From contig NZ_STFZ01000011.1 of the NCBI RefSeq assembly GCF_005222845.1, positions 151,996 through 215,995 on the forward strand: a DNA stretch of 64,000 nt, in the 5' to 3' direction. Below are positions 1-64,000 of this stretch, in pieces; positions within the stretch are counted from its first letter, which is position 1, and each line of letters opens with the position of its first letter. The translations under genes and the position numbers were made by a program. This DNA is from Rhizobium sp. FY34. Lineage in GTDB: Bacteria > Pseudomonadota > Alphaproteobacteria > Rhizobiales > Rhizobiaceae. The notes beneath the pieces are model-generated. The model did not search any database. It worked only from the letters and a program-made list of their open reading frames with translations, and was not told the origin of the DNA.

Positions 1-670
1 TGGTCAGTAGCGGATCGTTCATCACAGGCGCCAGAAAGGCATCGACTGCGCTGCAACGGCGGCGGGTTTCCCAGTCTATCGTGTGCTGCATGAAGCCAAC
101 GCCGAACTGTTCAGCACCGTTGAAATCCGGATTGTAGGGAATGCCCATGGACTGCAGGGTCTTGATATAGGTGCGGGTCATCGGGCTGGTGTGACCGAGA
201 TCGGAAATCTTCAGCGCGCCACCAACGCCGTGAAATTCGCCCCCGAGATGATCATTGTCTTCCTGCGCCTTGAAATAGCGAAGAAGATCCCGATAGGACC
301 AGGCCCCTGTATTCACCGATCCCGGCAGGGTCACAGCCTCGTTCCAGCGATCATAATCGGCGGCCTGGCCGCGCATGTAGACCATGGCATTGACGGTGCT
401 GCCGCCGCCCAGAACCTTACCCTGCGGCACGATCGGACCACGACCGTTCAACTGCTCCTGCGGCTTGGTCTGATGCATGGACAAATAGGTGTCCTTGGCC
501 AGAAACTTCATGTAGCCGGCCGGAAAATGCATGATCGGATTGGCCTTGCGCGGACCACGCTCCAGGATCAGCACGCGCGCTCTGCCCCTTGCCACCAGCT
601 CGGCAGCCACGACGCAGGCGGAACTGCCGCCGCCGACAATGATATAGTCGTAAGTCGTTCCTGCGGCCAT
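1..670 (-). CDS. GMC family oxidoreductase (choline/alcohol dehydrogenase-like), partial
   Basis: FAD-dependent glucose-methanol-choline family oxidoreductase, cut by the left window edge so only about the N-terminal 223 residues are visible. The start is ATG at 670; the protein opens with a Rossmann dinucleotide fold (YDYIIVGGGSSA) and continues with the family signature around GKVLGGGSTVNAMVYMRG and the Y/W-rich DYDRWNE stretch. It starts 3 bases downstream of the aldose epimerase stop, so it is probably the last gene visible in the sugar ABC operon. Family members oxidise alcohol groups of sugars, choline or related compounds. The substrate here is unknown; the transporter and epimerase neighbours make a sugar or polyol likely (inference). 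Confidence 0.9.
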   Translation of the reverse strand, partial: MAAGTTYDYIIVGGGSSACVVAAELVARGRARVLILERGPRKANPIMHFPAGYMKFLAKDTYLSMHQTKPQEQLNGRGPIVPQGKVLGGGSTVNAMVYMRGQAADYDRWNEAVTLPGSVNTGAWSYRDLLRYFKAQEDNDHLGGEFHGVGGALKISDLGHTSPMTRTYIKTLQSMGIPYNPDFNGAEQFGVGFMQHTIDWETRRRCSAVDAFLAPVMNDPLLT

Positions 671-673
671 GTC

Positions 674-1612
674 TCAGTCTCCGGGCAGCGCAATGGCGGC
701 GCTGTATTTATTCAATAAAAGCGGAACGGCTTTGAGGCGGATGCCGCCTTCAAGCGTCTCGCCCGGCGACAGCACTTTCAGGTCGCCGAGGTCAGGTAGC
801 CGATGGCCGTTTGCCAGATGCGACATCGGCTCGAAACAGAAATAGTCCCGCTCGAAAGCCGGGTCGAAGCTTGTGTCGGACACGAAGACGAAAGCATGGC
901 GAAACAGCGGATCAGCCGTGAGGGAAAGCTTGACGCCACGCTCGGGCCAGGTGACTTCGGCTTCGCCGCACCAGTCCTCAAAGCCGTTATTCACCCAGCG
1001 ATGCGGCAAACCCATCGGCTCGCTGAAATCGACATCCCCTGGAATTGCTGTCGCTTCGCCGGGAAGCCAGTCCTCCACTTCCGTCCAGTATTTGCGCGCC
1101 GGTGCAAACAGCGTGGTCATCGGTGTCATCGGGAAATAGGGATGCCAGCCAAGGCCAAAGGGCAGCGCCTCCTCGCCCCTATTGGTGACAGACAAGCTGA
1201 GCGTAAGGGCATCATCCTCCTGCAGGGTGAAGCACTGCACTGCCGAATAACTGTAGGGCGTCGTGGCACTGGCCTTGTGGTCAAAGGCAAGTGCTACGGA
1301 ACGCGCATCCTGCCTTTCGATGCGCCATTCTTCCTGCCAGCCATCGCCATGAAGATAATGTCTGTCCCAGTCCGTATTCGGCTCGAAGCGATAGTCGCGC
1401 CCATCAAAACGAAATTGGTTGTCCTTCACCCGGTTACCGAACGGCACGAGCGGATAGCAACCCGCCTGCAACGGTCCCGCATCGTCGCCCGGCGCTTCCC
1501 GCAGGAGCGGAACGCGCCGACCGGTGCGTTCCCACCAGAGACCAAGAACAATGCCGCCACTGGTAGAGATACGCGCTGACATGGAGCCGGTGTTCAGATC
1601 GACCACAGACAT
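674..1612 (-). CDS. aldose 1-epimerase (GalM-like)
   Basis: Mutarotase-family protein of about 312 residues, interconverting alpha and beta anomers of a sugar. Recognisable family motifs are PLVPFGNRV near the N-terminus, HYLHGDGW, the GWHPYF motif carrying a conserved His, and FCFEPMSH with the likely catalytic acid toward the C-terminus. No signal peptide, so cytoplasmic. I prefer ATG 1612, 8 bases behind an AAGGGG element; a GTG at 1621 overlapping the permease stop by four bases is an alternative. It lies between the sugar ABC permease and the GMC oxidoreductase, suggesting that the imported sugar is anomerised before oxidation (inference). Confidence 0.88.
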   Translation of the reverse strand: MSVVDLNTGSMSARISTSGGIVLGLWWERTGRRVPLLREAPGDDAGPLQAGCYPLVPFGNRVKDNQFRFDGRDYRFEPNTDWDRHYLHGDGWQEEWRIERQDARSVALAFDHKASATTPYSYSAVQCFTLQEDDALTLSLSVTNRGEEALPFGLGWHPYFPMTPMTTLFAPARKYWTEVEDWLPGEATAIPGDVDFSEPMGLPHRWVNNGFEDWCGEAEVTWPERGVKLSLTADPLFRHAFVFVSDTSFDPAFERDYFCFEPMSHLANGHRLPDLGDLKVLSPGETLEGGIRLKAVPLLLNKYSAAIALPGD

Positions 1613-1617
1613 GGCCT

Positions 1618-2619
1618 TCACCCCTTGTTGCGCATGGCGCTGCGCTTGATCGCCTGGATATTGGCGAGCACCGCGACGACGATGATGAGACCGCGCACAA
1701 CCTGCTGGAAGAAGGGATTGATGCCCAAAAGCACGAGGCCGTTACCGATCAGCGTGATGACAAGCACGCCCAGCAGGGTACCCAGCATGGAGCCGCGACC
1801 ACCGGACAGCGCCGTGCCGCCAACGACAACCGCAGCGATGACATCGAATTCGAGACCACTGGCTGCCGTTGCATTGCCCGATCCCAGCCGCGACAGAAGG
1901 AGGATGCCGGAAACGGCCGCCATGGCGCCGGCAATGGCAAACAGGGCGACGCGGATGCGCGCGACATTGATACCGCTGAGGAATGCCGCATGCGGATTGC
2001 CGCCGATGGCAAATACCGAGCGGCCAAATGCAGTCTTGCGGCTGACAAAGGCGAAGACGGCAAATAGCACCAGCATGATGATGGCCGCCGGCGGAACACC
2101 GAGGATCGGACGATCCAGCATGTCGACGATATCGTTTCGGCCAATCGACACCGGCAGGGCATCGGTGACAAACAGTGCCGTGCCGCGCAAGGCACTCCAG
2201 AGGCCCAGCGTACCGACAAAGGTGGGAACATCAAAATAGGCTCGCAGGATGCCGGCAATCGAGGCCAGCGCCGCACCTATGGCGATCGCCAAAACGAAGG
2301 CAATCGGCGTAGGCACGCCCCATTGCAGCAGATAGGCGAGAGCGACCGAGATGAAGGCCACCATCGGGCCGACGCTCACGTCGATTTCGCCGGAAATGAT
2401 GATCAGAGTTGCCGCCCAGGCTGCAATACCGATCGTTGCGGCGTCGCGCAGGATGTTGATCTGGTTGTTGAAGGTCATGAAGCCGCCGGCCGTCGCCGTA
2501 AAGACGATGTAGAGCAAGGCAATCGCGACGAAGAGGCTCACTTCGTTCATGTGCTGCGCAAAACCACCGCGTCGCCGCTGTGCGGATGGAGGCGTCGTAG
2601 CTGCCTTTTCGAGGGACAT
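1618..2619 (-). CDS. sugar ABC transporter permease (RbsC family)
   Basis: Inner-membrane permease of 333 residues, the normal length for the ribose/xylose/galactose class (BPD_transp_2 fold). After a short basic cytoplasmic N-terminus it shows about eight to ten hydrophobic segments; the conserved region GTALSGGRGSMLGTLLG is typical of RbsC-type permeases and contacts the ATPase. The start ATG at 2619 has GGAGAA upstream. It follows the ATPase gene by 12 bases and its stop adjoins the epimerase start, so the genes are co-transcribed. Exact sugar not predictable from sequence. Confidence 0.93.
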   Translation of the reverse strand: MSLEKAATTPPSAQRRRGGFAQHMNEVSLFVAIALLYIVFTATAGGFMTFNNQINILRDAATIGIAAWAATLIIISGEIDVSVGPMVAFISVALAYLLQWGVPTPIAFVLAIAIGAALASIAGILRAYFDVPTFVGTLGLWSALRGTALFVTDALPVSIGRNDIVDMLDRPILGVPPAAIIMLVLFAVFAFVSRKTAFGRSVFAIGGNPHAAFLSGINVARIRVALFAIAGAMAAVSGILLLSRLGSGNATAASGLEFDVIAAVVVGGTALSGGRGSMLGTLLGVLVITLIGNGLVLLGINPFFQQVVRGLIIVVAVLANIQAIKRSAMRNKG

Positions 2620-2631
2620 TCGTATTCTCCG

Positions 2632-4158
2632 TCAATGACCGGCGATGCAGGCGGCCATGACGGCGTCCTGATCGATATCGGGCGATATAAACTCTTCCTT
2701 CAGAGTACCTTCGCGCAGGACGACGACACGGTCGCAGACGAGCGGCAGCTCTTCGATCTCGCTGGAGACGAAGATGATGCTGCGCCCTTCGGCGGCAAGC
2801 TGGCGGATGATGGCGTAGATCTGGGCCTTGGCCTCGACATCGACGCCACGCGTCGGCTCGTCGAGGAGAAGGATGCGGCTGTCGGCATGAACCCAGCGTC
2901 CGATGACAATTTTCTGCTGGTTGCCGCCAGACAAAGTGCCGATCGGCGTATCGGTCTGCGCCGTTTTCACGTGCAGACGCTGAATGACCTTGCGTGTCGC
3001 ATTGGCCATGCGCCGCGCCGACAGCACGCCATAGCGGCTGACAGAAGAGAAATCCGTGGATACCGTATTCTCATCGACTCCCAGAAGCGGAACAATGCCC
3101 TCTTCCTTGCGGCTTTCCGGCGTATAGCCGAAACCGGCATCCAGCATCTGACGGTAATTCGGGCGCCTGGCAGGCTTGCCATCCACCATGACTGTGCCGG
3201 CATCAAAGCTGCGAACACCGATGATAGACTGCAGGAGTTCCGTGCGCCCCGAGCCCAGCAATCCGGCAATGCCCAGAACCTCGCCCTCCTGCAGTTTAAA
3301 GGAGATCGATGAAAGCTTGGGCTGCAGAGCGAGATTGGAGACTTCCAGAACGACGTTCTTGCGTGTCCTTGTTTCAAGAGCTGCGACCTGCCCGGCCTCC
3401 GAACCCAGCATCAGCCGGACGATGTCGCGGGTATCTGCTCCGGCGACATCCATGGTATCGACAATGCGCCCGTCGCGCATGACCGTTGCCGACCGTGCGA
3501 TCTGACGGATCTCATTCATCCGGTGACTGACATAGATGACAGCGATGCCTTCGCTGGCGATCCGCTTGACGGCGGTCATGACCTTTTCGGCCTCGGCGGC
3601 AGCCAACGAACTGGTGGGCTCATCGAGAATGACGAGTTTCGGCTTGCCAAGCAGCACGCGGGCGATTTCGAGCAATTGGCGTTCGGCGGGGCTGAGACCG
3701 GCCACAAGCCTTGAAGGCGGCAGGTCGAGACCGAGCCTTGCCATGGCCTCCGCTGCCTGTGCTTGCATGTCGGCATAGTTGAGAACCCCGGCCTTGCCCG
3801 GCCAACGCCCGAGAAACAGGTTTTCGGCAAGCGACATGCCGGGCACGAGGCTGAGTTCCTGATAGACAACGCGCACACCGAGCGCGAAGGATTCCTGCGC
3901 TCGCGCGGACCCCGACTGGGTAAGTGGCTCGCCGCCGATATGGACGGTGCCTGCGTCTGGAACGTCGGCACCCGTCAGCATGCGGATCAGGGTCGATTTT
4001 CCTGCGCCGTTTTTGCCGAGAAGTGCGCGCACCTCGCCGGCCGCAATGTCGAAACTGGCATTATCAAGCGCCAGAACGCCAGGATAGCGCTTGGTACAGC
4101 CGGCAATCGAGGCGATGATTGTCCGGGTGGGGCTCTGGCTGGCCGCAGATTCTATCAT
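2632..4158 (-). CDS. sugar ABC transporter ATP-binding protein (RbsA family, two NBDs)
   Basis: ATPase of 508 residues with two nucleotide-binding domains in tandem, as in RbsA/XylG. The N-terminal domain has Walker A GKNGAGKST, signature LSPAERQ and Walker B LVILDEPTSSL. The C-terminal domain has the degenerate Walker A usual for this class (GLLGSGRTE), signature LSGGNQQK and Walker B ILLLDEPTRGVDV. It energises import with the permease encoded next and the binding protein encoded upstream. A strong hairpin separates it from the binding-protein gene. Confidence 0.95.
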   Translation of the reverse strand: MIESAASQSPTRTIIASIAGCTKRYPGVLALDNASFDIAAGEVRALLGKNGAGKSTLIRMLTGADVPDAGTVHIGGEPLTQSGSARAQESFALGVRVVYQELSLVPGMSLAENLFLGRWPGKAGVLNYADMQAQAAEAMARLGLDLPPSRLVAGLSPAERQLLEIARVLLGKPKLVILDEPTSSLAAAEAEKVMTAVKRIASEGIAVIYVSHRMNEIRQIARSATVMRDGRIVDTMDVAGADTRDIVRLMLGSEAGQVAALETRTRKNVVLEVSNLALQPKLSSISFKLQEGEVLGIAGLLGSGRTELLQSIIGVRSFDAGTVMVDGKPARRPNYRQMLDAGFGYTPESRKEEGIVPLLGVDENTVSTDFSSVSRYGVLSARRMANATRKVIQRLHVKTAQTDTPIGTLSGGNQQKIVIGRWVHADSRILLLDEPTRGVDVEAKAQIYAIIRQLAAEGRSIIFVSSEIEELPLVCDRVVVLREGTLKEEFISPDIDQDAVMAACIAGH

Positions 4159-4208
4159 GACGAAGCCTGTTCAGGAATGGATGCGCCTTTGTGACCAGGC
4201 GAGGCGTG

Positions 4209-4245
4209 GTCTGGCCAGATGGACTGGACATCCATCTGGCCAGAC
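4209..4245 (-). terminator. intercistronic stem-loop between binding protein and ATPase genes
   Basis: A perfect 15-bp inverted repeat (GTCTGGCCAGATGGA and its complement) around a 7-base loop lies in the 126-bp gap between the binding-protein stop and the ATPase start. There is no convincing T-run, so it is better read as a 3' mRNA-stabilising or partial-termination structure that lets the binding protein be made in excess, as is common in ABC operons. Confidence 0.6.
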
Positions 4246-4284
4246 AGGTCAAGTGCGCCACCAGCAAGGATGGCGCCTGGGAGA

Positions 4285-5268
4285 TCAGGGGATACCGTCG
4301 GCATGGGCGGCAAGCCAGGCCTTGCCCGATTCCGCCGTGCGGTAGAGATCGATATCGTAGGGCACCTTGATATCGGCGGGCGCCTTGCCGTCGATTGCCT
4401 TGATGGCCTGCACCAGCGCCAGCTTGCCGAGGCCCTGCCCGGAGATATCGACAACAGCCTTTATGACCGTGAAATCGACCAGTTCCTGTGCGATTTCCGT
4501 CGTCATGTCGCCGCCGAAGACGACGGTCTTGCCAACGCGACCCTGGCTCCTCACGGCACGCGCCGCGCCAAGAGTTGCGCCACCGGCCTCACCGAAGAAG
4601 GCGTCGAGATCCGGATTGGAAGACAGCATGGTGCTGGCAACGGAGACGGCCTTGTCAAGCGTCGCGCCTTCCTGGTTGGCCACGATCTGCGCGCCCGGAA
4701 CCTTGGCCATCAGCGCCTTTTCAAAGCCCTTGCGACGGGTGACGCAGACTTCGACGAATTCGCAGTTGAGAACCGCAATCTTGGGCGCAGCCTTCTTTTC
4801 GGCAAGGAAATAATCGCCAGCGGCATCGCCCAGCTTGAAGCCGAAATCGAAGGGGTCGCCGACGGCATAGGCCGAGACAAATTCCTTCATATCCTTTTCG
4901 CCAAGGCAGGTATTGTAGCAGACGACGGGAATGCCGGCTTCATGGGCGCGCCGGATGGCCCGATAGGAACCGTCCGCCGAAACCGGCGATGTGATGATGG
5001 CCTGGACACCGGCGGAAATCAGCGAGTCGATGAAGGATGATTCCTTGCTCACGTCGCCCTGCGCATTCGTCTCGATGATGTTGAGCTTACGGCCTGCATC
5101 CGCAGCCCCGGTCTGAATGCCTTTGCGCACACCGGCATAGAAGCCTTGCGCATCCATATAGATCGCGCCGACTTTCAGGTCTTTCTCCTGCGCCCAAACG
5201 GGCCCGGCAACCAGCCCAACGGCCCAGAGCGTCATTGCCGTCAAAGTGGCAGTTTTCATGAGCTTCAT
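4285..5268 (-). CDS. sugar ABC transporter periplasmic substrate-binding protein
   Basis: Periplasmic binding protein of about 327 residues in the ribose-binding (Peripla_BP_4) class. The chosen ATG at 5268 has GGAGGAGC immediately upstream and gives a clean signal peptide (MKLMKTATLTAMTLWAVGLV, cleavage after VWAQ). The mature protein starts LKVGAIYMDAQGFYAGV, followed by the family's QGDVSKE and ITSPVSADG motifs. First gene of the minus-strand operon; the divergent GntR regulator and two palindromes lie upstream. Ligand unknown; a monosaccharide or sugar acid is likely. Confidence 0.93.
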   Translation of the reverse strand: MKLMKTATLTAMTLWAVGLVAGPVWAQEKDLKVGAIYMDAQGFYAGVRKGIQTGAADAGRKLNIIETNAQGDVSKESSFIDSLISAGVQAIITSPVSADGSYRAIRRAHEAGIPVVCYNTCLGEKDMKEFVSAYAVGDPFDFGFKLGDAAGDYFLAEKKAAPKIAVLNCEFVEVCVTRRKGFEKALMAKVPGAQIVANQEGATLDKAVSVASTMLSSNPDLDAFFGEAGGATLGAARAVRSQGRVGKTVVFGGDMTTEIAQELVDFTVIKAVVDISGQGLGKLALVQAIKAIDGKAPADIKVPYDIDLYRTAESGKAWLAAHADGIP

Positions 5269-5377
5269 GTGCTCCTCCCAATGAAATCGAATTTCAAGAT
5301 GCGCAACCGGGACCGGTGGCAATCCCGCGCCTCAAGCGGAATGCATTGAAGATATCGTTCATATGATCATTGTCAAC

Positions 5378-5395
5378 ATAGATAGTATTTATTTT
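5378..5395. promoter_or_regulatory. candidate GntR operator, site 1
   Basis: Sequence ATAGATAGTATTTATTTT: near-palindromic half-sites ATAGAT/ATTTAT around a 3-base spacer, 110 bp upstream of the binding-protein start. It matches site 2 at 16 of 18 positions, and the duplication within one divergent gap argues for a specific regulator site. Confidence 0.5.
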
Positions 5396-5540
5396 CACAC
5401 GGCGGGAGGGTGGCCGCTATCGTGTGTGGAATGCCGCTTGACGATCAGTATGAAATTTCCGATTAAACGCTATGTTTCAATTATTTGGATGACTGAGCCC
5501 CAGCTGGAAATCCACCAGAGTGCCATCAAAACCGCTTGAT

Positions 5541-5558
5541 ATAAATAGCATTTATTTT
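5541..5558. promoter_or_regulatory. candidate GntR operator, site 2
   Basis: Sequence ATAAATAGCATTTATTTT: perfect 6-bp half-sites ATAAAT/ATTTAT around AGC, about 83 bp upstream of the GntR start. Near-identical to site 1, suggesting autoregulation together with control of the divergent operon (inference). Confidence 0.5.
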
Positions 5559-5641
5559 AGAATGCCCGCTGTTGTACTGCCAGATGCGTCGATGGACGGA
5601 CCTTTTGTGGATCGATCACCTGACCAATAGAGGATAAATGA

Positions 5642-6406
5642 ATGACAGTGGCACGAACGGCGGGGATGGTGTCGGCCAGCGGCTTTCCCATTGCCGACAG
5701 CGGCAAGCGAAGCGTTCGCGAAGCTCTGCTCCAGCAGCTTGTGGACATGATCGTCTCAGGTGAGATGGCTGAAGGATCGATCCTGCCCAATGAGGCGGAA
5801 CTGACTGAAAAATTTAATGTCAGCCGGACGACATTGCGGGAAGCCATGCAATATCTGTCGGCGCTGGGCATTGTCCGTTCGCGCACCCGCGCAGGCACGA
5901 CAATCCTGCCAAGAGAAAACTGGAACTATCTCGATCCGCTGGTGCTGGATGCAACGTTGAAGTTCGGGGCAGACGAGCATTTCTATCTGTCTCTGGTCGA
6001 AGCACGCCAATTGCTGGAGCCCGCTGCAGCCGCGCAGGCAGCCGCCAATGCCACGGCACGTCAACTGTTCCAGATCTCCAAGGCCTTTGAGGAAATGGTC
6101 GAGGCGAATGCGCGCGACACCGAAGAATGGAGCCGCGCCGATCTCGACTTTCATACCGCCATTATCAATGCGAGTGGAAACTGGGTCTACCGGCAGTTTG
6201 GAACCGCCATACGCGCCGCCTTGCTGGCCAGCTTCCGATTGACCAACCGCGCCAGCCAATCGCATGAACAGGCCATCATCAAGCATCAAGATGTGCTTGA
6301 GGCCATCAGGATGCGCCAGCCGGACGTTGCCCGCCACGCAATGGAGCAGTTGATCGGCGTTGCGCGCAGCGAAATCGCAGAGGCTTTGCGCGGCAAGCGT
6401 GCATGA
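5642..6406 (+). CDS. GntR/FadR-family transcriptional regulator (FCD domain)
   Basis: Regulator of 254 residues. Residues about 22-90 form the GntR winged helix (SVREALLQQLVDMI, NEAELTEKFNVSRTTLREAM, then the wing); residues about 110-245 form a helical FCD ligand-binding domain with LDFHTAI and later His residues typical of the metal/acid ligand site. Related family members (DgoR, GntR-FCD) respond to sugar acids. The ATG has GAGGA upstream. It is divergent from the sugar ABC operon, which it probably controls through the palindromes in between. Confidence 0.92.
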   Translation: MTVARTAGMVSASGFPIADSGKRSVREALLQQLVDMIVSGEMAEGSILPNEAELTEKFNVSRTTLREAMQYLSALGIVRSRTRAGTTILPRENWNYLDPLVLDATLKFGADEHFYLSLVEARQLLEPAAAAQAAANATARQLFQISKAFEEMVEANARDTEEWSRADLDFHTAIINASGNWVYRQFGTAIRAALLASFRLTNRASQSHEQAIIKHQDVLEAIRMRQPDVARHAMEQLIGVARSEIAEALRGKRA

Positions 6407-6467
6407 CGTTCTGCAGTGAAAATGCACCCAGCGTCGACCAAGCTGGCAATCATTACATTCGCCTGTT

Positions 6468-6486
6468 TCGGAAAAAGCGTTTCCGA
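6468..6486. repeat. inverted repeat, possible operator
   Basis: TCGGAAA, 5-base spacer, TTTCCGA: a perfect 7-bp inverted repeat in the gap. It could bind the LacI regulator encoded at the far end of the following transporter operon, but symmetry is not centred on CpG as in most LacI operators, so assignment is open. Confidence 0.35.
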
Positions 6487-6745
6487 TACAGTTTCACAAT
6501 AAGCGACTGTGGTGTCGAAGCACCAGTGCGATTGTCAAAAGCGGTTCAGCTTTAGGAGCGAAACCGCCGGTGAATCCGATATCCATCCGGGTTTCGCGAC
6601 GAGCCGGAGCATGACGCATGTGCATTCAGTGCCCTTTGCGAAATACGCCGGACGCGCATTCAAGCACCAGACCTTGCCCGGTTTGTCACGGCAATCGGAC
6701 CATTCCTAAAGCTTATGCGACAAAGCTGAAAAACATCTGAAAACC

Positions 6746-6763
6746 CCGTCAAGCGACTGACAT
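6746..6763 (+). promoter_or_regulatory. PHO-box-like element upstream of phosphoesterase-ABC operon
   Basis: CCGTCAA-GCGA-CTGACAT matches the 7-4-7 PhoB consensus (CTGTCAT-N4-CTGTCAT) at 11 of 14 positions. A second 11-bp-period direct repeat, CTGAAAA-ACAT-CTGAAAA, lies just before it (6726-6743). A weak -10-like TCTACT follows 9 bases after the box. Suggestive, not proven. Confidence 0.4.
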
Positions 6764-6837
6764 GTACGCGCTCTACTGAGAGCACGACACAGCACGCGTG
6801 ACCCCGCGGGCGCCATCACAAGGCCGGAGCCGCTCCC

Positions 6838-7674
6838 ATGAAGATCATTCAGATCACCGATACCCATCTCAGCCCCGGCAAAATCCATTTCAACGGCAAT
6901 TGGGAGCCGCTGGCCGCCTGGGTCAACGCGCAGCAGCCGGATCTCGTCATTCACACCGGTGATCTGAGCGTGGACGGTGCCGATCTTGAAGAAGACCTGA
7001 CTTTCTGCATGGAGCTGATGGGCGCCGTGGAGGCGCCGATGCTGATCGTTCCCGGCAATCACGACATCGGGCATCTGCCCGGATCTCACCAGCCGGTGGA
7101 CGCTTTGAGATTGGAGCGCTGGCGGCGCCTGGTCGGCGCCGATCGCTGGGCAAAGCAGAGTGATGGCTGGCTGTTCATTGGTCTGAACGCCCTGGTGCTC
7201 GGCTTCGACGACGCCGAGGAAGAGGCGCAGTTTGCCTGGCTGGAACAGGTTCTGGCCGAGCGCGACGGCAGGCGCGTGGCGATCTTCACCCACAAACCAT
7301 TGTTCGTCGATGATCCGAACGAAGGCGACACCGGCTATTGGAGCATCCGGCCCGCACCACGCCAGCGCCTTTACGATCTCATCGCCGCCCATGATGTCGC
7401 GCTCTTTGCCAGCGGCCACCTCCACTGGGCCTGGAAGGGCCAGTTCAACACGACAGCGCTGGTCTGGGGCCCGTCCTCGGCATTCATCATCGACACAATG
7501 GAGCGGGAAATGCCCGGCGAACGGTTGGTCGGTGCTGTCATCCACACCTTTGGCGAGGACGTCGCAAGCGAGATTGTGAAGCTGCCAGAGCTGACCCCCT
7601 TCGTGATCGACGGGATCATCCACGAGGTCTATCCGCAGGCGGTGCGCAAGCAGAACCCCGAGGCGGCGGAATGA
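6838..7674 (+). CDS. calcineurin-like metallophosphoesterase (GpdQ/CpdA type)
   Basis: Cytoplasmic dinuclear-metal phosphodiesterase of 278 residues. The five metal-binding blocks are in order: DTH (D8, H10), GD (D42), GNHD (N74-D76), H152 in FTHKP, and GHLH (H194, H196). The class includes cAMP phosphodiesterase CpdA and glycerophosphodiesterase GpdQ. It is the first gene of an operon whose other genes encode a Ugp/Mal-type ABC importer, overlapping the ATPase gene by four bases. With the PHO-box-like element upstream, hydrolysis of an imported glycerophosphodiester or similar phosphodiester is the most attractive role (inference); a cyclic-nucleotide role is possible. Confidence 0.88.
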   Translation: MKIIQITDTHLSPGKIHFNGNWEPLAAWVNAQQPDLVIHTGDLSVDGADLEEDLTFCMELMGAVEAPMLIVPGNHDIGHLPGSHQPVDALRLERWRRLVGADRWAKQSDGWLFIGLNALVLGFDDAEEEAQFAWLEQVLAERDGRRVAIFTHKPLFVDDPNEGDTGYWSIRPAPRQRLYDLIAAHDVALFASGHLHWAWKGQFNTTALVWGPSSAFIIDTMEREMPGERLVGAVIHTFGEDVASEIVKLPELTPFVIDGIIHEVYPQAVRKQNPEAAE

Positions 7675-8834
7675 GCATGTTCTCGCTGCGTGATATCACC
7701 AAGTCCTTTTCCGGCAATGCCATCCTCAAGGGCGTGTCTCTGGAGGCCGGAGACGGTGAATTCATCGCCATGGTCGGACCGTCCGGCTGCGGCAAGAGCA
7801 CGCTTTTGCGCATCGTCGCCGGCCTCGATCACGCAGACGCAGGCGCCATTCGCATCAATGGCGCCGAAGTCTCGCATCTGCCGGCAGCCGACCGCAATAT
7901 CGCCATGGTATTCCAGTCCTACGCGCTTTATCCGCACCTGACCGCAGGACAGAACATCGCCGTCCCGCTGGCAATGCGCAATCTCTCCGGCAGCCAGCGC
8001 CTGCCGCTGATCGGCCGCTTCATGCCCGGCCAGCGCCGGATCTGCGCCGATATCCAAAGGCAGGTCCAAGCCATGGCCGCCTCGCTGAAAATCGACCACC
8101 TGCTGGATCGAAAGCCCGGCCAGATGTCGGGCGGTCAGCGGCAACGTGTGGCGCTGGCCCGCGCCATGGTGCGCAATCCAAGCGTTTTCCTGATGGACGA
8201 GCCGCTCTCCAACCTCGACGCCAATCTGCGCGTCCATGCGCGTGGTGAAATCGTCGATCTGCACCGGCGCGCGGGCGTGCCGACCCTCTATGTGACCCAC
8301 GACCAGTCGGAGGCCTTGTCGATGGCCGACCGTGTTGCGGTGATGATCGGCGGCAACCTGCTTCAGCTGGCATCCCCGCAGGCCATCTATGACGATCCAG
8401 ACCATATCGAGGTCGCCCGTTTCGTCGGCCAGCCGCGCATCAACCTTTTGGCCAGCCAGCGCGATGCCGATGGTACCGTCAGTTTCGGCAATCTGCGTCT
8501 GACTTCCGCTTCAGACACGATCGGCGATCCGCGCGTCACGCTCGGCGTGCGACCGGAATTCGTGCGCTTGCGCGCCGAGGGCGAAGGCGCGTTGGCAACT
8601 CGGATCGAGCGGCTCGAATTCCTAGGCTCCGAGGTCATCGTCTTTACCAAACTTTCAGCGATCGGCGAAACCGTGCTTGCCAAGATATCACCGGCCGAGG
8701 CCCGTGGCCTTGCCGCAGGCCAGCCGATCGGCCTGGATATGGACCCATCGCATGTCATGCTGTTTGCCGAGGACGGTCGCCGTCTTGCCGCAGCCCCGCT
8801 CAAGGCTGTGCTTCGGGAGATGGTCCATGGCTGA
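7671..8834 (+). CDS. ABC transporter ATP-binding protein (UgpC/MalK family)
   Basis: ATPase of 387 residues for a CUT1-type importer. Walker A GPSGCGKST, Q-loop VFQSYALYPH, signature MSGGQRQR and Walker B VFLMDEPLSNLD are all intact, followed by a C-terminal OB-fold (TOBE) regulatory domain from about residue 240. An insert of roughly 15 residues after NIAVPLAMRN makes it slightly longer than E. coli UgpC. Start overlaps the phosphoesterase stop (ATGA); its end overlaps the first permease by 8 bases, so translation is probably coupled. Confidence 0.95.
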   Translation: MSMFSLRDITKSFSGNAILKGVSLEAGDGEFIAMVGPSGCGKSTLLRIVAGLDHADAGAIRINGAEVSHLPAADRNIAMVFQSYALYPHLTAGQNIAVPLAMRNLSGSQRLPLIGRFMPGQRRICADIQRQVQAMAASLKIDHLLDRKPGQMSGGQRQRVALARAMVRNPSVFLMDEPLSNLDANLRVHARGEIVDLHRRAGVPTLYVTHDQSEALSMADRVAVMIGGNLLQLASPQAIYDDPDHIEVARFVGQPRINLLASQRDADGTVSFGNLRLTSASDTIGDPRVTLGVRPEFVRLRAEGEGALATRIERLEFLGSEVIVFTKLSAIGETVLAKISPAEARGLAAGQPIGLDMDPSHVMLFAEDGRRLAAAPLKAVLREMVHG

Positions 8835-9744
8835 TCTGGCCATTTCGGGCTATTCCCCGATCGAAACAGCGGCGCGGCGCGAGGCGCGCACCGCTCTGCT
8901 GCTGGCATCCCCTGCCCTGGTTCTGATGCTGGTGTTCATCATCCTGCCGACTGTGGCGGTGATTGTTCTCGGCTTTACAGATTTCGAACTCGGCTATGCC
9001 AGTTTCCGCTTCGTCGGCTTTGAAAATTATGCAGAGCTGCTCAATAGCCGCACCTTCCGCAAATCCCTTTGGAACACTGCGGTCTATACGGCGATCGTCA
9101 CGCCCGTCTCGATCGCGCTCGGCCTCGGCGTGGCGCTGCTGATCGAATCCGAACCGCGTGGCCGCAGCTTTTTCCGCACCGTGTATTTCCTGCCCGTGGC
9201 CTCGCTGCTGGTCGCCATGGCCACCGTCTGGCAATACCTGTTTCACCCGAGCATCGGCCCGCTGAATGCGCTCCTCGCCCAGTTTGGCATACCCGGCCCG
9301 AACTGGCTCGGCGCCTCCAGCACGGTGATCTACGGCCTGTCGGTCATCGGCATCTGGCAATCCATCGGCTTCAACATGGTGCTGTTCCTCGCCGGCCTCA
9401 CCGCCATCCCGCGTGATCTTTATGCCGCTGCCGAGGTGGACGGGGCAAAATCCGCGTTGGATCGTTTCCGCCTGGTCACCTGGCCAATGCTGGGACCGAC
9501 CACACTCTTCGTCACCACCATCAGCGTCATCAACTCGGTCAAGGTGTTCGAGACGGTGAAGACACTGACCGAGGGTGGGCCGAACAAGGCTTCCGAAGTG
9601 CTGCTGTTCACCATCTATCAGGAAGGATTCGTGTTCCTGCGGGTCGGCTATGCCTCGGCGATGACGGTGGTGTTTCTCGCCATACTCGTCGTGCTGATGG
9701 TGCTGCAATATCGCTTTCTCGACCGCCAGGTTCACTACTCATGA
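8827..9744 (+). CDS. ABC transporter permease (UgpA/MalF family)
   Basis: Inner-membrane permease of 305 residues with six predicted membrane helices and the EAA loop AAAEVDGAKSALDRFRLVTWP that docks on the ATPase. The start ATG 8827 lies inside the ATPase 3' end; the open frame runs further upstream but only this start gives a normal UgpA-like N-terminus followed by the first helix (TALLLASPALVLMLVFIIL). First of two permease genes of the importer. Confidence 0.93.
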   Translation: MADLAISGYSPIETAARREARTALLLASPALVLMLVFIILPTVAVIVLGFTDFELGYASFRFVGFENYAELLNSRTFRKSLWNTAVYTAIVTPVSIALGLGVALLIESEPRGRSFFRTVYFLPVASLLVAMATVWQYLFHPSIGPLNALLAQFGIPGPNWLGASSTVIYGLSVIGIWQSIGFNMVLFLAGLTAIPRDLYAAAEVDGAKSALDRFRLVTWPMLGPTTLFVTTISVINSVKVFETVKTLTEGGPNKASEVLLFTIYQEGFVFLRVGYASAMTVVFLAILVVLMVLQYRFLDRQVHYS

Positions 9745-10577
9745 CCACACAAACCATGACAATCGGTCGGCTCGCCCGCCTGGCGCTTCTCTCCCTCGGC
9801 GCTCTGCTTGTTCTTGCCCCTTACATTTTCATGCTCTCGACCGCCGGCAAGACCCAGAGCGAGATTTTCGCCTCCTCGCTGTCGCTGATCCCCCACACAT
9901 GGAACTACCTCGCCAATTTCACCAAGGCATTTACGCGCGTGTCTATGCCTATGCTGCTCTGGAACGGCGTCGTTGTCTGCGGCATGATCCTGGTGCTGCA
10001 GGTCCTGGTGGCCGTACCCTGCGCCTATGCCATGGCCAAGATGAAATTCCGCGCCGCGCGTGTGATGATGGCGCTGGTAATGCTCGGTCTCCTGGTGCCG
10101 ATCCATGCGACGGCCCTGCCGCTTTATGTCGCCTTCGACCGGCTCTCGATCCTGAACAGCTATCTGGCGCTGGTGGCGCCGTTCTCGATCTCTGTCTTTG
10201 CCATCTTCCTGTTCCTACAGTTCTTTCGCGCCATGCCGGACGACCTGATCCATGCCGCCCGTCTCGATGGCATGTCGGAATTGGGAATCGTTGCCCGCGT
10301 GATTGTGCCCAACGCCTGGCCGGCGGTCACCGCCTTTGCGATTTTCTCGGTGGTTGCCCACTGGAACGATCTGTTCTGGCCGCTGATCGTCGTCACCAAC
10401 CAGGCCTATGCGACGCCACCGCTCGGGCTCCTGTTCTTCCGCGCCGCTGAAGCCGGCGACGATTACGGCGCGCTGATGGCCGCCACGCTCATCATCACCC
10501 TTCCCCTCGTCCTCGTCTTTCTGCTCGCGCAGAAAAGCTTTGTCGAAGGCATCACCATGACCGGTCTCAAAGGCTGA
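9741..10577 (+). CDS. ABC transporter permease (UgpE/MalG family)
   Basis: Second permease of the importer, 278 residues, six helices, EAA loop HAARLDGMSELGIVARVIVP. Overlaps the preceding permease by four bases (ATGA). Together the two permeases form the heterodimeric channel of a CUT1 transporter for a sugar or sugar-phosphate type substrate. Confidence 0.93.
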   Translation: MTTQTMTIGRLARLALLSLGALLVLAPYIFMLSTAGKTQSEIFASSLSLIPHTWNYLANFTKAFTRVSMPMLLWNGVVVCGMILVLQVLVAVPCAYAMAKMKFRAARVMMALVMLGLLVPIHATALPLYVAFDRLSILNSYLALVAPFSISVFAIFLFLQFFRAMPDDLIHAARLDGMSELGIVARVIVPNAWPAVTAFAIFSVVAHWNDLFWPLIVVTNQAYATPPLGLLFFRAAEAGDDYGALMAATLIITLPLVLVFLLAQKSFVEGITMTGLKG

Positions 10578-10604
10578 TCGGTCGCAACTCCAGGAGACCA
10601 TGCC

Positions 10605-11870
10605 ATGAAGCATATCAAAAAGGCGCTTGCTGCCGCCGCGATGTCGATGGTGCTGTCGATGCCGGCACATGCCGAAACGACGCTGACCGTCCACTACCCC
10701 ATGCCGGGCTTCTTCAAGGACGTGATGGACACGATCTCGAAGAAATTCATGGAGGAAAATCCCGACATCAAGATCCAGTTCGCCAATCCATCGGCGACCT
10801 ACGAGGAAGGCATCCAGACGATCATGCGCCAGGCCGGCACGGCCGAAATGCCTGACGTCACGTTCATCGGCCTCAACCGTCTGCGCATGCTCAACGAGCG
10901 TGACATCCCGGTTGACCTGACGCCGCTGGTGGCCGCAGAGGGCGACATGGCGGCCAAGGGCTTTTCCGACAACATCCTGAAACTCGCCCAGGTCAAGGGC
11001 AAGCAGGTCGGCCTGGCTTTCGCCACGTCAAACCCGATCATGTACTACAACGCCGATCTGGTGCGCAAAGCCGGCGGCAACCCGGACGTACCACCCGCAA
11101 CCTGGGATGAAGTCATTGCGCTCGGCGGCAAAATCAAGGCGCTCGGTGACGGCAATGAAGGCATCGATTTCCGCTGGCAGGGCGATGACTGGATGTTCTC
11201 CGGCCTGCTGTTCGGCGCTGGTGGCAAAATGCTCAGCGACGACGAGACCAAGGTTGCCTTCAATGGCCCCGAAGGCCAGAAGGCCGTGGAAGTGCTCGAC
11301 CGCATGGTCAAGCAGGGTGGCCTTCCCGTTCTGACCAAGCAGGCCGGCGAGCAGGCCTTTACGGCCGGCAAGGTCGGCTTTGCCTTCCAGACGACCGGCG
11401 CGCTGCGCAATACCATCAAGAATGTCGGCGACAAGTTCGATCTGCGCACTGCCCACATCCCGCTGATCGATCCGGTCAACGGCCGTCTGCCGACCGGCGG
11501 TAATGCAGTCGTCATTCTGACCAAGGATGCCGACAGGCAGGCAGCCGCCTGGAAATTCGCCAAGTTCGCCGCCGGCCCCTATGGTGCCTCGGTCGTGGTA
11601 CCGGGCACCGGCTATGTGCCGAACAACGAACTGGCCGCCAAGTCTCCTGACTATCTCGGCAATTTCTACAAGGAGAACCCGCTGTTCCGCGCCGGTCTCG
11701 AGCAGATGCCGCTGATGCAGCCCTGGTACGCTTTCCCCGGCAGCAACGGTGTCAAGGTGACCCAGGCGATCGTCGAGAACCTGTCGCGCATCGTTGAACA
11801 GACGGCAACGCCAAAGGAAGCGTTGGACGATGCCGCCGCCGAAGTGAAAGGTCTGCTGCCACGCAGCTAA
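10605..11870 (+). CDS. ABC transporter extracellular substrate-binding protein (family 1)
   Basis: Periplasmic binding protein of 421 residues, the normal size for the UgpB/MalE class. Signal peptide MKHIKKALAAAAMSMVLS ending at AHAET; SD CAGGAGAC before the ATG. The mature part begins LTVHYPMPGFFKDVMD and contains the class pattern MYYNADLVRKAGG followed by PATWDE. UgpB-like glycerol-3-phosphate or a glycerophosphodiester is a reasonable ligand guess given the phosphoesterase gene, but the sequence alone does not decide. Confidence 0.92.
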   Translation: MKHIKKALAAAAMSMVLSMPAHAETTLTVHYPMPGFFKDVMDTISKKFMEENPDIKIQFANPSATYEEGIQTIMRQAGTAEMPDVTFIGLNRLRMLNERDIPVDLTPLVAAEGDMAAKGFSDNILKLAQVKGKQVGLAFATSNPIMYYNADLVRKAGGNPDVPPATWDEVIALGGKIKALGDGNEGIDFRWQGDDWMFSGLLFGAGGKMLSDDETKVAFNGPEGQKAVEVLDRMVKQGGLPVLTKQAGEQAFTAGKVGFAFQTTGALRNTIKNVGDKFDLRTAHIPLIDPVNGRLPTGGNAVVILTKDADRQAAAWKFAKFAAGPYGASVVVPGTGYVPNNELAAKSPDYLGNFYKENPLFRAGLEQMPLMQPWYAFPGSNGVKVTQAIVENLSRIVEQTATPKEALDDAAAEVKGLLPRS

Positions 11871-11891
11871 GTTACATCGTTTGACTGACGA

Positions 11892-11921
11892 AGCGGCCGC
11901 TTTCGAAAGAATGCGGCCGCT
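11892..11921. terminator. bidirectional stem-loop between transporter operon and lacI-type gene
   Basis: Perfect 9-bp arms AGCGGCCGC/GCGGCCGCT with a 12-base loop between two convergent genes, followed by a T-rich TGTTGTATTT on the plus strand. Probable terminator for both directions. Confidence 0.65.
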
Positions 11922-11944
11922 GTTGTATTTGGCGCGTGTGACCT

Positions 11945-12928
11945 TCAGCGAATATCCTGCACCGTGCCACCGGGCCGCAACCGGTATGCCACCTGCAAAT
12001 GCCGGGGTGCGGCGGCATTCTCCGCCATGTCGAGCAATAATGAGGCCGCCGCCGCCCCCATGGAGACATCCGGCATTTCCACTGTCGTCAGAACCGGATA
12101 GGTTAATCGGCCGATGGCAATCCCATCAAATCCCGCCACCGACACGTCCTGCGGCACCGCCAGCCCCTCGCGCCGCAAGGCTGCGATGACCCCAAGCGCC
12201 AGAAGATCATTCGACGCGATGATAGCGGACGGCTGCAGGCGAGCCATGACATCGGAAAGATCAAGGCCGTCATAGCCATCGATGAAAGGGATTTCGAACG
12301 GCGCCAATGGTGCCGTGCCCATCGCTTCCAATGCGTCACAATAGCCCAGATAGCGCAATTTCGCCCGATCCGACGCTCCGAAATGCCCGGACACGAACAG
12401 GATGCGCCGGTGTCCGAAACTGTGAAGATAGGCTGTTATCTCGCGCCCAGCGCCGCGGTTATCGACAGTGATGGCAGCCGGAAACCTGGCAGTCGGCAGA
12501 TTGCTGAGCAGCACCGTGGGCGGAAGTGCCGCCGACAAAGCCGCACTGGTCTCGGCGTCGCAAACGGTCAAGATCAACCCGGTCGGCTGTTCGTTGAGCA
12601 GCGATGCGACGGCATCCGCCTCGCGTGCGGGATCGTAGTCGGATTGGGCGATCAGAACACTATGGCCCGCCACCAGCATGCGGTTCTGGATCGTGGAGAG
12701 CGACGAGGCAAAGACCGGATTGGTGATGCTGGGAATAAGCACGCCGATCACCGGGCGGCGCCGGGCCATGCCCGAAACACCGCCGGCCGCCCGGTAGCCC
12801 AGTTCCGCCGCGGCGCGGCGCACCTTCCTCACCATTTCATCGCTGACCGGCCCCGTGTGGTTGAGGACGCGCGACACCGTGGCAAGAGAGCAACCGGCGC
12901 GAAAGGCGACCTGCTGAAGGGTGATCAT
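11945..12928 (-). CDS. LacI-family transcriptional regulator
   Basis: Regulator of about 327 residues. The start at 12928 (MITLQQVAFRAG) gives the canonical LacI helix-turn-helix at residues 3-25 (QVAFRAGCSLATVSRVLN) and hinge; a frame-matched upstream start at 12955 would add nine atypical residues. The rest is a periplasmic-binding-protein-like ligand domain (GVLIPSITNPVFA, then SNDLLALGVIAALR and VAGFDGIAIGRLT). Convergent with the phosphoesterase-ABC operon, which it most likely controls. Confidence 0.9.
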   Translation of the reverse strand: MITLQQVAFRAGCSLATVSRVLNHTGPVSDEMVRKVRRAAAELGYRAAGGVSGMARRRPVIGVLIPSITNPVFASSLSTIQNRMLVAGHSVLIAQSDYDPAREADAVASLLNEQPTGLILTVCDAETSAALSAALPPTVLLSNLPTARFPAAITVDNRGAGREITAYLHSFGHRRILFVSGHFGASDRAKLRYLGYCDALEAMGTAPLAPFEIPFIDGYDGLDLSDVMARLQPSAIIASNDLLALGVIAALRREGLAVPQDVSVAGFDGIAIGRLTYPVLTTVEMPDVSMGAAAASLLLDMAENAAAPRHLQVAYRLRPGGTVQDIR

Positions 12929-13195
12929 TGCGATGGTCCATCTTTGGGCGGCCATAGATCCAAGACCAGGACGGGATCAAACTTGAGAGATGGCCTCCAA
13001 CGCCCCATTCTATCAATCAGATAAGCTTCCGGATCCAATCCAATACTCATTATTTCATCATTTACCATTACGAAATATAATATAAAATCGACACCTAACG
13101 CTGGATAACTGCATTTAAGCTTAGCTGCTACGCTTGTCACCGAGTCCAGCCTGGTATGGCTGAACGCATCATTCGCCAAACCGAAAGACGCTCCG
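12929..13195. other. AT-rich intergenic region between lacI-type and tetR-type genes
   Basis: 267 bp, with its middle (about 13,010-13,110) clearly more AT-rich than the flanks. It should contain the promoter of the LacI gene and the 3' untranslated region of the TetR gene. A 92-codon open frame on the minus strand (TTG start) covers it but resembles nothing I know. Confidence 0.4.
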
Positions 13196-13840
13196 TCAAC
13201 CAATCATTCGCATCAGAAGGTCTTCAAGCTCAAGCGAAAACTGCGCCGATGGAAGCGGTTCGCCGCTGAGCTTGGACAGGAAGTCGCGTGTCGTGATCGC
13301 AAAGCCGATTGTCGGCATAGCAAGCAGCAATGACAGTTCCAAATTCAGTCCAGTCTTCGTGTCCACGGTCCCTCTCACCTGCCTGATATAGGCGGAAATC
13401 CGCATCGATACGGGCCGCGCTATGAGTTCCGCAATCAGATCCTTCCGCTCGTTTTCGCCGCCAAGCATCAATTCATTCGTCAGGATATGCGCAAAGAGAG
13501 GACGTCTTTCGATGAGCTTGATCAAGTCGCGACACAGCTGGCGGACCTTCTCATTCGGAGTCAACAAAGCATGTTCCTGCGGCCATGCCTCGATCAGTGC
13601 CAGCCCCTCCGCAGCAACCGTATCGACCACCGCCGTCCACAAGCCCAGCTTCGACCCATACCGGTACGAGATCAGCGCCACATCGACGCCCGCCCGTTCC
13701 GCGATCATCCGGAGCGAGGCCTTGTCAAAGCCGTTTTCGGCAAAACAGGTAATTGCAGCATTGAGCATGGCGTCCATATCGAACTCCTGCCCCTTCTTCG
13801 GCCTGCCACGGCTTCTGCCAAACGTCTCTACCACGTTCAT
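13196..13840 (-). CDS. TetR-family transcriptional regulator
   Basis: Regulator of about 214 residues. The chosen start, the second ATG of an ATGATG pair, lies 5 bases after GGAGG; the open frame continues upstream without a plausible protein. N-terminal basic GRSRGRPKKG, then the TetR helix-turn-helix (FAENGFDKASLRMIAERAGV, residues about 31-50, SYRYGSKLGLW) and a helical ligand domain. Divergent, with a gap of 103 bp, from the RND efflux operon, of which it is the likely repressor. Confidence 0.92.
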   Translation of the reverse strand: MNVVETFGRSRGRPKKGQEFDMDAMLNAAITCFAENGFDKASLRMIAERAGVDVALISYRYGSKLGLWTAVVDTVAAEGLALIEAWPQEHALLTPNEKVRQLCRDLIKLIERRPLFAHILTNELMLGGENERKDLIAELIARPVSMRISAYIRQVRGTVDTKTGLNLELSLLLAMPTIGFAITTRDFLSKLSGEPLPSAQFSLELEDLLMRMIG

Positions 13841-13943
13841 CATATCCTCCGTTTCGCTCTTGACAGGAATAGCCTGGATCGCGATTATATTCAACAACCG
13901 ATGAAATAATAACGCCACTTCAATTCCCACTCTGGAAACATCC
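13841..13943. promoter_or_regulatory. tetR / RND pump divergent promoter region
   Basis: 103-bp gap. On the plus strand TTGACA at 13860-13865 followed 17 bases later by GATTAT (13883-13888) makes a sigma-70-like promoter for the efflux operon, close to the TetR gene start so that repressor binding could block both directions. No strong palindrome identified. Confidence 0.45.
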
Positions 13944-15071
13944 ATGTCCAAGAGCGCAATCAGACTGAATAAAATACTAGACAGACCCAGATTACACCGC
14001 GCGCCCCACCTTCTCGCCATGATGTCACTGATTCTGCTCGCGTCCTGCGACGCGGAAAATGATGGTCGTTCACCCTATGTGACGCATGTCCGTGTCGTGA
14101 CCGCCGAAATGGCTGCCGATCTCGTGCGCGCATCCGGAACGGGCGAAATCAAGGCGCGCGTCGAAAGCGACCTGTCATTCAAGGTCAGCGGCAAGGTGGT
14201 CTCCCGCACTGTCGGTGTTGGCGACCACGTCAAGGCCGGACAGATCCTGGCAACGCTCGACCCGGCCGAACAGCGAGCAGACATCGAATCGGCCAGGGCT
14301 TCGGTCGCTGCACAGGAGGCAACGCTGCGCATGGCGAGTTCGGTGCTGAGCCGCCGCAAGGCCCTTACCCAGACCGGCGCGCTCTCGCAGCAGGAACTCG
14401 ACAGCGCGCAGCAGGAATATCAGTCGGCCCAAAACGACCTGGAAGCGGCACGCGCCAGGCTTGAAACGGCCAATGAAGCGCTGGTGCAGACGGAATTGCG
14501 CACGGATGCGGATGGCACGATCACCGCGCGCAATGTTGAGGTCGGACAGGTCGTCCAGCCCTCCACCGCGGTGTTCACCGTCGCCCATGATGGCGCGCGC
14601 GACGCTGTGTTCAATGTGCAGGAATCGGCGCTGTCCGGCACCAGCACGCCGCTATCAATGGAGGTGACCCTTCTTTCCCGCCAGGATGTGAAGGCGGCGG
14701 CACGCATCCGCGAAATCAGCCCCACGCTCGATCGCTCGCTCGGCACGGTGAGTGTGAAGCTGGCCATCGACAACCCGCCTGCGCAGATGACACTCGGTTC
14801 GGCCATCGTCGCCGATGTGGTCATGGATCGCACGGACCGCATTTCGCTGCCCTGGCAGTCGATGTTCTCCAAGGCGGGCAAGCCCGCCGTCTGGGTCGTC
14901 GATCCGAAGACATCCACAGTGATCCTGCGGCCCATAGAGATCGAACGCTATGATGCGACCATGGTAGTGCTCCGCTCAGGCGTCGTGCCGGGAGAACAGG
15001 TTGTCGTAGACGGCGGACAGTTCCTCAGAGACCAGCAGAAAGTTTCGATCTCGGAAGAGGCGACCCAATGA
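13944..15071 (+). CDS. RND efflux periplasmic adaptor (membrane fusion lipoprotein) 1
   Basis: Membrane fusion protein of 375 residues in the HlyD/AcrA class. The N-terminus carries a lipoprotein signal ending LLASC, so it is probably anchored to the inner membrane by lipid. It has two biotinyl-lipoyl-like halves (VSRTVGVGDHVKAGQILATLD and TITARNVEVGQVVQPSTAVF) around an alpha-helical hairpin at residues about 110-170 rich in A, Q and E, then beta-barrel and membrane-proximal domains. First of two adaptors in the operon, as in triclosan pump TriABC. Confidence 0.9.
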   Translation: MSKSAIRLNKILDRPRLHRAPHLLAMMSLILLASCDAENDGRSPYVTHVRVVTAEMAADLVRASGTGEIKARVESDLSFKVSGKVVSRTVGVGDHVKAGQILATLDPAEQRADIESARASVAAQEATLRMASSVLSRRKALTQTGALSQQELDSAQQEYQSAQNDLEAARARLETANEALVQTELRTDADGTITARNVEVGQVVQPSTAVFTVAHDGARDAVFNVQESALSGTSTPLSMEVTLLSRQDVKAAARIREISPTLDRSLGTVSVKLAIDNPPAQMTLGSAIVADVVMDRTDRISLPWQSMFSKAGKPAVWVVDPKTSTVILRPIEIERYDATMVVLRSGVVPGEQVVVDGGQFLRDQQKVSISEEATQ

Positions 15072-16144
15072 AATATCCGATCATTCTTCCGCTCGTCTTC
15101 ATCGCAGCGGGCCTCAGCGCATGTTCTGAGGATAAACACGATACAGAACAGCAGATTCGGCCCGTCCTCTTCAGGGTTGCGGAACCGCGTGAAACCGTTG
15201 CCATGGGCTTTACGGGCACGGTCGAAGCCAAGTTTTCGGCCGATCTAGGCTTTCAGGTGCTGGGGCGCATCACCTCGCGCCACGTGAGTGTCGGCGATCT
15301 GGTCAAGAAGGACGATGTCCTGGCCAATATCGACGCGACAGCGCTACAGCTTGCCGTCAACCAGGCTTCGGCGGACCTTGCATCGTCCGTCGCCAAGCTG
15401 GATCTCGCCAAGGTCAACGAGCAGCGTCAAATCACGCTGGTCGCCTCTGCCGCAAGCACGAAGGAACAACTGGAAACGGCCATTCAGTCCCGCGAGGCCG
15501 CCGAGGCGACCGTCAAACAATTGCAGGCAAGCCTTACCAAGGCCAAGGAGCAATTGGGATATGCGGATCTGAAGGCCGATACCGATGGTGTCGTCTCTAC
15601 GGTGTCGGCCGAAGTCGGCCAGGTGGTCTCGGCGGGCCAGACGGTGATGACCATTGCCCGATTGGAAGCCCGCGATGCCGTAGTCGATATTCCCGACAGC
15701 TTCGACAAGCTGTCAAGGATCGGCACCCCTTTCGAGGTGACGCTTCAGGCCAATCCGGTGATCAGGGTGACCGGAACCGTGCGTGAAACAGCGCCCCAAT
15801 CGGATGCATCCACCCGCACGCGCCGCACAAAGATCGCGCTCGACTCGCCGCCGGACACGTTCCGCCTCGGCAGCACGGTGACCGCCATGCCGGCTGCCCC
15901 CAGCGAGGGCTATCTGTGGCTTCCGACAAGCGCCATTGGCGGCGCGCAAGATCAGCAGTTCGTCTGGGTCATCGATAAAGCGAGCAAGACCGTATCGCGC
16001 AGGAATGTGACAGTCAGGCCATCCGCGGCAGGCGGTGTCGATATCCTGAGCGGTCTCAATAAAGGCGAACATGTCGTCACGGCCGGTGTGAATACACTTA
16101 CCGACAATCAAACCGTCAAAATTCCAGATGAGATGCCCCTATGA
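15068..16144 (+). CDS. RND efflux periplasmic adaptor (membrane fusion lipoprotein) 2
   Basis: Second membrane fusion protein, 358 residues, with its own lipobox (AGLSAC). Lipoyl halves (GRITSRHVSVGDLVKKDDVL and GVVSTVSAEVGQVVSAGQTV) flank a helical hairpin. It overlaps the first adaptor gene by four bases and the pump gene by four bases. Not a duplicate by recent copying: the two adaptors are clearly diverged. Two different adaptors feeding one RND pump is the TriA/TriB arrangement. Confidence 0.9.
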   Translation: MKYPIILPLVFIAAGLSACSEDKHDTEQQIRPVLFRVAEPRETVAMGFTGTVEAKFSADLGFQVLGRITSRHVSVGDLVKKDDVLANIDATALQLAVNQASADLASSVAKLDLAKVNEQRQITLVASAASTKEQLETAIQSREAAEATVKQLQASLTKAKEQLGYADLKADTDGVVSTVSAEVGQVVSAGQTVMTIARLEARDAVVDIPDSFDKLSRIGTPFEVTLQANPVIRVTGTVRETAPQSDASTRTRRTKIALDSPPDTFRLGSTVTAMPAAPSEGYLWLPTSAIGGAQDQQFVWVIDKASKTVSRRNVTVRPSAAGGVDILSGLNKGEHVVTAGVNTLTDNQTVKIPDEMPL

Positions 16145-19100
16145 ACATGACATTCAACCTTTCCGACTGGGCACTCAGGCACAAGTCGCTTGTCTGGTAT
16201 TTCATGATTATTGCCAGCGTTGCTGGCATCCTGTCCTATTTCAACCTGGGCCGAGAGGAAGATCCCGACTTCACCATCAAGACCATGCTGATCCAGGCCT
16301 CGTGGCCGGGAGCCTCGGTCGATGAAATGACCAGCCAGGTGACGGATCGCATCGAGAAGAAGCTCCAGGAACTGGAATCCCTCGACTATACAAAGAGCAT
16401 CAATACGCCCGGCCAGACGACGATCTACATCAACCTGCTGGAGAATACCAAGGCGGCTGATGTGAAGCCGACCTGGACCAAGATCCGCAACATGATCAAT
16501 GACATCGCGCCGAACCTGCCGCAGGGGGTCCAGGGGCCTTTCTTCATCGACAGCTTCGGTGACGTCTATGGCAATATCTATGCCTTTACCGCAGACGGGC
16601 TTTCCCAGCGCCAGCTGAGGGACTATCTGGAAGCGGCACGCCAGCAGATCCTTTCCGTGCCGAATGTTGGCAAGGTCGACCTGATGGGCGCGCAGGATGA
16701 GGTCGTCTACCTCGATTTCTCCACCCGGCAGATGGCCACGCTCGGCATCAGCCAGAGCCAGATCCTCGAGACCTTGCAGAACCAGAATGCCGTCGTGGCA
16801 TCCGGCACCCTGCGCACGGGTCCTGAAAGCATCAACCTGCGCGTCTCGGGACAGTTCGCAACGGATGATGCCCTGCGCAACATCAACCTGCGCGTCAATG
16901 ACCGTTTCTTCCGCCTCAGCGATGTGGCAACCATCACGCGCGGCTATGCCGACCCGCAACAGCCGTTGTTCCGCGTCAATGGCAAACCCGCCATCGGCCT
17001 TGCCATTGGCATGAAGCCGGGCGCCAATCTGCTGCATTTCGGCGAGGCGCTGTCGGCCAAGATGGATCAGATCACCGCCGATCTACCGGTCGGCATCGGC
17101 ATCCATCACGTGGCAGACCAGGCCTTGGTCGTCGAGGAAGCCGTCGGCGGCTTCACGAAAGCGCTTGCCGAAGCAATCGCCATCGTTCTCGTGGTGAGCT
17201 TCATCAGTCTGGGCGCGCGTGCCGGCCTTGTCGTGACACTCTCCATCCCGCTCGTGCTCGCCATAACATTCGTGTTCATGGAACATCTCGGCATCTCGCT
17301 GCAGCGGATCTCGCTCGGTGCGCTGATCATCGCACTTGGCCTCTTGGTGGATGATGCGATGATCGCCATCGAGATGATGGTGTCCAAGCTTGAGGAAGGT
17401 CAACCGATCACCAAGGCTGCAACCGCGGTCTGGACCACCACGGCCTTTCCAATGCTGACCGGCACTTTTGTCACGGTCGCCAGCTTCATTCCCGTGGGGC
17501 TCAATGACAGCGCCGCCGGCGAATTCACCTTCTCGCTCTTCGTCGTCATCGGGATTTCCCTGGTGGTCTCCTGGATCGTCGCTGTCTTGTTTGCGCCGCT
17601 TCTGGGCGTGCTGATCCTGCCCAAGACGATGAAGAAGCATCACGAGCACAAGGGCATATTCACCCGTGCATTTTCAAGCATACTCAGCTTCTGCATGCAT
17701 TGGCCCAAGGTGACCATCCTGTTCACGGCCATTCTTTTCGGCAGCTCGATCTATGGCATGGGCTTTGTTCAGCAACAGTTCTTCCCAGCATCAGACCGAC
17801 CGGAATTGATTGTCGACTGGACGGCACGCCAGAACTACACGATTGCCCAGACCAAGGCAGACATGGACAAGTTCGAAGCAGACCATCTCGTCAACAATGC
17901 CGATATCAAGCATTGGACATCCTATGTGGGCCAGGGTGCCAAGCGCTTCGTGCTCGCTTTCGATGTCCAGCCGTCCACGAACAATTTCGGACAAATGGTC
18001 ATCGTGGCCAAGGATATTGAAGCGCGCGATCGCCTGATGGCACAGCTGAACGAGGCTGCAGCCAAGGACTTCCCAGGCACCGATGTCTATATCAAACAGA
18101 TGGAACTCGGGCCACCGGTCGGGCGTCCGGTCCAGTATCGCATGTCTGGCCCGGACCCGCAGAAGGTGCGCACCTATGCCAGTGAGGTTGCTGCAATCAT
18201 GGCAGCCGATACACGCCTCAGCCGCGTCGTGGCCGACTGGAACGAACCTGCACGTGTCGTGAAGGTGGACGTCCTGCAAGACAAGGCGCGCCAGCTGGGC
18301 GTATCCTCTTCGGACATTTCGACAGCGCTGAACAACATTACCGGCAGTTCGACGATTACCCAGATCCGCGACAGCATCTACCTCATCAACGTGGTGGGAC
18401 GCGCCAACAAGGACGAACGGGAATCGATCGAGACTCTGCGCAACCTGCAACTGCCCACCAGCAACGGGAAATCGGTGCCGCTCGCCTCGATCGCCAGCTT
18501 CCACTATGAGTTGGAACAGCCGATTGTCTGGCGGCGCGATCGCGTGCCGACGATCACGCTGAAGGCGGCCATCGTCGACTCCACGCAGCCGGCCACCGTG
18601 GACGCAGCCCTGAAGCCAGCGATCGATGCCTATGCGGCAAAACTGCCGGCCGGCTATACGATCAAGGCAGGCGGCACCGCAGAGAGCAGCGCCAAGAGCC
18701 AGGCACCCATCGCAGCCGTCGTGCCGATGATGCTGCTGGTCATGGCGACGATCCTGATGTTCCAGTTGCAGAGCTTCCAGCGCCTGTTCATGGTCGTCGT
18801 TGTCGCGCCGCTTGGTCTCATCGGTGTGGTCGGCGCCCTTCTGCCGAGCGGAGCGCCCCTCGGCTTCGTCGCCATTCTCGGCGTCCTGGCACTGATCGGC
18901 ATCCTGATCCGCAACTCGGTCATCCTGGTGGTGGAAATCGATAGCCTGCGAAAGAACGGCAAGCATGCCTGGAACGCCGTGAAGGAGGCCGCAGAACACC
19001 GTATGCGTCCGATCATGCTGACGGCTGCAGCAGCCAGTCTCGCGCTTATTCCGATCTCGCGCGAAATTTTCTGGGGACCGATGGCCTATGCCATGATGGG

Positions 19101-19218
19101 CGGCATCATCGTGGGCACGGTGCTTACCCTCCTGTTCCTGCCGGCGCTCTACATCGTCTGGTTCCGCATCAAGCAACCCCACGACCATGCGGAACCGGAA
19201 GAGGCTGCGGCCCACTGA
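16141..19218 (+). CDS. RND multidrug efflux transporter (AcrB/TriC-like)
   Basis: Proton-driven inner-membrane pump of 1025 residues, the normal length of the HAE-1 family. First helix follows LSDWALRHKSLVWYFMIIAS; FNLGREEDPDFTIK is the usual start of the porter domain; TM4 has the proton-relay pair D404-D405 in GLLVDD; a second hydrophobic block near the C-terminus (ILGVLALIGILIRNSVILV) mirrors the first. Together with the two adaptors it should form a tripartite pump; no outer membrane channel gene is present, so a TolC-type protein encoded elsewhere is needed. Substrate unknown. Confidence 0.93.
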   Translation: MNMTFNLSDWALRHKSLVWYFMIIASVAGILSYFNLGREEDPDFTIKTMLIQASWPGASVDEMTSQVTDRIEKKLQELESLDYTKSINTPGQTTIYINLLENTKAADVKPTWTKIRNMINDIAPNLPQGVQGPFFIDSFGDVYGNIYAFTADGLSQRQLRDYLEAARQQILSVPNVGKVDLMGAQDEVVYLDFSTRQMATLGISQSQILETLQNQNAVVASGTLRTGPESINLRVSGQFATDDALRNINLRVNDRFFRLSDVATITRGYADPQQPLFRVNGKPAIGLAIGMKPGANLLHFGEALSAKMDQITADLPVGIGIHHVADQALVVEEAVGGFTKALAEAIAIVLVVSFISLGARAGLVVTLSIPLVLAITFVFMEHLGISLQRISLGALIIALGLLVDDAMIAIEMMVSKLEEGQPITKAATAVWTTTAFPMLTGTFVTVASFIPVGLNDSAAGEFTFSLFVVIGISLVVSWIVAVLFAPLLGVLILPKTMKKHHEHKGIFTRAFSSILSFCMHWPKVTILFTAILFGSSIYGMGFVQQQFFPASDRPELIVDWTARQNYTIAQTKADMDKFEADHLVNNADIKHWTSYVGQGAKRFVLAFDVQPSTNNFGQMVIVAKDIEARDRLMAQLNEAAAKDFPGTDVYIKQMELGPPVGRPVQYRMSGPDPQKVRTYASEVAAIMAADTRLSRVVADWNEPARVVKVDVLQDKARQLGVSSSDISTALNNITGSSTITQIRDSIYLINVVGRANKDERESIETLRNLQLPTSNGKSVPLASIASFHYELEQPIVWRRDRVPTITLKAAIVDSTQPATVDAALKPAIDAYAAKLPAGYTIKAGGTAESSAKSQAPIAAVVPMMLLVMATILMFQLQSFQRLFMVVVVAPLGLIGVVGALLPSGAPLGFVAILGVLALIGILIRNSVILVVEIDSLRKNGKHAWNAVKEAAEHRMRPIMLTAAAASLALIPISREIFWGPMAYAMMGGIIVGTVLTLLFLPALYIVWFRIKQPHDHAEPEEAAAH

Positions 19219-19232
19219 GGCCTCAGCCAAAG

Positions 19233-19264
19233 GAGACGCCCGGAGCGACAGGTCCGGGCGTCTC
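19233..19264. terminator. strong stem-loop after RND operon
   Basis: Perfect 12-bp arms (GAGACGCCCGGA and complement) with an 8-base loop, 15 bases after the pump stop and between convergent genes. No long T-run; still the likely transcription end. Confidence 0.65.
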
Positions 19265-19400
19265 ATCTCACCAACAATTTCAGCCTGCGCTTGCCCAAAC
19301 ACTGAATATCGATCGATCCTAGCCTTCGACGCTCTATCTAGTGGTTTTCAAGCAATTTCGCAGGCAGACCGTTGAAATGCGTGGTGGCAATGGATGACTG

Positions 19401-19736
19401 TCAGTGGCTGATCATCCAGGGGCGGGCCGAGGGAAATGTCTTGGCCCCATCGGCACGAAACACCGTCTTCGATGCCTTTGGCTGGCCGCTGCAGCAACTG
19501 CAACCCGCGCCATGCCCGAGCGACTTGGACGTCTTTGGTGCATGCGAGGCGCGTTCATTGGTTCCGATCGCCGTGCGCGTGGCATTGTCCATCAGCGCAA
19601 AGAAGGGCGTGGTGAAGAAGGCGCGCGGCGAGGCCGTTCCGCATTCGGGACAGGCGCAGGGCTCGCCCGACTGGGACATCGGCCGGTTTTCGGTAAAGCC
19701 ACCGCATTCAGGGCAGTTGAAATCATAATTCGGCAT
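19401..19736 (-). CDS. fmdB: FmdB-family zinc-ribbon protein
   Basis: Protein of 111 residues starting MPNYDFNCPECG, with the N-terminal FmdB zinc ribbon (CPEC ... CPEC, residues 8-11 and 29-32). A second cysteine cluster (CSCC) lies near residue 80. In Methylophilus FmdB was proposed as a regulator of formamidase; homologues also occur as small zinc ribbons of unknown role. Last gene of the amide operon, 72 bp downstream of fmdA, which supports the name. Confidence 0.85.
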   Translation of the reverse strand: MPNYDFNCPECGGFTENRPMSQSGEPCACPECGTASPRAFFTTPFFALMDNATRTAIGTNERASHAPKTSKSLGHGAGCSCCSGQPKASKTVFRADGAKTFPSARPWMISH

Positions 19737-19808
19737 GGCGTTTCATCCTTGGCAAAGGGCTTAGGCATCGATGGAAGGACGGGCAGAACCCGCCCTCCCC
19801 GCGCCTCC

Positions 19809-21041
19809 TCAAAGGTCATGCGCAAGCGGCACGTCGATCTTTCCATCGAGGAACTTCTTTGGTCCATCCGCCCCCGGCTTCATGTCGAATTCGAAGATAT
19901 CGAGCGGCAGCCAGAGCGTGGCACAGGCATTGGGAATATCGACAACACCGGAAATATGGCCCTGTACGGGAGCGGTGCCGAGGATGGCATAGGCCTGCGC
20001 CCGCGTGTAGCCGAACTTCGTCATATATTCGATGGCATTGAGGCAGGCCTGGCGGTAGGCGATATGCACGTCGAGATAATGCTGCTTTCCGCCTTCATCG
20101 ACGGAAATGCCTTCGAAGATCAGGTAGTCGTCATATTTCGGCGTGATCGGCGACGGGCGGAAGATCGGGTTCTTGATCCCGTATTTCGCCATGCCGTCCT
20201 TGATCAGCGTCACCTTGATATGCAGCCAGCCGGCCATTTCGATGGCACCGCAGAAGGTGATCTCGCCATCGCCCTGGCTGAAATGCAGATCGCCCATGGA
20301 GAGACCGGCCCCATCGACATAGACGGGGAAATAGATCTTGGAGCCGCGTGACAGATCCTTGATATCGCAATTGCCGCCATGTTCGCGCGGCGGCACCGTG
20401 CGCGCGCCGCTGGCGGCCGCTGTATCGCGCGCCTCACCCTTCAGGGCGCCCATATGCGCAGTCGGCCCGCCATCGGGCAGTGCGGCGAGAGCCGGCACAC
20501 GGCCGGGATCTGTATCGAACAGCGCCTTTTCGCGGCTGTTCCACATCTCCAGCATCTTGTGATCCGGCAGGCAGCCGATCAGGCCGGGATGAATGAGACC
20601 GGCATATTTGACGCCGGGCACATGGCGCGATGAGGTGAACATGCCGTGGAAATCCCAGATCGATTTCTGCGCTTCGGGGAAATGCTCGGTCAGAAAACCG
20701 CCGCCATTCTTTTTGGAAAAGAAGCCGTTGAAGCCCCAGAGACTGTTGTCGAAGGCGCCGATATCGAGAATGTCGACAACCAGCAGGTCGCCGGGCTGGG
20801 CACCCTTGACGCCGATCGGGCCGGAGAGGAAATGCACCTGGCTGAGATCCACATCGCGCACGTCCGCCGCATCGTCATCGTTCTTGATCTGGCCGCCGGT
20901 CCAGTCATAGGTTTCGATGCGAAAATCATCGCCAGGCTCCACCCAGCAGGCCATCGGAATATCGGGATGCCAGCGATTGTGGATCTTTTCGTTCGTATAG
21001 GGCGATTGGCTGAGATCGACCTTGATCAATGTGTCAGGCAT
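19809..21041 (-). CDS. fmdA: formamidase (acetamidase/formamidase family)
   Basis: Amidohydrolase of 410 residues, the standard length of FmdA, hydrolysing formamide to formate and ammonia. Recognisable stretches are HNRWHPDIP, PGDLLVVDILDIGAF, PGLIGCLPDH, and the PPREHGGNCDIKDLSRGS block with the conserved HGGN-D pattern. An AAGGAG element precedes the ATG. It sits directly behind the urea/amide-type ABC transporter genes, so the imported amide is probably its substrate or a related short-chain amide. Confidence 0.93.
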   Translation of the reverse strand: MPDTLIKVDLSQSPYTNEKIHNRWHPDIPMACWVEPGDDFRIETYDWTGGQIKNDDDAADVRDVDLSQVHFLSGPIGVKGAQPGDLLVVDILDIGAFDNSLWGFNGFFSKKNGGGFLTEHFPEAQKSIWDFHGMFTSSRHVPGVKYAGLIHPGLIGCLPDHKMLEMWNSREKALFDTDPGRVPALAALPDGGPTAHMGALKGEARDTAAASGARTVPPREHGGNCDIKDLSRGSKIYFPVYVDGAGLSMGDLHFSQGDGEITFCGAIEMAGWLHIKVTLIKDGMAKYGIKNPIFRPSPITPKYDDYLIFEGISVDEGGKQHYLDVHIAYRQACLNAIEYMTKFGYTRAQAYAILGTAPVQGHISGVVDIPNACATLWLPLDIFEFDMKPGADGPKKFLDGKIDVPLAHDL

Positions 21042-21089
21042 GTCTTGGCTCCTTCCTGGATTGAAAAGCTTGAAACGGTGAGGCTCGGG

Positions 21090-21779
21090 TCAGACGGAGA
21101 GGAAGCTTGCGACGCGGGCTTCATCAATGCCGGCGCGCGGCGCATCGTGGACGATCTCGCCCTTTTCGATCACCAGAACCCGATCGGCCATGTCGAGGGC
21201 AAAGCTCAGCACCTGTTCCGACACGACGATGGACAGGCCCATCTCGTCGCGGATACGGCACAGCGTGCGCGCCATTTCCTTGATGATCGAAGGCTGGATG
21301 CCTTCGGTGGGCTCGTCGAGCAGAAGCACTTTCGGTTTTGACGCAAGCGCTCGGGCAATGGCCAATTGCTGCTGCTGGCCGCCTGACAGGTTACCGCCGC
21401 GCCGACCCTTCATCTCCAGAAGCACCGGAAAAAGCTCATAGATATGGCCGGGGACTGTCTTCTCGCCGGTCACAGTCAGACCCGTCTCGATGTTTTCCTG
21501 CACGGTGAGCGTCGAAAAGATCATCCGGCCCTGCGGTACATAGGCCAGGCCCTTGCCGACCCGCTCGAAGCTTTCCAGCCCGCTGACGGCCTGATCACCG
21601 ATGCGGATCATTCCCTCTGTCGTGGGAATGACGCCGATCAGCGATTTCATGAGCGTCGTCTTGCCCATACCGTTCCGGCCCATGATGGCGACGATCTCGG
21701 CGGGCTTCACGTCAAAGGACAGACCGTGAATGACTTCGCTCTGGCCGTAGCTGACCCTCAGTTTTTCAACAGACAGCAT
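21090..21779 (-). CDS. ABC transporter ATP-binding protein (UrtE/LivF type)
   Basis: ATPase of 229 residues, Walker A GRNGMGKTT, signature LSGGQQQQ, Walker B VLLLDEPTEGIQ; the EGIQ ending is typical of UrtE/LivF. One of two ATPases of the amide transporter; follows the UrtD-type gene by 9 bases and precedes fmdA. Confidence 0.92.
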   Translation of the reverse strand: MLSVEKLRVSYGQSEVIHGLSFDVKPAEIVAIMGRNGMGKTTLMKSLIGVIPTTEGMIRIGDQAVSGLESFERVGKGLAYVPQGRMIFSTLTVQENIETGLTVTGEKTVPGHIYELFPVLLEMKGRRGGNLSGGQQQQLAIARALASKPKVLLLDEPTEGIQPSIIKEMARTLCRIRDEMGLSIVVSEQVLSFALDMADRVLVIEKGEIVHDAPRAGIDEARVASFLSV

Positions 21780-21788
21780 GGCAACCCC

Positions 21789-22562
21789 CTAATGACCGAG
21801 ATAGACTTCCACGACCCTTGGATCGTGCTTGACGCGTTCCATGCTGCCTTCGGACAGAACCTTGCCCTGGTGCAGAACCGTCACCCGATGGGCGATGTCC
21901 TCGACGAATTTCATGTCGTGCTCGATGACGATGACCGACTGGTTGCGGGTAATGGTGTTGAGGAGTTCGGCGGTCTTGATGCGCTCGGCGACACTCATGC
22001 CCGCCACGGGCTCATCGAGCATGAGCAGCCGGGGCTTCTGGATCAGCAGCATGCCAATCTCCAGCCATTGCTTCTGGCCATGGCTGAGGATGGCCGCATC
22101 GGTATGCAGGTGATCCTTCAGGAAGATCATCTCCGCCACCTCTTCGACCCGCTCGATCACCTCCCGGTCGCGGCGGAAGGTGAGTGCACCAAACACCGAG
22201 CGTCCCTTTGGAAAGGACAGTTCCAGGTTCTCGAACACCGTCAGATCCTCGTAGATGGACGGGTTCTGGAACTTGCGCCCCACGCCGGCATGCACGATTT
22301 CATGTTCGCGCATCTTGGTCAGTTCCAGCCCATCGAAGCGGATGGAGCCGGATGTCGCCTTGGTACGACCGCAGATCAGGTCCAGAACCGTCGTCTTACC
22401 CGCACCATTCGGGCCGATGATCACCCGGATCTCGTTCTCATCGACATAGAGCGACAGGTCGTTGACTGCCTTGAACCCGTCGAAGGAGACCGTGAGGGAA
22501 TCGATGCTGAGGATGAAGTCCTTGGACAATTGCTCGTTGACTTGCATGATGCTCTCCATCAT
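21789..22562 (-). CDS. ABC transporter ATP-binding protein (UrtD/LivG type)
   Basis: ATPase of 257 residues (252 if the internal ATG at 22547, which has GGAGAG 4 bases ahead, is the real start). Walker A GPNGAGKTT, signature SHGQKQWLEIG and Walker B LLMLDEPVAGM; the SHGQKQW form of the signature is characteristic of UrtD. Overlaps the stop of the permease gene by four bases. Confidence 0.92.
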   Translation of the reverse strand: MMESIMQVNEQLSKDFILSIDSLTVSFDGFKAVNDLSLYVDENEIRVIIGPNGAGKTTVLDLICGRTKATSGSIRFDGLELTKMREHEIVHAGVGRKFQNPSIYEDLTVFENLELSFPKGRSVFGALTFRRDREVIERVEEVAEMIFLKDHLHTDAAILSHGQKQWLEIGMLLIQKPRLLMLDEPVAGMSVAERIKTAELLNTITRNQSVIVIEHDMKFVEDIAHRVTVLHQGKVLSEGSMERVKHDPRVVEVYLGH

Positions 22563-23686
22563 TCGGCCGCCTGCGGCTGGGGTTCGGGGCTCGGTTTTGA
22601 AAACCGTGCCAGCGCTTTGGCGAAGAAGGGTTCGACATGGTCCTTCACCACACCGGCCAGACCGAAGGGAAAGGCCATGACCACGGCGATGAACAGCCCG
22701 CCCATGGCAAACAGCCAGAGTTCTGGAAAGCTTTCGGAAAACGTCGTCTTGGCGGCATTGACCAGCAGCGCGCCATAGATCGCGCCAAACAGCGACAGGC
22801 GGCCGCCGACAGCCGCGAAGATGACCATCTCGATCGACGGTACAATTCCGACGAAGGAGGGCGACATGAAGCCGACTTGCAGTGTGAACATGGCGCCACC
22901 GATGGCTGAAATGGCCGCCGCCAGGCAGAAGATGAAGATCTTGAAATTGGCCACGTCATAGCCGGAGAAGCGCACGCGATCCTCCCGGTCACGCATGGCG
23001 ATCAGCAGGCGTCCGAATTTCGAAATGCGCACCGATTGGGCAAGCAGCAACACGCCGATCAGGAGCAGCGCATTGACGAAATAGAGGATCAGTTTGGCAC
23101 TATCGGTGCGGATATCCCATCCATGCAGCGTGCGAAGATCGGTAATACCGTTGACGCCGCCGGTATAGCCCTGCTGGCCGATGATGAGAATGGTGAGAAT
23201 GGCGGCCACCGCCTGGGTAATGATGGCGAAATAGACCCCGCCGACCCGCCGCTTGAACATGGCCGCACCGATGACGAAGGCGAAGAACGAGGGCACCAGA
23301 ATGATGGCGACAATCGTGAACGTGAGCGAATAGAAGGGTTGCCACCAGCTCGGCAGCGCCGTGATCTGGTTCCAGTCCATGAAATCGGGAATGCCCGGTG
23401 TCGACTGGATCTTCGTGGCCGCTGGCGTCGAGGCCTCCAGCTTGAGGAACATCGCCATGCAATATCCGCCAAGGCCGAAGAAAATGCCTTGGCCAAGGCT
23501 GAGAATTCCGCCACCGCCCCACAACAGCACAAGGCCGATGGCGACGAAGGCATAGGTCAGATATTTGCCGATCAGGTTGAGCCGGAACACATCGACGGCG
23601 AGCGGCATGACGACAAGCAGGAGGGCGGCCAGAATGGTAAAGTAAAGCCATTCCTTCTTGGAAAACAGGAAGCCGGCAGCAGGCAT
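22559..23686 (-). CDS. ABC transporter permease (UrtC/LivM type)
   Basis: Permease of 375 residues. ATG 23686 has TAAGGAG 8 bases upstream; the open frame continues far into the preceding gene but that part is out-of-frame permease DNA. About ten hydrophobic segments; LLWGGGGILSLGQGIFFGLGG is the typical UrtC/LivM glycine-rich motif. Partner of the UrtB-type permease. Confidence 0.92.
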   Translation of the reverse strand: MPAAGFLFSKKEWLYFTILAALLLVVMPLAVDVFRLNLIGKYLTYAFVAIGLVLLWGGGGILSLGQGIFFGLGGYCMAMFLKLEASTPAATKIQSTPGIPDFMDWNQITALPSWWQPFYSLTFTIVAIILVPSFFAFVIGAAMFKRRVGGVYFAIITQAVAAILTILIIGQQGYTGGVNGITDLRTLHGWDIRTDSAKLILYFVNALLLIGVLLLAQSVRISKFGRLLIAMRDREDRVRFSGYDVANFKIFIFCLAAAISAIGGAMFTLQVGFMSPSFVGIVPSIEMVIFAAVGGRLSLFGAIYGALLVNAAKTTFSESFPELWLFAMGGLFIAVVMAFPFGLAGVVKDHVEPFFAKALARFSKPSPEPQPQAAE

Positions 23687-23697
23687 GGAAGATCTCC

Positions 23698-24624
23698 TTA
23701 GCGGCGGATATTGAGGGAAAACAGGCCTTGCGGGCGCAGCATCAGGATGCCGACGACGGTGAGCAGGGTGAGCACCTTCGCCATCGAGCCGCTGAGGAAG
23801 AATTCCATGGTCGACTGCGCCTGCGAGATGGTGAAGGCCGATGCAATCGTCCCGATCAGGCTTCCGGCACCGCCGAACACGACCACAAGGAATGTATCGA
23901 CGATATAGAGCTGGCCGGCCGTTGGACCGGTCGAGCCGATCATGGTGAAGGCCGATCCGGCGATGCCCGCGATGCCGCAGCCGAGCCCGAAAGTCATCCG
24001 GTCCACCATCTTGGTATTGATGCCGACGGCACCGGCCATAACCCGGTTCTGCACCACGGCGCGCACCCGCTTGCCCCAGGAGGAGCGGTACATGATGAAA
24101 TAGACACCAAGCGCAATGATCATGGTCAGTGCCATGACGAAAAGCCCGTTGAGCGGCACTTCGATCGTCTCGCTGACGGAAACGGAGCCCATCATCCAGT
24201 CCGGCAGGGTGACGCCCACTTCGCGCGCCCCAAATACCGAGCGGTAGAATTGCTGCAGGACGAGCGAAAGTCCCCAGGTAGCCAGCAGCGTATCCAACGG
24301 ACGCCGGTAGAGATGGCGGATCAGCACCCACTCCACCAGTACGCCGAGTGAAAACGAGGCGACAAAGGCAAGCGCCATGGCCAGGAAAAAGTAATAAGGA
24401 AAGAAGGCCGGCAGATAGGTCGTCACCAGTGTCGAGCACAGATAGGTGACATAGGCGCCGAGGATCATGAATTCGCCATGGGCCATGTTGATGACACCCA
24501 TCTGGCCGAAGATGATGGCAAGACCCAGCGCCATCAGCACGAAGACGGAAAACAGGATCAGGCCCGCAAATCCCTGCATCGCCAAAATCGAAAAGAACTC
24601 GCTATAGGTATAATCGCCGATCAT
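23698..24624 (-). CDS. ABC transporter permease (UrtB/LivH type)
   Basis: Permease of 308 residues. The ATG at 24624 is preceded by GAGGTGA; an in-frame ATG 15 bases earlier is less well placed. GLAIIFGQMGVINMAHGEFMILGAY is the hallmark of LivH/UrtB permeases (this motif spans roughly residues 35-60). Second gene of the operon after the binding protein. Confidence 0.92.
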   Translation of the reverse strand: MIGDYTYSEFFSILAMQGFAGLILFSVFVLMALGLAIIFGQMGVINMAHGEFMILGAYVTYLCSTLVTTYLPAFFPYYFFLAMALAFVASFSLGVLVEWVLIRHLYRRPLDTLLATWGLSLVLQQFYRSVFGAREVGVTLPDWMMGSVSVSETIEVPLNGLFVMALTMIIALGVYFIMYRSSWGKRVRAVVQNRVMAGAVGINTKMVDRMTFGLGCGIAGIAGSAFTMIGSTGPTAGQLYIVDTFLVVVFGGAGSLIGTIASAFTISQAQSTMEFFLSGSMAKVLTLLTVVGILMLRPQGLFSLNIRR

Positions 24625-24663
24625 CGTGTCACCTCGCACGCCCTTGGAAAAAGCTCAGGACAA

Positions 24664-24682
24664 GGGCCGGCATGACCGGCCC
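24664..24682 (-). terminator. stem-loop between binding protein and permease genes
   Basis: GGGCCGG-5-base loop-CCGGCCC immediately behind the binding-protein stop, without a T-run. Likely an intercistronic structure that favours binding-protein expression over the membrane components. Confidence 0.5.
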
Positions 24683-24701
24683 CTGCGGAAGCGATCGAGG
24701 C

Positions 24702-25964
24702 TTACTGGTAGCCTTCCGGGAAAGGGTTCGGCTCCATCAGGTCCTTCGTCTCGTAGACGAGGTCATACTGGCCATCGGCACGGGCATGGCCGATGCGGGT
24801 CTTCGACCAGAGATGATGGTTTTCGTGGATCTTCACATAGCCTTCCGGCGCCGTGGTCAGCTCGATACCGGGTGATGCGGTGCGAACCTTGTCAATATCG
24901 AAGGAGCCGGCCTTTTCGACCGCTGCCTTCCACAGCCAGGGGCCGAGATAGGCCGCCTGGGTAACATCGCCGATGACGATATTGTCGCCCCACATCTTCT
25001 TGAACGCCGCGACGAAGGCCTTGTTATTGTCATTGGGCAGGCTCTGGAAATACTTCATGGAGGCATAGGCGCCGACCATGTTTTCCCCGCCAATGCCCAG
25101 AATTTCGTCTTCCGTCACCGAAATCGTCAGGAGCAGCGGCTTTTCCTTGGTCATGTCGATGCCGGCTGCCTTCAACTGCTTGTAGAAGGCAACATTCGAG
25201 CCGCCGACGATGATCGCATAGATCACATCGGGCTTCTTCAGCTTGATCTTGTTGATGACCGAATTGAACTGGGTGTGGCCAAGCGGGTAATATTCCTCGC
25301 CGACGACCTCAAGACCCTTCTTTTCGATGTGCTTACGGGCAATCTTATTGGAGGTGCGCGGCCAGATATAATCGGAACCAAGCAGGTAGAAGCTTTTTGC
25401 GCCCTTCTCCTTCACCACCCAGTCAATGCCGGCAAGGATCTGCTGGGTGGCTTCCTGGCCGGTGTAGATAACGTTGGGGCTCTCCTCCAGGCCTTCATAG
25501 AAGGTCGGGTAATAGAGCATGCCGTTATACTGCTCGAAAACCGGCAGGACGGCCTTGCGCGAGGCAGAGGTCCAGCAGCCGAAGACCGAGGCGACCTTGT
25601 CCTCGACCAGCAGTTTCTTGGCCTTTTCGGCAAAGGTCGGCCAGTCGGAACCACCATCCTCCTGAATGACCTCGATCTTGCGGCCCAGAATGCCGCCTGT
25701 GGCATTGATCTGTTCGATGGCAAGCTTTTCGGCCTGGACGGAGCCGGTTTCGGAAATCGCCATCGTGCCGGTCACGGAGTGAAGAATGCCAACCTTGACG
25801 GTGGTGTCCGTCACCGCAAGCCCCGTCGTATTGACGACGGCGGTCGGCAAGCCCTGGGCGCTTGCAACGGAGTTGAAGGCCGCAAGCAGCGGGATCGATG
25901 CCGCGCCTGCAAGCAGGCTTCGGCGACTGATATTCATCGAAGACGATGGTGTTTCGTCAGACAT
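24702..25964 (-). CDS. urea/amide-type ABC transporter substrate-binding protein (UrtA/FmdD-like)
   Basis: Periplasmic binding protein of 420 residues. The N-terminus SRRSLLAGAASIPLLAAF has a twin-arginine-type export signal (S-R-R-x-L) followed by a hydrophobic stretch and an AQG cleavage region. The mature part shows the UrtA/AmiC pattern VKVGILHSVTGTMAISETG and later YYPTFYEGLEESPNVIYTG. A GAGGT element precedes the ATG. With formamidase and FmdB in the operon and no urease genes nearby, the ligand is more likely a short-chain amide than urea (inference). Confidence 0.92.
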   Translation of the reverse strand: MSDETPSSSMNISRRSLLAGAASIPLLAAFNSVASAQGLPTAVVNTTGLAVTDTTVKVGILHSVTGTMAISETGSVQAEKLAIEQINATGGILGRKIEVIQEDGGSDWPTFAEKAKKLLVEDKVASVFGCWTSASRKAVLPVFEQYNGMLYYPTFYEGLEESPNVIYTGQEATQQILAGIDWVVKEKGAKSFYLLGSDYIWPRTSNKIARKHIEKKGLEVVGEEYYPLGHTQFNSVINKIKLKKPDVIYAIIVGGSNVAFYKQLKAAGIDMTKEKPLLLTISVTEDEILGIGGENMVGAYASMKYFQSLPNDNNKAFVAAFKKMWGDNIVIGDVTQAAYLGPWLWKAAVEKAGSFDIDKVRTASPGIELTTAPEGYVKIHENHHLWSKTRIGHARADGQYDLVYETKDLMEPNPFPEGYQ

Positions 25965-26297
25965 GGCGGTACCTCTTCAGTGTTGGAAAGGGGTGGCGTG
26001 GCTGGCAGTGGTGTCCCGGACAACTGACGCTAACCTCGTCGCTAATTGTGCGACGCAACAATGGAGCATTTGACGTATATCCAGTCGGGTCTTTGTCCCG
26101 TAATGTTTGCCCAGAGACCGAAAGATCAGCAAAGAAACCAAGCGGCACCAATAACTTGCAGGATCAGGCCATTTGCCCTGCAGGATCGAAACGTCGCCGA
26201 AATAACATGCTGGAAATGACTGGTACGGAATTTGCTTCGCCCTCGTCGAGGGTCGCCAGCAATGCCGTTTGCGCGACGGGGAAACGAGGGGGATATC
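25965..26297. promoter_or_regulatory. divergent region between amide operon and its two-component system
   Basis: 333 bp with no credible gene. It must hold promoters for both the amide transport operon and the sensor kinase. I checked for a sigma-54 (-24/-12) element: a GGCAC..TTGC arrangement near 26140-26160 has the wrong spacing. No clear palindrome or terminator found. Confidence 0.45.
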
Positions 26298-29200
26298 TTG
26301 AACCAGGCCGAGCGGATTCCCAGAATTCGGCGGACCTATAATCGCTGGGTCGCCAACCAGACTTTGGAGGATTACGCGCTCCGCTTCACGGCCCATGAGG
26401 TGCGCCGTTTTTCGCCGGGGCGCATCGCCAATACGGCCATCGGCGCGATTTCCTTCCTGGCGCTGGAGGCGATCGGCGGCGCCATCACGCTGAACTACGG
26501 CTTCACCAATGCAGCGCTCGCCATCTTCAGTGCCTGCGCGATCATGCTGGTGATCGGGGTGCCGATTGCCTATAACGCAGCCCGTTACGGGGTGGATATA
26601 GATCTCCTGACGCGCGGCGCCGGCTTCGGCTATCTCGGCTCCACCGTCACCTCGCTGATCTATGCGAGCTTCACCTTCCTGTTCTTTGCCATCGAGGCCG
26701 CGATTATCGCCAAGGCGCTGGAGTTGATCACCGGCCTGCCGCTGACATTCGGCTACATCATCAGCGCCTTGGCCATCATCCCGCTTGTCACGCATGGCGT
26801 CACGTTCATCAGCCGTTTCCAGGCCTGGACGCAGCCCTTCTGGATCGTCCTGCAGCTGGCACCCTTCATCTTCATCGCTGCGCAGGGGCTGGAACCGGTG
26901 CAGCGCTGGACGGGCTATACCGGCCTGCTCGGCCCCGTGGACCATAGCTTCGACATCCATCTCTTCGGTCTCTGCTCGGCGGTGGTCTTTTCACTGGCAG
27001 CCCAGATCGGCGAACAGGTCGACTACCTGCGCTTCCTGCCGCGAAAGACGCGCGAAAACCGCGTCAAATGGTGGTTTGCGCTATTGAGCTCCGGTCCTGG
27101 CTGGGTGGTGATCGGCGGTCTCAAGATCCTGGCCGGATCATTTCTCGCCTTCTACGCGTTTCGCCATGGCGTGGCCTTCGAAGACGCCTCCGACCCCACG
27201 CAGATGTATCTCACTGTGTTCAGCCAGATGCTGGCATCGCCGGAGCTTGCGCTTGGGGTGACAGGCGTGTTCGTCGTCATCTGCCAGGTGAAGATCAATG
27301 TCACCAATACCTATGCCGGCTCGATCGCCTGGTCGAATTTCTTCTCACGCCTCACCCACAGCCATCCCGGCCGCGTCGTCTGGCTGGTTTTCAATGTGCT
27401 GATCGGCCTGCTTCTGATGGAATTCGGCATCTACAAGGCGCTGGAGACGGTGCTCGGCCTCTATTCGATCGTGGCCGTCGCCTGGACCGCCTCGATTGCC
27501 GCCGACCTGCTGATCGCCAAACCGCTGGGTCTGTCACCACCGATCATCGAGTTCAAGCGCGCCCATCTTTACGACATCAACCCTGTCGGCTTCGGCTCCA
27601 TGACAGTGGCGGTGATTACCGCCTTTTCGGCCTATGGCGGGCTGATGGGCGAATTGTTGAGCAAGATCTATGTCTATCTCGCCCTCGCCCTGCCCTTCAT
27701 CCTTGTGCCTCTCATCGCCAAGGCCACAGAGGGCCGCTACTACATTGCCCGCACAAGCAGCGTGCACAGCGATGCCAAGGGCCATAGCGGATGCTCGATC
27801 TGCGAGCTGAACTTCGACCGGGAGGACATGGCGCATTGCCCGGTCTATTCCGGCCCCATATGTTCGCTGTGCTGCTCGCTCGATGCGCGTTGCCATGACA
27901 TGTGCAAGACGGATGCGCGCCTCAGCCAGCAGGTCCGCTCGCTTGCCGATGGCTGGCTTCCGCCAAGGCTGGCCGAAGCCCTGCATGGCAGCGTGATGCG
28001 CTATATTGCGCTATTTACGGTCGTCAATGCCTTCATGGGCAGCGTTTTCCTGCTCATCCATTTCCAGAGCACGATCGAGCACCCGGCAACCTCGCAGCTG
28101 ATCGGTTTCGAGCTTTGGAAACTCTACATCATCCTGTTCATCCTCGCCGGTATTGTCACCTGGCTGTTCGTCCTTGCCCAGGAAAGCCGGGATTTCGCCG
28201 AGGAAGAGGCCCGCCGTCATACACGCCTACTGCTCGATGAAATCACCGCGCATGAAGAAACGGATCGGCAGCTGCAAAAGGCAAAGGAAGCCGCCGAATC
28301 CGCCAATCTTGCCAAGAGCAAATATGTGGTGGGTCTCAGCCATGAATTGCGCACGCCGCTCACAGCCATCCTTGGCTATGCCCAGGTGCTGGAGCGTCAG
28401 CAGGGCATGCCGAATTTCGTGCACAATGCCGCCCGCACCATCAAGCGCAGCGGCGAGCATCTGGCGGACATGATCGAGGGCCTGCTGGACATTTCGAAGA
28501 TCGAGGCCGGCAAGTTTGAAATCTTCAGGCACAAGATCGCGCTTGGACCCTTTCTCGACCAGATCGTTGACATGTTCAGCCTGCAGGCCCAGGCGAAAGG
28601 CATCGGTTTCGAATTTCGCGCCACCTCTGCCCTTCCCGACTACGTTTTCACCGACGAGAAGCGCCTGCGCCAGGTGCTCATCAATCTCCTGTCGAATGCC
28701 ATCAAATTTACCCAGCGCGGCCATGTCTGCTTCACACTGTCCTATCGCGGACAGGTGGCCAGATTCGATATCGAGGACACAGGCGTCGGCATCAGAAAAC
28801 AGGATCTTGAGCGGATTTTCCTGCCCTTCGAGCGCGCCGAACAACCGAGCGACCAGATGCAGCCGCCGGGCACCGGGCTCGGGCTGACGATAACAAGGCT
28901 TCTCGTCGAGATCATGGGCGGTGAATTGAAGCTCTCCAGCACCTATGGCAAGGGCACGCATTTTTCCCTTCGCCTGATGCTGTCGGAAGCACAACGCCCG
29001 GAGGACATGGCGGCACCGGCCCTTGCTGTTGCCGGCTATGAGGGGCGGCGGCGCACCATTCTGGTCGCCGATGACGATGCCACGCAGCGCGCCCTGATGG
29101 AGGAAGTGCTGACCCCGCTCGGCTTTGCGGTGGTCACGGTCAATGATGGCTCAGCCTGTCTTTCGACACTTGCCCTCAACCGGCCGGACATCGTCATTCT

Positions 29201-29675
29201 CGATCTCGGCATGCCCCATATGTCAGGCTGGGAAGTGGCAAAGCGCATCCGCCAGCGCCATGGCCGCGACCTGCCCATCCTCATCCTCTCAGCCGATGCC
29301 GGCAATGAACGGACCAAACCCGAATATGCCCAGCTTTTCGATGCCTATCTGATCAAGCCCTTTGGCTTTGAAGACCTCTTCGAGCGTCTGGCAACGCTGA
29401 TCCCAATCACCTGGATTGTCGATGACGGGGTGCATGTGGACGCGCAGCCGCAGCCGGTCTTCCTGCCGAGCCAGATGCCGGATCCGCAAAAGCTGCGCCA
29501 GTTGCGCACATTGGGTGCCACGGGCTTCGTGCGCTCCATCGAGGCGATGCTGAACGATCTGGAGATTTCGGCACCGCATACGGAGCCGTTCTGCAAGCAT
29601 ATGCGTCATCTCGCCACCAATTATCGCCTGCGCGAGTTTCTCGCCATTATCGAAGGTGCCAAAAGCCATGTCTGA
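26298..29675 (+). CDS. hybrid sensor histidine kinase with NCS1-permease-like sensor
   Basis: Very large membrane kinase of about 1125 residues. The start is taken as TTG 26298 with GAGGGGG 6 bases upstream; ATG 26262 is an alternative. Residues about 15-490 form a 12-helix permease-like domain resembling nucleobase:cation symporter-1 proteins (TLEDYALRF, RFSPGRIANTAIGAISFLAL). Then follow a cysteine cluster at residues 499-536 (nine Cys in CSIC...CSLCC...C..C), two further membrane helices, a coiled coil, HisKA with H682 in SHELRTPL, HATPase with N and G boxes, and a receiver domain with phospho-acceptor D969. The C-terminus after the receiver resembles an Hpt-like or linker helix bundle. 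It probably senses an imported or extracellular amide or nucleobase-like compound and signals to the adjacent regulator. Confidence 0.88.
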   Translation: MNQAERIPRIRRTYNRWVANQTLEDYALRFTAHEVRRFSPGRIANTAIGAISFLALEAIGGAITLNYGFTNAALAIFSACAIMLVIGVPIAYNAARYGVDIDLLTRGAGFGYLGSTVTSLIYASFTFLFFAIEAAIIAKALELITGLPLTFGYIISALAIIPLVTHGVTFISRFQAWTQPFWIVLQLAPFIFIAAQGLEPVQRWTGYTGLLGPVDHSFDIHLFGLCSAVVFSLAAQIGEQVDYLRFLPRKTRENRVKWWFALLSSGPGWVVIGGLKILAGSFLAFYAFRHGVAFEDASDPTQMYLTVFSQMLASPELALGVTGVFVVICQVKINVTNTYAGSIAWSNFFSRLTHSHPGRVVWLVFNVLIGLLLMEFGIYKALETVLGLYSIVAVAWTASIAADLLIAKPLGLSPPIIEFKRAHLYDINPVGFGSMTVAVITAFSAYGGLMGELLSKIYVYLALALPFILVPLIAKATEGRYYIARTSSVHSDAKGHSGCSICELNFDREDMAHCPVYSGPICSLCCSLDARCHDMCKTDARLSQQVRSLADGWLPPRLAEALHGSVMRYIALFTVVNAFMGSVFLLIHFQSTIEHPATSQLIGFELWKLYIILFILAGIVTWLFVLAQESRDFAEEEARRHTRLLLDEITAHEETDRQLQKAKEAAESANLAKSKYVVGLSHELRTPLTAILGYAQVLERQQGMPNFVHNAARTIKRSGEHLADMIEGLLDISKIEAGKFEIFRHKIALGPFLDQIVDMFSLQAQAKGIGFEFRATSALPDYVFTDEKRLRQVLINLLSNAIKFTQRGHVCFTLSYRGQVARFDIEDTGVGIRKQDLERIFLPFERAEQPSDQMQPPGTGLGLTITRLLVEIMGGELKLSSTYGKGTHFSLRLMLSEAQRPEDMAAPALAVAGYEGRRRTILVADDDATQRALMEEVLTPLGFAVVTVNDGSACLSTLALNRPDIVILDLGMPHMSGWEVAKRIRQRHGRDLPILILSADAGNERTKPEYAQLFDAYLIKPFGFEDLFERLATLIPITWIVDDGVHVDAQPQPVFLPSQMPDPQKLRQLRTLGATGFVRSIEAMLNDLEISAPHTEPFCKHMRHLATNYRLREFLAIIEGAKSHV

Positions 29676-30588
29676 TCGCTTCGAGGGTAACAGCGTGCTG
29701 ATTGTGGACGATTCCAACGAGGCACTGCTGATGCTGGCCGATGCACTCAGTCTGGAAGGATTGCAGGTGCAGACATCCACCAGCGGACGTCATGCCATTT
29801 CCATGGCCAATTCCAAGGCCCCCGATATCGTGCTGATGGACGCTATGATGCCGGGGCTCGACGGTTTCGACACCTGCAAGATCCTCAAGGCCGCGCGCGG
29901 ATTCGAGGATCTGCCGGTGATCTTCATGACCGGCTATAATGAGAACGAACATGTCGTCAAAGCGCTGGCCGCCGGCGGTGTCGATTTCGTCAGCAAGCCG
30001 ATACGCCTCGACCAGCTGTTTGCCCGCATGCGGGTGCATCTGAGCAATGCACGGCGTGCCCGCTCGGCCCGCTTCGCGCTGGATTCGACCGGCCGCTGGA
30101 TGGTCGCCTGCGATGCCAATGGTCTGATTGCCTGGTCGACGCCGCAGGCCGCCGACCTGTTGATGAAAGTCGGCATCCGCTCCGATACCAACAGCTATCT
30201 GCCGCTGGAGATCCTGTCCTGGCTGAGTGAAACCGCCGTGACCGACCAGGGCGGCAATGCGAATGTGTTTCACTATGCAAGGCTTGGCCATGACATCGAG
30301 TTCCGCCGTCTTTCCGACGGACAGAATGACGAGATCCTGCTGCGGCTGATCGACCGCCATCGCGGCGCCGATGAGGAGCAGCTGGCGCGGGCCTTCGGCC
30401 TGACACTACGCGAGGCCGAAGTGCTTTTATGGGTGGCGCATGGCAAATCCAACAAGGAGATCGCCGATATTCTGGAAATGTCGCCCCGCACGGTGAACAA
30501 GCATATGGAGCAGATCTTCAACAAGCTCGCCGTCGAAAAACGCACCTCGGCGGCCACGCTTGCGGTGCGGGTTCTCTGGCGAGAGTGA
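29668..30588 (+). CDS. response regulator, REC + LuxR-type HTH
   Basis: Response regulator of 306 residues. REC domain residues about 8-125 with acidic pair DD, phospho-acceptor D58 in VLMDAMMPG and K in VSKPI; a middle PAS-like segment; C-terminal LuxR helix-turn-helix (LTLREAEVLLWVAHGKSNKEIADILEMSPRTVNKHM region, residues about 245-300). The ATG overlaps the kinase stop codon region, so kinase and regulator are co-translated. Very likely the DNA-binding output for the divergent amide operon and perhaps the neighbouring hydantoinase operon (inference). An in-frame GTG at 29656 is a less likely start. Confidence 0.9.
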   Translation: MSDRFEGNSVLIVDDSNEALLMLADALSLEGLQVQTSTSGRHAISMANSKAPDIVLMDAMMPGLDGFDTCKILKAARGFEDLPVIFMTGYNENEHVVKALAAGGVDFVSKPIRLDQLFARMRVHLSNARRARSARFALDSTGRWMVACDANGLIAWSTPQAADLLMKVGIRSDTNSYLPLEILSWLSETAVTDQGGNANVFHYARLGHDIEFRRLSDGQNDEILLRLIDRHRGADEEQLARAFGLTLREAEVLLWVAHGKSNKEIADILEMSPRTVNKHMEQIFNKLAVEKRTSAATLAVRVLWRE

Positions 30589-30601
30589 AACCCGCTACGC
30601 C

Positions 30602-32008
30602 TCAACGAACCAGAGAGGATTTCTCCCGCGGGACATAGCCACCCTGCCTGTCACCGCCAGGCAGCAGATCACCGTTTTCAACAATGGTTTTTCCACGCAG
30701 CAGAAGCCGTACCGGCCAGCCCGTCACGGCAAGGCCTTCATAGGGCGTATAGTCGGCGCCATGCTGCAGCATATCGTTGGTGAGGGTCACCTTAAGGCCC
30801 GCATCCCACAGGGCGATATCGGCATCCGAGCCAATGGCAATCGTGCCCTTGCGCGGATAGAGGCCATAGAGCTTGGCATGATTGGTCGAGGTGAGCGCGA
30901 CGAAACGGTTGATATCGATCCGGCCCTTCATCACCCCTTCGGAAAACAGGATCGGCAGACGGGTGGCAACGCCTGGAATGCCGTTTGGTATCCAGCGAAA
31001 ATGCCGCTTGCCCTTGTCATTCAGCTTGCCCTCAACGTCATCGAAGCGGAACGGGCAGTGATCGGATGAAAAGAGATCGAACACGCCCTGTTCCAGCCCC
31101 TCCCAGCAGGCCTCCTGGCTTGCCTTGTCGCGCGGCGGCGGCGAGCAGACAAACTTGGCGCCCTCCATCTCGGTCTGGTCGAGATCCTCTGCCGTCAGCA
31201 TCAGATATTGCGGACAGGTCTCGCCGGCGACCGTCTGGCCTCGCTGGCGCGCCCGACGGATTTCCTCCATGGCTTCACGGTTGGAGACATGCACTATGAC
31301 GATCGGCACATCGACGATTTCCGCCAGAGACAGCGCCCGATGGGTCGCCTCGCGCTCGGCCGCGATGGGCCGGGTCGTGGCGTGAAATTTGGGCGCAAGC
31401 CTGCCCTCTTCCTCATGCCGTCCGATCAGGTAGCGGATCGCATCCTCGTTTTCGCAATGAACCATGACCAGCGCGCCGGTGCGGCGTGCCGTATCGAGCG
31501 TTGCCAGGATCTCGTCATCGCGCAGGCGAAGCCCTTCATAGGTCATGAAGACCTTGAGCGAAGTATAGCCGTCCTCCACCAGCGCCGGCAATTCCTGGCC
31601 CAGCACGTCAGGGGTCGGGTCGGTGATCACCAGATGGAACGACACATCCACATGGCATTTGCCCTCGGCCTTGGCGTGATAGACGTTTAGCGCCTGGCGC
31701 AGCGACTGGCCTTTCTCCTGCATGCAGAAGGCAAGAACCGTGCTATTGCCGCCGACAGCGGCCGAGCGCGTGCCGCTGTCGAAATCATCGGCCATGACGA
31801 TGCCGTCACCGGAGGGCTGGTCGAGATGCACATGGCTGTCGATACCGCCCGGCAGAACGAAAAGCCCGGTTGCATCGATGATCTCGTCGGCGTCTGTCAG
31901 ATCGGCGGCCAGCGCCACGATGCGACCGTCCCTGATGCCGACATCACAGATGAAACTATCGCTTGCCGTGACAACCGTGCCGTTTCTGATGATCGTATCG
32001 AAGCGCAT
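30602..32008 (-). CDS. dihydropyrimidinase / D-hydantoinase family amidohydrolase
   Basis: Cyclic-amide hydrolase of 468 residues. All binuclear metal ligands of the family are visible: H59 and H61 (GGIDSHVHLDQ), carbamylated-lysine candidate K152 (TSLKVFMTYEG), H184 (MVHCENED), H240 (IVHVSNRE) and D316 (FSSDHCPF). Family members open hydantoin or dihydropyrimidine rings to N-carbamoyl products. Last gene of a minus-strand operon with an amino-acid-type ABC transporter and a PLP enzyme; converges with the response regulator only 13 bp away. No N-carbamoyl amidohydrolase gene is in the operon. Confidence 0.92.
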   Translation of the reverse strand: MRFDTIIRNGTVVTASDSFICDVGIRDGRIVALAADLTDADEIIDATGLFVLPGGIDSHVHLDQPSGDGIVMADDFDSGTRSAAVGGNSTVLAFCMQEKGQSLRQALNVYHAKAEGKCHVDVSFHLVITDPTPDVLGQELPALVEDGYTSLKVFMTYEGLRLRDDEILATLDTARRTGALVMVHCENEDAIRYLIGRHEEEGRLAPKFHATTRPIAAEREATHRALSLAEIVDVPIVIVHVSNREAMEEIRRARQRGQTVAGETCPQYLMLTAEDLDQTEMEGAKFVCSPPPRDKASQEACWEGLEQGVFDLFSSDHCPFRFDDVEGKLNDKGKRHFRWIPNGIPGVATRLPILFSEGVMKGRIDINRFVALTSTNHAKLYGLYPRKGTIAIGSDADIALWDAGLKVTLTNDMLQHGADYTPYEGLAVTGWPVRLLLRGKTIVENGDLLPGGDRQGGYVPREKSSLVR

Positions 32009-32026
32009 ATCCTGTTGTCCCCTGTC

Positions 32027-33292
32027 TCAGCTTGCTTTGGAAAGGCCGGTATCCGTCGAGAGGATTGTGTCCAGCGCCTGGGTGAAACGGTCCACTTCCT
32101 CAAGCGTATTGTAGTGAACCATCGAGACCCGCAGCATGCCGCCATGGTCTGTCAGTTCCAGATATTCGGCAAGCCGGCGTGAATGGAAGTCGCCAAACCG
32201 CATGGCGATCTTTTCGCCATCCATTGCCTTGCAGATGTCTCCTGCCTCGCGGCCATCGAAACGAAAGGCGATGGTCGGCACCCGCGAGCCATTGCGGTTC
32301 ACCGATTGGCCGATAATCCGGCAATCGTTGCGAGACCGTAGATAGGCCAGCAAACGCTCGGCCAAGAGGTTCTCCTGGATGGTGATCGCGCCATAGGCGG
32401 CCTCGATCTTCTGGCGCACCGTGCCGGTTTCGCCCGCCCTTTCGCCAAGCGCCACCAGGTAATCGACAATGCCGCAGGTCGAATAGGCCAGCTCGTAGTT
32501 CGGATTGCCCGGCTCCAGCTTGCCCGGCACTTTGTCCTTGCCGTAAAAGTAGTGATAGAGCGTATCGAGCTCCAGCAGCAGATCATATTTGCCATACATC
32601 AGGGCATAGTGCGGCCCATAGGTCTTGTAGAGACTGAAGACGTAATAATCGGCATCGAAAGCCTGCACATCGACGGCGCGATGCGGCGCATAGGCGACGG
32701 CATCGACGCAGATTTTTGCGCCACGCGCATGCACGAAATCGGCAATCTCGCGGATCGGATGGATCGAGCCAAGGATGTTGGAGGAATGCGTGACGCAGAC
32801 AAGCCGGGTGCGATCGCTCATCAGCGGCTCGAGATCGGCAAGGTCCAGCGTCAATGTTTGCGTGTTGAGCGGCCAGACGTTCACGACAATGCCGCGCTCC
32901 TGCAAACGGTCCCAAGGACCGATATTGGATTCATGGTCGGCAATGGTGATGATGATCTCGTCTCCCGGCGACAGCTGGCTGTGCATGGCGCGCGCCAGGT
33001 TCTGCAACAGCTGCGTCGTGGAATTGCCGAAGACGATTTCCTCCGGTCGCGCCGCATTGACCAGATGCATGGCGGCCGTTCGGGCTTCCAGAAGCGCGCG
33101 CGCGGCATCCTGCGAAACCTCGTAGCTGCCGCCGATCTGTACGTTCTTTTCAATGAGGAACGTGTTGATGCGATCAAGCGCACCCTGGAGGATCTGCGAT
33201 CCGCCGGCATTGTCGAAATAGGTCCAGCCGCGAGCAAGGCCCGGAAACTGGCTGCGCACGAAATCGAGATCCAGCGGCAAAGTGGTGGCCAT
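32027..33292 (-). CDS. cysteine-desulfurase-like class V aminotransferase
   Basis: PLP enzyme of about 421 residues (start 33292, GGAGG 9 bases upstream). It has the class V fold with Y-F-DNAGGSQ at the N-terminus, HESNIGPW, D197 in CVDAVAYAPH pairing with the PLP ring nitrogen, and the Schiff-base lysine K223 in FSLYKTYGPH. The region where NifS/SufS enzymes carry the active-site cysteine (R-x-G-x-x-C) reads MRFGDFHSRR, without a cysteine, so genuine desulfurase activity is doubtful. Co-transcribed with the hydantoinase and an amino-acid-type transporter, so it may act on an amino acid released from a cyclic precursor (inference). Confidence 0.88.
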   Translation of the reverse strand: MATTLPLDLDFVRSQFPGLARGWTYFDNAGGSQILQGALDRINTFLIEKNVQIGGSYEVSQDAARALLEARTAAMHLVNAARPEEIVFGNSTTQLLQNLARAMHSQLSPGDEIIITIADHESNIGPWDRLQERGIVVNVWPLNTQTLTLDLADLEPLMSDRTRLVCVTHSSNILGSIHPIREIADFVHARGAKICVDAVAYAPHRAVDVQAFDADYYVFSLYKTYGPHYALMYGKYDLLLELDTLYHYFYGKDKVPGKLEPGNPNYELAYSTCGIVDYLVALGERAGETGTVRQKIEAAYGAITIQENLLAERLLAYLRSRNDCRIIGQSVNRNGSRVPTIAFRFDGREAGDICKAMDGEKIAMRFGDFHSRRLAEYLELTDHGGMLRVSMVHYNTLEEVDRFTQALDTILSTDTGLSKAS

Positions 33293-33321
33293 CCTTGTGG
33301 TCCTCCGAGTGTTTTTTATGA

Positions 33322-34071
33322 TCAATGATTGAGCACGGCGCGCAGGAAGCCGCGCGTTCGCTCTTCTTTCGGATTGTCGAAAATCTCTTCCGGCGTGCCC
33401 TCTTCGACCAGGCGCCCGCCATCCATGAAGATCACCCGGTCGGCGACCTGTCGGGCAAAGCCCATTTCATGGGTAACGACCACCATGGTAACGCCAGTGC
33501 CGGCAAGCTTGCGCATGACGTCCAGCACTTCGCCCACCATTTCAGGGTCGAGCGATGAGGTCGGCTCATCGAACAGTAAGACCTTGGGCTGCATGGCAAG
33601 CGCGCGTGCAATGGCGACACGCTGCTGCTGCCCGCCGGACAGCTGGCCCGGATATTTCTCCGCCTGTTCGGCAATGCCGACGCGTGCGAGCAGTTCGCGC
33701 GCCTTGCGTTCAGCCTCGACCACGGGCGTCTTTCGCACTCGCAGCGGCGCCAGCATGATATTGCGCAGCACCGTCATGTGCGGAAAAAGGTTGAAGGACT
33801 GGAACACCATACCGACCTCGGCCCGCACTTTCGCAAGCGCCGATCCGGGGCCAACCGCAATGCCGTCCACCGTGATCGTGCTGTCGCGGGAAAAGGCCTC
33901 CAGATGGTTGATGCAGCGGATCAGCGTCGATTTTCCAGACCCCGACGGTCCGATGACGCAGACAACCTCGCCCTCGGCAATATCGAGATCGATGCCGTGC
34001 AGCACAGTGAAATCGCCATAGGCCTTGGTCAGGCTACGGATGGAAATGAGGGTGGAACCGAGCCTGTCCAT
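33322..34071 (-). CDS. amino acid ABC transporter ATP-binding protein (GlnQ/HisP type)
   Basis: ATPase of 249 residues, Walker [11 protein letters not shown]-loop [14 protein letters not shown], signature LSGGQQQR, Walker [15 protein letters not shown]: the exact pattern of polar amino-acid transporters. Its ATG overlaps the stop of the permease gene (TGATG). The open frame extends upstream over the permease gene but in the wrong frame. Confidence 0.95.
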
Positions 34072-34742
34072 CAGCGCTTGCCCTTGCTGAAATGCTTTTC
34101 GAGCCGCGCGACGATGGCAACCATGGGCCAGAGCAGGAGCACATAGATGAGTGCAGCACCAATCAGCGGCGTGGGATTGGCGGCAAGTGCCTGCGCCTGG
34201 GTTGCCTGCTTCAAGAGGTCGGGCATGGCGACCACCGAGGCAAGCGCTGTGTCCTTCAGCACATTGATGCAATTGTTGGTGAGCGGCGGAATGACGATGC
34301 GCACCGCCTGCGGCAGGATGACATCCACCATCGTATGCCGGTTGGATAGGCCAAGTGCAGCGGAGGCCTCGAATTGCCCCTGCGGAATGGCCTCGATGCC
34401 GGCCCGGAAAATCTCGGCCGTATAGGCCGCAGAGACGAGCGAAAGCGCCGTGACCGCCGAAACGAAGGGTGAGAGGCGAATGCCGACAAAGGGCAGCGCG
34501 TAATAGACGAGGATCAGCAGGACCAGGAGCGGAATGGAGCGGAAAATATCGATATAGAAGCGGATCAGCAGTCTGACGATAGACGGCGCATAGAGCCGCG
34601 CGATGGCCAGAAACAGACCACCGGCCAGACCGGCAATAATGCTGGCAATGCCGATCTGAAGCGTGACGACCAGCCCGCGCAGCAGCTGCGGCAGGCTGTC
34701 GATCAGCACCTGCATGTTGAAGAATGTATTGATCAGATTCAT
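34071..34742 (-). CDS. amino acid ABC transporter permease (HisM/GlnP type)
   Basis: Permease of 223 residues with about five membrane helices, the N-terminal [15 protein letters not shown] motif and the EAA loop [24 protein letters not shown], typical of the polar-amino-acid PAAT family. Only one permease gene is present, so the channel is probably a homodimer. Sits between binding protein and ATPase genes. Confidence 0.94.
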
Positions 34743-34805
34743 GCCGCAATGGCTCCTTTCGCAATCCGGCGGGATTTCTCACCCCACCGGTTGCTGTGTA
34801 AGCCT

Positions 34806-35603
34806 TCACTTTGCCTTGGGCATATCGAGGACGGCAACCGTGGACGTCGTGTCCTCGGCCTTGGCGCCGAACCAGGTCTCATGCAGCTTGGCGATGAAAC
34901 CTTCCTTTTTCAGCGTGGTGATGACGCCATTGACCTCGGTGGCCAGCGGATCGCCCTTGTTGAACATGATCGAGTATTTCTCGCCCGTCGGGATGCGCTC
35001 GACGACCTTCAGCTCCGGCTTGCCCTTCACATAATAGAGGAGTGCTGGAATATCGGAAATGTAGCCATCGATGCGGCCGGCGACCAGATCGAGCATGGCC
35101 GGCTGCAGGCCCTCGAACTTGCGGATTTCGCCGAGCTTGTATTCGCCCTTATGGGCGTCCGCCCACATGTCGCCGGTGGAACCCGTATCGACGCCGACCG
35201 GTTTGCTGCCCATGTCCTTCAGGCCGGCAATACCGGATTTCGCCGTGACGGTGAGCGACTGGTCGCTATCATAATAGGGCTGCGCGAAGGAGACGGATTC
35301 CAGGCGTTTCTGGGTGATGGTGATGGACGAGACCGCCATGTTGATGCGGCCGGACTGGACGGCCGGAAACAGGCCGGCAAACGGCGTATTGACGAACTCG
35401 ACCGTCTTGCCGAGGCGCTTGGCGATTTCGGTGACGAGATCGACCTCGAAACCCACCGTCTTGCCGCTGGCGTCCTGGAACTCCCAGGGCACATTGCCGA
35501 TATTGGCCCCCACCGTAAGGTCGGCAGCATGCGAGCCTGTGGCGCCAATGGCGGCAAGGAAGGCGGTTAACACTGCTGTTTTGAAACTGGATGCGCGCGT
35601 CAT
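34806..35603 (-). CDS. amino acid ABC transporter substrate-binding protein (SBP_bac_3)
   Basis: Periplasmic binding protein of 265 residues with signal peptide ending GSHAAD. The mature protein begins [14 protein letters not shown], then [16 protein letters not shown] and [14 protein letters not shown], the standard family-3 pattern. First gene of the operon; divergent from a FadR-type regulator. The ligand may be a hydantoin, carbamoyl-amino acid or amino acid, judged from the enzymes downstream (inference). Confidence 0.93.
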
Positions 35604-35649
35604 GAGGTTCCCCTTGTTTTTTGAACGTCACTCGATCAGTATCGGTCTA

Positions 35650-35664
35650 ACTGGTCAGACCAGT
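35650..35664. promoter_or_regulatory. perfect palindrome, candidate FadR-type operator
   Basis: ACTGGTC-A-GACCAGT: 7-bp arms, 1-base spacer, in the divergent gap 46 bp upstream of the binding-protein start. It contains TGGT-N3-ACCA, the core recognised by FadR-subfamily GntR regulators (FadR, PdhR, GlcC), matching the type of regulator encoded next to it. Confidence 0.65.
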
Positions 35665-35756
35665 CAGGCCCAAAAAGCACGGCGCTTTCTGCTTGGCAAG
35701 GTGCTATGCGAAAAATAGATTTGGCATGCCGAACTGTTAAGGCCAAAGAGGATTTG

Positions 35757-36455
35757 ATGCTCAACAAGACGCTCCTTCCGCAATCGGTGGCCCGCGAGAT
35801 CCAGACCATGATCCAGACAGGCACGCTGAAAGCGGGTGAGAAAATACCGTCGCAACGGGACTTCGCACAGAAATTCGGCATCAGCCGGGCCTCCCTGCGA
35901 GAAGCACTGCTGACCCTTGAAACTCTTGGTCTGATCAAGACGGAAGCCGGTCGCGGCACCTATATTTCGGCTCCATCCGCTGGCAACGAAGGCCATTCGG
36001 GCCATATGGCACCCTGGCGCTATTCCGACAGCTATTCGGTCTTTGACGTGTTCCAGACGCGCATTCTGCTGGAAGGCGAGATCGCGCGGCTCTCAGCCGG
36101 TCGCCTAACCCAGTTGCAATTGGAGAAAATGGAAAGGGCGACGCAGACGATGGCAGACTGCTGGGAGCGCCAGGACCTGCTTGCCAATGTCGAGGCCGAT
36201 CTGGAGTTTCACGCCATCATCGTCTCGGCCTGTTCCAACTCGATGCTGAAGGCTCTTTACCAGACCGTTCGGGATCAGGTGACGGAAACCCAGCGCCAGC
36301 CCATTCCGATCACCGACCCCAAGCGCATGGGCGAATCGATTGCCGAGCACCGCCGCATCATCGCGGCCTTGAGCGCAAATGATGCCAATGCTGCACGCCG
36401 CGAAATGGAAAACCATATTCGCAACACTGCGCGCTGCGCCGGGCTTTCCCCGTAA
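35757..36455 (+). CDS. GntR/FadR-family transcriptional regulator (FCD domain)
   Basis: Regulator of 232 residues starting MLNKTLLPQSVAREI; the ATG has AGAGGA 4 bases before it, preferable to the in-frame ATG 51 bases upstream. Winged helix at residues about 5-70 (SQRDFAQKFGISRASLREAL), FCD domain at about 95-225 with the E-D-x4-H type ligand pattern (EADLEFHAII). Divergent from the amino-acid ABC / hydantoinase operon. Confidence 0.92.
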   Translation: MLNKTLLPQSVAREIQTMIQTGTLKAGEKIPSQRDFAQKFGISRASLREALLTLETLGLIKTEAGRGTYISAPSAGNEGHSGHMAPWRYSDSYSVFDVFQTRILLEGEIARLSAGRLTQLQLEKMERATQTMADCWERQDLLANVEADLEFHAIIVSACSNSMLKALYQTVRDQVTETQRQPIPITDPKRMGESIAEHRRIIAALSANDANAARREMENHIRNTARCAGLSP

Positions 36456-36521
36456 GGTAATGGTTGTTTAGGCAAGCGCCGGATACAGGATGCAGGATGA
36501 ACATCCCTCAGTCTTGATATC

Positions 36522-37247
36522 CTAACCGTTGCGGATGCTGAACTGCACCCGGTCTGCCGGAAAGCGGGTGATGGCGAACTGGATTGGCACTCCTTCGGGA
36601 TCGATATTCAGGGCCTTTGTCACCAGCACGATGGCGCCGGGCGAAAGGGCGAGCTGCGCCACGTCATCCGGCTCGGCATGTACGGCAGACACTTCCGTCA
36701 CCTCGCGCAGATAGTCAGGCACGCCACAGGCGGAAAGCGCCCTGGTAATCGATTCCGTCTGGCGAAAGGCCTCCTCTATGCCCTCGAACCTTGCTGACGG
36801 GAACCACATGGTCGAGCGCGACACGGCCCGCCCGTCTGCCTTGCGCAGCGCATCGAGACGCCGGACCGGCGCGCCGATGTCAAGCTTCAGCCAGCGTGCG
36901 GTTTCGGCCGTCGCCGTCTCGGCTTCGGCAGACAGGAGGACGCCTTTCAGGTCCCGCGCCTGGTCGCCTATGCCTTGCGTGAAGCGCGTGCGAAGGCCGA
37001 TCGGGAAATCGAACTTGTCGCGGCGCTCGATCCACGTGCCCTTGCCCTGCTCGGCGCGCACAATGCCTTCCTGGGCAAGGGCGGCCAGCGCGGCACGCAC
37101 CGTGTGGCGGTTCACGCCAAAGCTTTCCGCAAGCACCATCTCGGTCGGCACCCGGCCTGTCGCATCATAATCGCCCGCAGCGATACTGGCGCGGATCCTG
37201 TCGGCGATCTGCCGCCAAAGGGCAACGCCCTTCTGCCGCTGCATCAT
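36522..37247 (-). CDS. phnF: GntR/HutC-family regulator of phosphonate utilisation PhnF
   Basis: Regulator of about 241 residues. The start is taken as ATG 37247, 6 bases behind AGGAGAG; an in-frame ATG at 37271 would lie inside the PHO box of phnG. Winged helix near the N-terminus (MVLAESFGVNRHTVRAAL) and a UTRA ligand domain (residues about 95-235, LDALRKADGRAVSRSTMWFP, PIQFAITRFPADRVQF). Position divergent to phnG is the conserved PhnF location; expected to repress the phn operon until phosphonate is available. Confidence 0.92.
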   Translation of the reverse strand: MMQRQKGVALWRQIADRIRASIAAGDYDATGRVPTEMVLAESFGVNRHTVRAALAALAQEGIVRAEQGKGTWIERRDKFDFPIGLRTRFTQGIGDQARDLKGVLLSAEAETATAETARWLKLDIGAPVRRLDALRKADGRAVSRSTMWFPSARFEGIEEAFRQTESITRALSACGVPDYLREVTEVSAVHAEPDDVAQLALSPGAIVLVTKALNIDPEGVPIQFAITRFPADRVQFSIRNG

Positions 37248-37258
37248 TTCTGTCTCTC

Positions 37259-37276
37259 CTGTCATCGTCATGTCAT
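37259..37276 (+). promoter_or_regulatory. PHO box upstream of phnG
   Basis: CTGTCAT-CGTC-ATGTCAT matches the 7-4-7 PhoB consensus at 13 of 14 informative positions. It reads toward phnG (start 37341) and ends 10-15 bases before TA-rich -10 candidates (TAAATA/TATACA at 37287-37296), the usual geometry for PhoB activation. It lies just upstream of the chosen phnF start on the other strand. Confidence 0.8.
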
Positions 37277-37291
37277 GGCCCGACGGTAAAT

Positions 37292-37328
37292 ATACACTAG
37301 ATTGTATGGTTGTCTATATTAATAGACA
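37292..37328. promoter_or_regulatory. paired palindromes, candidate PhnF operators
   Basis: Two adjacent inverted repeats: ATACA-6-TGTAT at 37292-37307 and TGTCTAT-ATTA-ATAGACA at 37311-37328. HutC-subfamily operators share a GT-N-TA-N-AC style core, which these half-sites resemble. They cover the expected transcription start of phnG, so bound repressor would block initiation. Confidence 0.55.
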
Positions 37329-37340
37329 TTAGAGGTTCAA

Positions 37341-37811
37341 ATGTCCGCCGCTTTTGCACATGACTCAAACACGCATGACCCGCGCAAACGGGTAATCGAT
37401 CTTCTGGCGCGCTGCAGCCGTGACGAGCTGGAAGCAGCGATGGTGACACTCGAACAGATACCCTCCTATCTGCGCCTGCGCGGTCCCGAAACCGGCCTGG
37501 TCATTGTCAAGGGCCGCATCGGTGGCGGCGGTTCACCGTTCAACCTCGGCGAAACGACCGTCAGCCGCGCCGCGATCCATCTGGAAGACGGTCGGGTTGG
37601 CCATGGATTTCGGCTTGGCACGGATCGGCGTGCAGCAGAACTGAGCGCCGTCTTCGATGCGCTCTGGCAGGCCGAGACAGAGCGGTCCTTCGTTGAACAA
37701 ACGCTGCTGCTTCCCGCCGAGCGCAAGCAGGCTCTTGAGACGGATGCGCTCGCACGCGAGACGGCAGCAACGAAGGTCGATTTCTTCACCATGGTTCGCG
37801 GAGAGGACTGA
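37341..37811 (+). CDS. phnG: phosphonate C-P lyase subunit PhnG
   Basis: Subunit of the carbon-phosphorus lyase core complex (PhnGHIJ), 156 residues. Contains the conserved RIGGGGSPFNLGE motif around residues 58-70 and the TVSRAAIHL strand. First gene of the phn operon; its stop overlaps the phnH start (TGATG). The complex links the phosphonate to ribose triphosphate before C-P cleavage. Confidence 0.96.
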   Translation: MSAAFAHDSNTHDPRKRVIDLLARCSRDELEAAMVTLEQIPSYLRLRGPETGLVIVKGRIGGGGSPFNLGETTVSRAAIHLEDGRVGHGFRLGTDRRAAELSAVFDALWQAETERSFVEQTLLLPAERKQALETDALARETAATKVDFFTMVRGED

Positions 37812-38419
37812 TGCACAGCAAGACCGAAAGCCTCATCGGCGGCTTCCCTGATGCCGTCCTCAACAGCCAGACGGTATTCCGCGCCCTGATGGATTGCCTG
37901 GCCCATCCCGGCAGTACCGGCAGCGTTCTGCCCGCCATCGTGCCGCCGGCACCGCTGAGCATCGCCGCCGGCGCCATCATGCTGACGCTCTGCGACCACG
38001 ATACGCCCGTCTGGCTTTCGCCGGCGATGGCGCAGTCCGATGTCTCGGCCTGGCTCTCTTTCCATTGCGGCGCGCCCCTAACGCGCGAGAAGAGCGACGC
38101 CCGCTTTGCCTTTCTGGATAAGGGTGCCGCCCTGCCGCCGTTCGGCCTGTTTGCCGCAGGCACGCAGGATTATCCTGATCGCTCCACGACACTGGTGATC
38201 GAACTCGATGCGCTGGATGGCGGGCGCGCCCTGACCCTTTCCGGCCCCGGCATCCGGGATGTCACGCAGATTGCACCTTTGGGCCTGCCGGACAGTTTCC
38301 TGCATCAATGGACCGGCAACCGGGCTTTGTTTCCGCGTGGCATCGATGTGGTGCTTGTGGCCGGACGCCAGATCATCGGCCTGCCGCGCACCACCAAAAT
38401 CAGCGGCCTGGAGGCGTAA
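37811..38419 (+). CDS. phnH: phosphonate C-P lyase subunit PhnH
   Basis: C-P lyase core subunit of 202 residues. Starts with the typical GGFPDAVLNSQTVFRALMDC and has the LAHPG motif that follows; ends with FPRGIDVVLVAGRQIIGLPR, the conserved PhnH C-terminus. Overlaps phnG and lies 4 bases before phnI. Confidence 0.96.
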   Translation: MHSKTESLIGGFPDAVLNSQTVFRALMDCLAHPGSTGSVLPAIVPPAPLSIAAGAIMLTLCDHDTPVWLSPAMAQSDVSAWLSFHCGAPLTREKSDARFAFLDKGAALPPFGLFAAGTQDYPDRSTTLVIELDALDGGRALTLSGPGIRDVTQIAPLGLPDSFLHQWTGNRALFPRGIDVVLVAGRQIIGLPRTTKISGLEA

Positions 38420-38423
38420 TCGC

Positions 38424-39530
38424 ATGTATGTAGCCGTCAAGGGCGGAGAAACCGCCATTGCCAATGCCCATCGACTGCTGGCCGACCGCCGCCGCGGTGA
38501 CCGCACGCTTCCCGGCCTTGCCATAGAGCAGATCATCGCGCAGCTCGGACTTGCCGTGGATCGGGTGATGGCCGAAGCCTCGCTTTACGACCGGTCGCTG
38601 GCGGCACTTGCCGTCAAGCAATCGCGTGGCGACATGATAGAGGCGATCTTCCTGCTGCGCGCCTATCGCACGACGCTTCCCCGCTTCGGGTCCTCCGTGC
38701 CGATCGAAACCGGCGCGATGCGCGTCGAGCGGCGCGTGTCTGCCACCTACAAGGATCTACCGGGCGGCCAGCTGCTCGGGCCGACCTTTGACTATACCCA
38801 TCGCCTTCTCGATCCGTCGCTGCTCGACGATGGCGCCATCGATGCCCCCGCCACGCGGGACGATGCCGGCGAGGCGGTCATGCGCGTCTCCGATATTCTG
38901 GATGGCGAAGGACTGATCGAGCCGGACGGGCAGATGCCGCAGGACCATGTGCCCGGCGACATCACCCGCGAGCCGATGGAATTTCCGATGCCGCGCGATC
39001 TGCGTCTTCAGGCACTGGCGCGTGGCGACGAGGGTTTTCTGCTGGCTCTCGGCTATTCCACGCAGCGCGGCTATGGCCGCACACATCCCTTTGTCGGCGA
39101 AATCCGCATGGGACTGGTGAGCGTGGAGTTCGATGTGGCCGAACTCGGCTTTTCCGTCTCGCTGGGAGAAATCCGGGTGACGGAATGCCAGATGGTCAAC
39201 CAGTTCAAGGGATCGGCCAAGGCCCCGCCGCAATTTACCCGCGGCTATGGGCTCGTCTTCGGCCAGAGCGAGCGCAAGGCCATGGCGATGTCGCTGGTCG
39301 ATCGCGCCCTGCGTACAGAGGAATTCGGCGAGGATGTGGTTGCGCCTGCCCAGGACGAGGAATTCGTCATCTCCCATTGCGACAATGTCCAGGCGACCGG
39401 CTTCGTCGAACACCTGAAACTTCCCCACTATGTCGATTTCCAGGCCGAACTTGATCTGGTGCGGCGCATGCGCGCCAAGCATGCAGAGGGTAGAACCGCA
39501 GAAAGCGACCATCAGGAGGCCGCCGAATGA
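38424..39530 (+). CDS. phnI: phosphonate C-P lyase subunit PhnI
   Basis: C-P lyase core subunit of 368 residues, nucleosidase that displaces adenine from ATP with the phosphonate (established for E. coli PhnI with GHL). Starts MYVAVKGGETAIANAH, the invariant PhnI N-terminus; the open frame before this ATG covers phnH out of frame. Contains FTRGYGLVFGQSERKAMAMS. Overlaps phnJ by four bases. Confidence 0.96.
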   Translation: MYVAVKGGETAIANAHRLLADRRRGDRTLPGLAIEQIIAQLGLAVDRVMAEASLYDRSLAALAVKQSRGDMIEAIFLLRAYRTTLPRFGSSVPIETGAMRVERRVSATYKDLPGGQLLGPTFDYTHRLLDPSLLDDGAIDAPATRDDAGEAVMRVSDILDGEGLIEPDGQMPQDHVPGDITREPMEFPMPRDLRLQALARGDEGFLLALGYSTQRGYGRTHPFVGEIRMGLVSVEFDVAELGFSVSLGEIRVTECQMVNQFKGSAKAPPQFTRGYGLVFGQSERKAMAMSLVDRALRTEEFGEDVVAPAQDEEFVISHCDNVQATGFVEHLKLPHYVDFQAELDLVRRMRAKHAEGRTAESDHQEAAE

Positions 39531-40420
39531 GCACGCCAGCAACCGAGCTTGCCAGCTATAATTTTGCCTATCTGGACGAACAGACGAAGCGGATGATCCG
39601 CCGCGCAATCCTGAAGGCCATCGCCATTCCCGGCTATCAGGTGCCGTTTGCCTCGCGCGAAATGCCGATGCCCTATGGCTGGGGAACCGGCGGCGTGCAG
39701 GTGACCGCCGCCATTCTCGGTCCCGATGATGTGCTGAAGGTGATCGACCAGGGCGCCGACGACACGACGAATGCGGTTTCCATCCGCGCCTTCTTCCAGA
39801 AGGTCGCCAATGTCGCGGTCACCACCCGCACATCCGAGGCAAGCATCATCCAGACCCGCCACCGCATACCGGAGGCGAAACTCACCACGGGCCAGATCCT
39901 CGTCTACCAGGTACCGATCCCGGAACCTCTGCGCTTTCTCGAACCGCGCGAGACGGAAACGAGGCAGATGCATGCGCTGGAGGATTACGGCCTCATGCAT
40001 GTGAAGCTCTATGAGGACATCGCCCGTCATGGCCGTATCGCCACCACCTATGCCTATCCGGTGAAAGTTGCCGGACGCTATGTGATGGATCCCTCCCCGA
40101 CGCCGAAATTCGACAATCCGAAAATGCACCGGTCCGAGGCGCTTCAGCTGTTCGGCGCCGGTCGCGAAAAGCGCATCTATGCAGTGCCCCCCTTCACCGA
40201 TGTCGTCAGTCTCGATTTCGACGATCACCCCTTCGAAGTGCAGAGCTTCGACAAGCCCTGCGCGCTCTGCGGTGCGCAGCACGTCTATCTCGATGAGGTC
40301 GTGCTCGATGACAAGGGAGGCCGCATGTTCGTCTGTTCCGATACCGACCATTGCGAAACACGGCGGGCAGAGGGCCATACCGGCGACCAGACCGACATGC
40401 AGAAGGAGGCAGCGGAATGA
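39527..40420 (+). CDS. phnJ: alpha-D-ribose 1-methylphosphonate 5-phosphate C-P lyase PhnJ
   Basis: Radical-SAM C-P lyase of 297 residues that breaks the C-P bond. The iron-sulfur cysteines are present with the exact family spacing C-x2-C-x21-C-x5-C in the C-terminal region (FDKPCALCG ... FVCSDTDHC). Starts with YNFAYLDEQTKRMIRRAILK, the conserved PhnJ opening. Overlaps phnI and phnK by four bases each. Confidence 0.97.
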   Translation: MSTPATELASYNFAYLDEQTKRMIRRAILKAIAIPGYQVPFASREMPMPYGWGTGGVQVTAAILGPDDVLKVIDQGADDTTNAVSIRAFFQKVANVAVTTRTSEASIIQTRHRIPEAKLTTGQILVYQVPIPEPLRFLEPRETETRQMHALEDYGLMHVKLYEDIARHGRIATTYAYPVKVAGRYVMDPSPTPKFDNPKMHRSEALQLFGAGREKRIYAVPPFTDVVSLDFDDHPFEVQSFDKPCALCGAQHVYLDEVVLDDKGGRMFVCSDTDHCETRRAEGHTGDQTDMQKEAAE

Positions 40421-41193
40421 GCGACCAGCCACTGTTTAAAGTTCGCGATGTCTCGAAATTCTACGGAAGCCGCATCGGCTGCCAGGCCGTCTCCTTCGAT
40501 CTCTGGCCGGGCGAAGTGCTGGCGATTGTCGGCGAATCGGGCTCGGGCAAGACGACACTGCTCAACTGCCTGTCGACGCGGTTGATGCCGACGGATGGCA
40601 GCGTCGAATACCGGATGCGCGACGGCAGCTACAGCAATCTCTACGCGATGAGCGAGGCCGAGCGCCGCTTCCTGATGCGCACCGATTGGGGTTTCGTGCA
40701 CCAGAACCCGGCAGACGGATTGCGCATGACGGTCTCTGCCGGCGCCAATGTCGGCGAGAGGCTGATGGCGGTCGGTGACCGGCACTATGGCCGCATCCGC
40801 CAGACAGCAACCGAATGGCTGGGCCGCGTCGAAATCGCGAGCGACCGCATCGACGACCAGCCACGCTCCTTTTCCGGCGGGATGCGCCAGCGCCTGCAGA
40901 TCGCCCGCAATCTGGTCACCTCACCGCGCCTCGTCTTCATGGATGAACCGACCGGCGGTCTCGATGTGTCGGTGCAGGCCCGCCTGCTGGATCTGGTGCG
41001 CGGTCTTGTCAACGATCTGGGGCTGGCGGCCATCGTCGTCACCCATGATCTGGCTGTCGCCCGTCTCCTGTCGCATCGGATGATGGTGATGAAGGATGGC
41101 CATGTCATCGAACAGGGCCTGACCGACCGGGTGCTGGACGATCCACGCCAGCCCTATACCCAGCTTCTCGTCTCTTCGATCCTGCAAGTGTGA
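40417..41193 (+). CDS. phnK: phosphonate C-P lyase ABC-type protein PhnK
   Basis: ABC-type ATPase of 258 residues that associates with the C-P lyase core. ATG 40417 overlaps the phnJ stop. Walker A GESGSGKTT, the PhnK-specific TDWGFVHQNPADGLRM, signature FSGGMRQR and Walker B VFMDEPTGGLDVSV. Not a transporter subunit despite the fold; in E. coli it binds PhnJ and with PhnL drives turnover. Confidence 0.95.
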   Translation: MSDQPLFKVRDVSKFYGSRIGCQAVSFDLWPGEVLAIVGESGSGKTTLLNCLSTRLMPTDGSVEYRMRDGSYSNLYAMSEAERRFLMRTDWGFVHQNPADGLRMTVSAGANVGERLMAVGDRHYGRIRQTATEWLGRVEIASDRIDDQPRSFSGGMRQRLQIARNLVTSPRLVFMDEPTGGLDVSVQARLLDLVRGLVNDLGLAAIVVTHDLAVARLLSHRMMVMKDGHVIEQGLTDRVLDDPRQPYTQLLVSSILQV

Positions 41194-41203
41194 GGCAACC
41201 GCA

Positions 41204-41911
41204 ATGACCACTCCCCTCACAGTCTCCGACGTCTCCAAGAGTTTCACCATGCACCTGCGCGGTGGCCTCAAGCTGCCGGTAGTCTCGAATGTCGCCTTCG
41301 GCGTCACCAAGGGCGAATGCGTCGTGCTTGGTGGACCGTCCGGGATCGGCAAAAGCTCGATCCTCAAGATGCTCTACGGCAATTATGCCGTCGACAGTGG
41401 GCAGATCCTCATCGATCACGACGGCGAGATTGTCGATATCGCCTCGGCCGATCCGCGCATCGTGTTGCAGGTTCGCCGCAAGAGCCTTGGCTATGTCAGC
41501 CAGTTTTTACGCACCGTGCCGCGCGTTTCGGCGCTCGACGTGGTGGCAGAACCGCTATTTGCCCGCGGCGTAGCGCCGGATGAGGCGCGCGAACGGGCCG
41601 AGGTTATGCTGTCGCGCCTTAACCTGCCGAAAGACCTCTGGTCTTTGCCGCCCGCGACCTTTTCCGGTGGCGAACAGCAGCGCGTCAACATCGCCCGCGG
41701 TTTCATCACCAATCACATCATCCTTCTGCTCGACGAGCCGACCGCATCGCTGGATGCCGCCAATCGCAAGGTGGTGGTCGAGATGATCGAGGCGAAAAAG
41801 GCGGCAGGCGTAGCACTGCTCGGCATTTTCCATGACGAGGAAGTGCGCCAGGCCGTGGCCGACCGCATCCTCGATGTCAGCGCATTTTCACCGCGAAAGG
41901 TCGCCGCATGA
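41204..41911 (+). CDS. phnL: phosphonate C-P lyase ABC-type protein PhnL
   Basis: Second ABC-type protein, 235 residues. Walker A GPSGIGKSS (I in place of the usual S/C/A), LGYVSQFLRTVPRVSALDVV typical of PhnL, signature FSGGEQQRVNIA and Walker B LLLLDEPTASLD. Follows phnK by 10 bases and overlaps the hexapeptide transferase gene by four. Confidence 0.95.
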   Translation: MTTPLTVSDVSKSFTMHLRGGLKLPVVSNVAFGVTKGECVVLGGPSGIGKSSILKMLYGNYAVDSGQILIDHDGEIVDIASADPRIVLQVRRKSLGYVSQFLRTVPRVSALDVVAEPLFARGVAPDEARERAEVMLSRLNLPKDLWSLPPATFSGGEQQRVNIARGFITNHIILLLDEPTASLDAANRKVVVEMIEAKKAAGVALLGIFHDEEVRQAVADRILDVSAFSPRKVAA

Positions 41912-42522
41912 TGAAGAAGCTTGGGCTTGAGCCTCTTATTCACCCGGATGCGCGCGTCGGCAATTCAACGCTTGGGCGCTATACGGAAGTGGCCGAGCGC
42001 TGCCGTCTCGACGAGGTGGAGATGGGAGACTATTCCTACATCATGCAGGATGGAGCCGTCTGGTGCGCCACCATTGGCAAATTCGCCAATATCGCCGCTG
42101 CCGTGCGCATCAATGCCACCAACCATCCAACATGGCGGCCAACGCTGCATCACTTCACCTATCGCGCTGGAGATTACTTCGAAGGCGCTGAAAACGATCA
42201 TGATTTCTTCGCCTGGCGGCGCGAGAACCGCGTTACCATCGGCCATGACGTGTGGATCGGTCACGGCGCAACGGTGCTGCCCGGCGTGACTGTCGGCAAT
42301 GGCGCGGTGATCGGCGCCGGCGCCGTCGTGTCCAAGGATGTCGCACCCTACACGATTGTCGGCGGCGTGCCGGCAAAGCTTATCCGCGAGCGCTTTCCAG
42401 AAGAAATAGCAAGCGGCATGCAAGGGTTGAAGTGGTGGGATTGGCCACATGAGCAACTTTTCGCTGCATTGCATGATTTCCGCGACCTTGATGCTATAGA
42501 ATTTCTTCAAAAATACGCCTGA
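41908..42522 (+). CDS. phosphonate-operon hexapeptide-repeat acyltransferase
   Basis: Left-handed beta-helix (hexapeptide repeat) acetyltransferase family protein of 204 residues resembling the DapH/CatB type. Repeats occupy roughly residues 12-60 and 105-155 (VTIGHDVWIGHGATVLPGVTVG), with a loop rich in aromatic residues between and GGVPAKLIRERF after the helix. It is the hexapeptide transferase often present in rhizobial and other phn operons after phnL. Substrate unknown; by analogy with aminophosphonate N-acetylation by PhnO it may modify an aminophosphonate or pathway sugar (inference). Confidence 0.85.
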   Translation: MMKKLGLEPLIHPDARVGNSTLGRYTEVAERCRLDEVEMGDYSYIMQDGAVWCATIGKFANIAAAVRINATNHPTWRPTLHHFTYRAGDYFEGAENDHDFFAWRRENRVTIGHDVWIGHGATVLPGVTVGNGAVIGAGAVVSKDVAPYTIVGGVPAKLIRERFPEEIASGMQGLKWWDWPHEQLFAALHDFRDLDAIEFLQKYA

Positions 42523-42542
42523 CGACTTCGGAAAATCTCAAA

Positions 42543-42567
42543 ATATCCATGAGATTCAGATGGATAT
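42543..42567. repeat. inverted repeat between phn transferase and phnC
   Basis: ATATCCAT-9 bases-ATGGATAT, a perfect 8-bp inverted repeat 20 bases after the transferase stop. AT-rich arms and no T-run; either a weak terminator/processing hairpin or a protein site. Confidence 0.4.
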
Positions 42568-42582
42568 GCGGATTTTACATTT

Positions 42583-42600
42583 CTGACGCAAAACAGACAT
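42583..42600 (+). promoter_or_regulatory. weak PHO-box-like element upstream of phnC
   Basis: CTGACGC-AAAA-CAGACAT has the 7-4-7 layout and AAAA centre of rhizobial PHO boxes but only 9 of 14 matches. A separate Pi-controlled promoter for phnCDE is known in rhizobia (phoCDET of Sinorhizobium), which makes the position plausible. Confidence 0.3.
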
Positions 42601-42667
42601 GCAAGCTTTACATGGACGTTCTAGGGCTAGGTCCCGGCGTCAATGACTGATGGCAAAAGGGACGGCG

Positions 42668-43525
42668 ATGAACCTCAATCTGACAAATCTTACCCGGCAG
42701 TTTGGCAGCAACAAGGCCGTGGACAGCGTCACGATCGAGATCCCCTCCGGCCAGATGGTCGGCGTGATTGGCCGATCCGGCGCAGGCAAATCGACGCTGC
42801 TGCGCATGATCAACAGACTGGCCGATCCAACCTCCGGCAACATCCTGTTCGGCGACCTCGACATTGCCAAACTGCATGGCAAGGCGCTGCGCGACTGGCA
42901 GTCGCAATGCGCAATGATCTTCCAGCAGTTCAATCTCGTGCCGCGCCTGGATGTCCTGACCAATGTGCTTCTGGGCCGCCTCAACCACCGTTCGACAACG
43001 CTCAGCCTTCTCAACATCTTCACCCGCGAGGAGCGCCTGATGGCGATCGCGGCGCTGGAGCGCCTCGGCATCGAGCAGACGGCACTGCAAGCGGCCGGCA
43101 CGCTGTCTGGCGGCCAGCAGCAGCGCGTGGCCATTGCCCGTGCCCTGATGCAGTCGCCGAAGATGATCCTTGCCGATGAACCGATTGCCTCGCTCGACCC
43201 GCTGAACGCCAAGATCGTCATGGATGCCCTGCGCGATATCAACGAGCGTGAAGGCATTACCGTCATCACCAACCTGCACACGCTGGATACGGCGCGCAAT
43301 TATTGCGAACGCATCATCGGCATGGCGCGCGGCCGCGTGGCGTTTGACGGCCCGCCGTCGCAGCTGACGGCGGCTGCCGTGCAGGAAATCTACGGCTCCG
43401 ACAGAGATGGCGCCGGCATTGACGAGAGCATGACCTCGACCAGCATCAATATTCCAGTTGCAGCGCCGGGCGCCGCAGCCATGACATCCCCGGATTATAG
43501 GCCGCTCGCCACAGCCGGCGCCTAG
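42668..43525 (+). CDS. phnC: phosphonate ABC transporter ATP-binding protein PhnC
   Basis: ATPase of 285 residues (ATG 42668 with AAAGGG upstream; ATG 42650 is in frame). Walker [33 protein letters not shown] which is diagnostic for PhnC, signature LSGGQQQR, Walker [14 protein letters not shown] roughly 35-residue tail rich in S, T, A and P follows the usual PhnC end. Energises uptake of phosphonate or phosphate with PhnD and PhnE1/E2. Confidence 0.94.
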
Positions 43526-43610
43526 GTCCGTACCGATCGCCAGCCCGCGTTAAGGGCAAGACGTTCCCGAAAGCCTCTTTAAGCATTCCGCTCTCACAGG
43601 AGATAACCTC

Positions 43611-44519
43611 ATGTTGAAGAAGACCCTTCTTGCCGCCGTAGCACTTCTGTCGCTCGCCGGCGCTTCCCATGCCCAGGACGTCAAGGAATTCCGCATCGGC
43701 CTGATCGGCGGCGAAAATGAAGCCGACCGCCTGCGCAACAACCAGTGCCTCGTCGATCACCTGAAGAAGGAATTCGGCTTCGAAAAGGTATCGCTGTTCC
43801 CGGCCGCCGATTATGACGGCGTCATCCAGGGCCTGCTCGGCGGCACGCTGGACTATGCTGAACTCGGCGCTTCCGGCTATGCAAAGGCCTATCTGTCGAA
43901 CCCCAAGGCTGTCGAGCCGATCCTGACCACCGTCCAGACCGACGGTTCGATGGGCTATTACTCGATCATGGTGGCCCGCAAGGATTCCGGCATGACCAAG
44001 GTCACCGACATCAAGGGCAAGAAACTCGGCTTTGCCGATCCGGACTCCACCTCCGGCTACCTGATCCCTTCCGTGACGCTGCCAGCAGCCCTCGGCGGCA
44101 AGCCGGTGAAGGAATATGTCGCCTCGACCGGTTTCGGCGGCGGCCATGAAAACCTCGTTCTCGAAGTCTTGAAGGGCACATTCGATGCCGGCACGACCTT
44201 CGGTTCGGGCGTTGGCAATTTCAAGGATGGCTACACCTCCGGCAACCTGAAGAAGATGGCCGACAAGGGCATCCTCAACATGGACGACCTGGTCGAGCTG
44301 TGGAAGTCGCCGCTCATCCCGAATGGCCCGATCGTCGTGCGCTCGTCGCTGTCCACCGACATGAAGAAGAAGCTGACCGCATTCATGATGGCGCTGCCGA
44401 AGACCGACGCGAAGTGCTTCGCGGCCATCGAAGGTGGTGAGTTCAAGGGCTTCGCCGAAGTCAACGAGAGCTTCTACAAGCCGATCATCGACGCCCGCAA
44501 GGCCACCATCGGCGGCTGA
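43611..44519 (+). CDS. phnD: phosphonate ABC transporter substrate-binding protein PhnD
   Basis: Periplasmic phosphonate/phosphate-binding protein of 302 residues with signal peptide ending ASHAQD. Contains FRIGLIGGENEADRLRN at the mature N-terminus and the conserved LGFADPDSTSGYLIP anion-binding motif. SD AGGAGA before the ATG. A strong terminator follows its stop. Confidence 0.95.
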   Translation: MLKKTLLAAVALLSLAGASHAQDVKEFRIGLIGGENEADRLRNNQCLVDHLKKEFGFEKVSLFPAADYDGVIQGLLGGTLDYAELGASGYAKAYLSNPKAVEPILTTVQTDGSMGYYSIMVARKDSGMTKVTDIKGKKLGFADPDSTSGYLIPSVTLPAALGGKPVKEYVASTGFGGGHENLVLEVLKGTFDAGTTFGSGVGNFKDGYTSGNLKKMADKGILNMDDLVELWKSPLIPNGPIVVRSSLSTDMKKKLTAFMMALPKTDAKCFAAIEGGEFKGFAEVNESFYKPIIDARKATIGG

Positions 44520-44548
44520 TCCCAGCCTCTTTCGCAAGAACTATCGAC

Positions 44549-44583
44549 GGCCGCCGCAGCCGGATCTGCGGCGGCCGGTTTTT
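44549..44583 (+). terminator. rho-independent-type terminator between phnD and phnE
   Basis: GGCCGCCGCAG-6-base loop-CTGCGGCGGCC, a perfect 11-bp GC-rich stem followed by GGTTTTT. In the middle of the phn genes it probably gives partial termination so that binding protein PhnD is made in excess over the permeases. Confidence 0.85.
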
Positions 44584-44627
44584 CCGGCGCGACATTCGCA
44601 TTTTTCCTTCACACGACGGTAGCCCCC

Positions 44628-45590
44628 ATGCGCACCAGCCTTTCCCATGCCCCGCTCGGTGAACGGGGTGCCCAGATCGAGGCACACTGGCAGGTGCTGG
44701 CCCGCAGTCGCCGCTTCTATACGATCCTCAGCCTCGGCATTCTGTTTGTCGCGCTCTCCGGTTCGCTATGGTTTGCCAATGACAGCAATTCCGGAAAATT
44801 CTTCGACCGCCTGCCGCATGTGTTCGATTTCGTCGAGGATCTGGTGCCGCGCGACGCAACCGAGATCTGGCGGGCAATGTTTAACCTGCCCTCCCCCTAC
44901 TACGATGGCAGTCTCAAATATGAATATGTCGAGGGGCGCCACTACGTCACCGAGAGCCTCTATATCCCTGAATATTTCTACAAGATGGCCGAGACGCTGA
45001 ATATTGCGCTGGCTTCTACCATTATCGGATTTTTCTTCGGCGCCATCCTGTCTTTCCTCGCCGCCCGCAACATGGTGAAGAGCCCCTGGCTGCGCGGGCC
45101 TGTGCGCCGGTTCATGGAGGTCCTGCGCGCCTTTCCGGAAGTCGTACTGGCCGGCTTCTTTCTGGCCATCCTGTCGCTCGGGCCGATCCCGGCAATGATC
45201 GCCGTTTCGATCCACACGATCGGGGCGCTCGGCAAGCTGTTCTTCGAGGTGATCGAAAACGCCGACATGCGCCCCGACGAAGGCCTGAAGGCGGTCGGCG
45301 CCAGCTGGATCGAGCGCGTCTGGTTTGCCATCGTGCCGCAGGTCATGCCGAATTTCGTCAGCTATTTCCTGTTGCGGCTGGAGATCAATGTCCGCGCCTC
45401 CACCATTATCGGCGCGGTCGGCGGTGGCGGTATCGGCGAACAGTTGCGCCTTTCGATCAGCCGCGGCCACGAGGCAAAGACACTCGCCATCGTGTTGCTG
45501 TTGCTCATCACCATCATCGCCGTCGATCAGTTTTCCGCCTGGCTGCGTCGAAAGCTGGTGGGTGACCAGGCCTTCCAGGCTGTTGTTTGA
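44628..45590 (+). CDS. phnE: phosphonate ABC transporter permease PhnE (first copy)
   Basis: Inner-membrane permease of 320 residues. N-terminal cytoplasmic segment and first helix (YTILSLGILFVALSGS), periplasmic loop, then a PhnE core with the permease signature FPEVVLAGFFLAIL and EAA loop PDEGLKAVGASWIERVWFAIVPQ. First of two different PhnE genes (phnE1). Confidence 0.93.
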   Translation: MRTSLSHAPLGERGAQIEAHWQVLARSRRFYTILSLGILFVALSGSLWFANDSNSGKFFDRLPHVFDFVEDLVPRDATEIWRAMFNLPSPYYDGSLKYEYVEGRHYVTESLYIPEYFYKMAETLNIALASTIIGFFFGAILSFLAARNMVKSPWLRGPVRRFMEVLRAFPEVVLAGFFLAILSLGPIPAMIAVSIHTIGALGKLFFEVIENADMRPDEGLKAVGASWIERVWFAIVPQVMPNFVSYFLLRLEINVRASTIIGAVGGGGIGEQLRLSISRGHEAKTLAIVLLLLITIIAVDQFSAWLRRKLVGDQAFQAVV

Positions 45591-45600
45591 GGATTTGACC

Positions 45601-47097
45601 ATGCAGAGCCTGACAGCCGCCGACTTCGACGCCATCGCCGCCCGCCATCCGCATCTCTTGCAACCCTCCTTCTGGAGCCGATTTACAGCGCCAATCATCC
45701 TCGCATCAGCCATTCTCTATCTTGTCTTCTGCTCCTGGCTGTTTTCCGTCGGCACGGTGATGTCGAGCGCAAACTGGGGCATTGCCGGAAGCTATCTGGC
45801 CGAATGGGTGTCCTATGAGGAACGCCCGACCATAGCGATCCGCGACGATGGCACGATGAAGGTTGATTTCCCGCGCTTCGACCCGATTGGCCCCAATCCC
45901 AATCCCGACTGGTTGCAGGCAAAGCGCGAAACGGTAACCCGCACGATCACCACGCCGGCAACGACAGCGCAGCCGGATGCAGCACCCGCCTCCAGCTTTT
46001 CCTTCATGGCGCCGGCAGATCCAACATCGGCAACGGCCGCCACCGCAGCCAGCACGCAGACGGTAACCGAGGACGTGCTGACACATGCTCTGGTGCAGAT
46101 GAACCCTGAGGCGTCGATCGAAATCGCACCGCCCAGCGTCACTGTTGTCCACGGCGACGAAACATTGTCGATTTCGCTGGGTGCCGATAGTGTGAAGGCT
46201 GGATCTGCTTTGCCTACCTGGGCAACGCAGCGGGCACCGGGTGAAAAGATCGTGCTTTCCTTCGGCTTTTCCGGCTGGGCGGAGGTGCGCAGTGACGCGG
46301 TCATCGTTCACAAGCGCTATCTCGGCTGGGCCGGCTTTTTCTTCGATATCGACTCGCCCTTTTTCGGCAAGTCCTGGTCGCAGATCGCCTCCCTCTTGTG
46401 GTCGGGCGAGCGGCTTGATCCGGCGCAGAGCAATCTGTCGCTCGCCATCGACAACATTCTCTATAACCCGTCCTGGCAGCATCTGGATGTGTGGACAAAA
46501 CTGTTCCAGACCATCGTCATGGCCTTTGTAGGCACACTGTTTGCCATGATTGTCGCCTTCCCTTTGTCCTTCATCGCAGCGCGCAACATCACGCAGAACC
46601 GGCCAATCAACCAGCTGACAAAGCGCTTCTTCGATTTCCTGCGCTCGGTAGACATGTTGATCTGGGCACTGTTCTTCACCCGCGCCTTCGGGCCCGGACC
46701 GCTGGCCGGCATTTCGGCGATCTTCTTCACCGACACCGGTACGCTCGGCAAACTTTATGCCGAGGCGCTGGAAAACATCGATGACAAGCAGCGCGAGGGG
46801 GTTAAATCAGTCGGCGCGCCGCCCATGGCCGTGCAGAGATTTGGCGTCCTGCCACAGGTGCTGCCGGTATTTGCCTCCCAGGCGCTCTATTTCTGGGAAA
46901 GCAATACCCGCTCGGCCACCATTATCGGCGCCGTGGGTGCAGGCGGCATCGGCCTCAAGCTGTGGGAGGCGATGCGCACCCACACCAACTGGGAAAACGT
47001 CGCCTATATGGTGCTCCTCCTTCTCATCGTGGTGTTCATTTTCGACGCCATCTCGAACGCCCTGCGCTCGCGCCTTATCGGCAAGCGCGGCCATTGA
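45601..47097 (+). CDS. phnE: phosphonate ABC transporter permease PhnE (second copy, enlarged)
   Basis: Second PhnE permease, 498 residues, well over the roughly 260-320 usual for PhnE. ATG 45601 lies 10 bases after the first phnE. Helix 1 at residues about 30-50; then a predicted periplasmic insert of some 220 residues with a low-complexity Ala/Thr/Pro/Ser part at about 105-160 and a beta-rich part; from about residue 295 a normal PhnE core (FIAARNITQNRP, RSVDMLIWALFFTRAFGPGPLAG, EAA loop DKQREGVKSVGA). The heterodimer E1/E2 forms the channel. Confidence 0.92.
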   Translation: MQSLTAADFDAIAARHPHLLQPSFWSRFTAPIILASAILYLVFCSWLFSVGTVMSSANWGIAGSYLAEWVSYEERPTIAIRDDGTMKVDFPRFDPIGPNPNPDWLQAKRETVTRTITTPATTAQPDAAPASSFSFMAPADPTSATAATAASTQTVTEDVLTHALVQMNPEASIEIAPPSVTVVHGDETLSISLGADSVKAGSALPTWATQRAPGEKIVLSFGFSGWAEVRSDAVIVHKRYLGWAGFFFDIDSPFFGKSWSQIASLLWSGERLDPAQSNLSLAIDNILYNPSWQHLDVWTKLFQTIVMAFVGTLFAMIVAFPLSFIAARNITQNRPINQLTKRFFDFLRSVDMLIWALFFTRAFGPGPLAGISAIFFTDTGTLGKLYAEALENIDDKQREGVKSVGAPPMAVQRFGVLPQVLPVFASQALYFWESNTRSATIIGAVGAGGIGLKLWEAMRTHTNWENVAYMVLLLLIVVFIFDAISNALRSRLIGKRGH

Positions 47098-47147
47098 TAT
47101 CCCGGCAAGCCACCGGCTTGTGCCTTCATACTGATCTGGAAAACACC

Positions 47148-48284
47148 ATGCCCGAGACCATTTTATCCAACGCCCGCATCGTCCTTGAAGACCGCATCAT
47201 CGAGGGCAGCATCAAGATCGTCGATGGTCTGATTGCCGATATCAGCGAGGGGCAAAGCCAGCTGGGCGAGGATTTCGCCGGCGATTATCTCATCGCCGGT
47301 CTCGTCGAGCTTCACACCGACCATCTGGAAACTCATTACTCGCCGCGTCCCGGCGTGCGCTGGGATGCGATTTCCGCCATCCAGGCGCATGACGCGCAGG
47401 TGGCAACGTCCGGCATTACCACCGTGTTCGACTGCCTGCGCATGGGCTCCGACGAGGATGGCGGCTTTGACCATGGCGAAATGCGCCAGATGGCCGATGC
47501 CATCGAGCAGGCGCAGGCGCAGGACCGCCTGCGTGCCCAGCACCTGCTGCACCTGCGCTGCGAGGTCTCGTCCGCAGACGTGATGCAGCATTTTGCCGAT
47601 TTCGAGAGCGATCCGCATGTCCGGCTGGTATCGCTGATGGACCATGCCCCCGGCCAGCGGCAGTTCCAGACGATGGAGCATTATACGCTCTACTACAAAA
47701 CCAAGCGCGGTCTTTCGGACGAAGCCTTTGCACGCTTTGTTGCCCGCAGGCAGGAGGCCTCGGCCCTCTATGCCACCCCCCATCGCGATGCGCTTGCCAC
47801 TCTGTGCCGTGAGCGCGGCATCACCATTGCAAGCCATGACGATGCAACACTCGACCATGTGGACGAGGCCGTGGCGCATGGCGTGCGGCTGGCCGAATTC
47901 CCGACAAGCCTGGATGCCGCCGACGCCTCTCACAAAGCCGGTATGAGCGTTTTGATGGGAGCACCGAATGTGGTGCGCGGCAAATCGCATTCCGGCAATA
48001 TTGCCGCGCGCGACCTCGCCAAACGCGGTGTGCTGGATGTGCTGTCGTCGGATTATGTGCCGCTCAGCCTTTTGCACGCGCCCTTCGTTCTGGCCGAAGA
48101 TATCGATGGCCTGTCGCTGCCGCAGGCGCTGGCCATGGTAACATCGACACCGGCCCGCACCGTTGGGCTTGACGATCGCGGCCGCATCGCAACCGGGCTG
48201 AGGGCTGACCTGGTGCGCGTTGAGCGCTCTGAAGGCGTGCCCGTTGTGCGTTCCGTCTGGCGCGAAGGCCGGCGGGTTGCCTGA
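47148..48284 (+). CDS. phnM: alpha-D-ribose 1-methylphosphonate 5-triphosphate diphosphatase PhnM
   Basis: Amidohydrolase-superfamily diphosphatase of 378 residues that removes pyrophosphate from the ribose-triphosphate phosphonate intermediate before the PhnJ step. Metal-binding HTDHLETH motif at residues about 57-64, later DHAPGQRQF, ASHDDA and SSDYVP. Start ATG 47148; stop overlaps phnN start. Confidence 0.95.
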   Translation: MPETILSNARIVLEDRIIEGSIKIVDGLIADISEGQSQLGEDFAGDYLIAGLVELHTDHLETHYSPRPGVRWDAISAIQAHDAQVATSGITTVFDCLRMGSDEDGGFDHGEMRQMADAIEQAQAQDRLRAQHLLHLRCEVSSADVMQHFADFESDPHVRLVSLMDHAPGQRQFQTMEHYTLYYKTKRGLSDEAFARFVARRQEASALYATPHRDALATLCRERGITIASHDDATLDHVDEAVAHGVRLAEFPTSLDAADASHKAGMSVLMGAPNVVRGKSHSGNIAARDLAKRGVLDVLSSDYVPLSLLHAPFVLAEDIDGLSLPQALAMVTSTPARTVGLDDRGRIATGLRADLVRVERSEGVPVVRSVWREGRRVA

Positions 48285-48892
48285 TGATGGAAAATGCCGA
48301 GCGCAAACCCCACGACATGGTCGGCACCATGGTGGTGATTGTCGGCCCAAGCGGGGCCGGCAAGGATAGCCTGATCAACTATATTCGCCCCCACTTGGCG
48401 GATCGCGACACGGTGAATTTCGTCCGGCGGGTGATTACCCGCCCGTCAGATGCCGGTGGCGAGGATCACCAGCCCGCCAGCATGACAGACTTCGAAATGC
48501 TGCGGCAAAGAGGGGAATTTGCCATCCACTGGCAGGCGCATGGCCTGAGCTATGGCATTCCGGCCAGTGTCGGCCATGTGCTGGCAAACGGTCACACGGC
48601 CATTGCCAATGGCTCGCGCTCGGCGCTCGACCGGTTTGCCAGCGCCTTTCCAAACCTTCTGGTCGTCAATGTGATCGCCACGCCGGACGTTCTGGCAAGC
48701 CGCCTGCAATCGCGCGGGCGCGAAAGCCGCCAGGACATTGAAGCACGGCTGCGCCGCAGCAATGCCTTTTCTGTTCCCGCTGACTATCGCTCAGTTACCA
48801 TAGACAACAGTGGCGCGCTGCACGAGGCCGGCGAGCGCCTGCTGGAGGTCATCACCGGCCTGGATTTATCCGGCAGCGCAGCCACCGGCTGA
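48284..48892 (+). CDS. phnN: ribose 1,5-bisphosphate phosphokinase PhnN
   Basis: Guanylate-kinase-like enzyme of 202 residues with P-loop VGPSGAGKDSL at about residues 20-30 and FVRRVITRPSDAGGEDH, the PhnN pattern. Converts ribose 1,5-bisphosphate released by the C-P lyase pathway to PRPP. Overlaps phnM at TGATG. Last gene of the phn unit. Confidence 0.95.
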   Translation: MMENAERKPHDMVGTMVVIVGPSGAGKDSLINYIRPHLADRDTVNFVRRVITRPSDAGGEDHQPASMTDFEMLRQRGEFAIHWQAHGLSYGIPASVGHVLANGHTAIANGSRSALDRFASAFPNLLVVNVIATPDVLASRLQSRGRESRQDIEARLRRSNAFSVPADYRSVTIDNSGALHEAGERLLEVITGLDLSGSAATG

Positions 48893-49088
48893 CGTTGCGG
48901 CAACCCCGCCAGCCTATTCGTTTCGACAAGCCTTCCCCATTCAGCCATGTCAGCGCACTCAGATTGCACACAGTTGCAAACATTCTTCGAAACCCTGATT
49001 TGCCGGTGCAAAAGACCTACAACAAGTCCGGGAAACCGCAGGTAATATGCGGCACAACACCGTAAAATTTGCTGCACCTATGTGCATT

Positions 49089-49106
49089 GCGTCATCTGGC
49101 TGTCAT
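49089..49106 (+). promoter_or_regulatory. PHO box upstream of AfuABC-like operon
   Basis: GCGTCAT-CTGG-CTGTCAT: correct 7-4-7 spacing, second repeat identical to the consensus, first repeat 5 of 7 (12 of 14 overall). It lies 48 bp upstream of the permease ATG in the direction of transcription, so the transporter-phosphatase operon is probably in the Pho regulon. Confidence 0.7.
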
Positions 49107-49121
49107 GCAAACCGCTTAACC

Positions 49122-49144
49122 CTCTCGTCATATCGTAACGAGAG
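49122..49144 (+). promoter_or_regulatory. inverted repeat overlapping the ribosome-binding site
   Basis: CTCTCGT-9 bases-ACGAGAG, perfect 7-bp arms. The right arm overlaps the AGAGGA Shine-Dalgarno (49141-49146), so an mRNA hairpin could hide it; alternatively it is an operator for the LacI regulator in the operon. Confidence 0.4.
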
Positions 49145-49153
49145 GACGAAGAC

Positions 49154-50983
49154 ATGGCCATGGTGCCAAGCGCGAACCTTCTTGCGCCGCCCAATGTCTG
49201 GCGTCGCATGCGCCATCGACTGGCCGTCGTTCGGCATGAGCCGGCACTGCTGATCGTCGCCATCCTGACGCTGTTCTTTCTTTACCTGATCGTCGGCCCT
49301 GTCCTGTCGATCCTTGGCGATGCCTTCGTGGTGCAATCGGGGGATTCCGCTCGCCTGCATCAGGATGAGGGAAGCCTGACCGCCTATTATCTGGCGCGTG
49401 TGTTTGCCTCCAAGATGTCGTCCATCCTGATCTGGACGCCGCTTGTCCATACGCTGTCGATTGCGGTGGCGACCGTGACATTGGCGCTGACGCTCGGGGT
49501 AACGCTTGCCTGGCTGATCAACCGCACGGATGTCTTTGGCAGGCGCTGGTTTGCAACGGCGCTCGTCGTGCCCTTCATGCTGCCGACCTGGACCTTTGCG
49601 CTCGCCTGGACGACGATTTTCAAGAATGGCACGGTCGGTGGCCAGCCCGGCTGGCTGCAGGCAATGGGCTTTGCGACACCGGACTGGCTGGCCTATGGCT
49701 ATCTGCCAACCGTTTTCATCCTGACGCTGCACTATACGCCGCTGGTCTTCCTGATCGTCGGCAATGCGCTGAGACGGCTGGACGTGCAGATGGAGGAATG
49801 CGCCCGCATTCTGGGCGCCGGTACCCGAACCATCACCTTTTCGATCGTGCTGCCTCTGGTGCGCCCGGCTCTGCTGTCCGCCGCCCTGTTGATTTTTGCA
49901 GACTGCATCGGCGAATTCGCCGTGCCCTATCTTCTCGGCCTGCCGATCAACTATGACACGCTATCGACTGGCCTGTACCGAGCGCTGTCTTCGCGCCAGA
50001 ACGGCGTTGCCGCCGTTCTGGCGGTCGCCATCATGACGATGGGCGTCATCACCCTTCTCATTGACATTCGCATGATGCGCGAAGCCCGCCGCTTCGTGAC
50101 GGTGGGCGGACGCGGTGCCATGGAGCGGCGCCAGCCGCTGGGCTCCATGCGCCATCTCGCCGCCTCGCTGCCCGTTCTCTGCGTTCTCATCGGTGTTGTC
50201 CTTCCGCTGCTCACGCTTTTCCTGTCGACGGTGATGATCCTGCCGGGCCGCTTCACGCCCGACAATTTCACCCTCGCCTACTGGATCGGAAGCGACCTGC
50301 ACACCATTGCCATGCGCAACGGTATTCTCGTGGCGCCGGATTTCTGGATCGCCGCCTGGAACACGGTGCGCATTGTCGGCATAGCCTCGGTCATTTCGGG
50401 CTGCCTCGGGCTTCTGGTCGGCTATGGCGTGCTGCGCAGCCCCGTCAGCCTTCTGGGCAATATCCTGCGCCAGATCACCTTCCTGCCCTATCTCGTGCCG
50501 GGCATCGCCTTTGCCGCCGCCTTCCTGTCGCTGTTTGCCGTTGCCCGCGGCCCGATCCCCGCCCTCTACGGCACGCCCTTCATCCTGATGCTGGCGCTGA
50601 TTGCCGAAAACATGCCCTTTGCCAGCCGCGCCGGCATTGCCGCCATGACCCAGCTTGGCCGCGAACCGGAAGACGCCGCCCGCGTCGCCGGCGCCGGCTT
50701 CCTCACCCGCATGCGCCGGATCATCATTCCGATCCAGGCGGCACCGCTGGCAACCGCCATCCTGCTTCCCTTCATTTCGGGCATCAAGGGTGTCAGCCTC
50801 TTCGTCATCCTGGCCGTGCCCGCCACCGATGTCCTCACCACCTATTCGCTGCGCCTGCTCGATTACAATTACGACCAGGCTGCCAATGCCGTTGTCCTCA
50901 TGATTGCCCTCGTCGCCTGGCTTGGAACCGTGTTGATCCAAAGGATCTCCGGCGCCGGCCTGTCGCGCGGACTGGAGAGCTGA
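49154..50983 (+). CDS. ABC transporter permease, fused double domain (FbpB/AfuB type)
   Basis: Permease of 609 residues consisting of two homologous halves, each with about six helices and an EAA loop (EECARILGAGTRTITFSIVLP near residue 215; EDAARVAGAGFLTRMRRIIIP near residue 507). This is the ferric-iron/AfuB architecture; Actinobacillus AfuABC of the same class carries hexose phosphates. First gene of the operon behind a PHO box and followed by ATPase, binding protein and two phosphatase genes, so an organophosphate ligand is favoured over iron (inference). Confidence 0.9.
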   Translation: MAMVPSANLLAPPNVWRRMRHRLAVVRHEPALLIVAILTLFFLYLIVGPVLSILGDAFVVQSGDSARLHQDEGSLTAYYLARVFASKMSSILIWTPLVHTLSIAVATVTLALTLGVTLAWLINRTDVFGRRWFATALVVPFMLPTWTFALAWTTIFKNGTVGGQPGWLQAMGFATPDWLAYGYLPTVFILTLHYTPLVFLIVGNALRRLDVQMEECARILGAGTRTITFSIVLPLVRPALLSAALLIFADCIGEFAVPYLLGLPINYDTLSTGLYRALSSRQNGVAAVLAVAIMTMGVITLLIDIRMMREARRFVTVGGRGAMERRQPLGSMRHLAASLPVLCVLIGVVLPLLTLFLSTVMILPGRFTPDNFTLAYWIGSDLHTIAMRNGILVAPDFWIAAWNTVRIVGIASVISGCLGLLVGYGVLRSPVSLLGNILRQITFLPYLVPGIAFAAAFLSLFAVARGPIPALYGTPFILMLALIAENMPFASRAGIAAMTQLGREPEDAARVAGAGFLTRMRRIIIPIQAAPLATAILLPFISGIKGVSLFVILAVPATDVLTTYSLRLLDYNYDQAANAVVLMIALVAWLGTVLIQRISGAGLSRGLES

Positions 50984-50984
50984 A

Positions 50985-52100
50985 ATGCCCGAGATTTCGC
51001 TGCACAACCTTGTCAAAGCCTATGGGAAATCCGCAAAGCCTGCGGTGGATGGCGTCAATCTCACCGTCGCAGACGGCGAATTCATGTGCCTGCTGGGGCC
51101 TTCCGGCTGCGGCAAGACAACCATTTTGCGCATGATCGCCGGTATCGAACATGCCAGCGGCGGAACGATCGCCATTGACGGCAGGCCGGTCGATTGCGTC
51201 GAACGCGGCCAGTTCGTGCCGCCGGAAAAGCGCCATGTCGGCCTGGTCTTCCAGAATTACGCGCTCTGGCCGCATATGACGGTGGCGCGCAATGTCGATT
51301 TCGGCCTGCGCCTGCAGCATGTGGATGCATCCGAGCGCGAAGCGCGCTGCCGCGACGTGATGACCAAGCTGCGCATCATCGATTATGCCGATCGCTACCC
51401 GTCGCAACTGTCCGGCGGCCAGCAACAACGCGTGGCGCTGGCCCGCATGCTTGCCGTCAATCCCGGCGTGCTTCTGCTCGATGAGCCTTTGTCCAATCTC
51501 GATGCTGCACTTCGCCTGGAAATGCGGGCAGAACTGCGCCGTCTGCACGAGACATTCGGCACGACCATCGTCTTCGTCAGCCACGACCAGTGGGAAGCGA
51601 TGACGCTGGCCGATACGATAGCCGTGATGGAGGGCGGACATCTGCAGCAGGTGGGCACGCCGGACGAGATCTATGCCCGCCCGGCCAATCGTTTCGTCGC
51701 CGAATTCATCGGCAATCCGCGCATCAACATGATCCCATCGCGCGACCGCAAGGGCCAGGAAACCGATACCGCATCGCTGGGCCTGAAACTCACCGAACGG
51801 CTGCCGCGGGATGTGCCGATCGATGTCTGCGGCATTCGCCCGGAAGATATCCGCCTCTGCGAGACGCCGGCGGATGGGGCGCTGCCCTTTACCGTCGAAA
51901 GCATCATGCCCACCGGCGGCAGCTGGGTGATCGAACTCGCGCATGGCGAGGACCGCCTGTTTCATTCCACCCAGTCGCGGCCGCGCGTTCGCCCGAAAGA
52001 CCAGATCGGCTGCCTGCTGCCGGACGAGGCTCTGCATCTTTTCGATGGGAGCGGCCGGCGCATGTCCATTCCAGGCTACGGCATGTCCGCCGCCGCCTGA
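50985..52100 (+). CDS. ABC transporter ATP-binding protein (AfuC/PotA type)
   Basis: ATPase of 371 residues, Walker A GPSGCGKTT, Q-loop VFQNYALWPHMTV, signature LSGGQQQR, Walker B VLLLDEPLSNLDA and H-loop VSHDQWEAM, followed by a TOBE domain from about residue 245. Starts one base after the permease stop codon. Cytoplasmic partner of the double-domain permease. Confidence 0.94.
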   Translation: MPEISLHNLVKAYGKSAKPAVDGVNLTVADGEFMCLLGPSGCGKTTILRMIAGIEHASGGTIAIDGRPVDCVERGQFVPPEKRHVGLVFQNYALWPHMTVARNVDFGLRLQHVDASEREARCRDVMTKLRIIDYADRYPSQLSGGQQQRVALARMLAVNPGVLLLDEPLSNLDAALRLEMRAELRRLHETFGTTIVFVSHDQWEAMTLADTIAVMEGGHLQQVGTPDEIYARPANRFVAEFIGNPRINMIPSRDRKGQETDTASLGLKLTERLPRDVPIDVCGIRPEDIRLCETPADGALPFTVESIMPTGGSWVIELAHGEDRLFHSTQSRPRVRPKDQIGCLLPDEALHLFDGSGRRMSIPGYGMSAAA

Positions 52101-52189
52101 TGCAAGACGTGCAGCGGAAATGCCGCTGCACCAGACCCCATTGGCCCCTTCATTGAAGGGCGCCGGCTCTCACACACAGGAAGATGACC

Positions 52190-53302
52190 ATGACCCTTTG
52201 CGTAAAGACAAGCCTTCTTTCGATCGCCGCCTCCCTCTTCAGCCTGTCAGCCGCATGTGCCGCTGAGCCCTTCGATCTCGACGCCCTGATTGCTGCGGCC
52301 AAGAAGGAAGCGCCCATCCACGTCTACGATTCGACCGGCAAGATTGTCGAGCAGGCCAAGGCCTTTTCCGCCAAATATGGCGTGCAAGCGATCGGCACCA
52401 AGGCCAAGGCACCCGACATTCTGGAAATCGTCAGCCGTGAAGCCAAGGCCGGCAATGTACAGGCGGATGTCGCCATCATTTCCGATGCGCCGGCTGCCCA
52501 GGAACAGCTGCTGGCCAAGAACTATGTGATCAGCTGGGTGCCGGGCGATCTCGCCGCCGACATTCCCGCCGCCTACCAGAACCCGCTGACGGCGCTTCTC
52601 GCCCCCAATGTCTGGACCTATAACACGGCGCTCAACAAATCCTGCCCGGTCAAGAACATCTGGGAACTGACGGAACCCAAGTGGAAGGGCAAGGTCTCGA
52701 TGCAGGACCCGGTCGGCAAGCCTTCCTATACCGACTGGTTCAACCAGCTCGAGACGCATCATGACAAGGCGGTGGCCGATGCCTACCAGGCCCATTTCGG
52801 CAAGCCGCTGGTCACGAAGGAAGAAAGTGCCACGGCAGCCTTCGTCAAGGCGCTGGCCGGCAATGGTCCGCTGCTGACTGATTCCGATGGCGCCGCAGCC
52901 GATGCCGTCGGTGCTCCTGACGTCAAGGATACGTTTGTCGGCCTCGTCAGCACGGCGAAATACCGCGAGAACGAGAATGGCATGAAGCTTGGCATCTGCG
53001 CCGGCCTCGCACCCTTTGCCGGCTGGAGCTATCCCTCGCTCGGCCTGATTGCCGCCGGCAGCAAGAGCCCCAATGCCGCCAAGCTGTTCATTCGCTACAT
53101 GATGACCGCCGAAGGTATTGCACCGCAGTCGCAGGACGGCAAAATGTCGACGAATACCAAGATTTCCCTTCCGGCAGACGAGCCGTCGGGCATTGCCAAG
53201 ATCAAGGACCAGATCATGGGCTATGAGGCAGCCACCGCATCGTCGGACTGGCAGCACCGTCAGGACTGGCAGGACCTCTGGAGCCTGAACTACAAGAAGT
53301 AA
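52190..53302 (+). CDS. ABC transporter substrate-binding protein (AfuA/FbpA-like)
   Basis: Periplasmic binding protein of 370 residues in the iron/AfuA/2-aminoethylphosphonate class. ATG 52190 is 6 bases after AGGAAG (an ATG two codons earlier is possible). Signal peptide ending AACAAE. Mature part starts FDLDALIAAAKKEAPIHVYDSTGK, the usual opening of the family. The C-terminal half lacks the paired tyrosines (YY) that bind iron in FbpA, reading GLAPFAGWSYPSLGL instead, which supports a non-iron ligand. Confidence 0.88.
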   Translation: MTLCVKTSLLSIAASLFSLSAACAAEPFDLDALIAAAKKEAPIHVYDSTGKIVEQAKAFSAKYGVQAIGTKAKAPDILEIVSREAKAGNVQADVAIISDAPAAQEQLLAKNYVISWVPGDLAADIPAAYQNPLTALLAPNVWTYNTALNKSCPVKNIWELTEPKWKGKVSMQDPVGKPSYTDWFNQLETHHDKAVADAYQAHFGKPLVTKEESATAAFVKALAGNGPLLTDSDGAAADAVGAPDVKDTFVGLVSTAKYRENENGMKLGICAGLAPFAGWSYPSLGLIAAGSKSPNAAKLFIRYMMTAEGIAPQSQDGKMSTNTKISLPADEPSGIAKIKDQIMGYEAATASSDWQHRQDWQDLWSLNYKK

Positions 53303-53326
53303 ACACAAAAGTACGCGATTCTAAGC

Positions 53327-53357
53327 CAAGACCGGTCGGTGACCCGCCCCGGTCTTG
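53327..53357 (+). terminator. stem-loop after binding-protein gene
   Basis: CAAGACCGG-13-base loop-CCGGTCTTG between the binding-protein and phosphatase genes, no T-run. Likely an intercistronic structure that boosts binding-protein yield rather than the operon end. Confidence 0.5.
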
Positions 53358-53375
53358 TGCCCTCCATAGAAAGAC

Positions 53376-54185
53376 ATGACATTGAGCACCACGCAATTGG
53401 ACAGGCGGGAAGCCGCCCTTCACCAAATCATCAAGGGCGCAGGCGCGCTTGCACTGGAATGCTACCGCAAGCGGCGCGCCGGCGAGTTCAGCCTGAAGGG
53501 CCGTCAGGATTTTCTGACCGAAGCAGACGGGCTGGTCGAGGCCCATATCCGCCACGAACTCGCCCAGCAGTTTCCGGAGGATGGACTTCTGGGCGAAGAG
53601 ACCGGCGGCACGACGGATGCGCCATCGCTCTGGGTCGTGGATCCGATCGACGGCACGGCCAATTTTGCCCGTGGCATCGACCATTTCTGCGTCGCCATCG
53701 CCTTCGTCGAAAAGGGCGTCGTCGAGCTTGGCGCAACGTTCAATCCGGTCAGCGGTGAATTCTATACCGCCCGCAAGGGTCGCGGCGCCATGAAGAACGG
53801 CGTCGCCCTTCGCACGGCATTCACTTCAGCCATGGAAAGCGCCTCGATCGAACTCGGCTGGTCGCCGCGCGCACCCGATGACACCTATATGCAGATGTTC
53901 TCGTCGATCCTGAAGAGCGGCGCCAATATCCGCCGCGGCGCGTCGGGCGCTCTGGCGTTGGCCTGGGTTGCTGAAGGCCGCACCGATGGCTATGTCGAAT
54001 ACCACATGAATGCCTGGGATTGCCTGGGCGGCCTGCTGATGGTGCGCGAAGCCGGCGGCAGAACCGGGCTCTATCCGGCCAATGCAGCCGCGATTGCCGA
54101 CGGTGGCCAGATCATCGCCGCAGCGCCAGCCCTTGCCGAGGTTCTGGCAAAGGCGGTCCAGATGCCCCTTTCGAGCATAGAATGA
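53376..54185 (+). CDS. inositol monophosphatase family phosphatase
   Basis: Mg-dependent phosphomonoesterase of 269 residues. Catalytic motifs: GEETGG (metal-binding Glu), WVVDPIDGTANF (D-x-I-D-G-T), and NAWDCLGG (A-W-D) near the C-terminus. Family members hydrolyse inositol phosphates, fructose-1,6-bisphosphate, histidinol phosphate or 3'-phosphoadenosine compounds. Being in an operon with an AfuABC-like transporter, it may dephosphorylate the imported ester (inference). Confidence 0.93.
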   Translation: MTLSTTQLDRREAALHQIIKGAGALALECYRKRRAGEFSLKGRQDFLTEADGLVEAHIRHELAQQFPEDGLLGEETGGTTDAPSLWVVDPIDGTANFARGIDHFCVAIAFVEKGVVELGATFNPVSGEFYTARKGRGAMKNGVALRTAFTSAMESASIELGWSPRAPDDTYMQMFSSILKSGANIRRGASGALALAWVAEGRTDGYVEYHMNAWDCLGGLLMVREAGGRTGLYPANAAAIADGGQIIAAAPALAEVLAKAVQMPLSSIE

Positions 54186-54197
54186 AGCGATAGCACA

Positions 54198-54833
54198 ATG
54201 TCTCTTGCCGAAAAGACCTTCCATTATCCCCGCGCCACAATCAGCCTCATTGAGAGCAATCTCCCCGGCTGGGATGTCGATCTTTATGTCGGCGGTTCCG
54301 ATGCCGCAGCCGATATGGACCTCCTGCATGCACGCAACATCAAGGCCGTGCTAAATTGCGCGGTCAATCTCGATATCAATCTGGTCAAGCACCCGAAGAC
54401 GGAAGTCGGTGCGCATCTAGTCCCGCACGGGTCCGGCCATGTGCGCTATTACAAGCTCGGGCTGATCGACGGGCCGGGAAATCCCGAGATGATGATGCTG
54501 GCCGGCTATCACCTGCTGCGCTCCATGCTTGACCAGGAACTGCCGGACAAGCCCTCCTATCCCTTGCGGGAAAAGGGCCATATCCTGGTCAACTGCCGGG
54601 GTGGACGAAGCCGCTCGGTGGCATTGGTCTCGCTGTTCCTGCATCTGGAATTGCCGTTCCGCTATCCCACGCTTCAGGCAGCGATTGCCCATGTGCGCGA
54701 AAAACGCGGGCTGCATCCGGATGAATGGTTCGAAACACCGAAACCCGATCTCGTCCACATCGCAGAGCGTGCAGGCGCCATGGCAAAACTGCTGACGGCG
54801 GCAGGTTATGGCAAGGCAGCGGTGCTGAAATGA
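54198..54833 (+). CDS. dual-specificity/tyrosine phosphatase-like protein
   Basis: Cysteine phosphatase-fold protein of 211 residues. The P-loop is NCRGGRSRS: the catalytic Cys and the CX5R arginine are present, but the His that normally precedes the Cys is Asn. A possible general-acid Asp lies in GLIDGPGNPEM upstream. DLYVGGSDAAADMDLL is the typical start of DSP-fold domains. Follows the IMPase-family gene by 12 bases and overlaps the LacI gene by four, so it belongs to the same operon. Substrate may be protein or a small organophosphate such as an inositol phosphate (inference). Confidence 0.85.
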   Translation: MSLAEKTFHYPRATISLIESNLPGWDVDLYVGGSDAAADMDLLHARNIKAVLNCAVNLDINLVKHPKTEVGAHLVPHGSGHVRYYKLGLIDGPGNPEMMMLAGYHLLRSMLDQELPDKPSYPLREKGHILVNCRGGRSRSVALVSLFLHLELPFRYPTLQAAIAHVREKRGLHPDEWFETPKPDLVHIAERAGAMAKLLTAAGYGKAAVLK

Positions 54834-55855
54834 CGAGACATCCGCCAAAGACACTTGCCAGTGCAGCCGAGGTGGCGCGGCTTGCCGGCGTGTCCCGATC
54901 CGCCGTGTCACGCACCTTCACGCAAGGGGCAAGCGTCTCGGATGAGACGCGCGAGAAGGTCCTCTCCGCCGCCCGCCAGCTGAACTATCACGTCAACCAT
55001 CTGGCGCGCGGCCTATCCCAGGAGAAGAGTAGGCCCGTCTGCATCCTGGGTGCTGACCTCAACGCGCCCTATCAGGCAAGCCTTCTCGATGCCATCACCC
55101 AGCGCCTGCAGATGGCCGGGCGCGCGGTAATGGTCATCAACACCGCTGGCGGCGAGGCCAATGCCGACAAGGCACTGCGCCAGACACTGCATTATAGGGC
55201 GTCCGCCACCATCGTTCTATCCGGCACACCACCGGCAAGCCTGGTGGAGACCTGCCTTGACAGCGGCCAGCACGTCATCCTCATCAACCGGGCCGGCCAG
55301 TTCGAGGGCGCCGACCATATCTCGATCGACCACGAAACCGCCATGGCCGATGCCCATCACATGCTGGCGCGAGCCGGCTGCCGGACGATGGCCGTGGTAT
55401 CCTCGACAATTGCCTCGGCAAGCCTAACGGCCCGCGAGCAGATGTTCATGGCGGCCGCCGAAGCGGCCGGTCATCATTGCACGTTGCTGCGGGCCGGGCC
55501 GACCAATTATGCGACCGGCGCCGAAGCTGCACGCCGCCTGCTGGCCGCCCGCGACCGGCCGGAGGCCGTGTTCTGCGTGACCGACCTGATTGCCTGCGGC
55601 TTCATGGATACCGCACGCCAGGAATTCGGCATTCGCATCCCGGACGATCTCTGCGTCGTCGGCTTCGACAATATCGAGCAGGCCGGTTGGCTGAGCTACC
55701 AGCTGACCACCTTTGCCCAGCCGCTGGACGAGATGGCCGGCGCCATTACCCGACTGCTGGAACAGAGCGCGGAGGGGAAATCGCAGCGGGCAAACCTCGT
55801 CTACGAGGCGCCGCCGGTCTGGCGCAACACGGTGCGCGCGCGGTCCAACGGCTAA
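54830..55855 (+). CDS. LacI-family transcriptional regulator
   Basis: Regulator of 341 residues; ATG 54830 overlaps the phosphatase stop (ATGA), with an open frame upstream that is out-of-frame phosphatase DNA. LacI helix-turn-helix at about residues 12-32 (EVARLAGVSRSAVSRTFTQG) and a sugar-binding-type ligand domain (CILGADLNAPYQASLLDAI, FCVTDLIACGFMDTA, VVGFDNIEQAGWLSYQLTT). Being the last gene of the transporter-phosphatase operon, it probably gives substrate control on top of PhoB control. Confidence 0.9.
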   Translation: MTRHPPKTLASAAEVARLAGVSRSAVSRTFTQGASVSDETREKVLSAARQLNYHVNHLARGLSQEKSRPVCILGADLNAPYQASLLDAITQRLQMAGRAVMVINTAGGEANADKALRQTLHYRASATIVLSGTPPASLVETCLDSGQHVILINRAGQFEGADHISIDHETAMADAHHMLARAGCRTMAVVSSTIASASLTAREQMFMAAAEAAGHHCTLLRAGPTNYATGAEAARRLLAARDRPEAVFCVTDLIACGFMDTARQEFGIRIPDDLCVVGFDNIEQAGWLSYQLTTFAQPLDEMAGAITRLLEQSAEGKSQRANLVYEAPPVWRNTVRARSNG

Positions 55856-55864
55856 CCGGAAAGG

Positions 55865-55879
55865 GCGCGTCAGACGCGC
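55865..55879. repeat. 15-bp palindrome after the LacI gene
   Basis: GCGCGTC-A-GACGCGC starts 9 bases after the regulator stop. It could be a short terminator hairpin or an operator for the downstream hydrolase gene. Confidence 0.35.
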
Positions 55880-56014
55880 ATGATCCATGGCCTCTCGCCC
55901 GAGCGCTTTGACGTTTGGCAGATCGATGAAACGAAAGGCCAAGACAAACGCCCTCACCTGTTTTACGACTGGCGCTCACGCTCAAAGACGCCGTCACACA
56001 GGGAGAAAAACACC

Positions 56015-56707
56015 ATGCGCGAAACCCAGACCGTCATCCCGGCGCCCGCCCCGGTGTTCTTGCCTGTCGCCGGATCGGAAGCCGTATTTCCGGTGCGCCG
56101 TGTCTATTGCGTCGGGCGCAATTATGCCGACCACGCCATCGAAATGGGGCATGATCCGTCGCGCGAGCCGCCCTTCTTCTTCCAGAAGAACCCGCAGAAC
56201 CTGGTCATAAACGGGCAATTCCCCTATCCGTCCCTATCCTCCAATGTGCATTTCGAGGTGGAACTGGTGATGGCGCTGAAGGCTGGCGGGCAGGATATAC
56301 CGCTGGAAGAGGCGCTGTCTTGCGTCTGGGGCTATGGCGTCGGCGTGGATTTCACCCGCCGCGACCTGCAGGACGCCATCAAGAAGGCTGGGCGCCCCTG
56401 GGAAGCGGCCAAGGCATTTGAGGCATCAGCACCCATCTCGCCACTGGTGCCGGCCGACCAAATCGGCCATCCGCAACAGGGGGAGATCTTTCTCGACGTG
56501 AATGGCGTGCGCAAGCAGACCGGCGATCTGGCGCAGATGATCTGGAAACTGCCGGAGATCGTCACCGAACTCTCAAAACTCTTTACGCTTGCGCCGGGCG
56601 ATATCATCATGACCGGCACGCCGGCGGGTGTCGGACCGGTCGTGCGGGGCGACCGCATTGCCTGCGGCGTCACCGGCGTGGCAATGCTCGACGTTACCGT
56701 CATCTAA
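56015..56707 (+). CDS. fumarylacetoacetate hydrolase family protein
   Basis: FAH-fold hydrolase/decarboxylase of 230 residues. Start at ATG 56015 with GGAG upstream. Typical blocks are VYCVGRNYADHAIEMG, PFFFQKNPQNLV, the metal-ligand region VHFEVELVMALKAGG (E-x-E), GVDFTRRDLQ, and MTGTPAGVGPV at the C-terminus. Length and motifs fit fumarylpyruvate/acylpyruvate hydrolases. A separate 159-bp gap precedes it, so it may have its own promoter. Linked by 29 bp to the gamma-carbonic-anhydrase-like gene. Confidence 0.92.
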   Translation: MRETQTVIPAPAPVFLPVAGSEAVFPVRRVYCVGRNYADHAIEMGHDPSREPPFFFQKNPQNLVINGQFPYPSLSSNVHFEVELVMALKAGGQDIPLEEALSCVWGYGVGVDFTRRDLQDAIKKAGRPWEAAKAFEASAPISPLVPADQIGHPQQGEIFLDVNGVRKQTGDLAQMIWKLPEIVTELSKLFTLAPGDIIMTGTPAGVGPVVRGDRIACGVTGVAMLDVTVI

Positions 56708-56736
56708 CGCAAAAGACCTTTCGAGGAGGAACCACG

Positions 56737-57270
56737 ATGCCGCTTTATTCCCTGGGCGAGTTTTCACCCAAAGTGCCGGCGCCCGGCAGCTTCTGGGTCG
56801 CACCTGGCGCGCATGTCATCGGCAAGGTGGAGATCGGCGAGGATGTCGGCATCTGGTTCGGCGTCACCATCCGTGGCGATAATGAATGGATCACCATAGG
56901 CGCTATGACCAATATCCAGGAAAACACCGTGATCCATACCGATTGGGGCTTTCCAGCCATAATCGGAACCGGCTGCACCATCGGCCATGGCGCAATCATC
57001 CACGGCTGCACGATCGGCGACAATTCCTTGATCGGCATGGGCGCCACAGTGCTGAACGGCGCAAGGATCGGCAAAAATTGCCTTGTCGGCGCCAACGCGC
57101 TGGTGACGGAGGGGCGCGAATTTGCCGATAATTCCCTGATCGTCGGCTCGCCTGCCAAGGCCATCCGCACCCTGGATGTTCAGGCCGTGGAGCGCTTGAA
57201 AGCCTCCGCCGCAAATTACGCCGCCAACTGGAAGCGCTTTGCCTCAGAGCTTGGTGCGCCGATCGCCTGA
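56737..57270 (+). CDS. gamma-carbonic anhydrase family protein (YrdA/PaaY-like)
   Basis: Trimeric left-handed beta-helix protein of 177 residues. Hexapeptide repeats run from about residue 20 to 130; the Zn-type histidines appear in ENTVIHTD, IGHGAIIHGC. Ends with GSPAKAIRTLD and a C-terminal helix. Homologues have weak carbonic anhydrase or thioesterase roles. GGAGGA precedes the ATG. Probably co-transcribed with the FAH gene. Confidence 0.9.
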   Translation: MPLYSLGEFSPKVPAPGSFWVAPGAHVIGKVEIGEDVGIWFGVTIRGDNEWITIGAMTNIQENTVIHTDWGFPAIIGTGCTIGHGAIIHGCTIGDNSLIGMGATVLNGARIGKNCLVGANALVTEGREFADNSLIVGSPAKAIRTLDVQAVERLKASAANYAANWKRFASELGAPIA

Positions 57271-57382
57271 CGTAAGGTTAGGAACAGCCCGACGTTAGGT
57301 AAGCCGGAAGGTAAAAATTTACATTTAATGTCTAATCTGCCGCCAAGCATGCACCTGCGGCTGCTTCGGAAGGTTTGGATCG

Positions 57383-58585
57383 ATGACCGGTTGCTCGCAA
57401 ACGCAATCTTCTGACAGGGACGTACTTCGCCAGCAGGTCGCTCAAGCGCTGTCTTCGCGGCGTCGCTCGCGCGTGTTCAGTCAGCCGCTGGAGGCCGACT
57501 ATCAGATCTATTCAGCCGGGCACAAATCTCGGCATGCGATCCCCGCCACCGTGATATGCCTTGCCATCTTCAATCTCGGCCTCATCGTGGATTATATGTT
57601 CCGGCCGGAGCTTTTCTGGCTATTCTTCTTCCTGCGCTCGGTTGCTGCAACGCTGCCCTGCTTTCTTCTGATCTGGCTGTCAGGCCGCCTGCCGGTCTAT
57701 TGGCTGCGTGACTGGATGGCCGCCGCCGGCCTTGCCTGGATCGGCGTGGGCGTCAATGTTCTCATCACCCTGCGAGATGCGCCCGCGGCGCAGCTTGCCT
57801 TCAGCATCGGCATGCTGATCATCGTTACCAATATCGTCTTTAACCTGCGCACCAGGGTTGCCGTCAGCACCTCCACATTGATCTGCGTGGTGACCGGTGC
57901 ATTCCTGTGGCCGCGCCTTGCAACGTTTGAGCAGTCCGACGTCCTCGCTCTTGCCTTTCTTGTCGCAACATCGATCATGACCCTGGTGGCAAATTCCCGG
58001 CTGGAAGGCACGCTGCGCCATCTTTATCTGCTCATCATGCGTGAGCAGATGCGCACCGATGCCATGGAACGCGAGAATGTGGCGCTGAGCACGATTTCCT
58101 TCACCGATGCCCTGACCGGCATCGCCAATCGCCGGCGGTTCGAGCAGGAATTCGAACGGATCTGCCGGATGGCCGTGGAGACCGGGAAAAGGCTTGCCCT
58201 CCTCATCGTCGATGTCGATCACTTCAAGCGCTACAACGATACCTATGGGCATCCCGCCGGCGATGAATGCCTGAAGCATGTGGCAGATGTTCTGGCGCAC
58301 CAGGTCCGCCACGACAGCGATCTGACCTGCCGGCTGGGCGGCGAAGAGTTTGCCGTGCTGATGCAGGATGCCGACGAAGACGGCGCATACCAGGTGGCCA
58401 ACCGCGTGCACACAGCGCTACTGTCCGGCTGGCCGGAGGGTCTGGCGCCGGTCACGGTCAGCATCGGGCTCGCCATCCTGCCGGGTGCGGCACCGGCGCA
58501 GATTATGGCGCTCGCGGACAAGGCGCTTTACCAGGCGAAACAGCAGGGTCGCAATCAAACAGTCCTGACGGCGCAGGCAGCCTGA
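57383..58585 (+). CDS. membrane-bound diguanylate cyclase (GGDEF)
   Basis: Protein of 400 residues. The N-terminal half has about six hydrophobic helices (residues about 55-205) without a recognised sensor name; a linker helix leads to a GGDEF domain (about residues 235-395) with FTDALTGIANRRRF and active site GGEEF. The inhibitory I-site Arg is missing: the expected RxxD reads HDSD. Makes cyclic di-GMP from GTP. Monocistronic and convergent with zur. Confidence 0.92.
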   Translation: MTGCSQTQSSDRDVLRQQVAQALSSRRRSRVFSQPLEADYQIYSAGHKSRHAIPATVICLAIFNLGLIVDYMFRPELFWLFFFLRSVAATLPCFLLIWLSGRLPVYWLRDWMAAAGLAWIGVGVNVLITLRDAPAAQLAFSIGMLIIVTNIVFNLRTRVAVSTSTLICVVTGAFLWPRLATFEQSDVLALAFLVATSIMTLVANSRLEGTLRHLYLLIMREQMRTDAMERENVALSTISFTDALTGIANRRRFEQEFERICRMAVETGKRLALLIVDVDHFKRYNDTYGHPAGDECLKHVADVLAHQVRHDSDLTCRLGGEEFAVLMQDADEDGAYQVANRVHTALLSGWPEGLAPVTVSIGLAILPGAAPAQIMALADKALYQAKQQGRNQTVLTAQAA

Positions 58586-58625
58586 GTTGCCAGCTCGGCG
58601 TTCGTCATAGTGCCTCTGTGCTTAC

Positions 58626-59027
58626 TTAGGCTGCACAGGCACTGCAAAGGCCGCGTAGCTCAATCGTCGTCTTTTCCGCCTTGAAGCCCTTCAACCGCGC
58701 CCATTCGTTCAGCCGGTCATCGATGGCGTGATCATGGAACTCGCTCACCTGGCCGCAGCTTTCGCAGATGGCAAAGGCCACTGTTCCATGATGGGTGCAG
58801 CAGGAGTGTTCCTGGTGCGAACAGGCGACAAAGGAATTGAGGCTCTCCAGCCGATGCACAAGGCCAAGGCCGAGCAGCTTTTCCAAGGCGCGGTAGACCT
58901 GGAGCGGCGCACGAAACCCATTGTCCCGCAGCTTATCGAGGATCGTATAGGCGCTCATCGGCTGATCGGCACGGGTCAGCACATCCAGAACCAAAGTCTG
59001 GTTTTTCGTGAGGTTCGGCGCGCTCAT
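58626..59027 (-). CDS. zur: zinc uptake regulator Zur (Fur family)
   Basis: Fur-family repressor of 133 residues with winged helix (SAYTILDKLRDNGFRAPLQVYRALEKL), the metal-binding C-terminal domain with HHG, and two structural-zinc Cys pairs (CESC and CSAC). Lacks the Fur-type HHHDH run; sits at the end of znuCB, overlapping znuB by four bases, which identifies it as Zur. Expected to bind the boxes in the znuA-znuC gap. Confidence 0.93.
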   Translation of the reverse strand: MSAPNLTKNQTLVLDVLTRADQPMSAYTILDKLRDNGFRAPLQVYRALEKLLGLGLVHRLESLNSFVACSHQEHSCCTHHGTVAFAICESCGQVSEFHDHAIDDRLNEWARLKGFKAEKTTIELRGLCSACAA

Positions 59028-59851
59028 GGGCGGTCTCCCGTTGCAGTGCGGATGCTGGCAAGGTGGCGACCGGCGTTGGGCAGGAAGCTTGCCAGGAAAA
59101 GAATGAGGGCAGCGACCACGATCGACGGGCCAGAGGGGCTGTCGCCGTAAAGCGAGCCGAACAGGCCACCAACCACGGCAAGCGCCCCGATGACAGAGGC
59201 AAGCACCGCCATGGCTTCCGGGCTTGCCGAAAAGCGGCGTGCCGTGGCGGCCGGAATGATCAACAGCGCGGTAATCAGCATGATGCCAACGATCTTCATG
59301 GCAATGGCAATGACGAGCGCCATCAGCAGCATGAAGAAAAACCGCGCGCGCTCAGGCTTCAGCCCCTCGGCCTCGGCCAGTTCATGGCTGACGGTGGAGG
59401 CTATCAGCGGGCGCCACAGAAAGACGAGGCAGACGAGCACGAAGGCGCCGCCCAACCAGATCAGCCAGATATCCTGGGGCGTGACGGCGAGGATATCGCC
59501 AAACAGGAAAGCGATGAGATCGATGCGCACCCAGGACATGAAGGCGACCATGACCAGGCCAATCGCCAGCGTCGAGTGCGACAGGATGCCAAGCAGGGAA
59601 TCCGCTGACAGCGCCTGACGACGCTGCAACAAAAGCAGAAGCAGCGACACGCCGACGGCCACGGCAAACACGCTGACCAGAAGATTGATCTCGAAGAACA
59701 GCGACAGCGCCACGCCGAGAAGTGCGGAATGCGCCATCGTATCGCCGAAATAGGCCATGCGCCGCCACACGACCAGGCAACCGAGAGGCCCGGTCGTCAG
59801 CGCCAGCCCGATGCCGGCTAGAAGCGCGCGCAGGAAGAAATCGTCAAACAT
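59024..59851 (-). CDS. znuB: zinc ABC transporter permease ZnuB
   Basis: Permease of 275 residues with about eight helices. The ATG at 59851 lies inside the znuC 3' end (8-bp overlap). Conserved MAYFGDTMAHSALLGVALS and a second GDILAVTPQDI motif are typical for ZnuB/MntB permeases. Part of znuC-znuB-zur. Confidence 0.94.
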   Translation of the reverse strand: MFDDFFLRALLAGIGLALTTGPLGCLVVWRRMAYFGDTMAHSALLGVALSLFFEINLLVSVFAVAVGVSLLLLLLQRRQALSADSLLGILSHSTLAIGLVMVAFMSWVRIDLIAFLFGDILAVTPQDIWLIWLGGAFVLVCLVFLWRPLIASTVSHELAEAEGLKPERARFFFMLLMALVIAIAMKIVGIMLITALLIIPAATARRFSASPEAMAVLASVIGALAVVGGLFGSLYGDSPSGPSIVVAALILFLASFLPNAGRHLASIRTATGDRP

Positions 59852-60746
59852 GGCGATGATGCTCCCCGGCCGCATCGGCATGATCGTGTGCATGGTTATG
59901 GTGATCGTCATGCGCATGATCATGGCTATGGCCGTGATCGTGGCCATGATGCCCGTCGCCCGGATGGCAGTGATCGGTAATGCTGCCATCGCCATGCTGT
60001 ACGCGCCCGTCCGGCAGATGTGTATGGTCATGGCGGTGATCGTAAAAGGCAAGCCCGCGGGCCGCCGCACCAAACAGACGGCGATAATCCTCGCTCTGGC
60101 TGACAACGGCTGGCGTTCCGCGGCAGCAGATATGGCCGTTGAGGCAGATCACCGTATCGGTACCGGCCATCACCATATGCAGATCATGGGAAATCATCAG
60201 GATGCCGCAGCCTTTCGTATCGCGAATGCGGCCAATCAATTCGTAAAGCGCGGTTTCGCCGGCAAAATCCACCCCCTGCACCGGCTCGTCCAGCACCAGG
60301 AGATCGGGATTTCGGGCAATGGCACGGGCAAGCAGCGCACGCTGGAACTCGCCGCCCGACAGATGCTGGACTTCAGCCTTGAGGAGATGTGCAATGCCGA
60401 CGGATTGAAGCGCCTCGTCAAGCGCTACAGGCGCAAGCCTGCCCGTCAGATGCATCAGACGCTCGACAGTCAGCGGCATCGTCCAGTCGACCGACAGCTT
60501 TTGCGGCACATAGCCAACCTTGAGGTTTTCAGCGCGCGTGACGCTGCCCTCATCGGCCCGTAGGACGCCGATTGCCATCTTGGCGGTCGTGGATTTTCCA
60601 GCGCCGTTCGGGCCAATCAGCGTGACGATTTCACCCCGACGCAGCATCAGATCCACACCACGCACCAGCCAGCGGCCCTGGCGCCGGATACCGGCATTGG
60701 CCAGCGATACGAGCTTCTCCTCGCGAGGCTTCGATTGCATCAACAT
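59844..60746 (-). CDS. znuC: zinc ABC transporter ATP-binding protein ZnuC with His-rich tail
   Basis: ATPase of 300 residues. Start ATG 60746, AGGA 6 bases upstream. Walker A GPNGAGKST, signature LSGGEFQR, Walker B LLVLDEPVQGVD. After about residue 245 comes a tail of roughly 50 residues extremely rich in His, Asp and Gly, probably a cytoplasmic zinc-binding buffer or sensor, as known for several alphaproteobacterial ZnuC. Divergent from znuA. Confidence 0.93.
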   Translation of the reverse strand: MLMQSKPREEKLVSLANAGIRRQGRWLVRGVDLMLRRGEIVTLIGPNGAGKSTTAKMAIGVLRADEGSVTRAENLKVGYVPQKLSVDWTMPLTVERLMHLTGRLAPVALDEALQSVGIAHLLKAEVQHLSGGEFQRALLARAIARNPDLLVLDEPVQGVDFAGETALYELIGRIRDTKGCGILMISHDLHMVMAGTDTVICLNGHICCRGTPAVVSQSEDYRRLFGAAARGLAFYDHRHDHTHLPDGRVQHGDGSITDHCHPGDGHHGHDHGHSHDHAHDDHHNHAHDHADAAGEHHRHV

Positions 60747-60784
60747 CAAAAATCCTGTGCGGCTGTTGCTCTCCGCTATCGCAC

Positions 60785-60801
60785 GCGTTATAGCATAACA
60801 C
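60785..60801. promoter_or_regulatory. Zur-box-like palindrome 1 (znuC side)
   Basis: GCGTTAT-AGC-ATAACAC: 7-3-7 palindrome 39 bp upstream of znuC, with core GTTAT/ATAAC perfect. The layout equals box 2 and the box upstream of the COG0523 GTPase. Confidence 0.65.
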
Positions 60802-60806
60802 AACCA

Positions 60807-60823
60807 ATGTAATAACATAACAT
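60807..60823. promoter_or_regulatory. Zur-box-like palindrome 2 (znuA side)
   Basis: ATGTAAT-AAC-ATAACAT: 7-3-7 palindrome, 23 bp upstream of the znuA start. Fits the ATGTTAT/ATAACAT type of alphaproteobacterial Zur operators. Confidence 0.7.
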
Positions 60824-60845
60824 ACACTTTCAAGGAGTAACCCCG

Positions 60846-61880
60846 ATGACGAAACTGTCCGCCGCGCTTCTCGCCTCGGCCTCGCTCTTCATCGCGGCAA
60901 ATGCCATGGCCGCGCCGGAGGTGGTCGTCTCGATCAAGCCGATCCATTCGCTGGTGGCTGGCGTGATGCAGGGCCTTGGCGAGCCGAAGCTGATCGTCGA
61001 CGGTGCTGCCTCGCCGCACACTTATTCCATGAAGCCTTCCAACGCCCGCGCCATTGAAAACGCCGATCTGGTGTTCTGGATCGGACCCAATATGGAAGCC
61101 TTCCTCGACAAGCCGCTCGATGCGCTGGGCAAATCGGCAAACATCGTTGCCCTGGGAGAGGCGCCGGGCCTTGAAAAGCTGCCCTTCCGCGAAGGCGGCG
61201 CTTTCGAGGCGCATGAAGATGAAGACGGGCATGATGACCACGCCCACGCAGCGGAAAAGCCGGCGACCGGTCATGACCACGCCCATGCGCATGGCGATGA
61301 TCACAAGCCCGGCGAAAAGGACGTGCATGCCGATGCGCATGACGACCATGATCACGAAGGTTTCGACACGCATCTCTGGCTCGACCCGAACAATGCGAAA
61401 GCCATGGTGAAAGAAATCGAGGCAAAGCTGATTGCCGCCGATCCCGGCAATATCGCCATCTACAACAAGAATACGCTGGCGCTGATCGCCCGCATCGATG
61501 CCATGGATGGTGAGATCGCCAAGACAGTGGAGCCGGTGAAGAGCAAGCCCTTCGTCGTCTTCCATGATGCCTATCAGTATTTTGAGCATCACTATGAGGT
61601 GAAGGTTGCCGGCTCCATTACGGTCAGCCCCGAAACGGCACCCGGCGCCGAACGCCTGAGCCAGATCCACCAGAAGCTCGGCGAGCTTGGCGCAACCTGC
61701 GTTTTTGCTGAGCCGCAGTTCACGCCGAAGCTGATCAAGGTGGTGACGGAAGGAACCAAGGCCCGCGCCGGCGTGCTTGATCCGGAAGGCGCAACGCTCA
61801 CCGCCGGCCCGAACCTCTATTTCGAGCTGATGACCAATCTTGCGACCTCGCTGAAGGACTGCCTTGCCAAGGACGCCTGA
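60846..61880 (+). CDS. znuA: zinc ABC transporter substrate-binding protein ZnuA
   Basis: Periplasmic zinc-binding protein of 344 residues with signal peptide ending ANAMAA. Zinc ligands in ASPHTY, in the THLWLDP motif and in FHDAYQYFE; between residues about 120 and 175 a His/Asp-rich loop typical of ZnuA. AAGGAG lies before the ATG. Delivers Zn to ZnuB/ZnuC encoded divergently. Confidence 0.95.
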   Translation: MTKLSAALLASASLFIAANAMAAPEVVVSIKPIHSLVAGVMQGLGEPKLIVDGAASPHTYSMKPSNARAIENADLVFWIGPNMEAFLDKPLDALGKSANIVALGEAPGLEKLPFREGGAFEAHEDEDGHDDHAHAAEKPATGHDHAHAHGDDHKPGEKDVHADAHDDHDHEGFDTHLWLDPNNAKAMVKEIEAKLIAADPGNIAIYNKNTLALIARIDAMDGEIAKTVEPVKSKPFVVFHDAYQYFEHHYEVKVAGSITVSPETAPGAERLSQIHQKLGELGATCVFAEPQFTPKLIKVVTEGTKARAGVLDPEGATLTAGPNLYFELMTNLATSLKDCLAKDA

Positions 61881-61903
61881 CCGGCAGGCCATAGAAACAG
61901 ACC

Positions 61904-61929
61904 AGAAAAGGCGGATATCCGCCTTTTCT
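61904..61929 (+). terminator. terminator after znuA
   Basis: A perfect 26-base palindrome (AGAAAAGGCGGAT and its complement) starting 23 bases after the znuA stop; the right arm gives TTTTCTT, so it fits a rho-independent terminator. The Zur box of the next gene begins 12 bases further. Confidence 0.8.
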
Positions 61930-61940
61930 TAGCACTATCA

Positions 61941-61957
61941 ATGTAATGTTATAACAA
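61941..61957 (+). promoter_or_regulatory. Zur-box-like palindrome upstream of COG0523 GTPase
   Basis: ATGTAAT-GTT-ATAACAA, same 7-3-7 layout and half-sites as the boxes in the znu gap; it ends 12 bases before the chosen start. It also contains the exact palindrome TGTTATAACA. Confidence 0.65.
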
Positions 61958-61969
61958 ATGGAGTTCGAG

Positions 61970-63175
61970 ATGGATGAAAGATTGCCCGTCACGGTTCTGT
62001 CCGGCTTTCTCGGTGCCGGCAAGACGACGCTGCTCAACCATATTCTCGCCAACCGCGATGGGCTTCGGGTTGCGGTCATCGTCAACGATATGAGCGAGGT
62101 CAATATCGACGCGGCCCTGGTGCGTGATGGCGGCGCCGACCTGTCGCGCACGCAAGAGCAACTGGTCGAGATGACCAATGGCTGCATCTGCTGCACGCTG
62201 CGCGATGACCTGCTGAAGGAAGTGCGCCAACTGGCCGAACAGAAACGCTTCGATTACCTGCTGATCGAATCCACCGGCATTGCCGAGCCCTTGCCGGTGG
62301 CCGCCACCTTCGAGTTTCGTGACGAAAACGGCCAGAGCCTGTCGGATATCGCCCGGCTCGACACGATGGTGACCGTGGTGGATGCCGCCCATCTGTTGAA
62401 GGATTACGGATCCTCCGATTTCCTCGCAGACCGTGGCGAAACAGCCGGTGAAGGCGATAACCGCACGCTGGTCGATCTTCTGGTCGAGCAGATCGAGTTT
62501 GCCGATGTCGTGGTGCTGAACAAAATCTCCAGCGCCAGTGCCGACGAGCTTGCCGCCGCCCGCGCCATCATTGCCGGTCTCAATCCCGACGCACAGATCA
62601 TCGAGGCCGATTTCGGCCATGTGCCGGCCCGCTCACTTCTGGGAACCGGGCTTTTTGATTTCGGCAAGGCCGAAACCCATCCACTGTGGTTCAAGGAATT
62701 GCACGGTTTTGGCGATCATGTGCCGGAAACCGAGGAATATGGCATTCATTCCTTCGTCTACCGGGCGCGGCGCCCCTTCGATCCGGAAAAGCTGCATCAC
62801 TTCATCAACCAGTCCTGGCCCGGCGTCATCCGCGCCAAGGGATTTTTCTGGCTGGCGACCAGGCCCTATCATGTGGGTGAAATTTCGCAGGCCGGCGCCC
62901 TGATCCGCACCCAGAAGCTTGGCCTCTGGTGGGCGGCGGTGCCGCGCGAACAGTGGCCGCAGGATGAAAGTTTCCGCAGCGGCCTTGCGCACTATCTCGA
63001 TCCGGTCTGGGGCGACCGTCGCCAGGAAATCGTCTTCATCGGCGCCCAGCCCATGGATGAACACTGGATCCGCAACCAGCTGGATGTCTGTCTGCTGCCG
63101 GACGGAGAATTCAAGCCCGACCGCTGGAGAGACATGCCTGATCCCTTCGTCAGTTGGAGCCAGCGCGCCGCCTGA
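61970..63175 (+). CDS. CobW/COG0523-family GTPase, probable zinc metallochaperone
   Basis: G3E-class GTPase of 401 residues. ATG 61970 has GGAG 6 bases upstream (ATG 61958 is in frame). P-loop [11 protein letters not shown], the metal-binding CxCC motif with C72, C74 and C75 (GCICC), ESTGIAEP switch region, and a C-terminal CobW_C domain ending [10 protein letters not shown]. Family members of this subgroup (ZigA/ZagA/YeiR type) deliver Zn under shortage; a Zur-box-like repeat in front and znuA next to it support that role over cobalamin synthesis. Confidence 0.93.
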
Positions 63176-63190
63176 GTGCAATGGTAGATG

Positions 63191-63225
63191 AGACAAGGCC
63201 GCCGATGTCCCCGACGGCCTTGTCT
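63191..63225. terminator. bidirectional terminator between GTPase and RcnB-like genes
   Basis: AGACAAGGCCG-13-base loop-CGGCCTTGTCT, perfect 11-bp stem between convergent genes, with a T-rich TGTTGCTCTGTTT on the plus side. Confidence 0.75.
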
Positions 63226-63246
63226 TGTTGCTCTGTTTCCCGTGCT

Positions 63247-63579
63247 TCAGCGGCCGGTTACGATGCTGGAAATCATGCCGCTGGCAGTGCCGATCAGCAG
63301 GAATTGATTGTCGACGCGCACCCACTGGTAGCCACGCGGCGGGGCCTGCAGACGATAGCGCTTGTAATCGCGCACTTCGGCAAGACGCGCACGTTCAGCG
63401 CGCGTCAGCTTGTGGCCCTTGTTCCAGCCCTGCTTCTTGACGACCGTCTTCTTCTCGATCGTCACCGTGCGTTCAACGCTGCGATTGCGGTCCTGATCAT
63501 TACCGCGATGTTCCTGCGCCTGCGCCATCGGCGCAGCAAGAATGGTGGCAGCCATCATCATGGAAACGAATATTTTCAT
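63247..63579 (-). CDS. RcnB-family periplasmic protein
   Basis: Small exported protein of 110 residues. Start ATG 63579 (GAGGA 8 bases ahead) gives signal peptide MKIFVSMMMAATILAAPMA cleaved before QEHRG. The mature part is basic and then carries the RcnB motif (APPRGYQWVRVDNQFLLIG) and a short hydrophobic end (GMISSIV). E. coli RcnB affects nickel/cobalt homeostasis; homologues in rhizobia are numerous and mostly uncharacterised. Confidence 0.85.
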   Translation of the reverse strand: MKIFVSMMMAATILAAPMAQAQEHRGNDQDRNRSVERTVTIEKKTVVKKQGWNKGHKLTRAERARLAEVRDYKRYRLQAPPRGYQWVRVDNQFLLIGTASGMISSIVTGR

Positions 63580-63734
63580 CGGGTGTGTCCTCGTGTTTTT
63601 ATATGACACTTGAACACTTATGGCTTGAACAGTGAATGCAGGATGAACCGCTCCATTACCATTTCGCAATGAAATGAGGCGATTGGCACAAGGAGTTCAG
63701 ACGTCGATATAATCTCTTCCCGCAGCGTGAACGG

Positions 63735-63759
63735 CAAAAGCCCGACACATGGCCGGGCT
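63735..63759 (-). terminator. terminator of aldo/keto reductase gene
   Basis: Read on the minus strand: AGCCCG-9-base loop-CGGGCT followed by TTTT, 30 bases after the stop codon of the partial aldo/keto reductase gene. Good rho-independent form. Confidence 0.7.
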
Positions 63760-63788
63760 CCTGTATGATCAATGCAATCGAAATGCGC

Positions 63789-64000
63789 TTAGCGAGAGGG
63801 ACCTTCGCGCTCGGCCGATTGAGCCCAGAGATTGATATCGGCATCCTTGGCAAAGACTTCGATGTCCGCCAATTCTGCAGGAGTGAAATCCGGGCGGTCC
63901 AAGGCAGCCACGCAATCCACCACCTGTTCGGGGCGGCTTGCGCCGATCAGAGCGGAAGTGACGCGACCACCGCGCAGCACCCAGGCAATCGCCATCTGCG
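63789..64000 (-). CDS. aldo/keto reductase, partial (C-terminal end)
   Basis: Only the last 70 residues are in the window; the gene continues past the right edge. The segment MAIAWVLRGGRVTSALIGAS and the ending DADINLWAQSAE match the C-terminus of YghZ-type aldo/keto reductases (L-glyceraldehyde 3-phosphate reductase group). NADPH-dependent oxidoreductase; substrate not deducible. Confidence 0.85.
   Translation of the reverse strand, partial: QMAIAWVLRGGRVTSALIGASRPEQVVDCVAALDRPDFTPAELADIEVFAKDADINLWAQSAEREGPSR

Follow-up and report, generated by a model that had tools for sequence, protein, structure and literature searches.

AmiC and AmiR place an amide operon under the control of its own substrate, through a soluble binding protein and an antiterminator. 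The fmdCABDEF cluster of Methylophilus methylotrophus, which encodes a formamidase together with a short-amide and urea uptake system, is induced by formamide and urea, and the portions of that report available to us name a putative positive regulator and no kinase or sensor (PMC10781810). A third type of nutrient-responsive system joins a transporter-fold sensor to a histidine kinase, as does the system described here: in the parts of the literature available to us, the SLC5/STAC kinase CbrA, tied to nutrient use, is built in this way (PMC13022988), and so are CrbS and RpuS.

We examined a 64,000-nucleotide stretch of Rhizobium sp. FY34 DNA (hereafter the window). An earlier sequence-only reading had placed at 26298-30588 a kinase with HisKA, HATPase and receiver domains, followed by an overlapping LuxR-type regulator. 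Coordinates, Pfam domains and gene overlap all bear this out, the kinase running from its TTG to its TGA and the regulator to 30588:

26298..29675, + strand: hybrid histidine kinase of 1125 amino acids (start TTG at 26298, stop TGA at 29673-29675)
26298..27755, + strand: predicted NCS1-fold permease-like sensor domain, residues 1-486 (AlphaFold model, fold comparison, alignments)
27783..27905, + strand: cysteine finger, residues 496-536, with eight invariant cysteines, predicted treble-clef-like
27990..28247, + strand: two long helices, residues 565-650 (helices 565-594 and 599-650 in the model)
28317..28511, + strand: HisKA, residues 674-738 (Pfam)
28650..28982, + strand: HATPase_c, residues 785-895 (Pfam)
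29058..29390, + strand: receiver domain (Response_reg), residues 921-1031, with Asp969 (Pfam)
29668..30588, + strand: response regulator, receiver plus LuxR-type (GerE) helix-turn-helix (start ATG at 29668; alternative start GTG at 29656)

All domains expected of a hybrid histidine kinase with a LuxR-type partner are thus present (HisKA, HATPase_c and receiver in the kinase; Response_reg and GerE in the regulator), the phospho-acceptor His682 of the kinase lies at 28341-28343, and the genes overlap by eight bases, counted from the regulator ATG at 29668. Helices 565-650 are interpreted as a pair of membrane helices that leads into the signalling helix, their membrane placement being a sequence-based assignment. 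An Rfam scan of 14000-40000 returned nothing at gathering scores.

The first 486 residues match no Pfam or NCBIfam model, PF02133 and TIGR00800 included, nor any transporter family of Pfam, and so none corresponding to an SLC5-type domain; PF02133 has no match anywhere in the Rhizobium sp. FY34 genome, and neither the sensor nor a 54-row profile, searched at E 10, found a sequence match in the PDB. Because the Pfam, NCBIfam and PDB sequence searches gave nothing for the sensor, its fold had to be sought through structure. The AlphaFold model (pLDDT 79.1, pTM 0.81) has as its closest fold CodB (Z 32.9, 396 of 400 residues aligned, rmsd 3.5), with Mhp1 at Z 25.9-28.6 and the best non-NCS1 chain at 23.6; SSS chains fall below the NCS1 range of 25.9-32.9 (CHT1 and DUR3 21.9, SiaT 21.4). 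As modelled, therefore, the sensor has an NCS1 fold, of LeuT type and closest to CodB and Mhp1. The sequence-only reading, which had called this domain NCS1-permease-like, had named structure prediction as the check and the absence of an NCS1/LeuT fold as one refutation; an NCS1 fold is what the prediction returned. Structural alignments of the sensor with CodB and Mhp1 show 14-16% identity and, since neither PF02133 nor TIGR00800 recognizes it, we term it an NCS1-related branch rather than a family member by model. A permease, L132, provides a bridge: it matches PF02133 over the cut-off (3.6e-9) and also matches the sensor profile (1.7e-41) and the kinase of the window (7e-31). Its gene adjoins those of a CN_hydrolase, an AmiC-like protein and AmiR, and its own PDB sequence search gave a chance match and no transporter.

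The genes surrounding the kinase in the window are the following:

24702..25964, - strand: amide/urea ABC substrate-binding protein (TIGR03407 over cut-off)
23698..24639, - strand: ABC permease, UrtB type (TIGR03409 over cut-off)
22559..23690 (start approximate), - strand: ABC permease, UrtC type (operon order and similarity among relatives)
21789..22562, - strand: ABC ATPase, UrtD type (TIGR03411 over cut-off)
21090..21779, - strand: ABC ATPase, UrtE type (TIGR03410 over cut-off)
19809..21041, - strand: formamidase FmdA (NF045496 equivalog, 766 bits against a cut-off of 500)
30602-32008, convergent: hydantoinase gene

The divergent operon is thus of fmd type, a formamidase with a five-gene urea-type ABC system in which UrtC is assigned by position and similarity alone. 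This arrangement recurs well beyond the window. We found 464 relatives of the kinase in genome contigs and kept the best 80 of them, a selection that leans to near relatives, so that a sample taken across the phylum is the fairer one; this comprises 57 of the 58 kinases in which most of the sensor is present, the exception being G370, cut by a contig edge, and omits fragments and non-kinase matches (G382, G340, G218, G339:C40 and G433). With 464 relatives, and a cysteine pattern conserved in 136 of 136, chance is excluded as the source of the architecture. Loci were classed by identity over roughly 5-25 kb of sequence each (FmdA above 50% or FmdD at least 55%; UreC above 55% or UrtA at least 55%), and among 138 loci the kinase lies beside formamidase/amide-uptake genes in 103, beside urea uptake or urease genes in 34 and at a contig edge in one; the corresponding numbers in the phylum sample are 38, 18 and one. 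A second copy of the kinase in the same genome faces urtABCD, with urease 11 kb further on. The link to amide or urea genes persists as the components vary, from FmdA with the ABC system to urease. On a Klebsiella plasmid the kinase accompanies amiF, a CN_hydrolase-type formamidase, and urt genes, and one Klebsiella plasmid record holds a shortened kinase without urt genes. Three loci (L135, L136 and L140) combine FmdA and an AmiS/UreI channel with a different kinase part, and the omitted G433 (L137), a kinase that lacks the NCS1 domain, has no FmdA or Urt match within its 12 kb.

The proposed link to the divergent formamidase/ABC operon is supported, with fmd or urea genes beside the kinase in 137 of 138 loci. 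Signals from the hydantoinase side, also proposed from the window's sequence, fare otherwise: a hydantoinase adjoins the kinase in one of 138 loci, namely the window. On this ground gene order no longer supports hydantoin, allantoin or nucleobase products, and amides and urea, with formamidase/amide-uptake or urea genes in 137 of 138 loci, stay as candidate signals. That the kinase senses hydantoin, allantoin, uracil or some other product of nucleobase breakdown would suit the NCS1 fold of its sensor and the convergent gene at 30602-32008, yet given this single occurrence, and the pocket and permease data below, we regard it as very improbable. Gene linkage, for its part, points to the probable targets of regulation and not to the bound ligand, and nitrogen status could be what is signalled.

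We consider it probable that the pair is a dedicated two-component system, in which a transporter-derived receptor for formamide/urea-type amides controls the fmd or urt/ure operons via its LuxR partner. Formamide, urea or a similar carboxamide would bind in the NCS1 pocket, and the resulting rocking of the bundle against the hash domain would pass via the finger, probably with two zinc ions, and the helix pair to the dimerisation helices of the kinase. His682 would then be phosphorylated and its phosphate passed to the LuxR-type regulator, with Asp969 of the hybrid receiver serving as a relay or a sink, after which the divergent fmd operon would be activated by the regulator. The second copy in the same genome may do likewise for its urt and urease genes.

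The pocket itself was examined in 136 of the 138 kinases, L051 (cut by a contig end) and L177 (class none, at a contig end) being omitted from all residue and cysteine counts. The NCS1 pocket positions of the sensor are T126, F129, E133, L233, Q236, K332 and N334, with E57 in TM1; by alignment to CodB, T126, E133, Q236 and N334 fall in the pocket, N334 being the retained TM8 asparagine (CodB Asn280), and an acid, E133, stands at the place of Gln121 in Mhp1. E57, T126, E133, Q236, E239, Q240 and N334 are each invariant (136/136), and the polar pocket residues are identical beside fmd and beside urea genes. In the accessible text of its structural report, CodB stacks its substrate with two aromatic residues, Trp108 and Phe204 (PMC9379551). 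This pair is incomplete in the kinases, where position 233, aligned with Phe204, is Leu in 133 and Val in three of 136, which leaves less to hold a ring and counts further against a nucleobase product as the signal; at position 129, 114 kinases have Phe and the other 22 have Leu. The CodB Na2 ligands Thr278/Thr279 are replaced by K332/I333 in a gapless alignment, another alignment having a three-residue gap there, and Lys332 is found in 135 of 136 kinases, with X in one; with a lysine at the position of Thr278, ligand movement, if any, should be sodium-independent. Two positions vary with the neighbourhood: all 102 fmd-linked kinases have Phe129 and Thr336, and urea-linked kinases have Leu129 in 22 of 34 and Met336 in 21 of 34, a difference for which a specificity test cannot reach significance because the tree offers just 3 to 4 independent pairs.

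These residues also bear on the idea that the NCS1 domain binds no substrate from outside and is a mere membrane scaffold, the kinase responding instead to nitrogen status or to some signal inside the cell (e.g., ammonium, redox, or zinc via the finger). In other bacteria, nitrogen controls the genes for urea and formamide, according to the sections of the reports at our disposal (PMC10781810, PMC5424462), and the rigid spacing of the cysteines (136/136) would fit such a role. A scaffold, however, would hardly need seven invariant residues of this kind, nor pocket motifs that match those of kinase-free permeases, and we hold the scaffold explanation to be improbable.

The cysteine-rich segment at about residues 499-536 was located correctly from sequence, with one cysteine too many: it holds eight (499, 502, 514, 522, 525, 526, 532 and 536), not nine, with the spacing C-x2-C-x11-C-x7-C-x2-CC-x5-C-x3-C in all 136 relatives. 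A model of the segment alone reaches pLDDT 66.7 and pTM 0.46, and its fold matches, led by zinc fingers of RING, FYVE and ZZ type, are weak (Foldseek E at best 0.33, Z <4). On these models the cysteines are likely to bind metal, and zinc seems likelier than Fe-S, given the treble-clef-like prediction and the weak zinc-finger fold matches.

The sensor also has kinase-free sister permeases, 41-44% identical to it (eight aligned), which come from the K. pneumoniae urease locus, Acinetobacter, Moraxella and actinobacteria, are annotated as 'cytosine permease', 'allantoin permease' or hypothetical, and have the TM3, TM6 and TM8 pocket motifs in common with the kinases; one of them, L223, matches TIGR00800 at 1.5e-6, below the cut-off. 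Eleven of 18 lie beside urease, formamidase or amidase genes, several of the 11 being near-copies, which argues once more against a nucleobase signal; around the other seven, none of the amide and urea genes tested for occurs in the stretch examined. The Arthrobacter permease L220 adjoins BATS/aminotransferase genes (biotin-type). The sisters share the C-terminal finger, mostly in reduced form: 13 of 18 keep cysteines 499, 502, 522 and 525 and not all of 514, 526, 532 and 536, dividing the eight into two sets of four; four keep the first cysteine only, and one has all eight. The presence of the finger in part of these permeases speaks against the cysteines as a general sensor. That the second set is private to kinases was considered and dropped, since a kinase-free Methylovirgula permease has all eight. 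The kinases form one side of a tree branch (support 92/99, 94% of bootstrap trees, 46 rows), in a tree whose outgroup branches are long, as the program warns, and in which the 92/99 branch is not starred.

The motifs common to the kinases and these putative transporters lend some weight to another possibility, that the kinase is first of all a working permease and signals during formamide or urea uptake, reporting flux, as has been discussed for CbrA and histidine; the available parts of the source state that CbrA transports histidine (PMC13022988). We nevertheless think this unlikely. The TM1 acid is at position 57 (LE or ME) in all 138 kinases, five of them read by eye, against position 56 (AD) in all 18 permeases; an ABC uptake system is already present in fmd- and urt-linked loci; and in Methylovirgula a separate sister permease follows the kinase-regulator pair.

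For control by the LuxR-type partner, a candidate operator is available. A palindrome, TACGTCA-nn-TGACGTA, occurs upstream of many fmd/urt operons, and the window has a candidate site some 105 bp upstream of the first gene in its fmd operon:

26055..26084, no strand assigned: candidate operator, core 26060-26078 AATGGAGCATTTGACGTAT, with one good half-site

At 12 or more of 14 bases, the palindrome is found in 51 of 136 upstream kilobases (102 fmd and 34 urea loci with a full kilobase upstream, leaving out L177 and an fmd locus whose upstream stretch is short), in none of 680 dinucleotide shuffles and in none of 136 stretches inside the kinase gene. The window's own site matches the symmetric consensus at 10 of 14, a level reached by about 13% of shuffles, and scores 29.2 with a matrix that itself includes that site. 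In the same genome the best match, with one mismatch, precedes urtA, and at three mismatches there is no enrichment (46 matches per strand, the reversed control giving 150); in S. meliloti 1021, whose kinase copy on pSymB adjoins urt genes, the score is just 8 in the upstream kilobase. The motif search drew on the 89 of 138 loci that have a clean divergent gap. A sigma-54 pattern occurs in 11 of these 89 intergenic stretches, the window's among them, as counted without a shuffle control.

A wider reading can be proposed tentatively, and taken as a whole we would rate it slightly below an even chance. An NCS1-fold urea/short-amide permease would have been fused once to a kinase, giving rise to a widespread and undescribed transceptor family in which the pocket was kept, the TM1 acid shifted by one residue and a binuclear zinc finger came to couple sensor and kinase. 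This family would supply the missing receptor behind induction by formamide and urea, and in Klebsiella conjugative plasmids would carry it along with amiF-urtEDCBA. Its sisters that lack a kinase, the 'cytosine permease' next to the K. pneumoniae urease operon among them, would constitute a new family of urea/amide permeases. We found no description of the kinase family in the literature, searched mostly outside subscription papers. In the parts available to us, two reports list kinases of this sort next to urt genes but do not analyse them (PMC2907700, PMC13296017), membership being judged here by size and neighbours, and the terms 'histidine kinase' and 'two-component' are absent from the main text of a preprint that deals with the urea-uptake cluster of Klebsiella CG307.

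In the literature examined, as far as it was accessible, induction by formamide and urea has no named receptor; the kinase family is a candidate for it, and brings with it a candidate operator and a partner regulator. A second transporter fold would thereby join the kinase-transceptors, and the finger series, from permeases with one, four or eight cysteines to kinases with eight, lets one ask how a transporter becomes a receptor. The family would also give a probable urea/amide function to permeases whose present annotation is cytosine or allantoin permease.

Among described systems, the fmdCABDEF cluster of Methylophilus methylotrophus, as far as its available description goes, resembles the window's fmd operon in combining formamidase with amide/urea uptake. 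AmiC/AmiR likewise subjects an amide operon to substrate control, and unlike the window's system is not a membrane kinase. CodB and Mhp1 share with the sensor its fold and TM8 asparagine, to which the sensor adds a C-terminal finger and a kinase. The analogy with CbrA drawn in the sequence-only reading was apt, in that an NCS1/LeuT-type transporter fold from a family other than CbrA's is mounted on a hybrid kinase. SLC5/STAC kinases carry an SLC5 (solute/sodium symporter) domain and a STAC linker, in contrast to the NCS1 fold, cysteine finger and extra helix pair found here; no STAC name appears among the Pfam matches, from a library that may hold no STAC model, and finger and helix pair occupy that place. 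The candidate ligands differ as well. Kinases with a transporter as sensor are already known from CbrA.

The gene coordinates proposed in the sequence-only reading were confirmed, as follows:

26298-29675, + strand: kinase gene, TTG start to TGA stop, 1125 residues
from 29668, + strand: regulator gene, ATG start, overlapping the kinase gene by 8 bases

Pfam assigns HisKA, HATPase_c and receiver domains to the kinase, in which His682 and Asp969 are present, and receiver and GerE domains to the regulator. The first 650 residues of the kinase gave no significant Pfam match, and a family scan of 54 relatives run individually returned no consistent family for the sensor either. A PDB sequence search at E 10 with a profile of these relatives found nothing for the sensor; with the AlphaFold model from the same alignment (pLDDT 79.1, pTM 0.81), Mhp1 and CodB occupied the top five Foldseek ranks (E 4e-9 to 2e-7). 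VIA-align gave Z 32.9 against CodB (396/400 residues, rmsd 3.5) and Z 28.6, 27.4 and 25.9 against Mhp1, the best other chain scoring 23.6, and the earlier suggestion of a permease-like sensor of NCS1 type is thereby borne out. The permease of one related locus, L132, is a sequence bridge between sensor and NCS1 proteins: it matches PF02133 at 3.6e-9, is matched by the sensor profile at 1.7e-41, and aligns with the window kinase at 7e-31 (31% identity). The sensor is therefore an NCS1-related branch beyond the reach of family models. The L132 permease itself lies in an amide set that lacks the kinase (L132:5949-10984), with CN_hydrolase, an AmiC-like protein and an AmiR-type ANTAR protein.

CodB site residues, as given in an excerpt of PMC9379551, were transferred to the sensor by alignment; a second alignment agreed at every point but one, a TM8 gap immediately ahead of N334. 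T126, F129, L233 and N334 correspond to CodB Gln105, Trp108, Phe204 and Asn280, and K332 aligns with the sodium ligand Thr278. Nine residues (E57, T126, E133, Q236, E239, Q240, N334, N337 and Y339) are invariant in 136/136 kinases, and position 332 is Lys in 135, with an X in the other. E133 lies four residues past the Trp108 position, at what we take to be the position of Gln121 in Mhp1. The missing second stacking ring and the Lys in the sodium site would be in keeping with a ligand that is small and non-aromatic, and with independence from sodium.

Among 138 loci, which include the best 80 of 464 relatives (leaning to near ones), the kinase neighbours formamidase/amide uptake genes in 103 and urea uptake or urease genes in 34; the neighbour is unknown in one, where the sequence stops 0.4 kb upstream of the kinase. 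Among genomes of the phylum sample, not picked by similarity, the counts were 38, 18 and 1 (n=57). On the tree the two labels change about 4 times, versus 30.5 in shuffles. Signals from the hydantoinase side, also proposed earlier, find no such echo, a hydantoinase lying beside the kinase in the window alone among the 138 loci. The window's hydantoinase gene lies in a convergent run (30602-35603) together with a class-V aminotransferase-like gene (VC1184 type) and with genes that, by their sequence alone, look like an amino-acid-type ABC system; the run is perhaps a separate hydantoin or ureide set.

The gene set beside the kinase takes several forms. FmdA is joined either by the ABC system or by an AmiS/UreI channel; on a conjugative plasmid of K. 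pneumoniae, amiF (a CN_hydrolase-family formamidase) accompanies urtEDCBA; and a further form is urease. The amide/urea theme outlives changes in the accompanying genes. The channel form (L135, L136, L140; Pfam names taken from L140) goes with kinases of another build, about 885 aa, which have the common sensor, another kinase part and no receiver; a receiver-kinase protein follows, with an OmpR-type regulator near (domains read in L136 and L140). In a further family kinase (L137:6857-8713) the NCS1 domain is missing and only a remnant rich in cysteines is left; neither FmdA nor Urt was matched nearby. The window's own genome carries a second pair on contig C11:

C11:478778-482161: second kinase, opposite urtABCD; urease alpha lies some 11 kb further on
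C11:477859-478785: its regulator

Sensor matches also occur on plasmids, 342 of 532 such records being Klebsiella. Two of the Klebsiella records with the kinase were opened. CP024483.1, a conjugative plasmid of K. pneumoniae, has the kinase-regulator pair opposite amiF-urtEDCBA (L219:3909-14264); in NZ_CP084810.1 (L221:10001-13517) the kinase frame is shortened to 849 codons including the stop, an IS5 transposase follows, and no urt genes lie within the stretch fetched. An excerpt of PMC13060141 connects CG307, a urinary lineage, with a cluster for urea uptake that includes AmiF. Four PLSDB "plasmids" of 3.6-5.4 Mb (NZ_CP104448.1, NZ_CP077849.1, NZ_CP064203.1 and CP125156.1) are apparently mislabelled chromosomes.

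The plasmid records also led to sister permeases that have no kinase part. These standalone proteins, 535-575 residues long and with 41-44% identity to the window sensor (8 aligned), go by the names 'allantoin permease' or 'cytosine permease', are called hypothetical, or carry no annotation. Urease, fmdA or amidase lies close by in 11 of the 18 loci fetched, which are not independent, several from Acinetobacter and Klebsiella being near-copies: urease in seven (L224, L228, L232, L234-L237), fmdA in three (L225, L226, L233), and amidase in L229 and again L233. The other seven (L220, L223, L227, L230, L231, L238, L239) have none of the tested amide/urea genes. The K. pneumoniae permease gene sits immediately after the urease-operon gene ureG (L232:6956-8563; L237:5956-7563), and a urea/amide permease seems likelier there than the annotated cytosine permease. 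In Methylovirgula the permease gene follows a family kinase-regulator pair, between fmdA and an amidase gene. TM3, TM6 and TM8 are almost identical to those of the kinases, and the TM1 acid sits at position 56 in 18/18 permeases and 57 in 138/138 kinases. A tree of 46 rows groups the kinases on one side of a branch with support 92/99 (unstarred; 94% of bootstrap trees), with the permeases beside them and the Methylovirgula permease unplaced.

Following the permease fold is a cysteine finger, for which nine cysteines had been claimed; the count is eight, with the spacing C-x2-C-x11-C-x7-C-x2-CC-x5-C-x3-C identical in 136/136 kinases. Searching 289 genomes of the class with the segment gave at least 21 occurrences in at least 20 genomes, every one listed in an open frame of at least 1130 residues, the size of these kinases. 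Thirteen of 18 sister permeases keep cysteines 499, 502, 522 and 525 with the second set incomplete; four have the first cysteine only, and one has all eight. In the models an inter-strand turn holds 499/502 and a helix begins at 522/525, a predicted treble-clef layout. RING, PHD, FYVE, ZZ and LIM fingers headed the fold matches, all of them weak (E 0.33 or worse, Z below 4), and the best reading is two predicted four-cysteine zinc sites.

A candidate operator emerged from the gap sequences of 89 loci, where the inverted repeat CGTCA-n2-TGACG is common to 18 and its outward extensions to 15 to 17; any such repeat reached at most 2 in five shuffles. At 12 or more of 14 bases, TACGTCAnnTGACGTA occurs in 38/102 fmd loci and 13/34 urea loci, against 0/680 dinucleotide shuffles and 0/136 stretches within the kinase gene. 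In the own genome, whose urtA locus played no part in motif discovery, the best match (C11:483659-483674) has one mismatch and lies about 140 bp before urtA similarity starts. The other 45 places per strand, with three mismatches each, were dismissed as meaningless, being fewer than the 150 of a reversed control. The K. pneumoniae plasmid locus L219 matches at 13/14 in the gap between amiF-urtEDCBA and the kinase-regulator pair, and S. meliloti 1021 at 8/14 in the kilobase upstream. The window has:

26055-26084: candidate operator, one good half (TTTGACGTAT), 10/14, by that count not above background

A rhizobial form of the site, though derived from near relatives, has a single match in the window against 0.04 expected. 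At 27 of 30 printed sites the first uptake gene follows after 66-159 bp, a spacing as for an activator, to judge by position.

We posit as the most likely mechanism that an amide or urea would bind in the NCS1 pocket, that the movement would reach the kinase by way of the finger and the two helices, and that the LuxR-type partner would then switch on the divergent operon. Published work says that the M. methylotrophus fmd cluster is induced by formamide and urea (PMC10781810), that a urea-type ABC cluster by formamidase probably carries another amide (PMC3098086), and that formamide uptake is considered possible for urtABCDE adjoining formamidase (PMC13209695). Kinases of such size or kind by urt genes are given in PMC2907700 and PMC13296017, in the portions seen without analysis. 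The window kinase resembles CbrA in joining a transporter-fold domain to a kinase; an excerpt of PMC13022988 describes the SLC5 domain of CbrA as transporting histidine, with the activating signal still unsettled. The two differ in fold, linker and candidate ligands.
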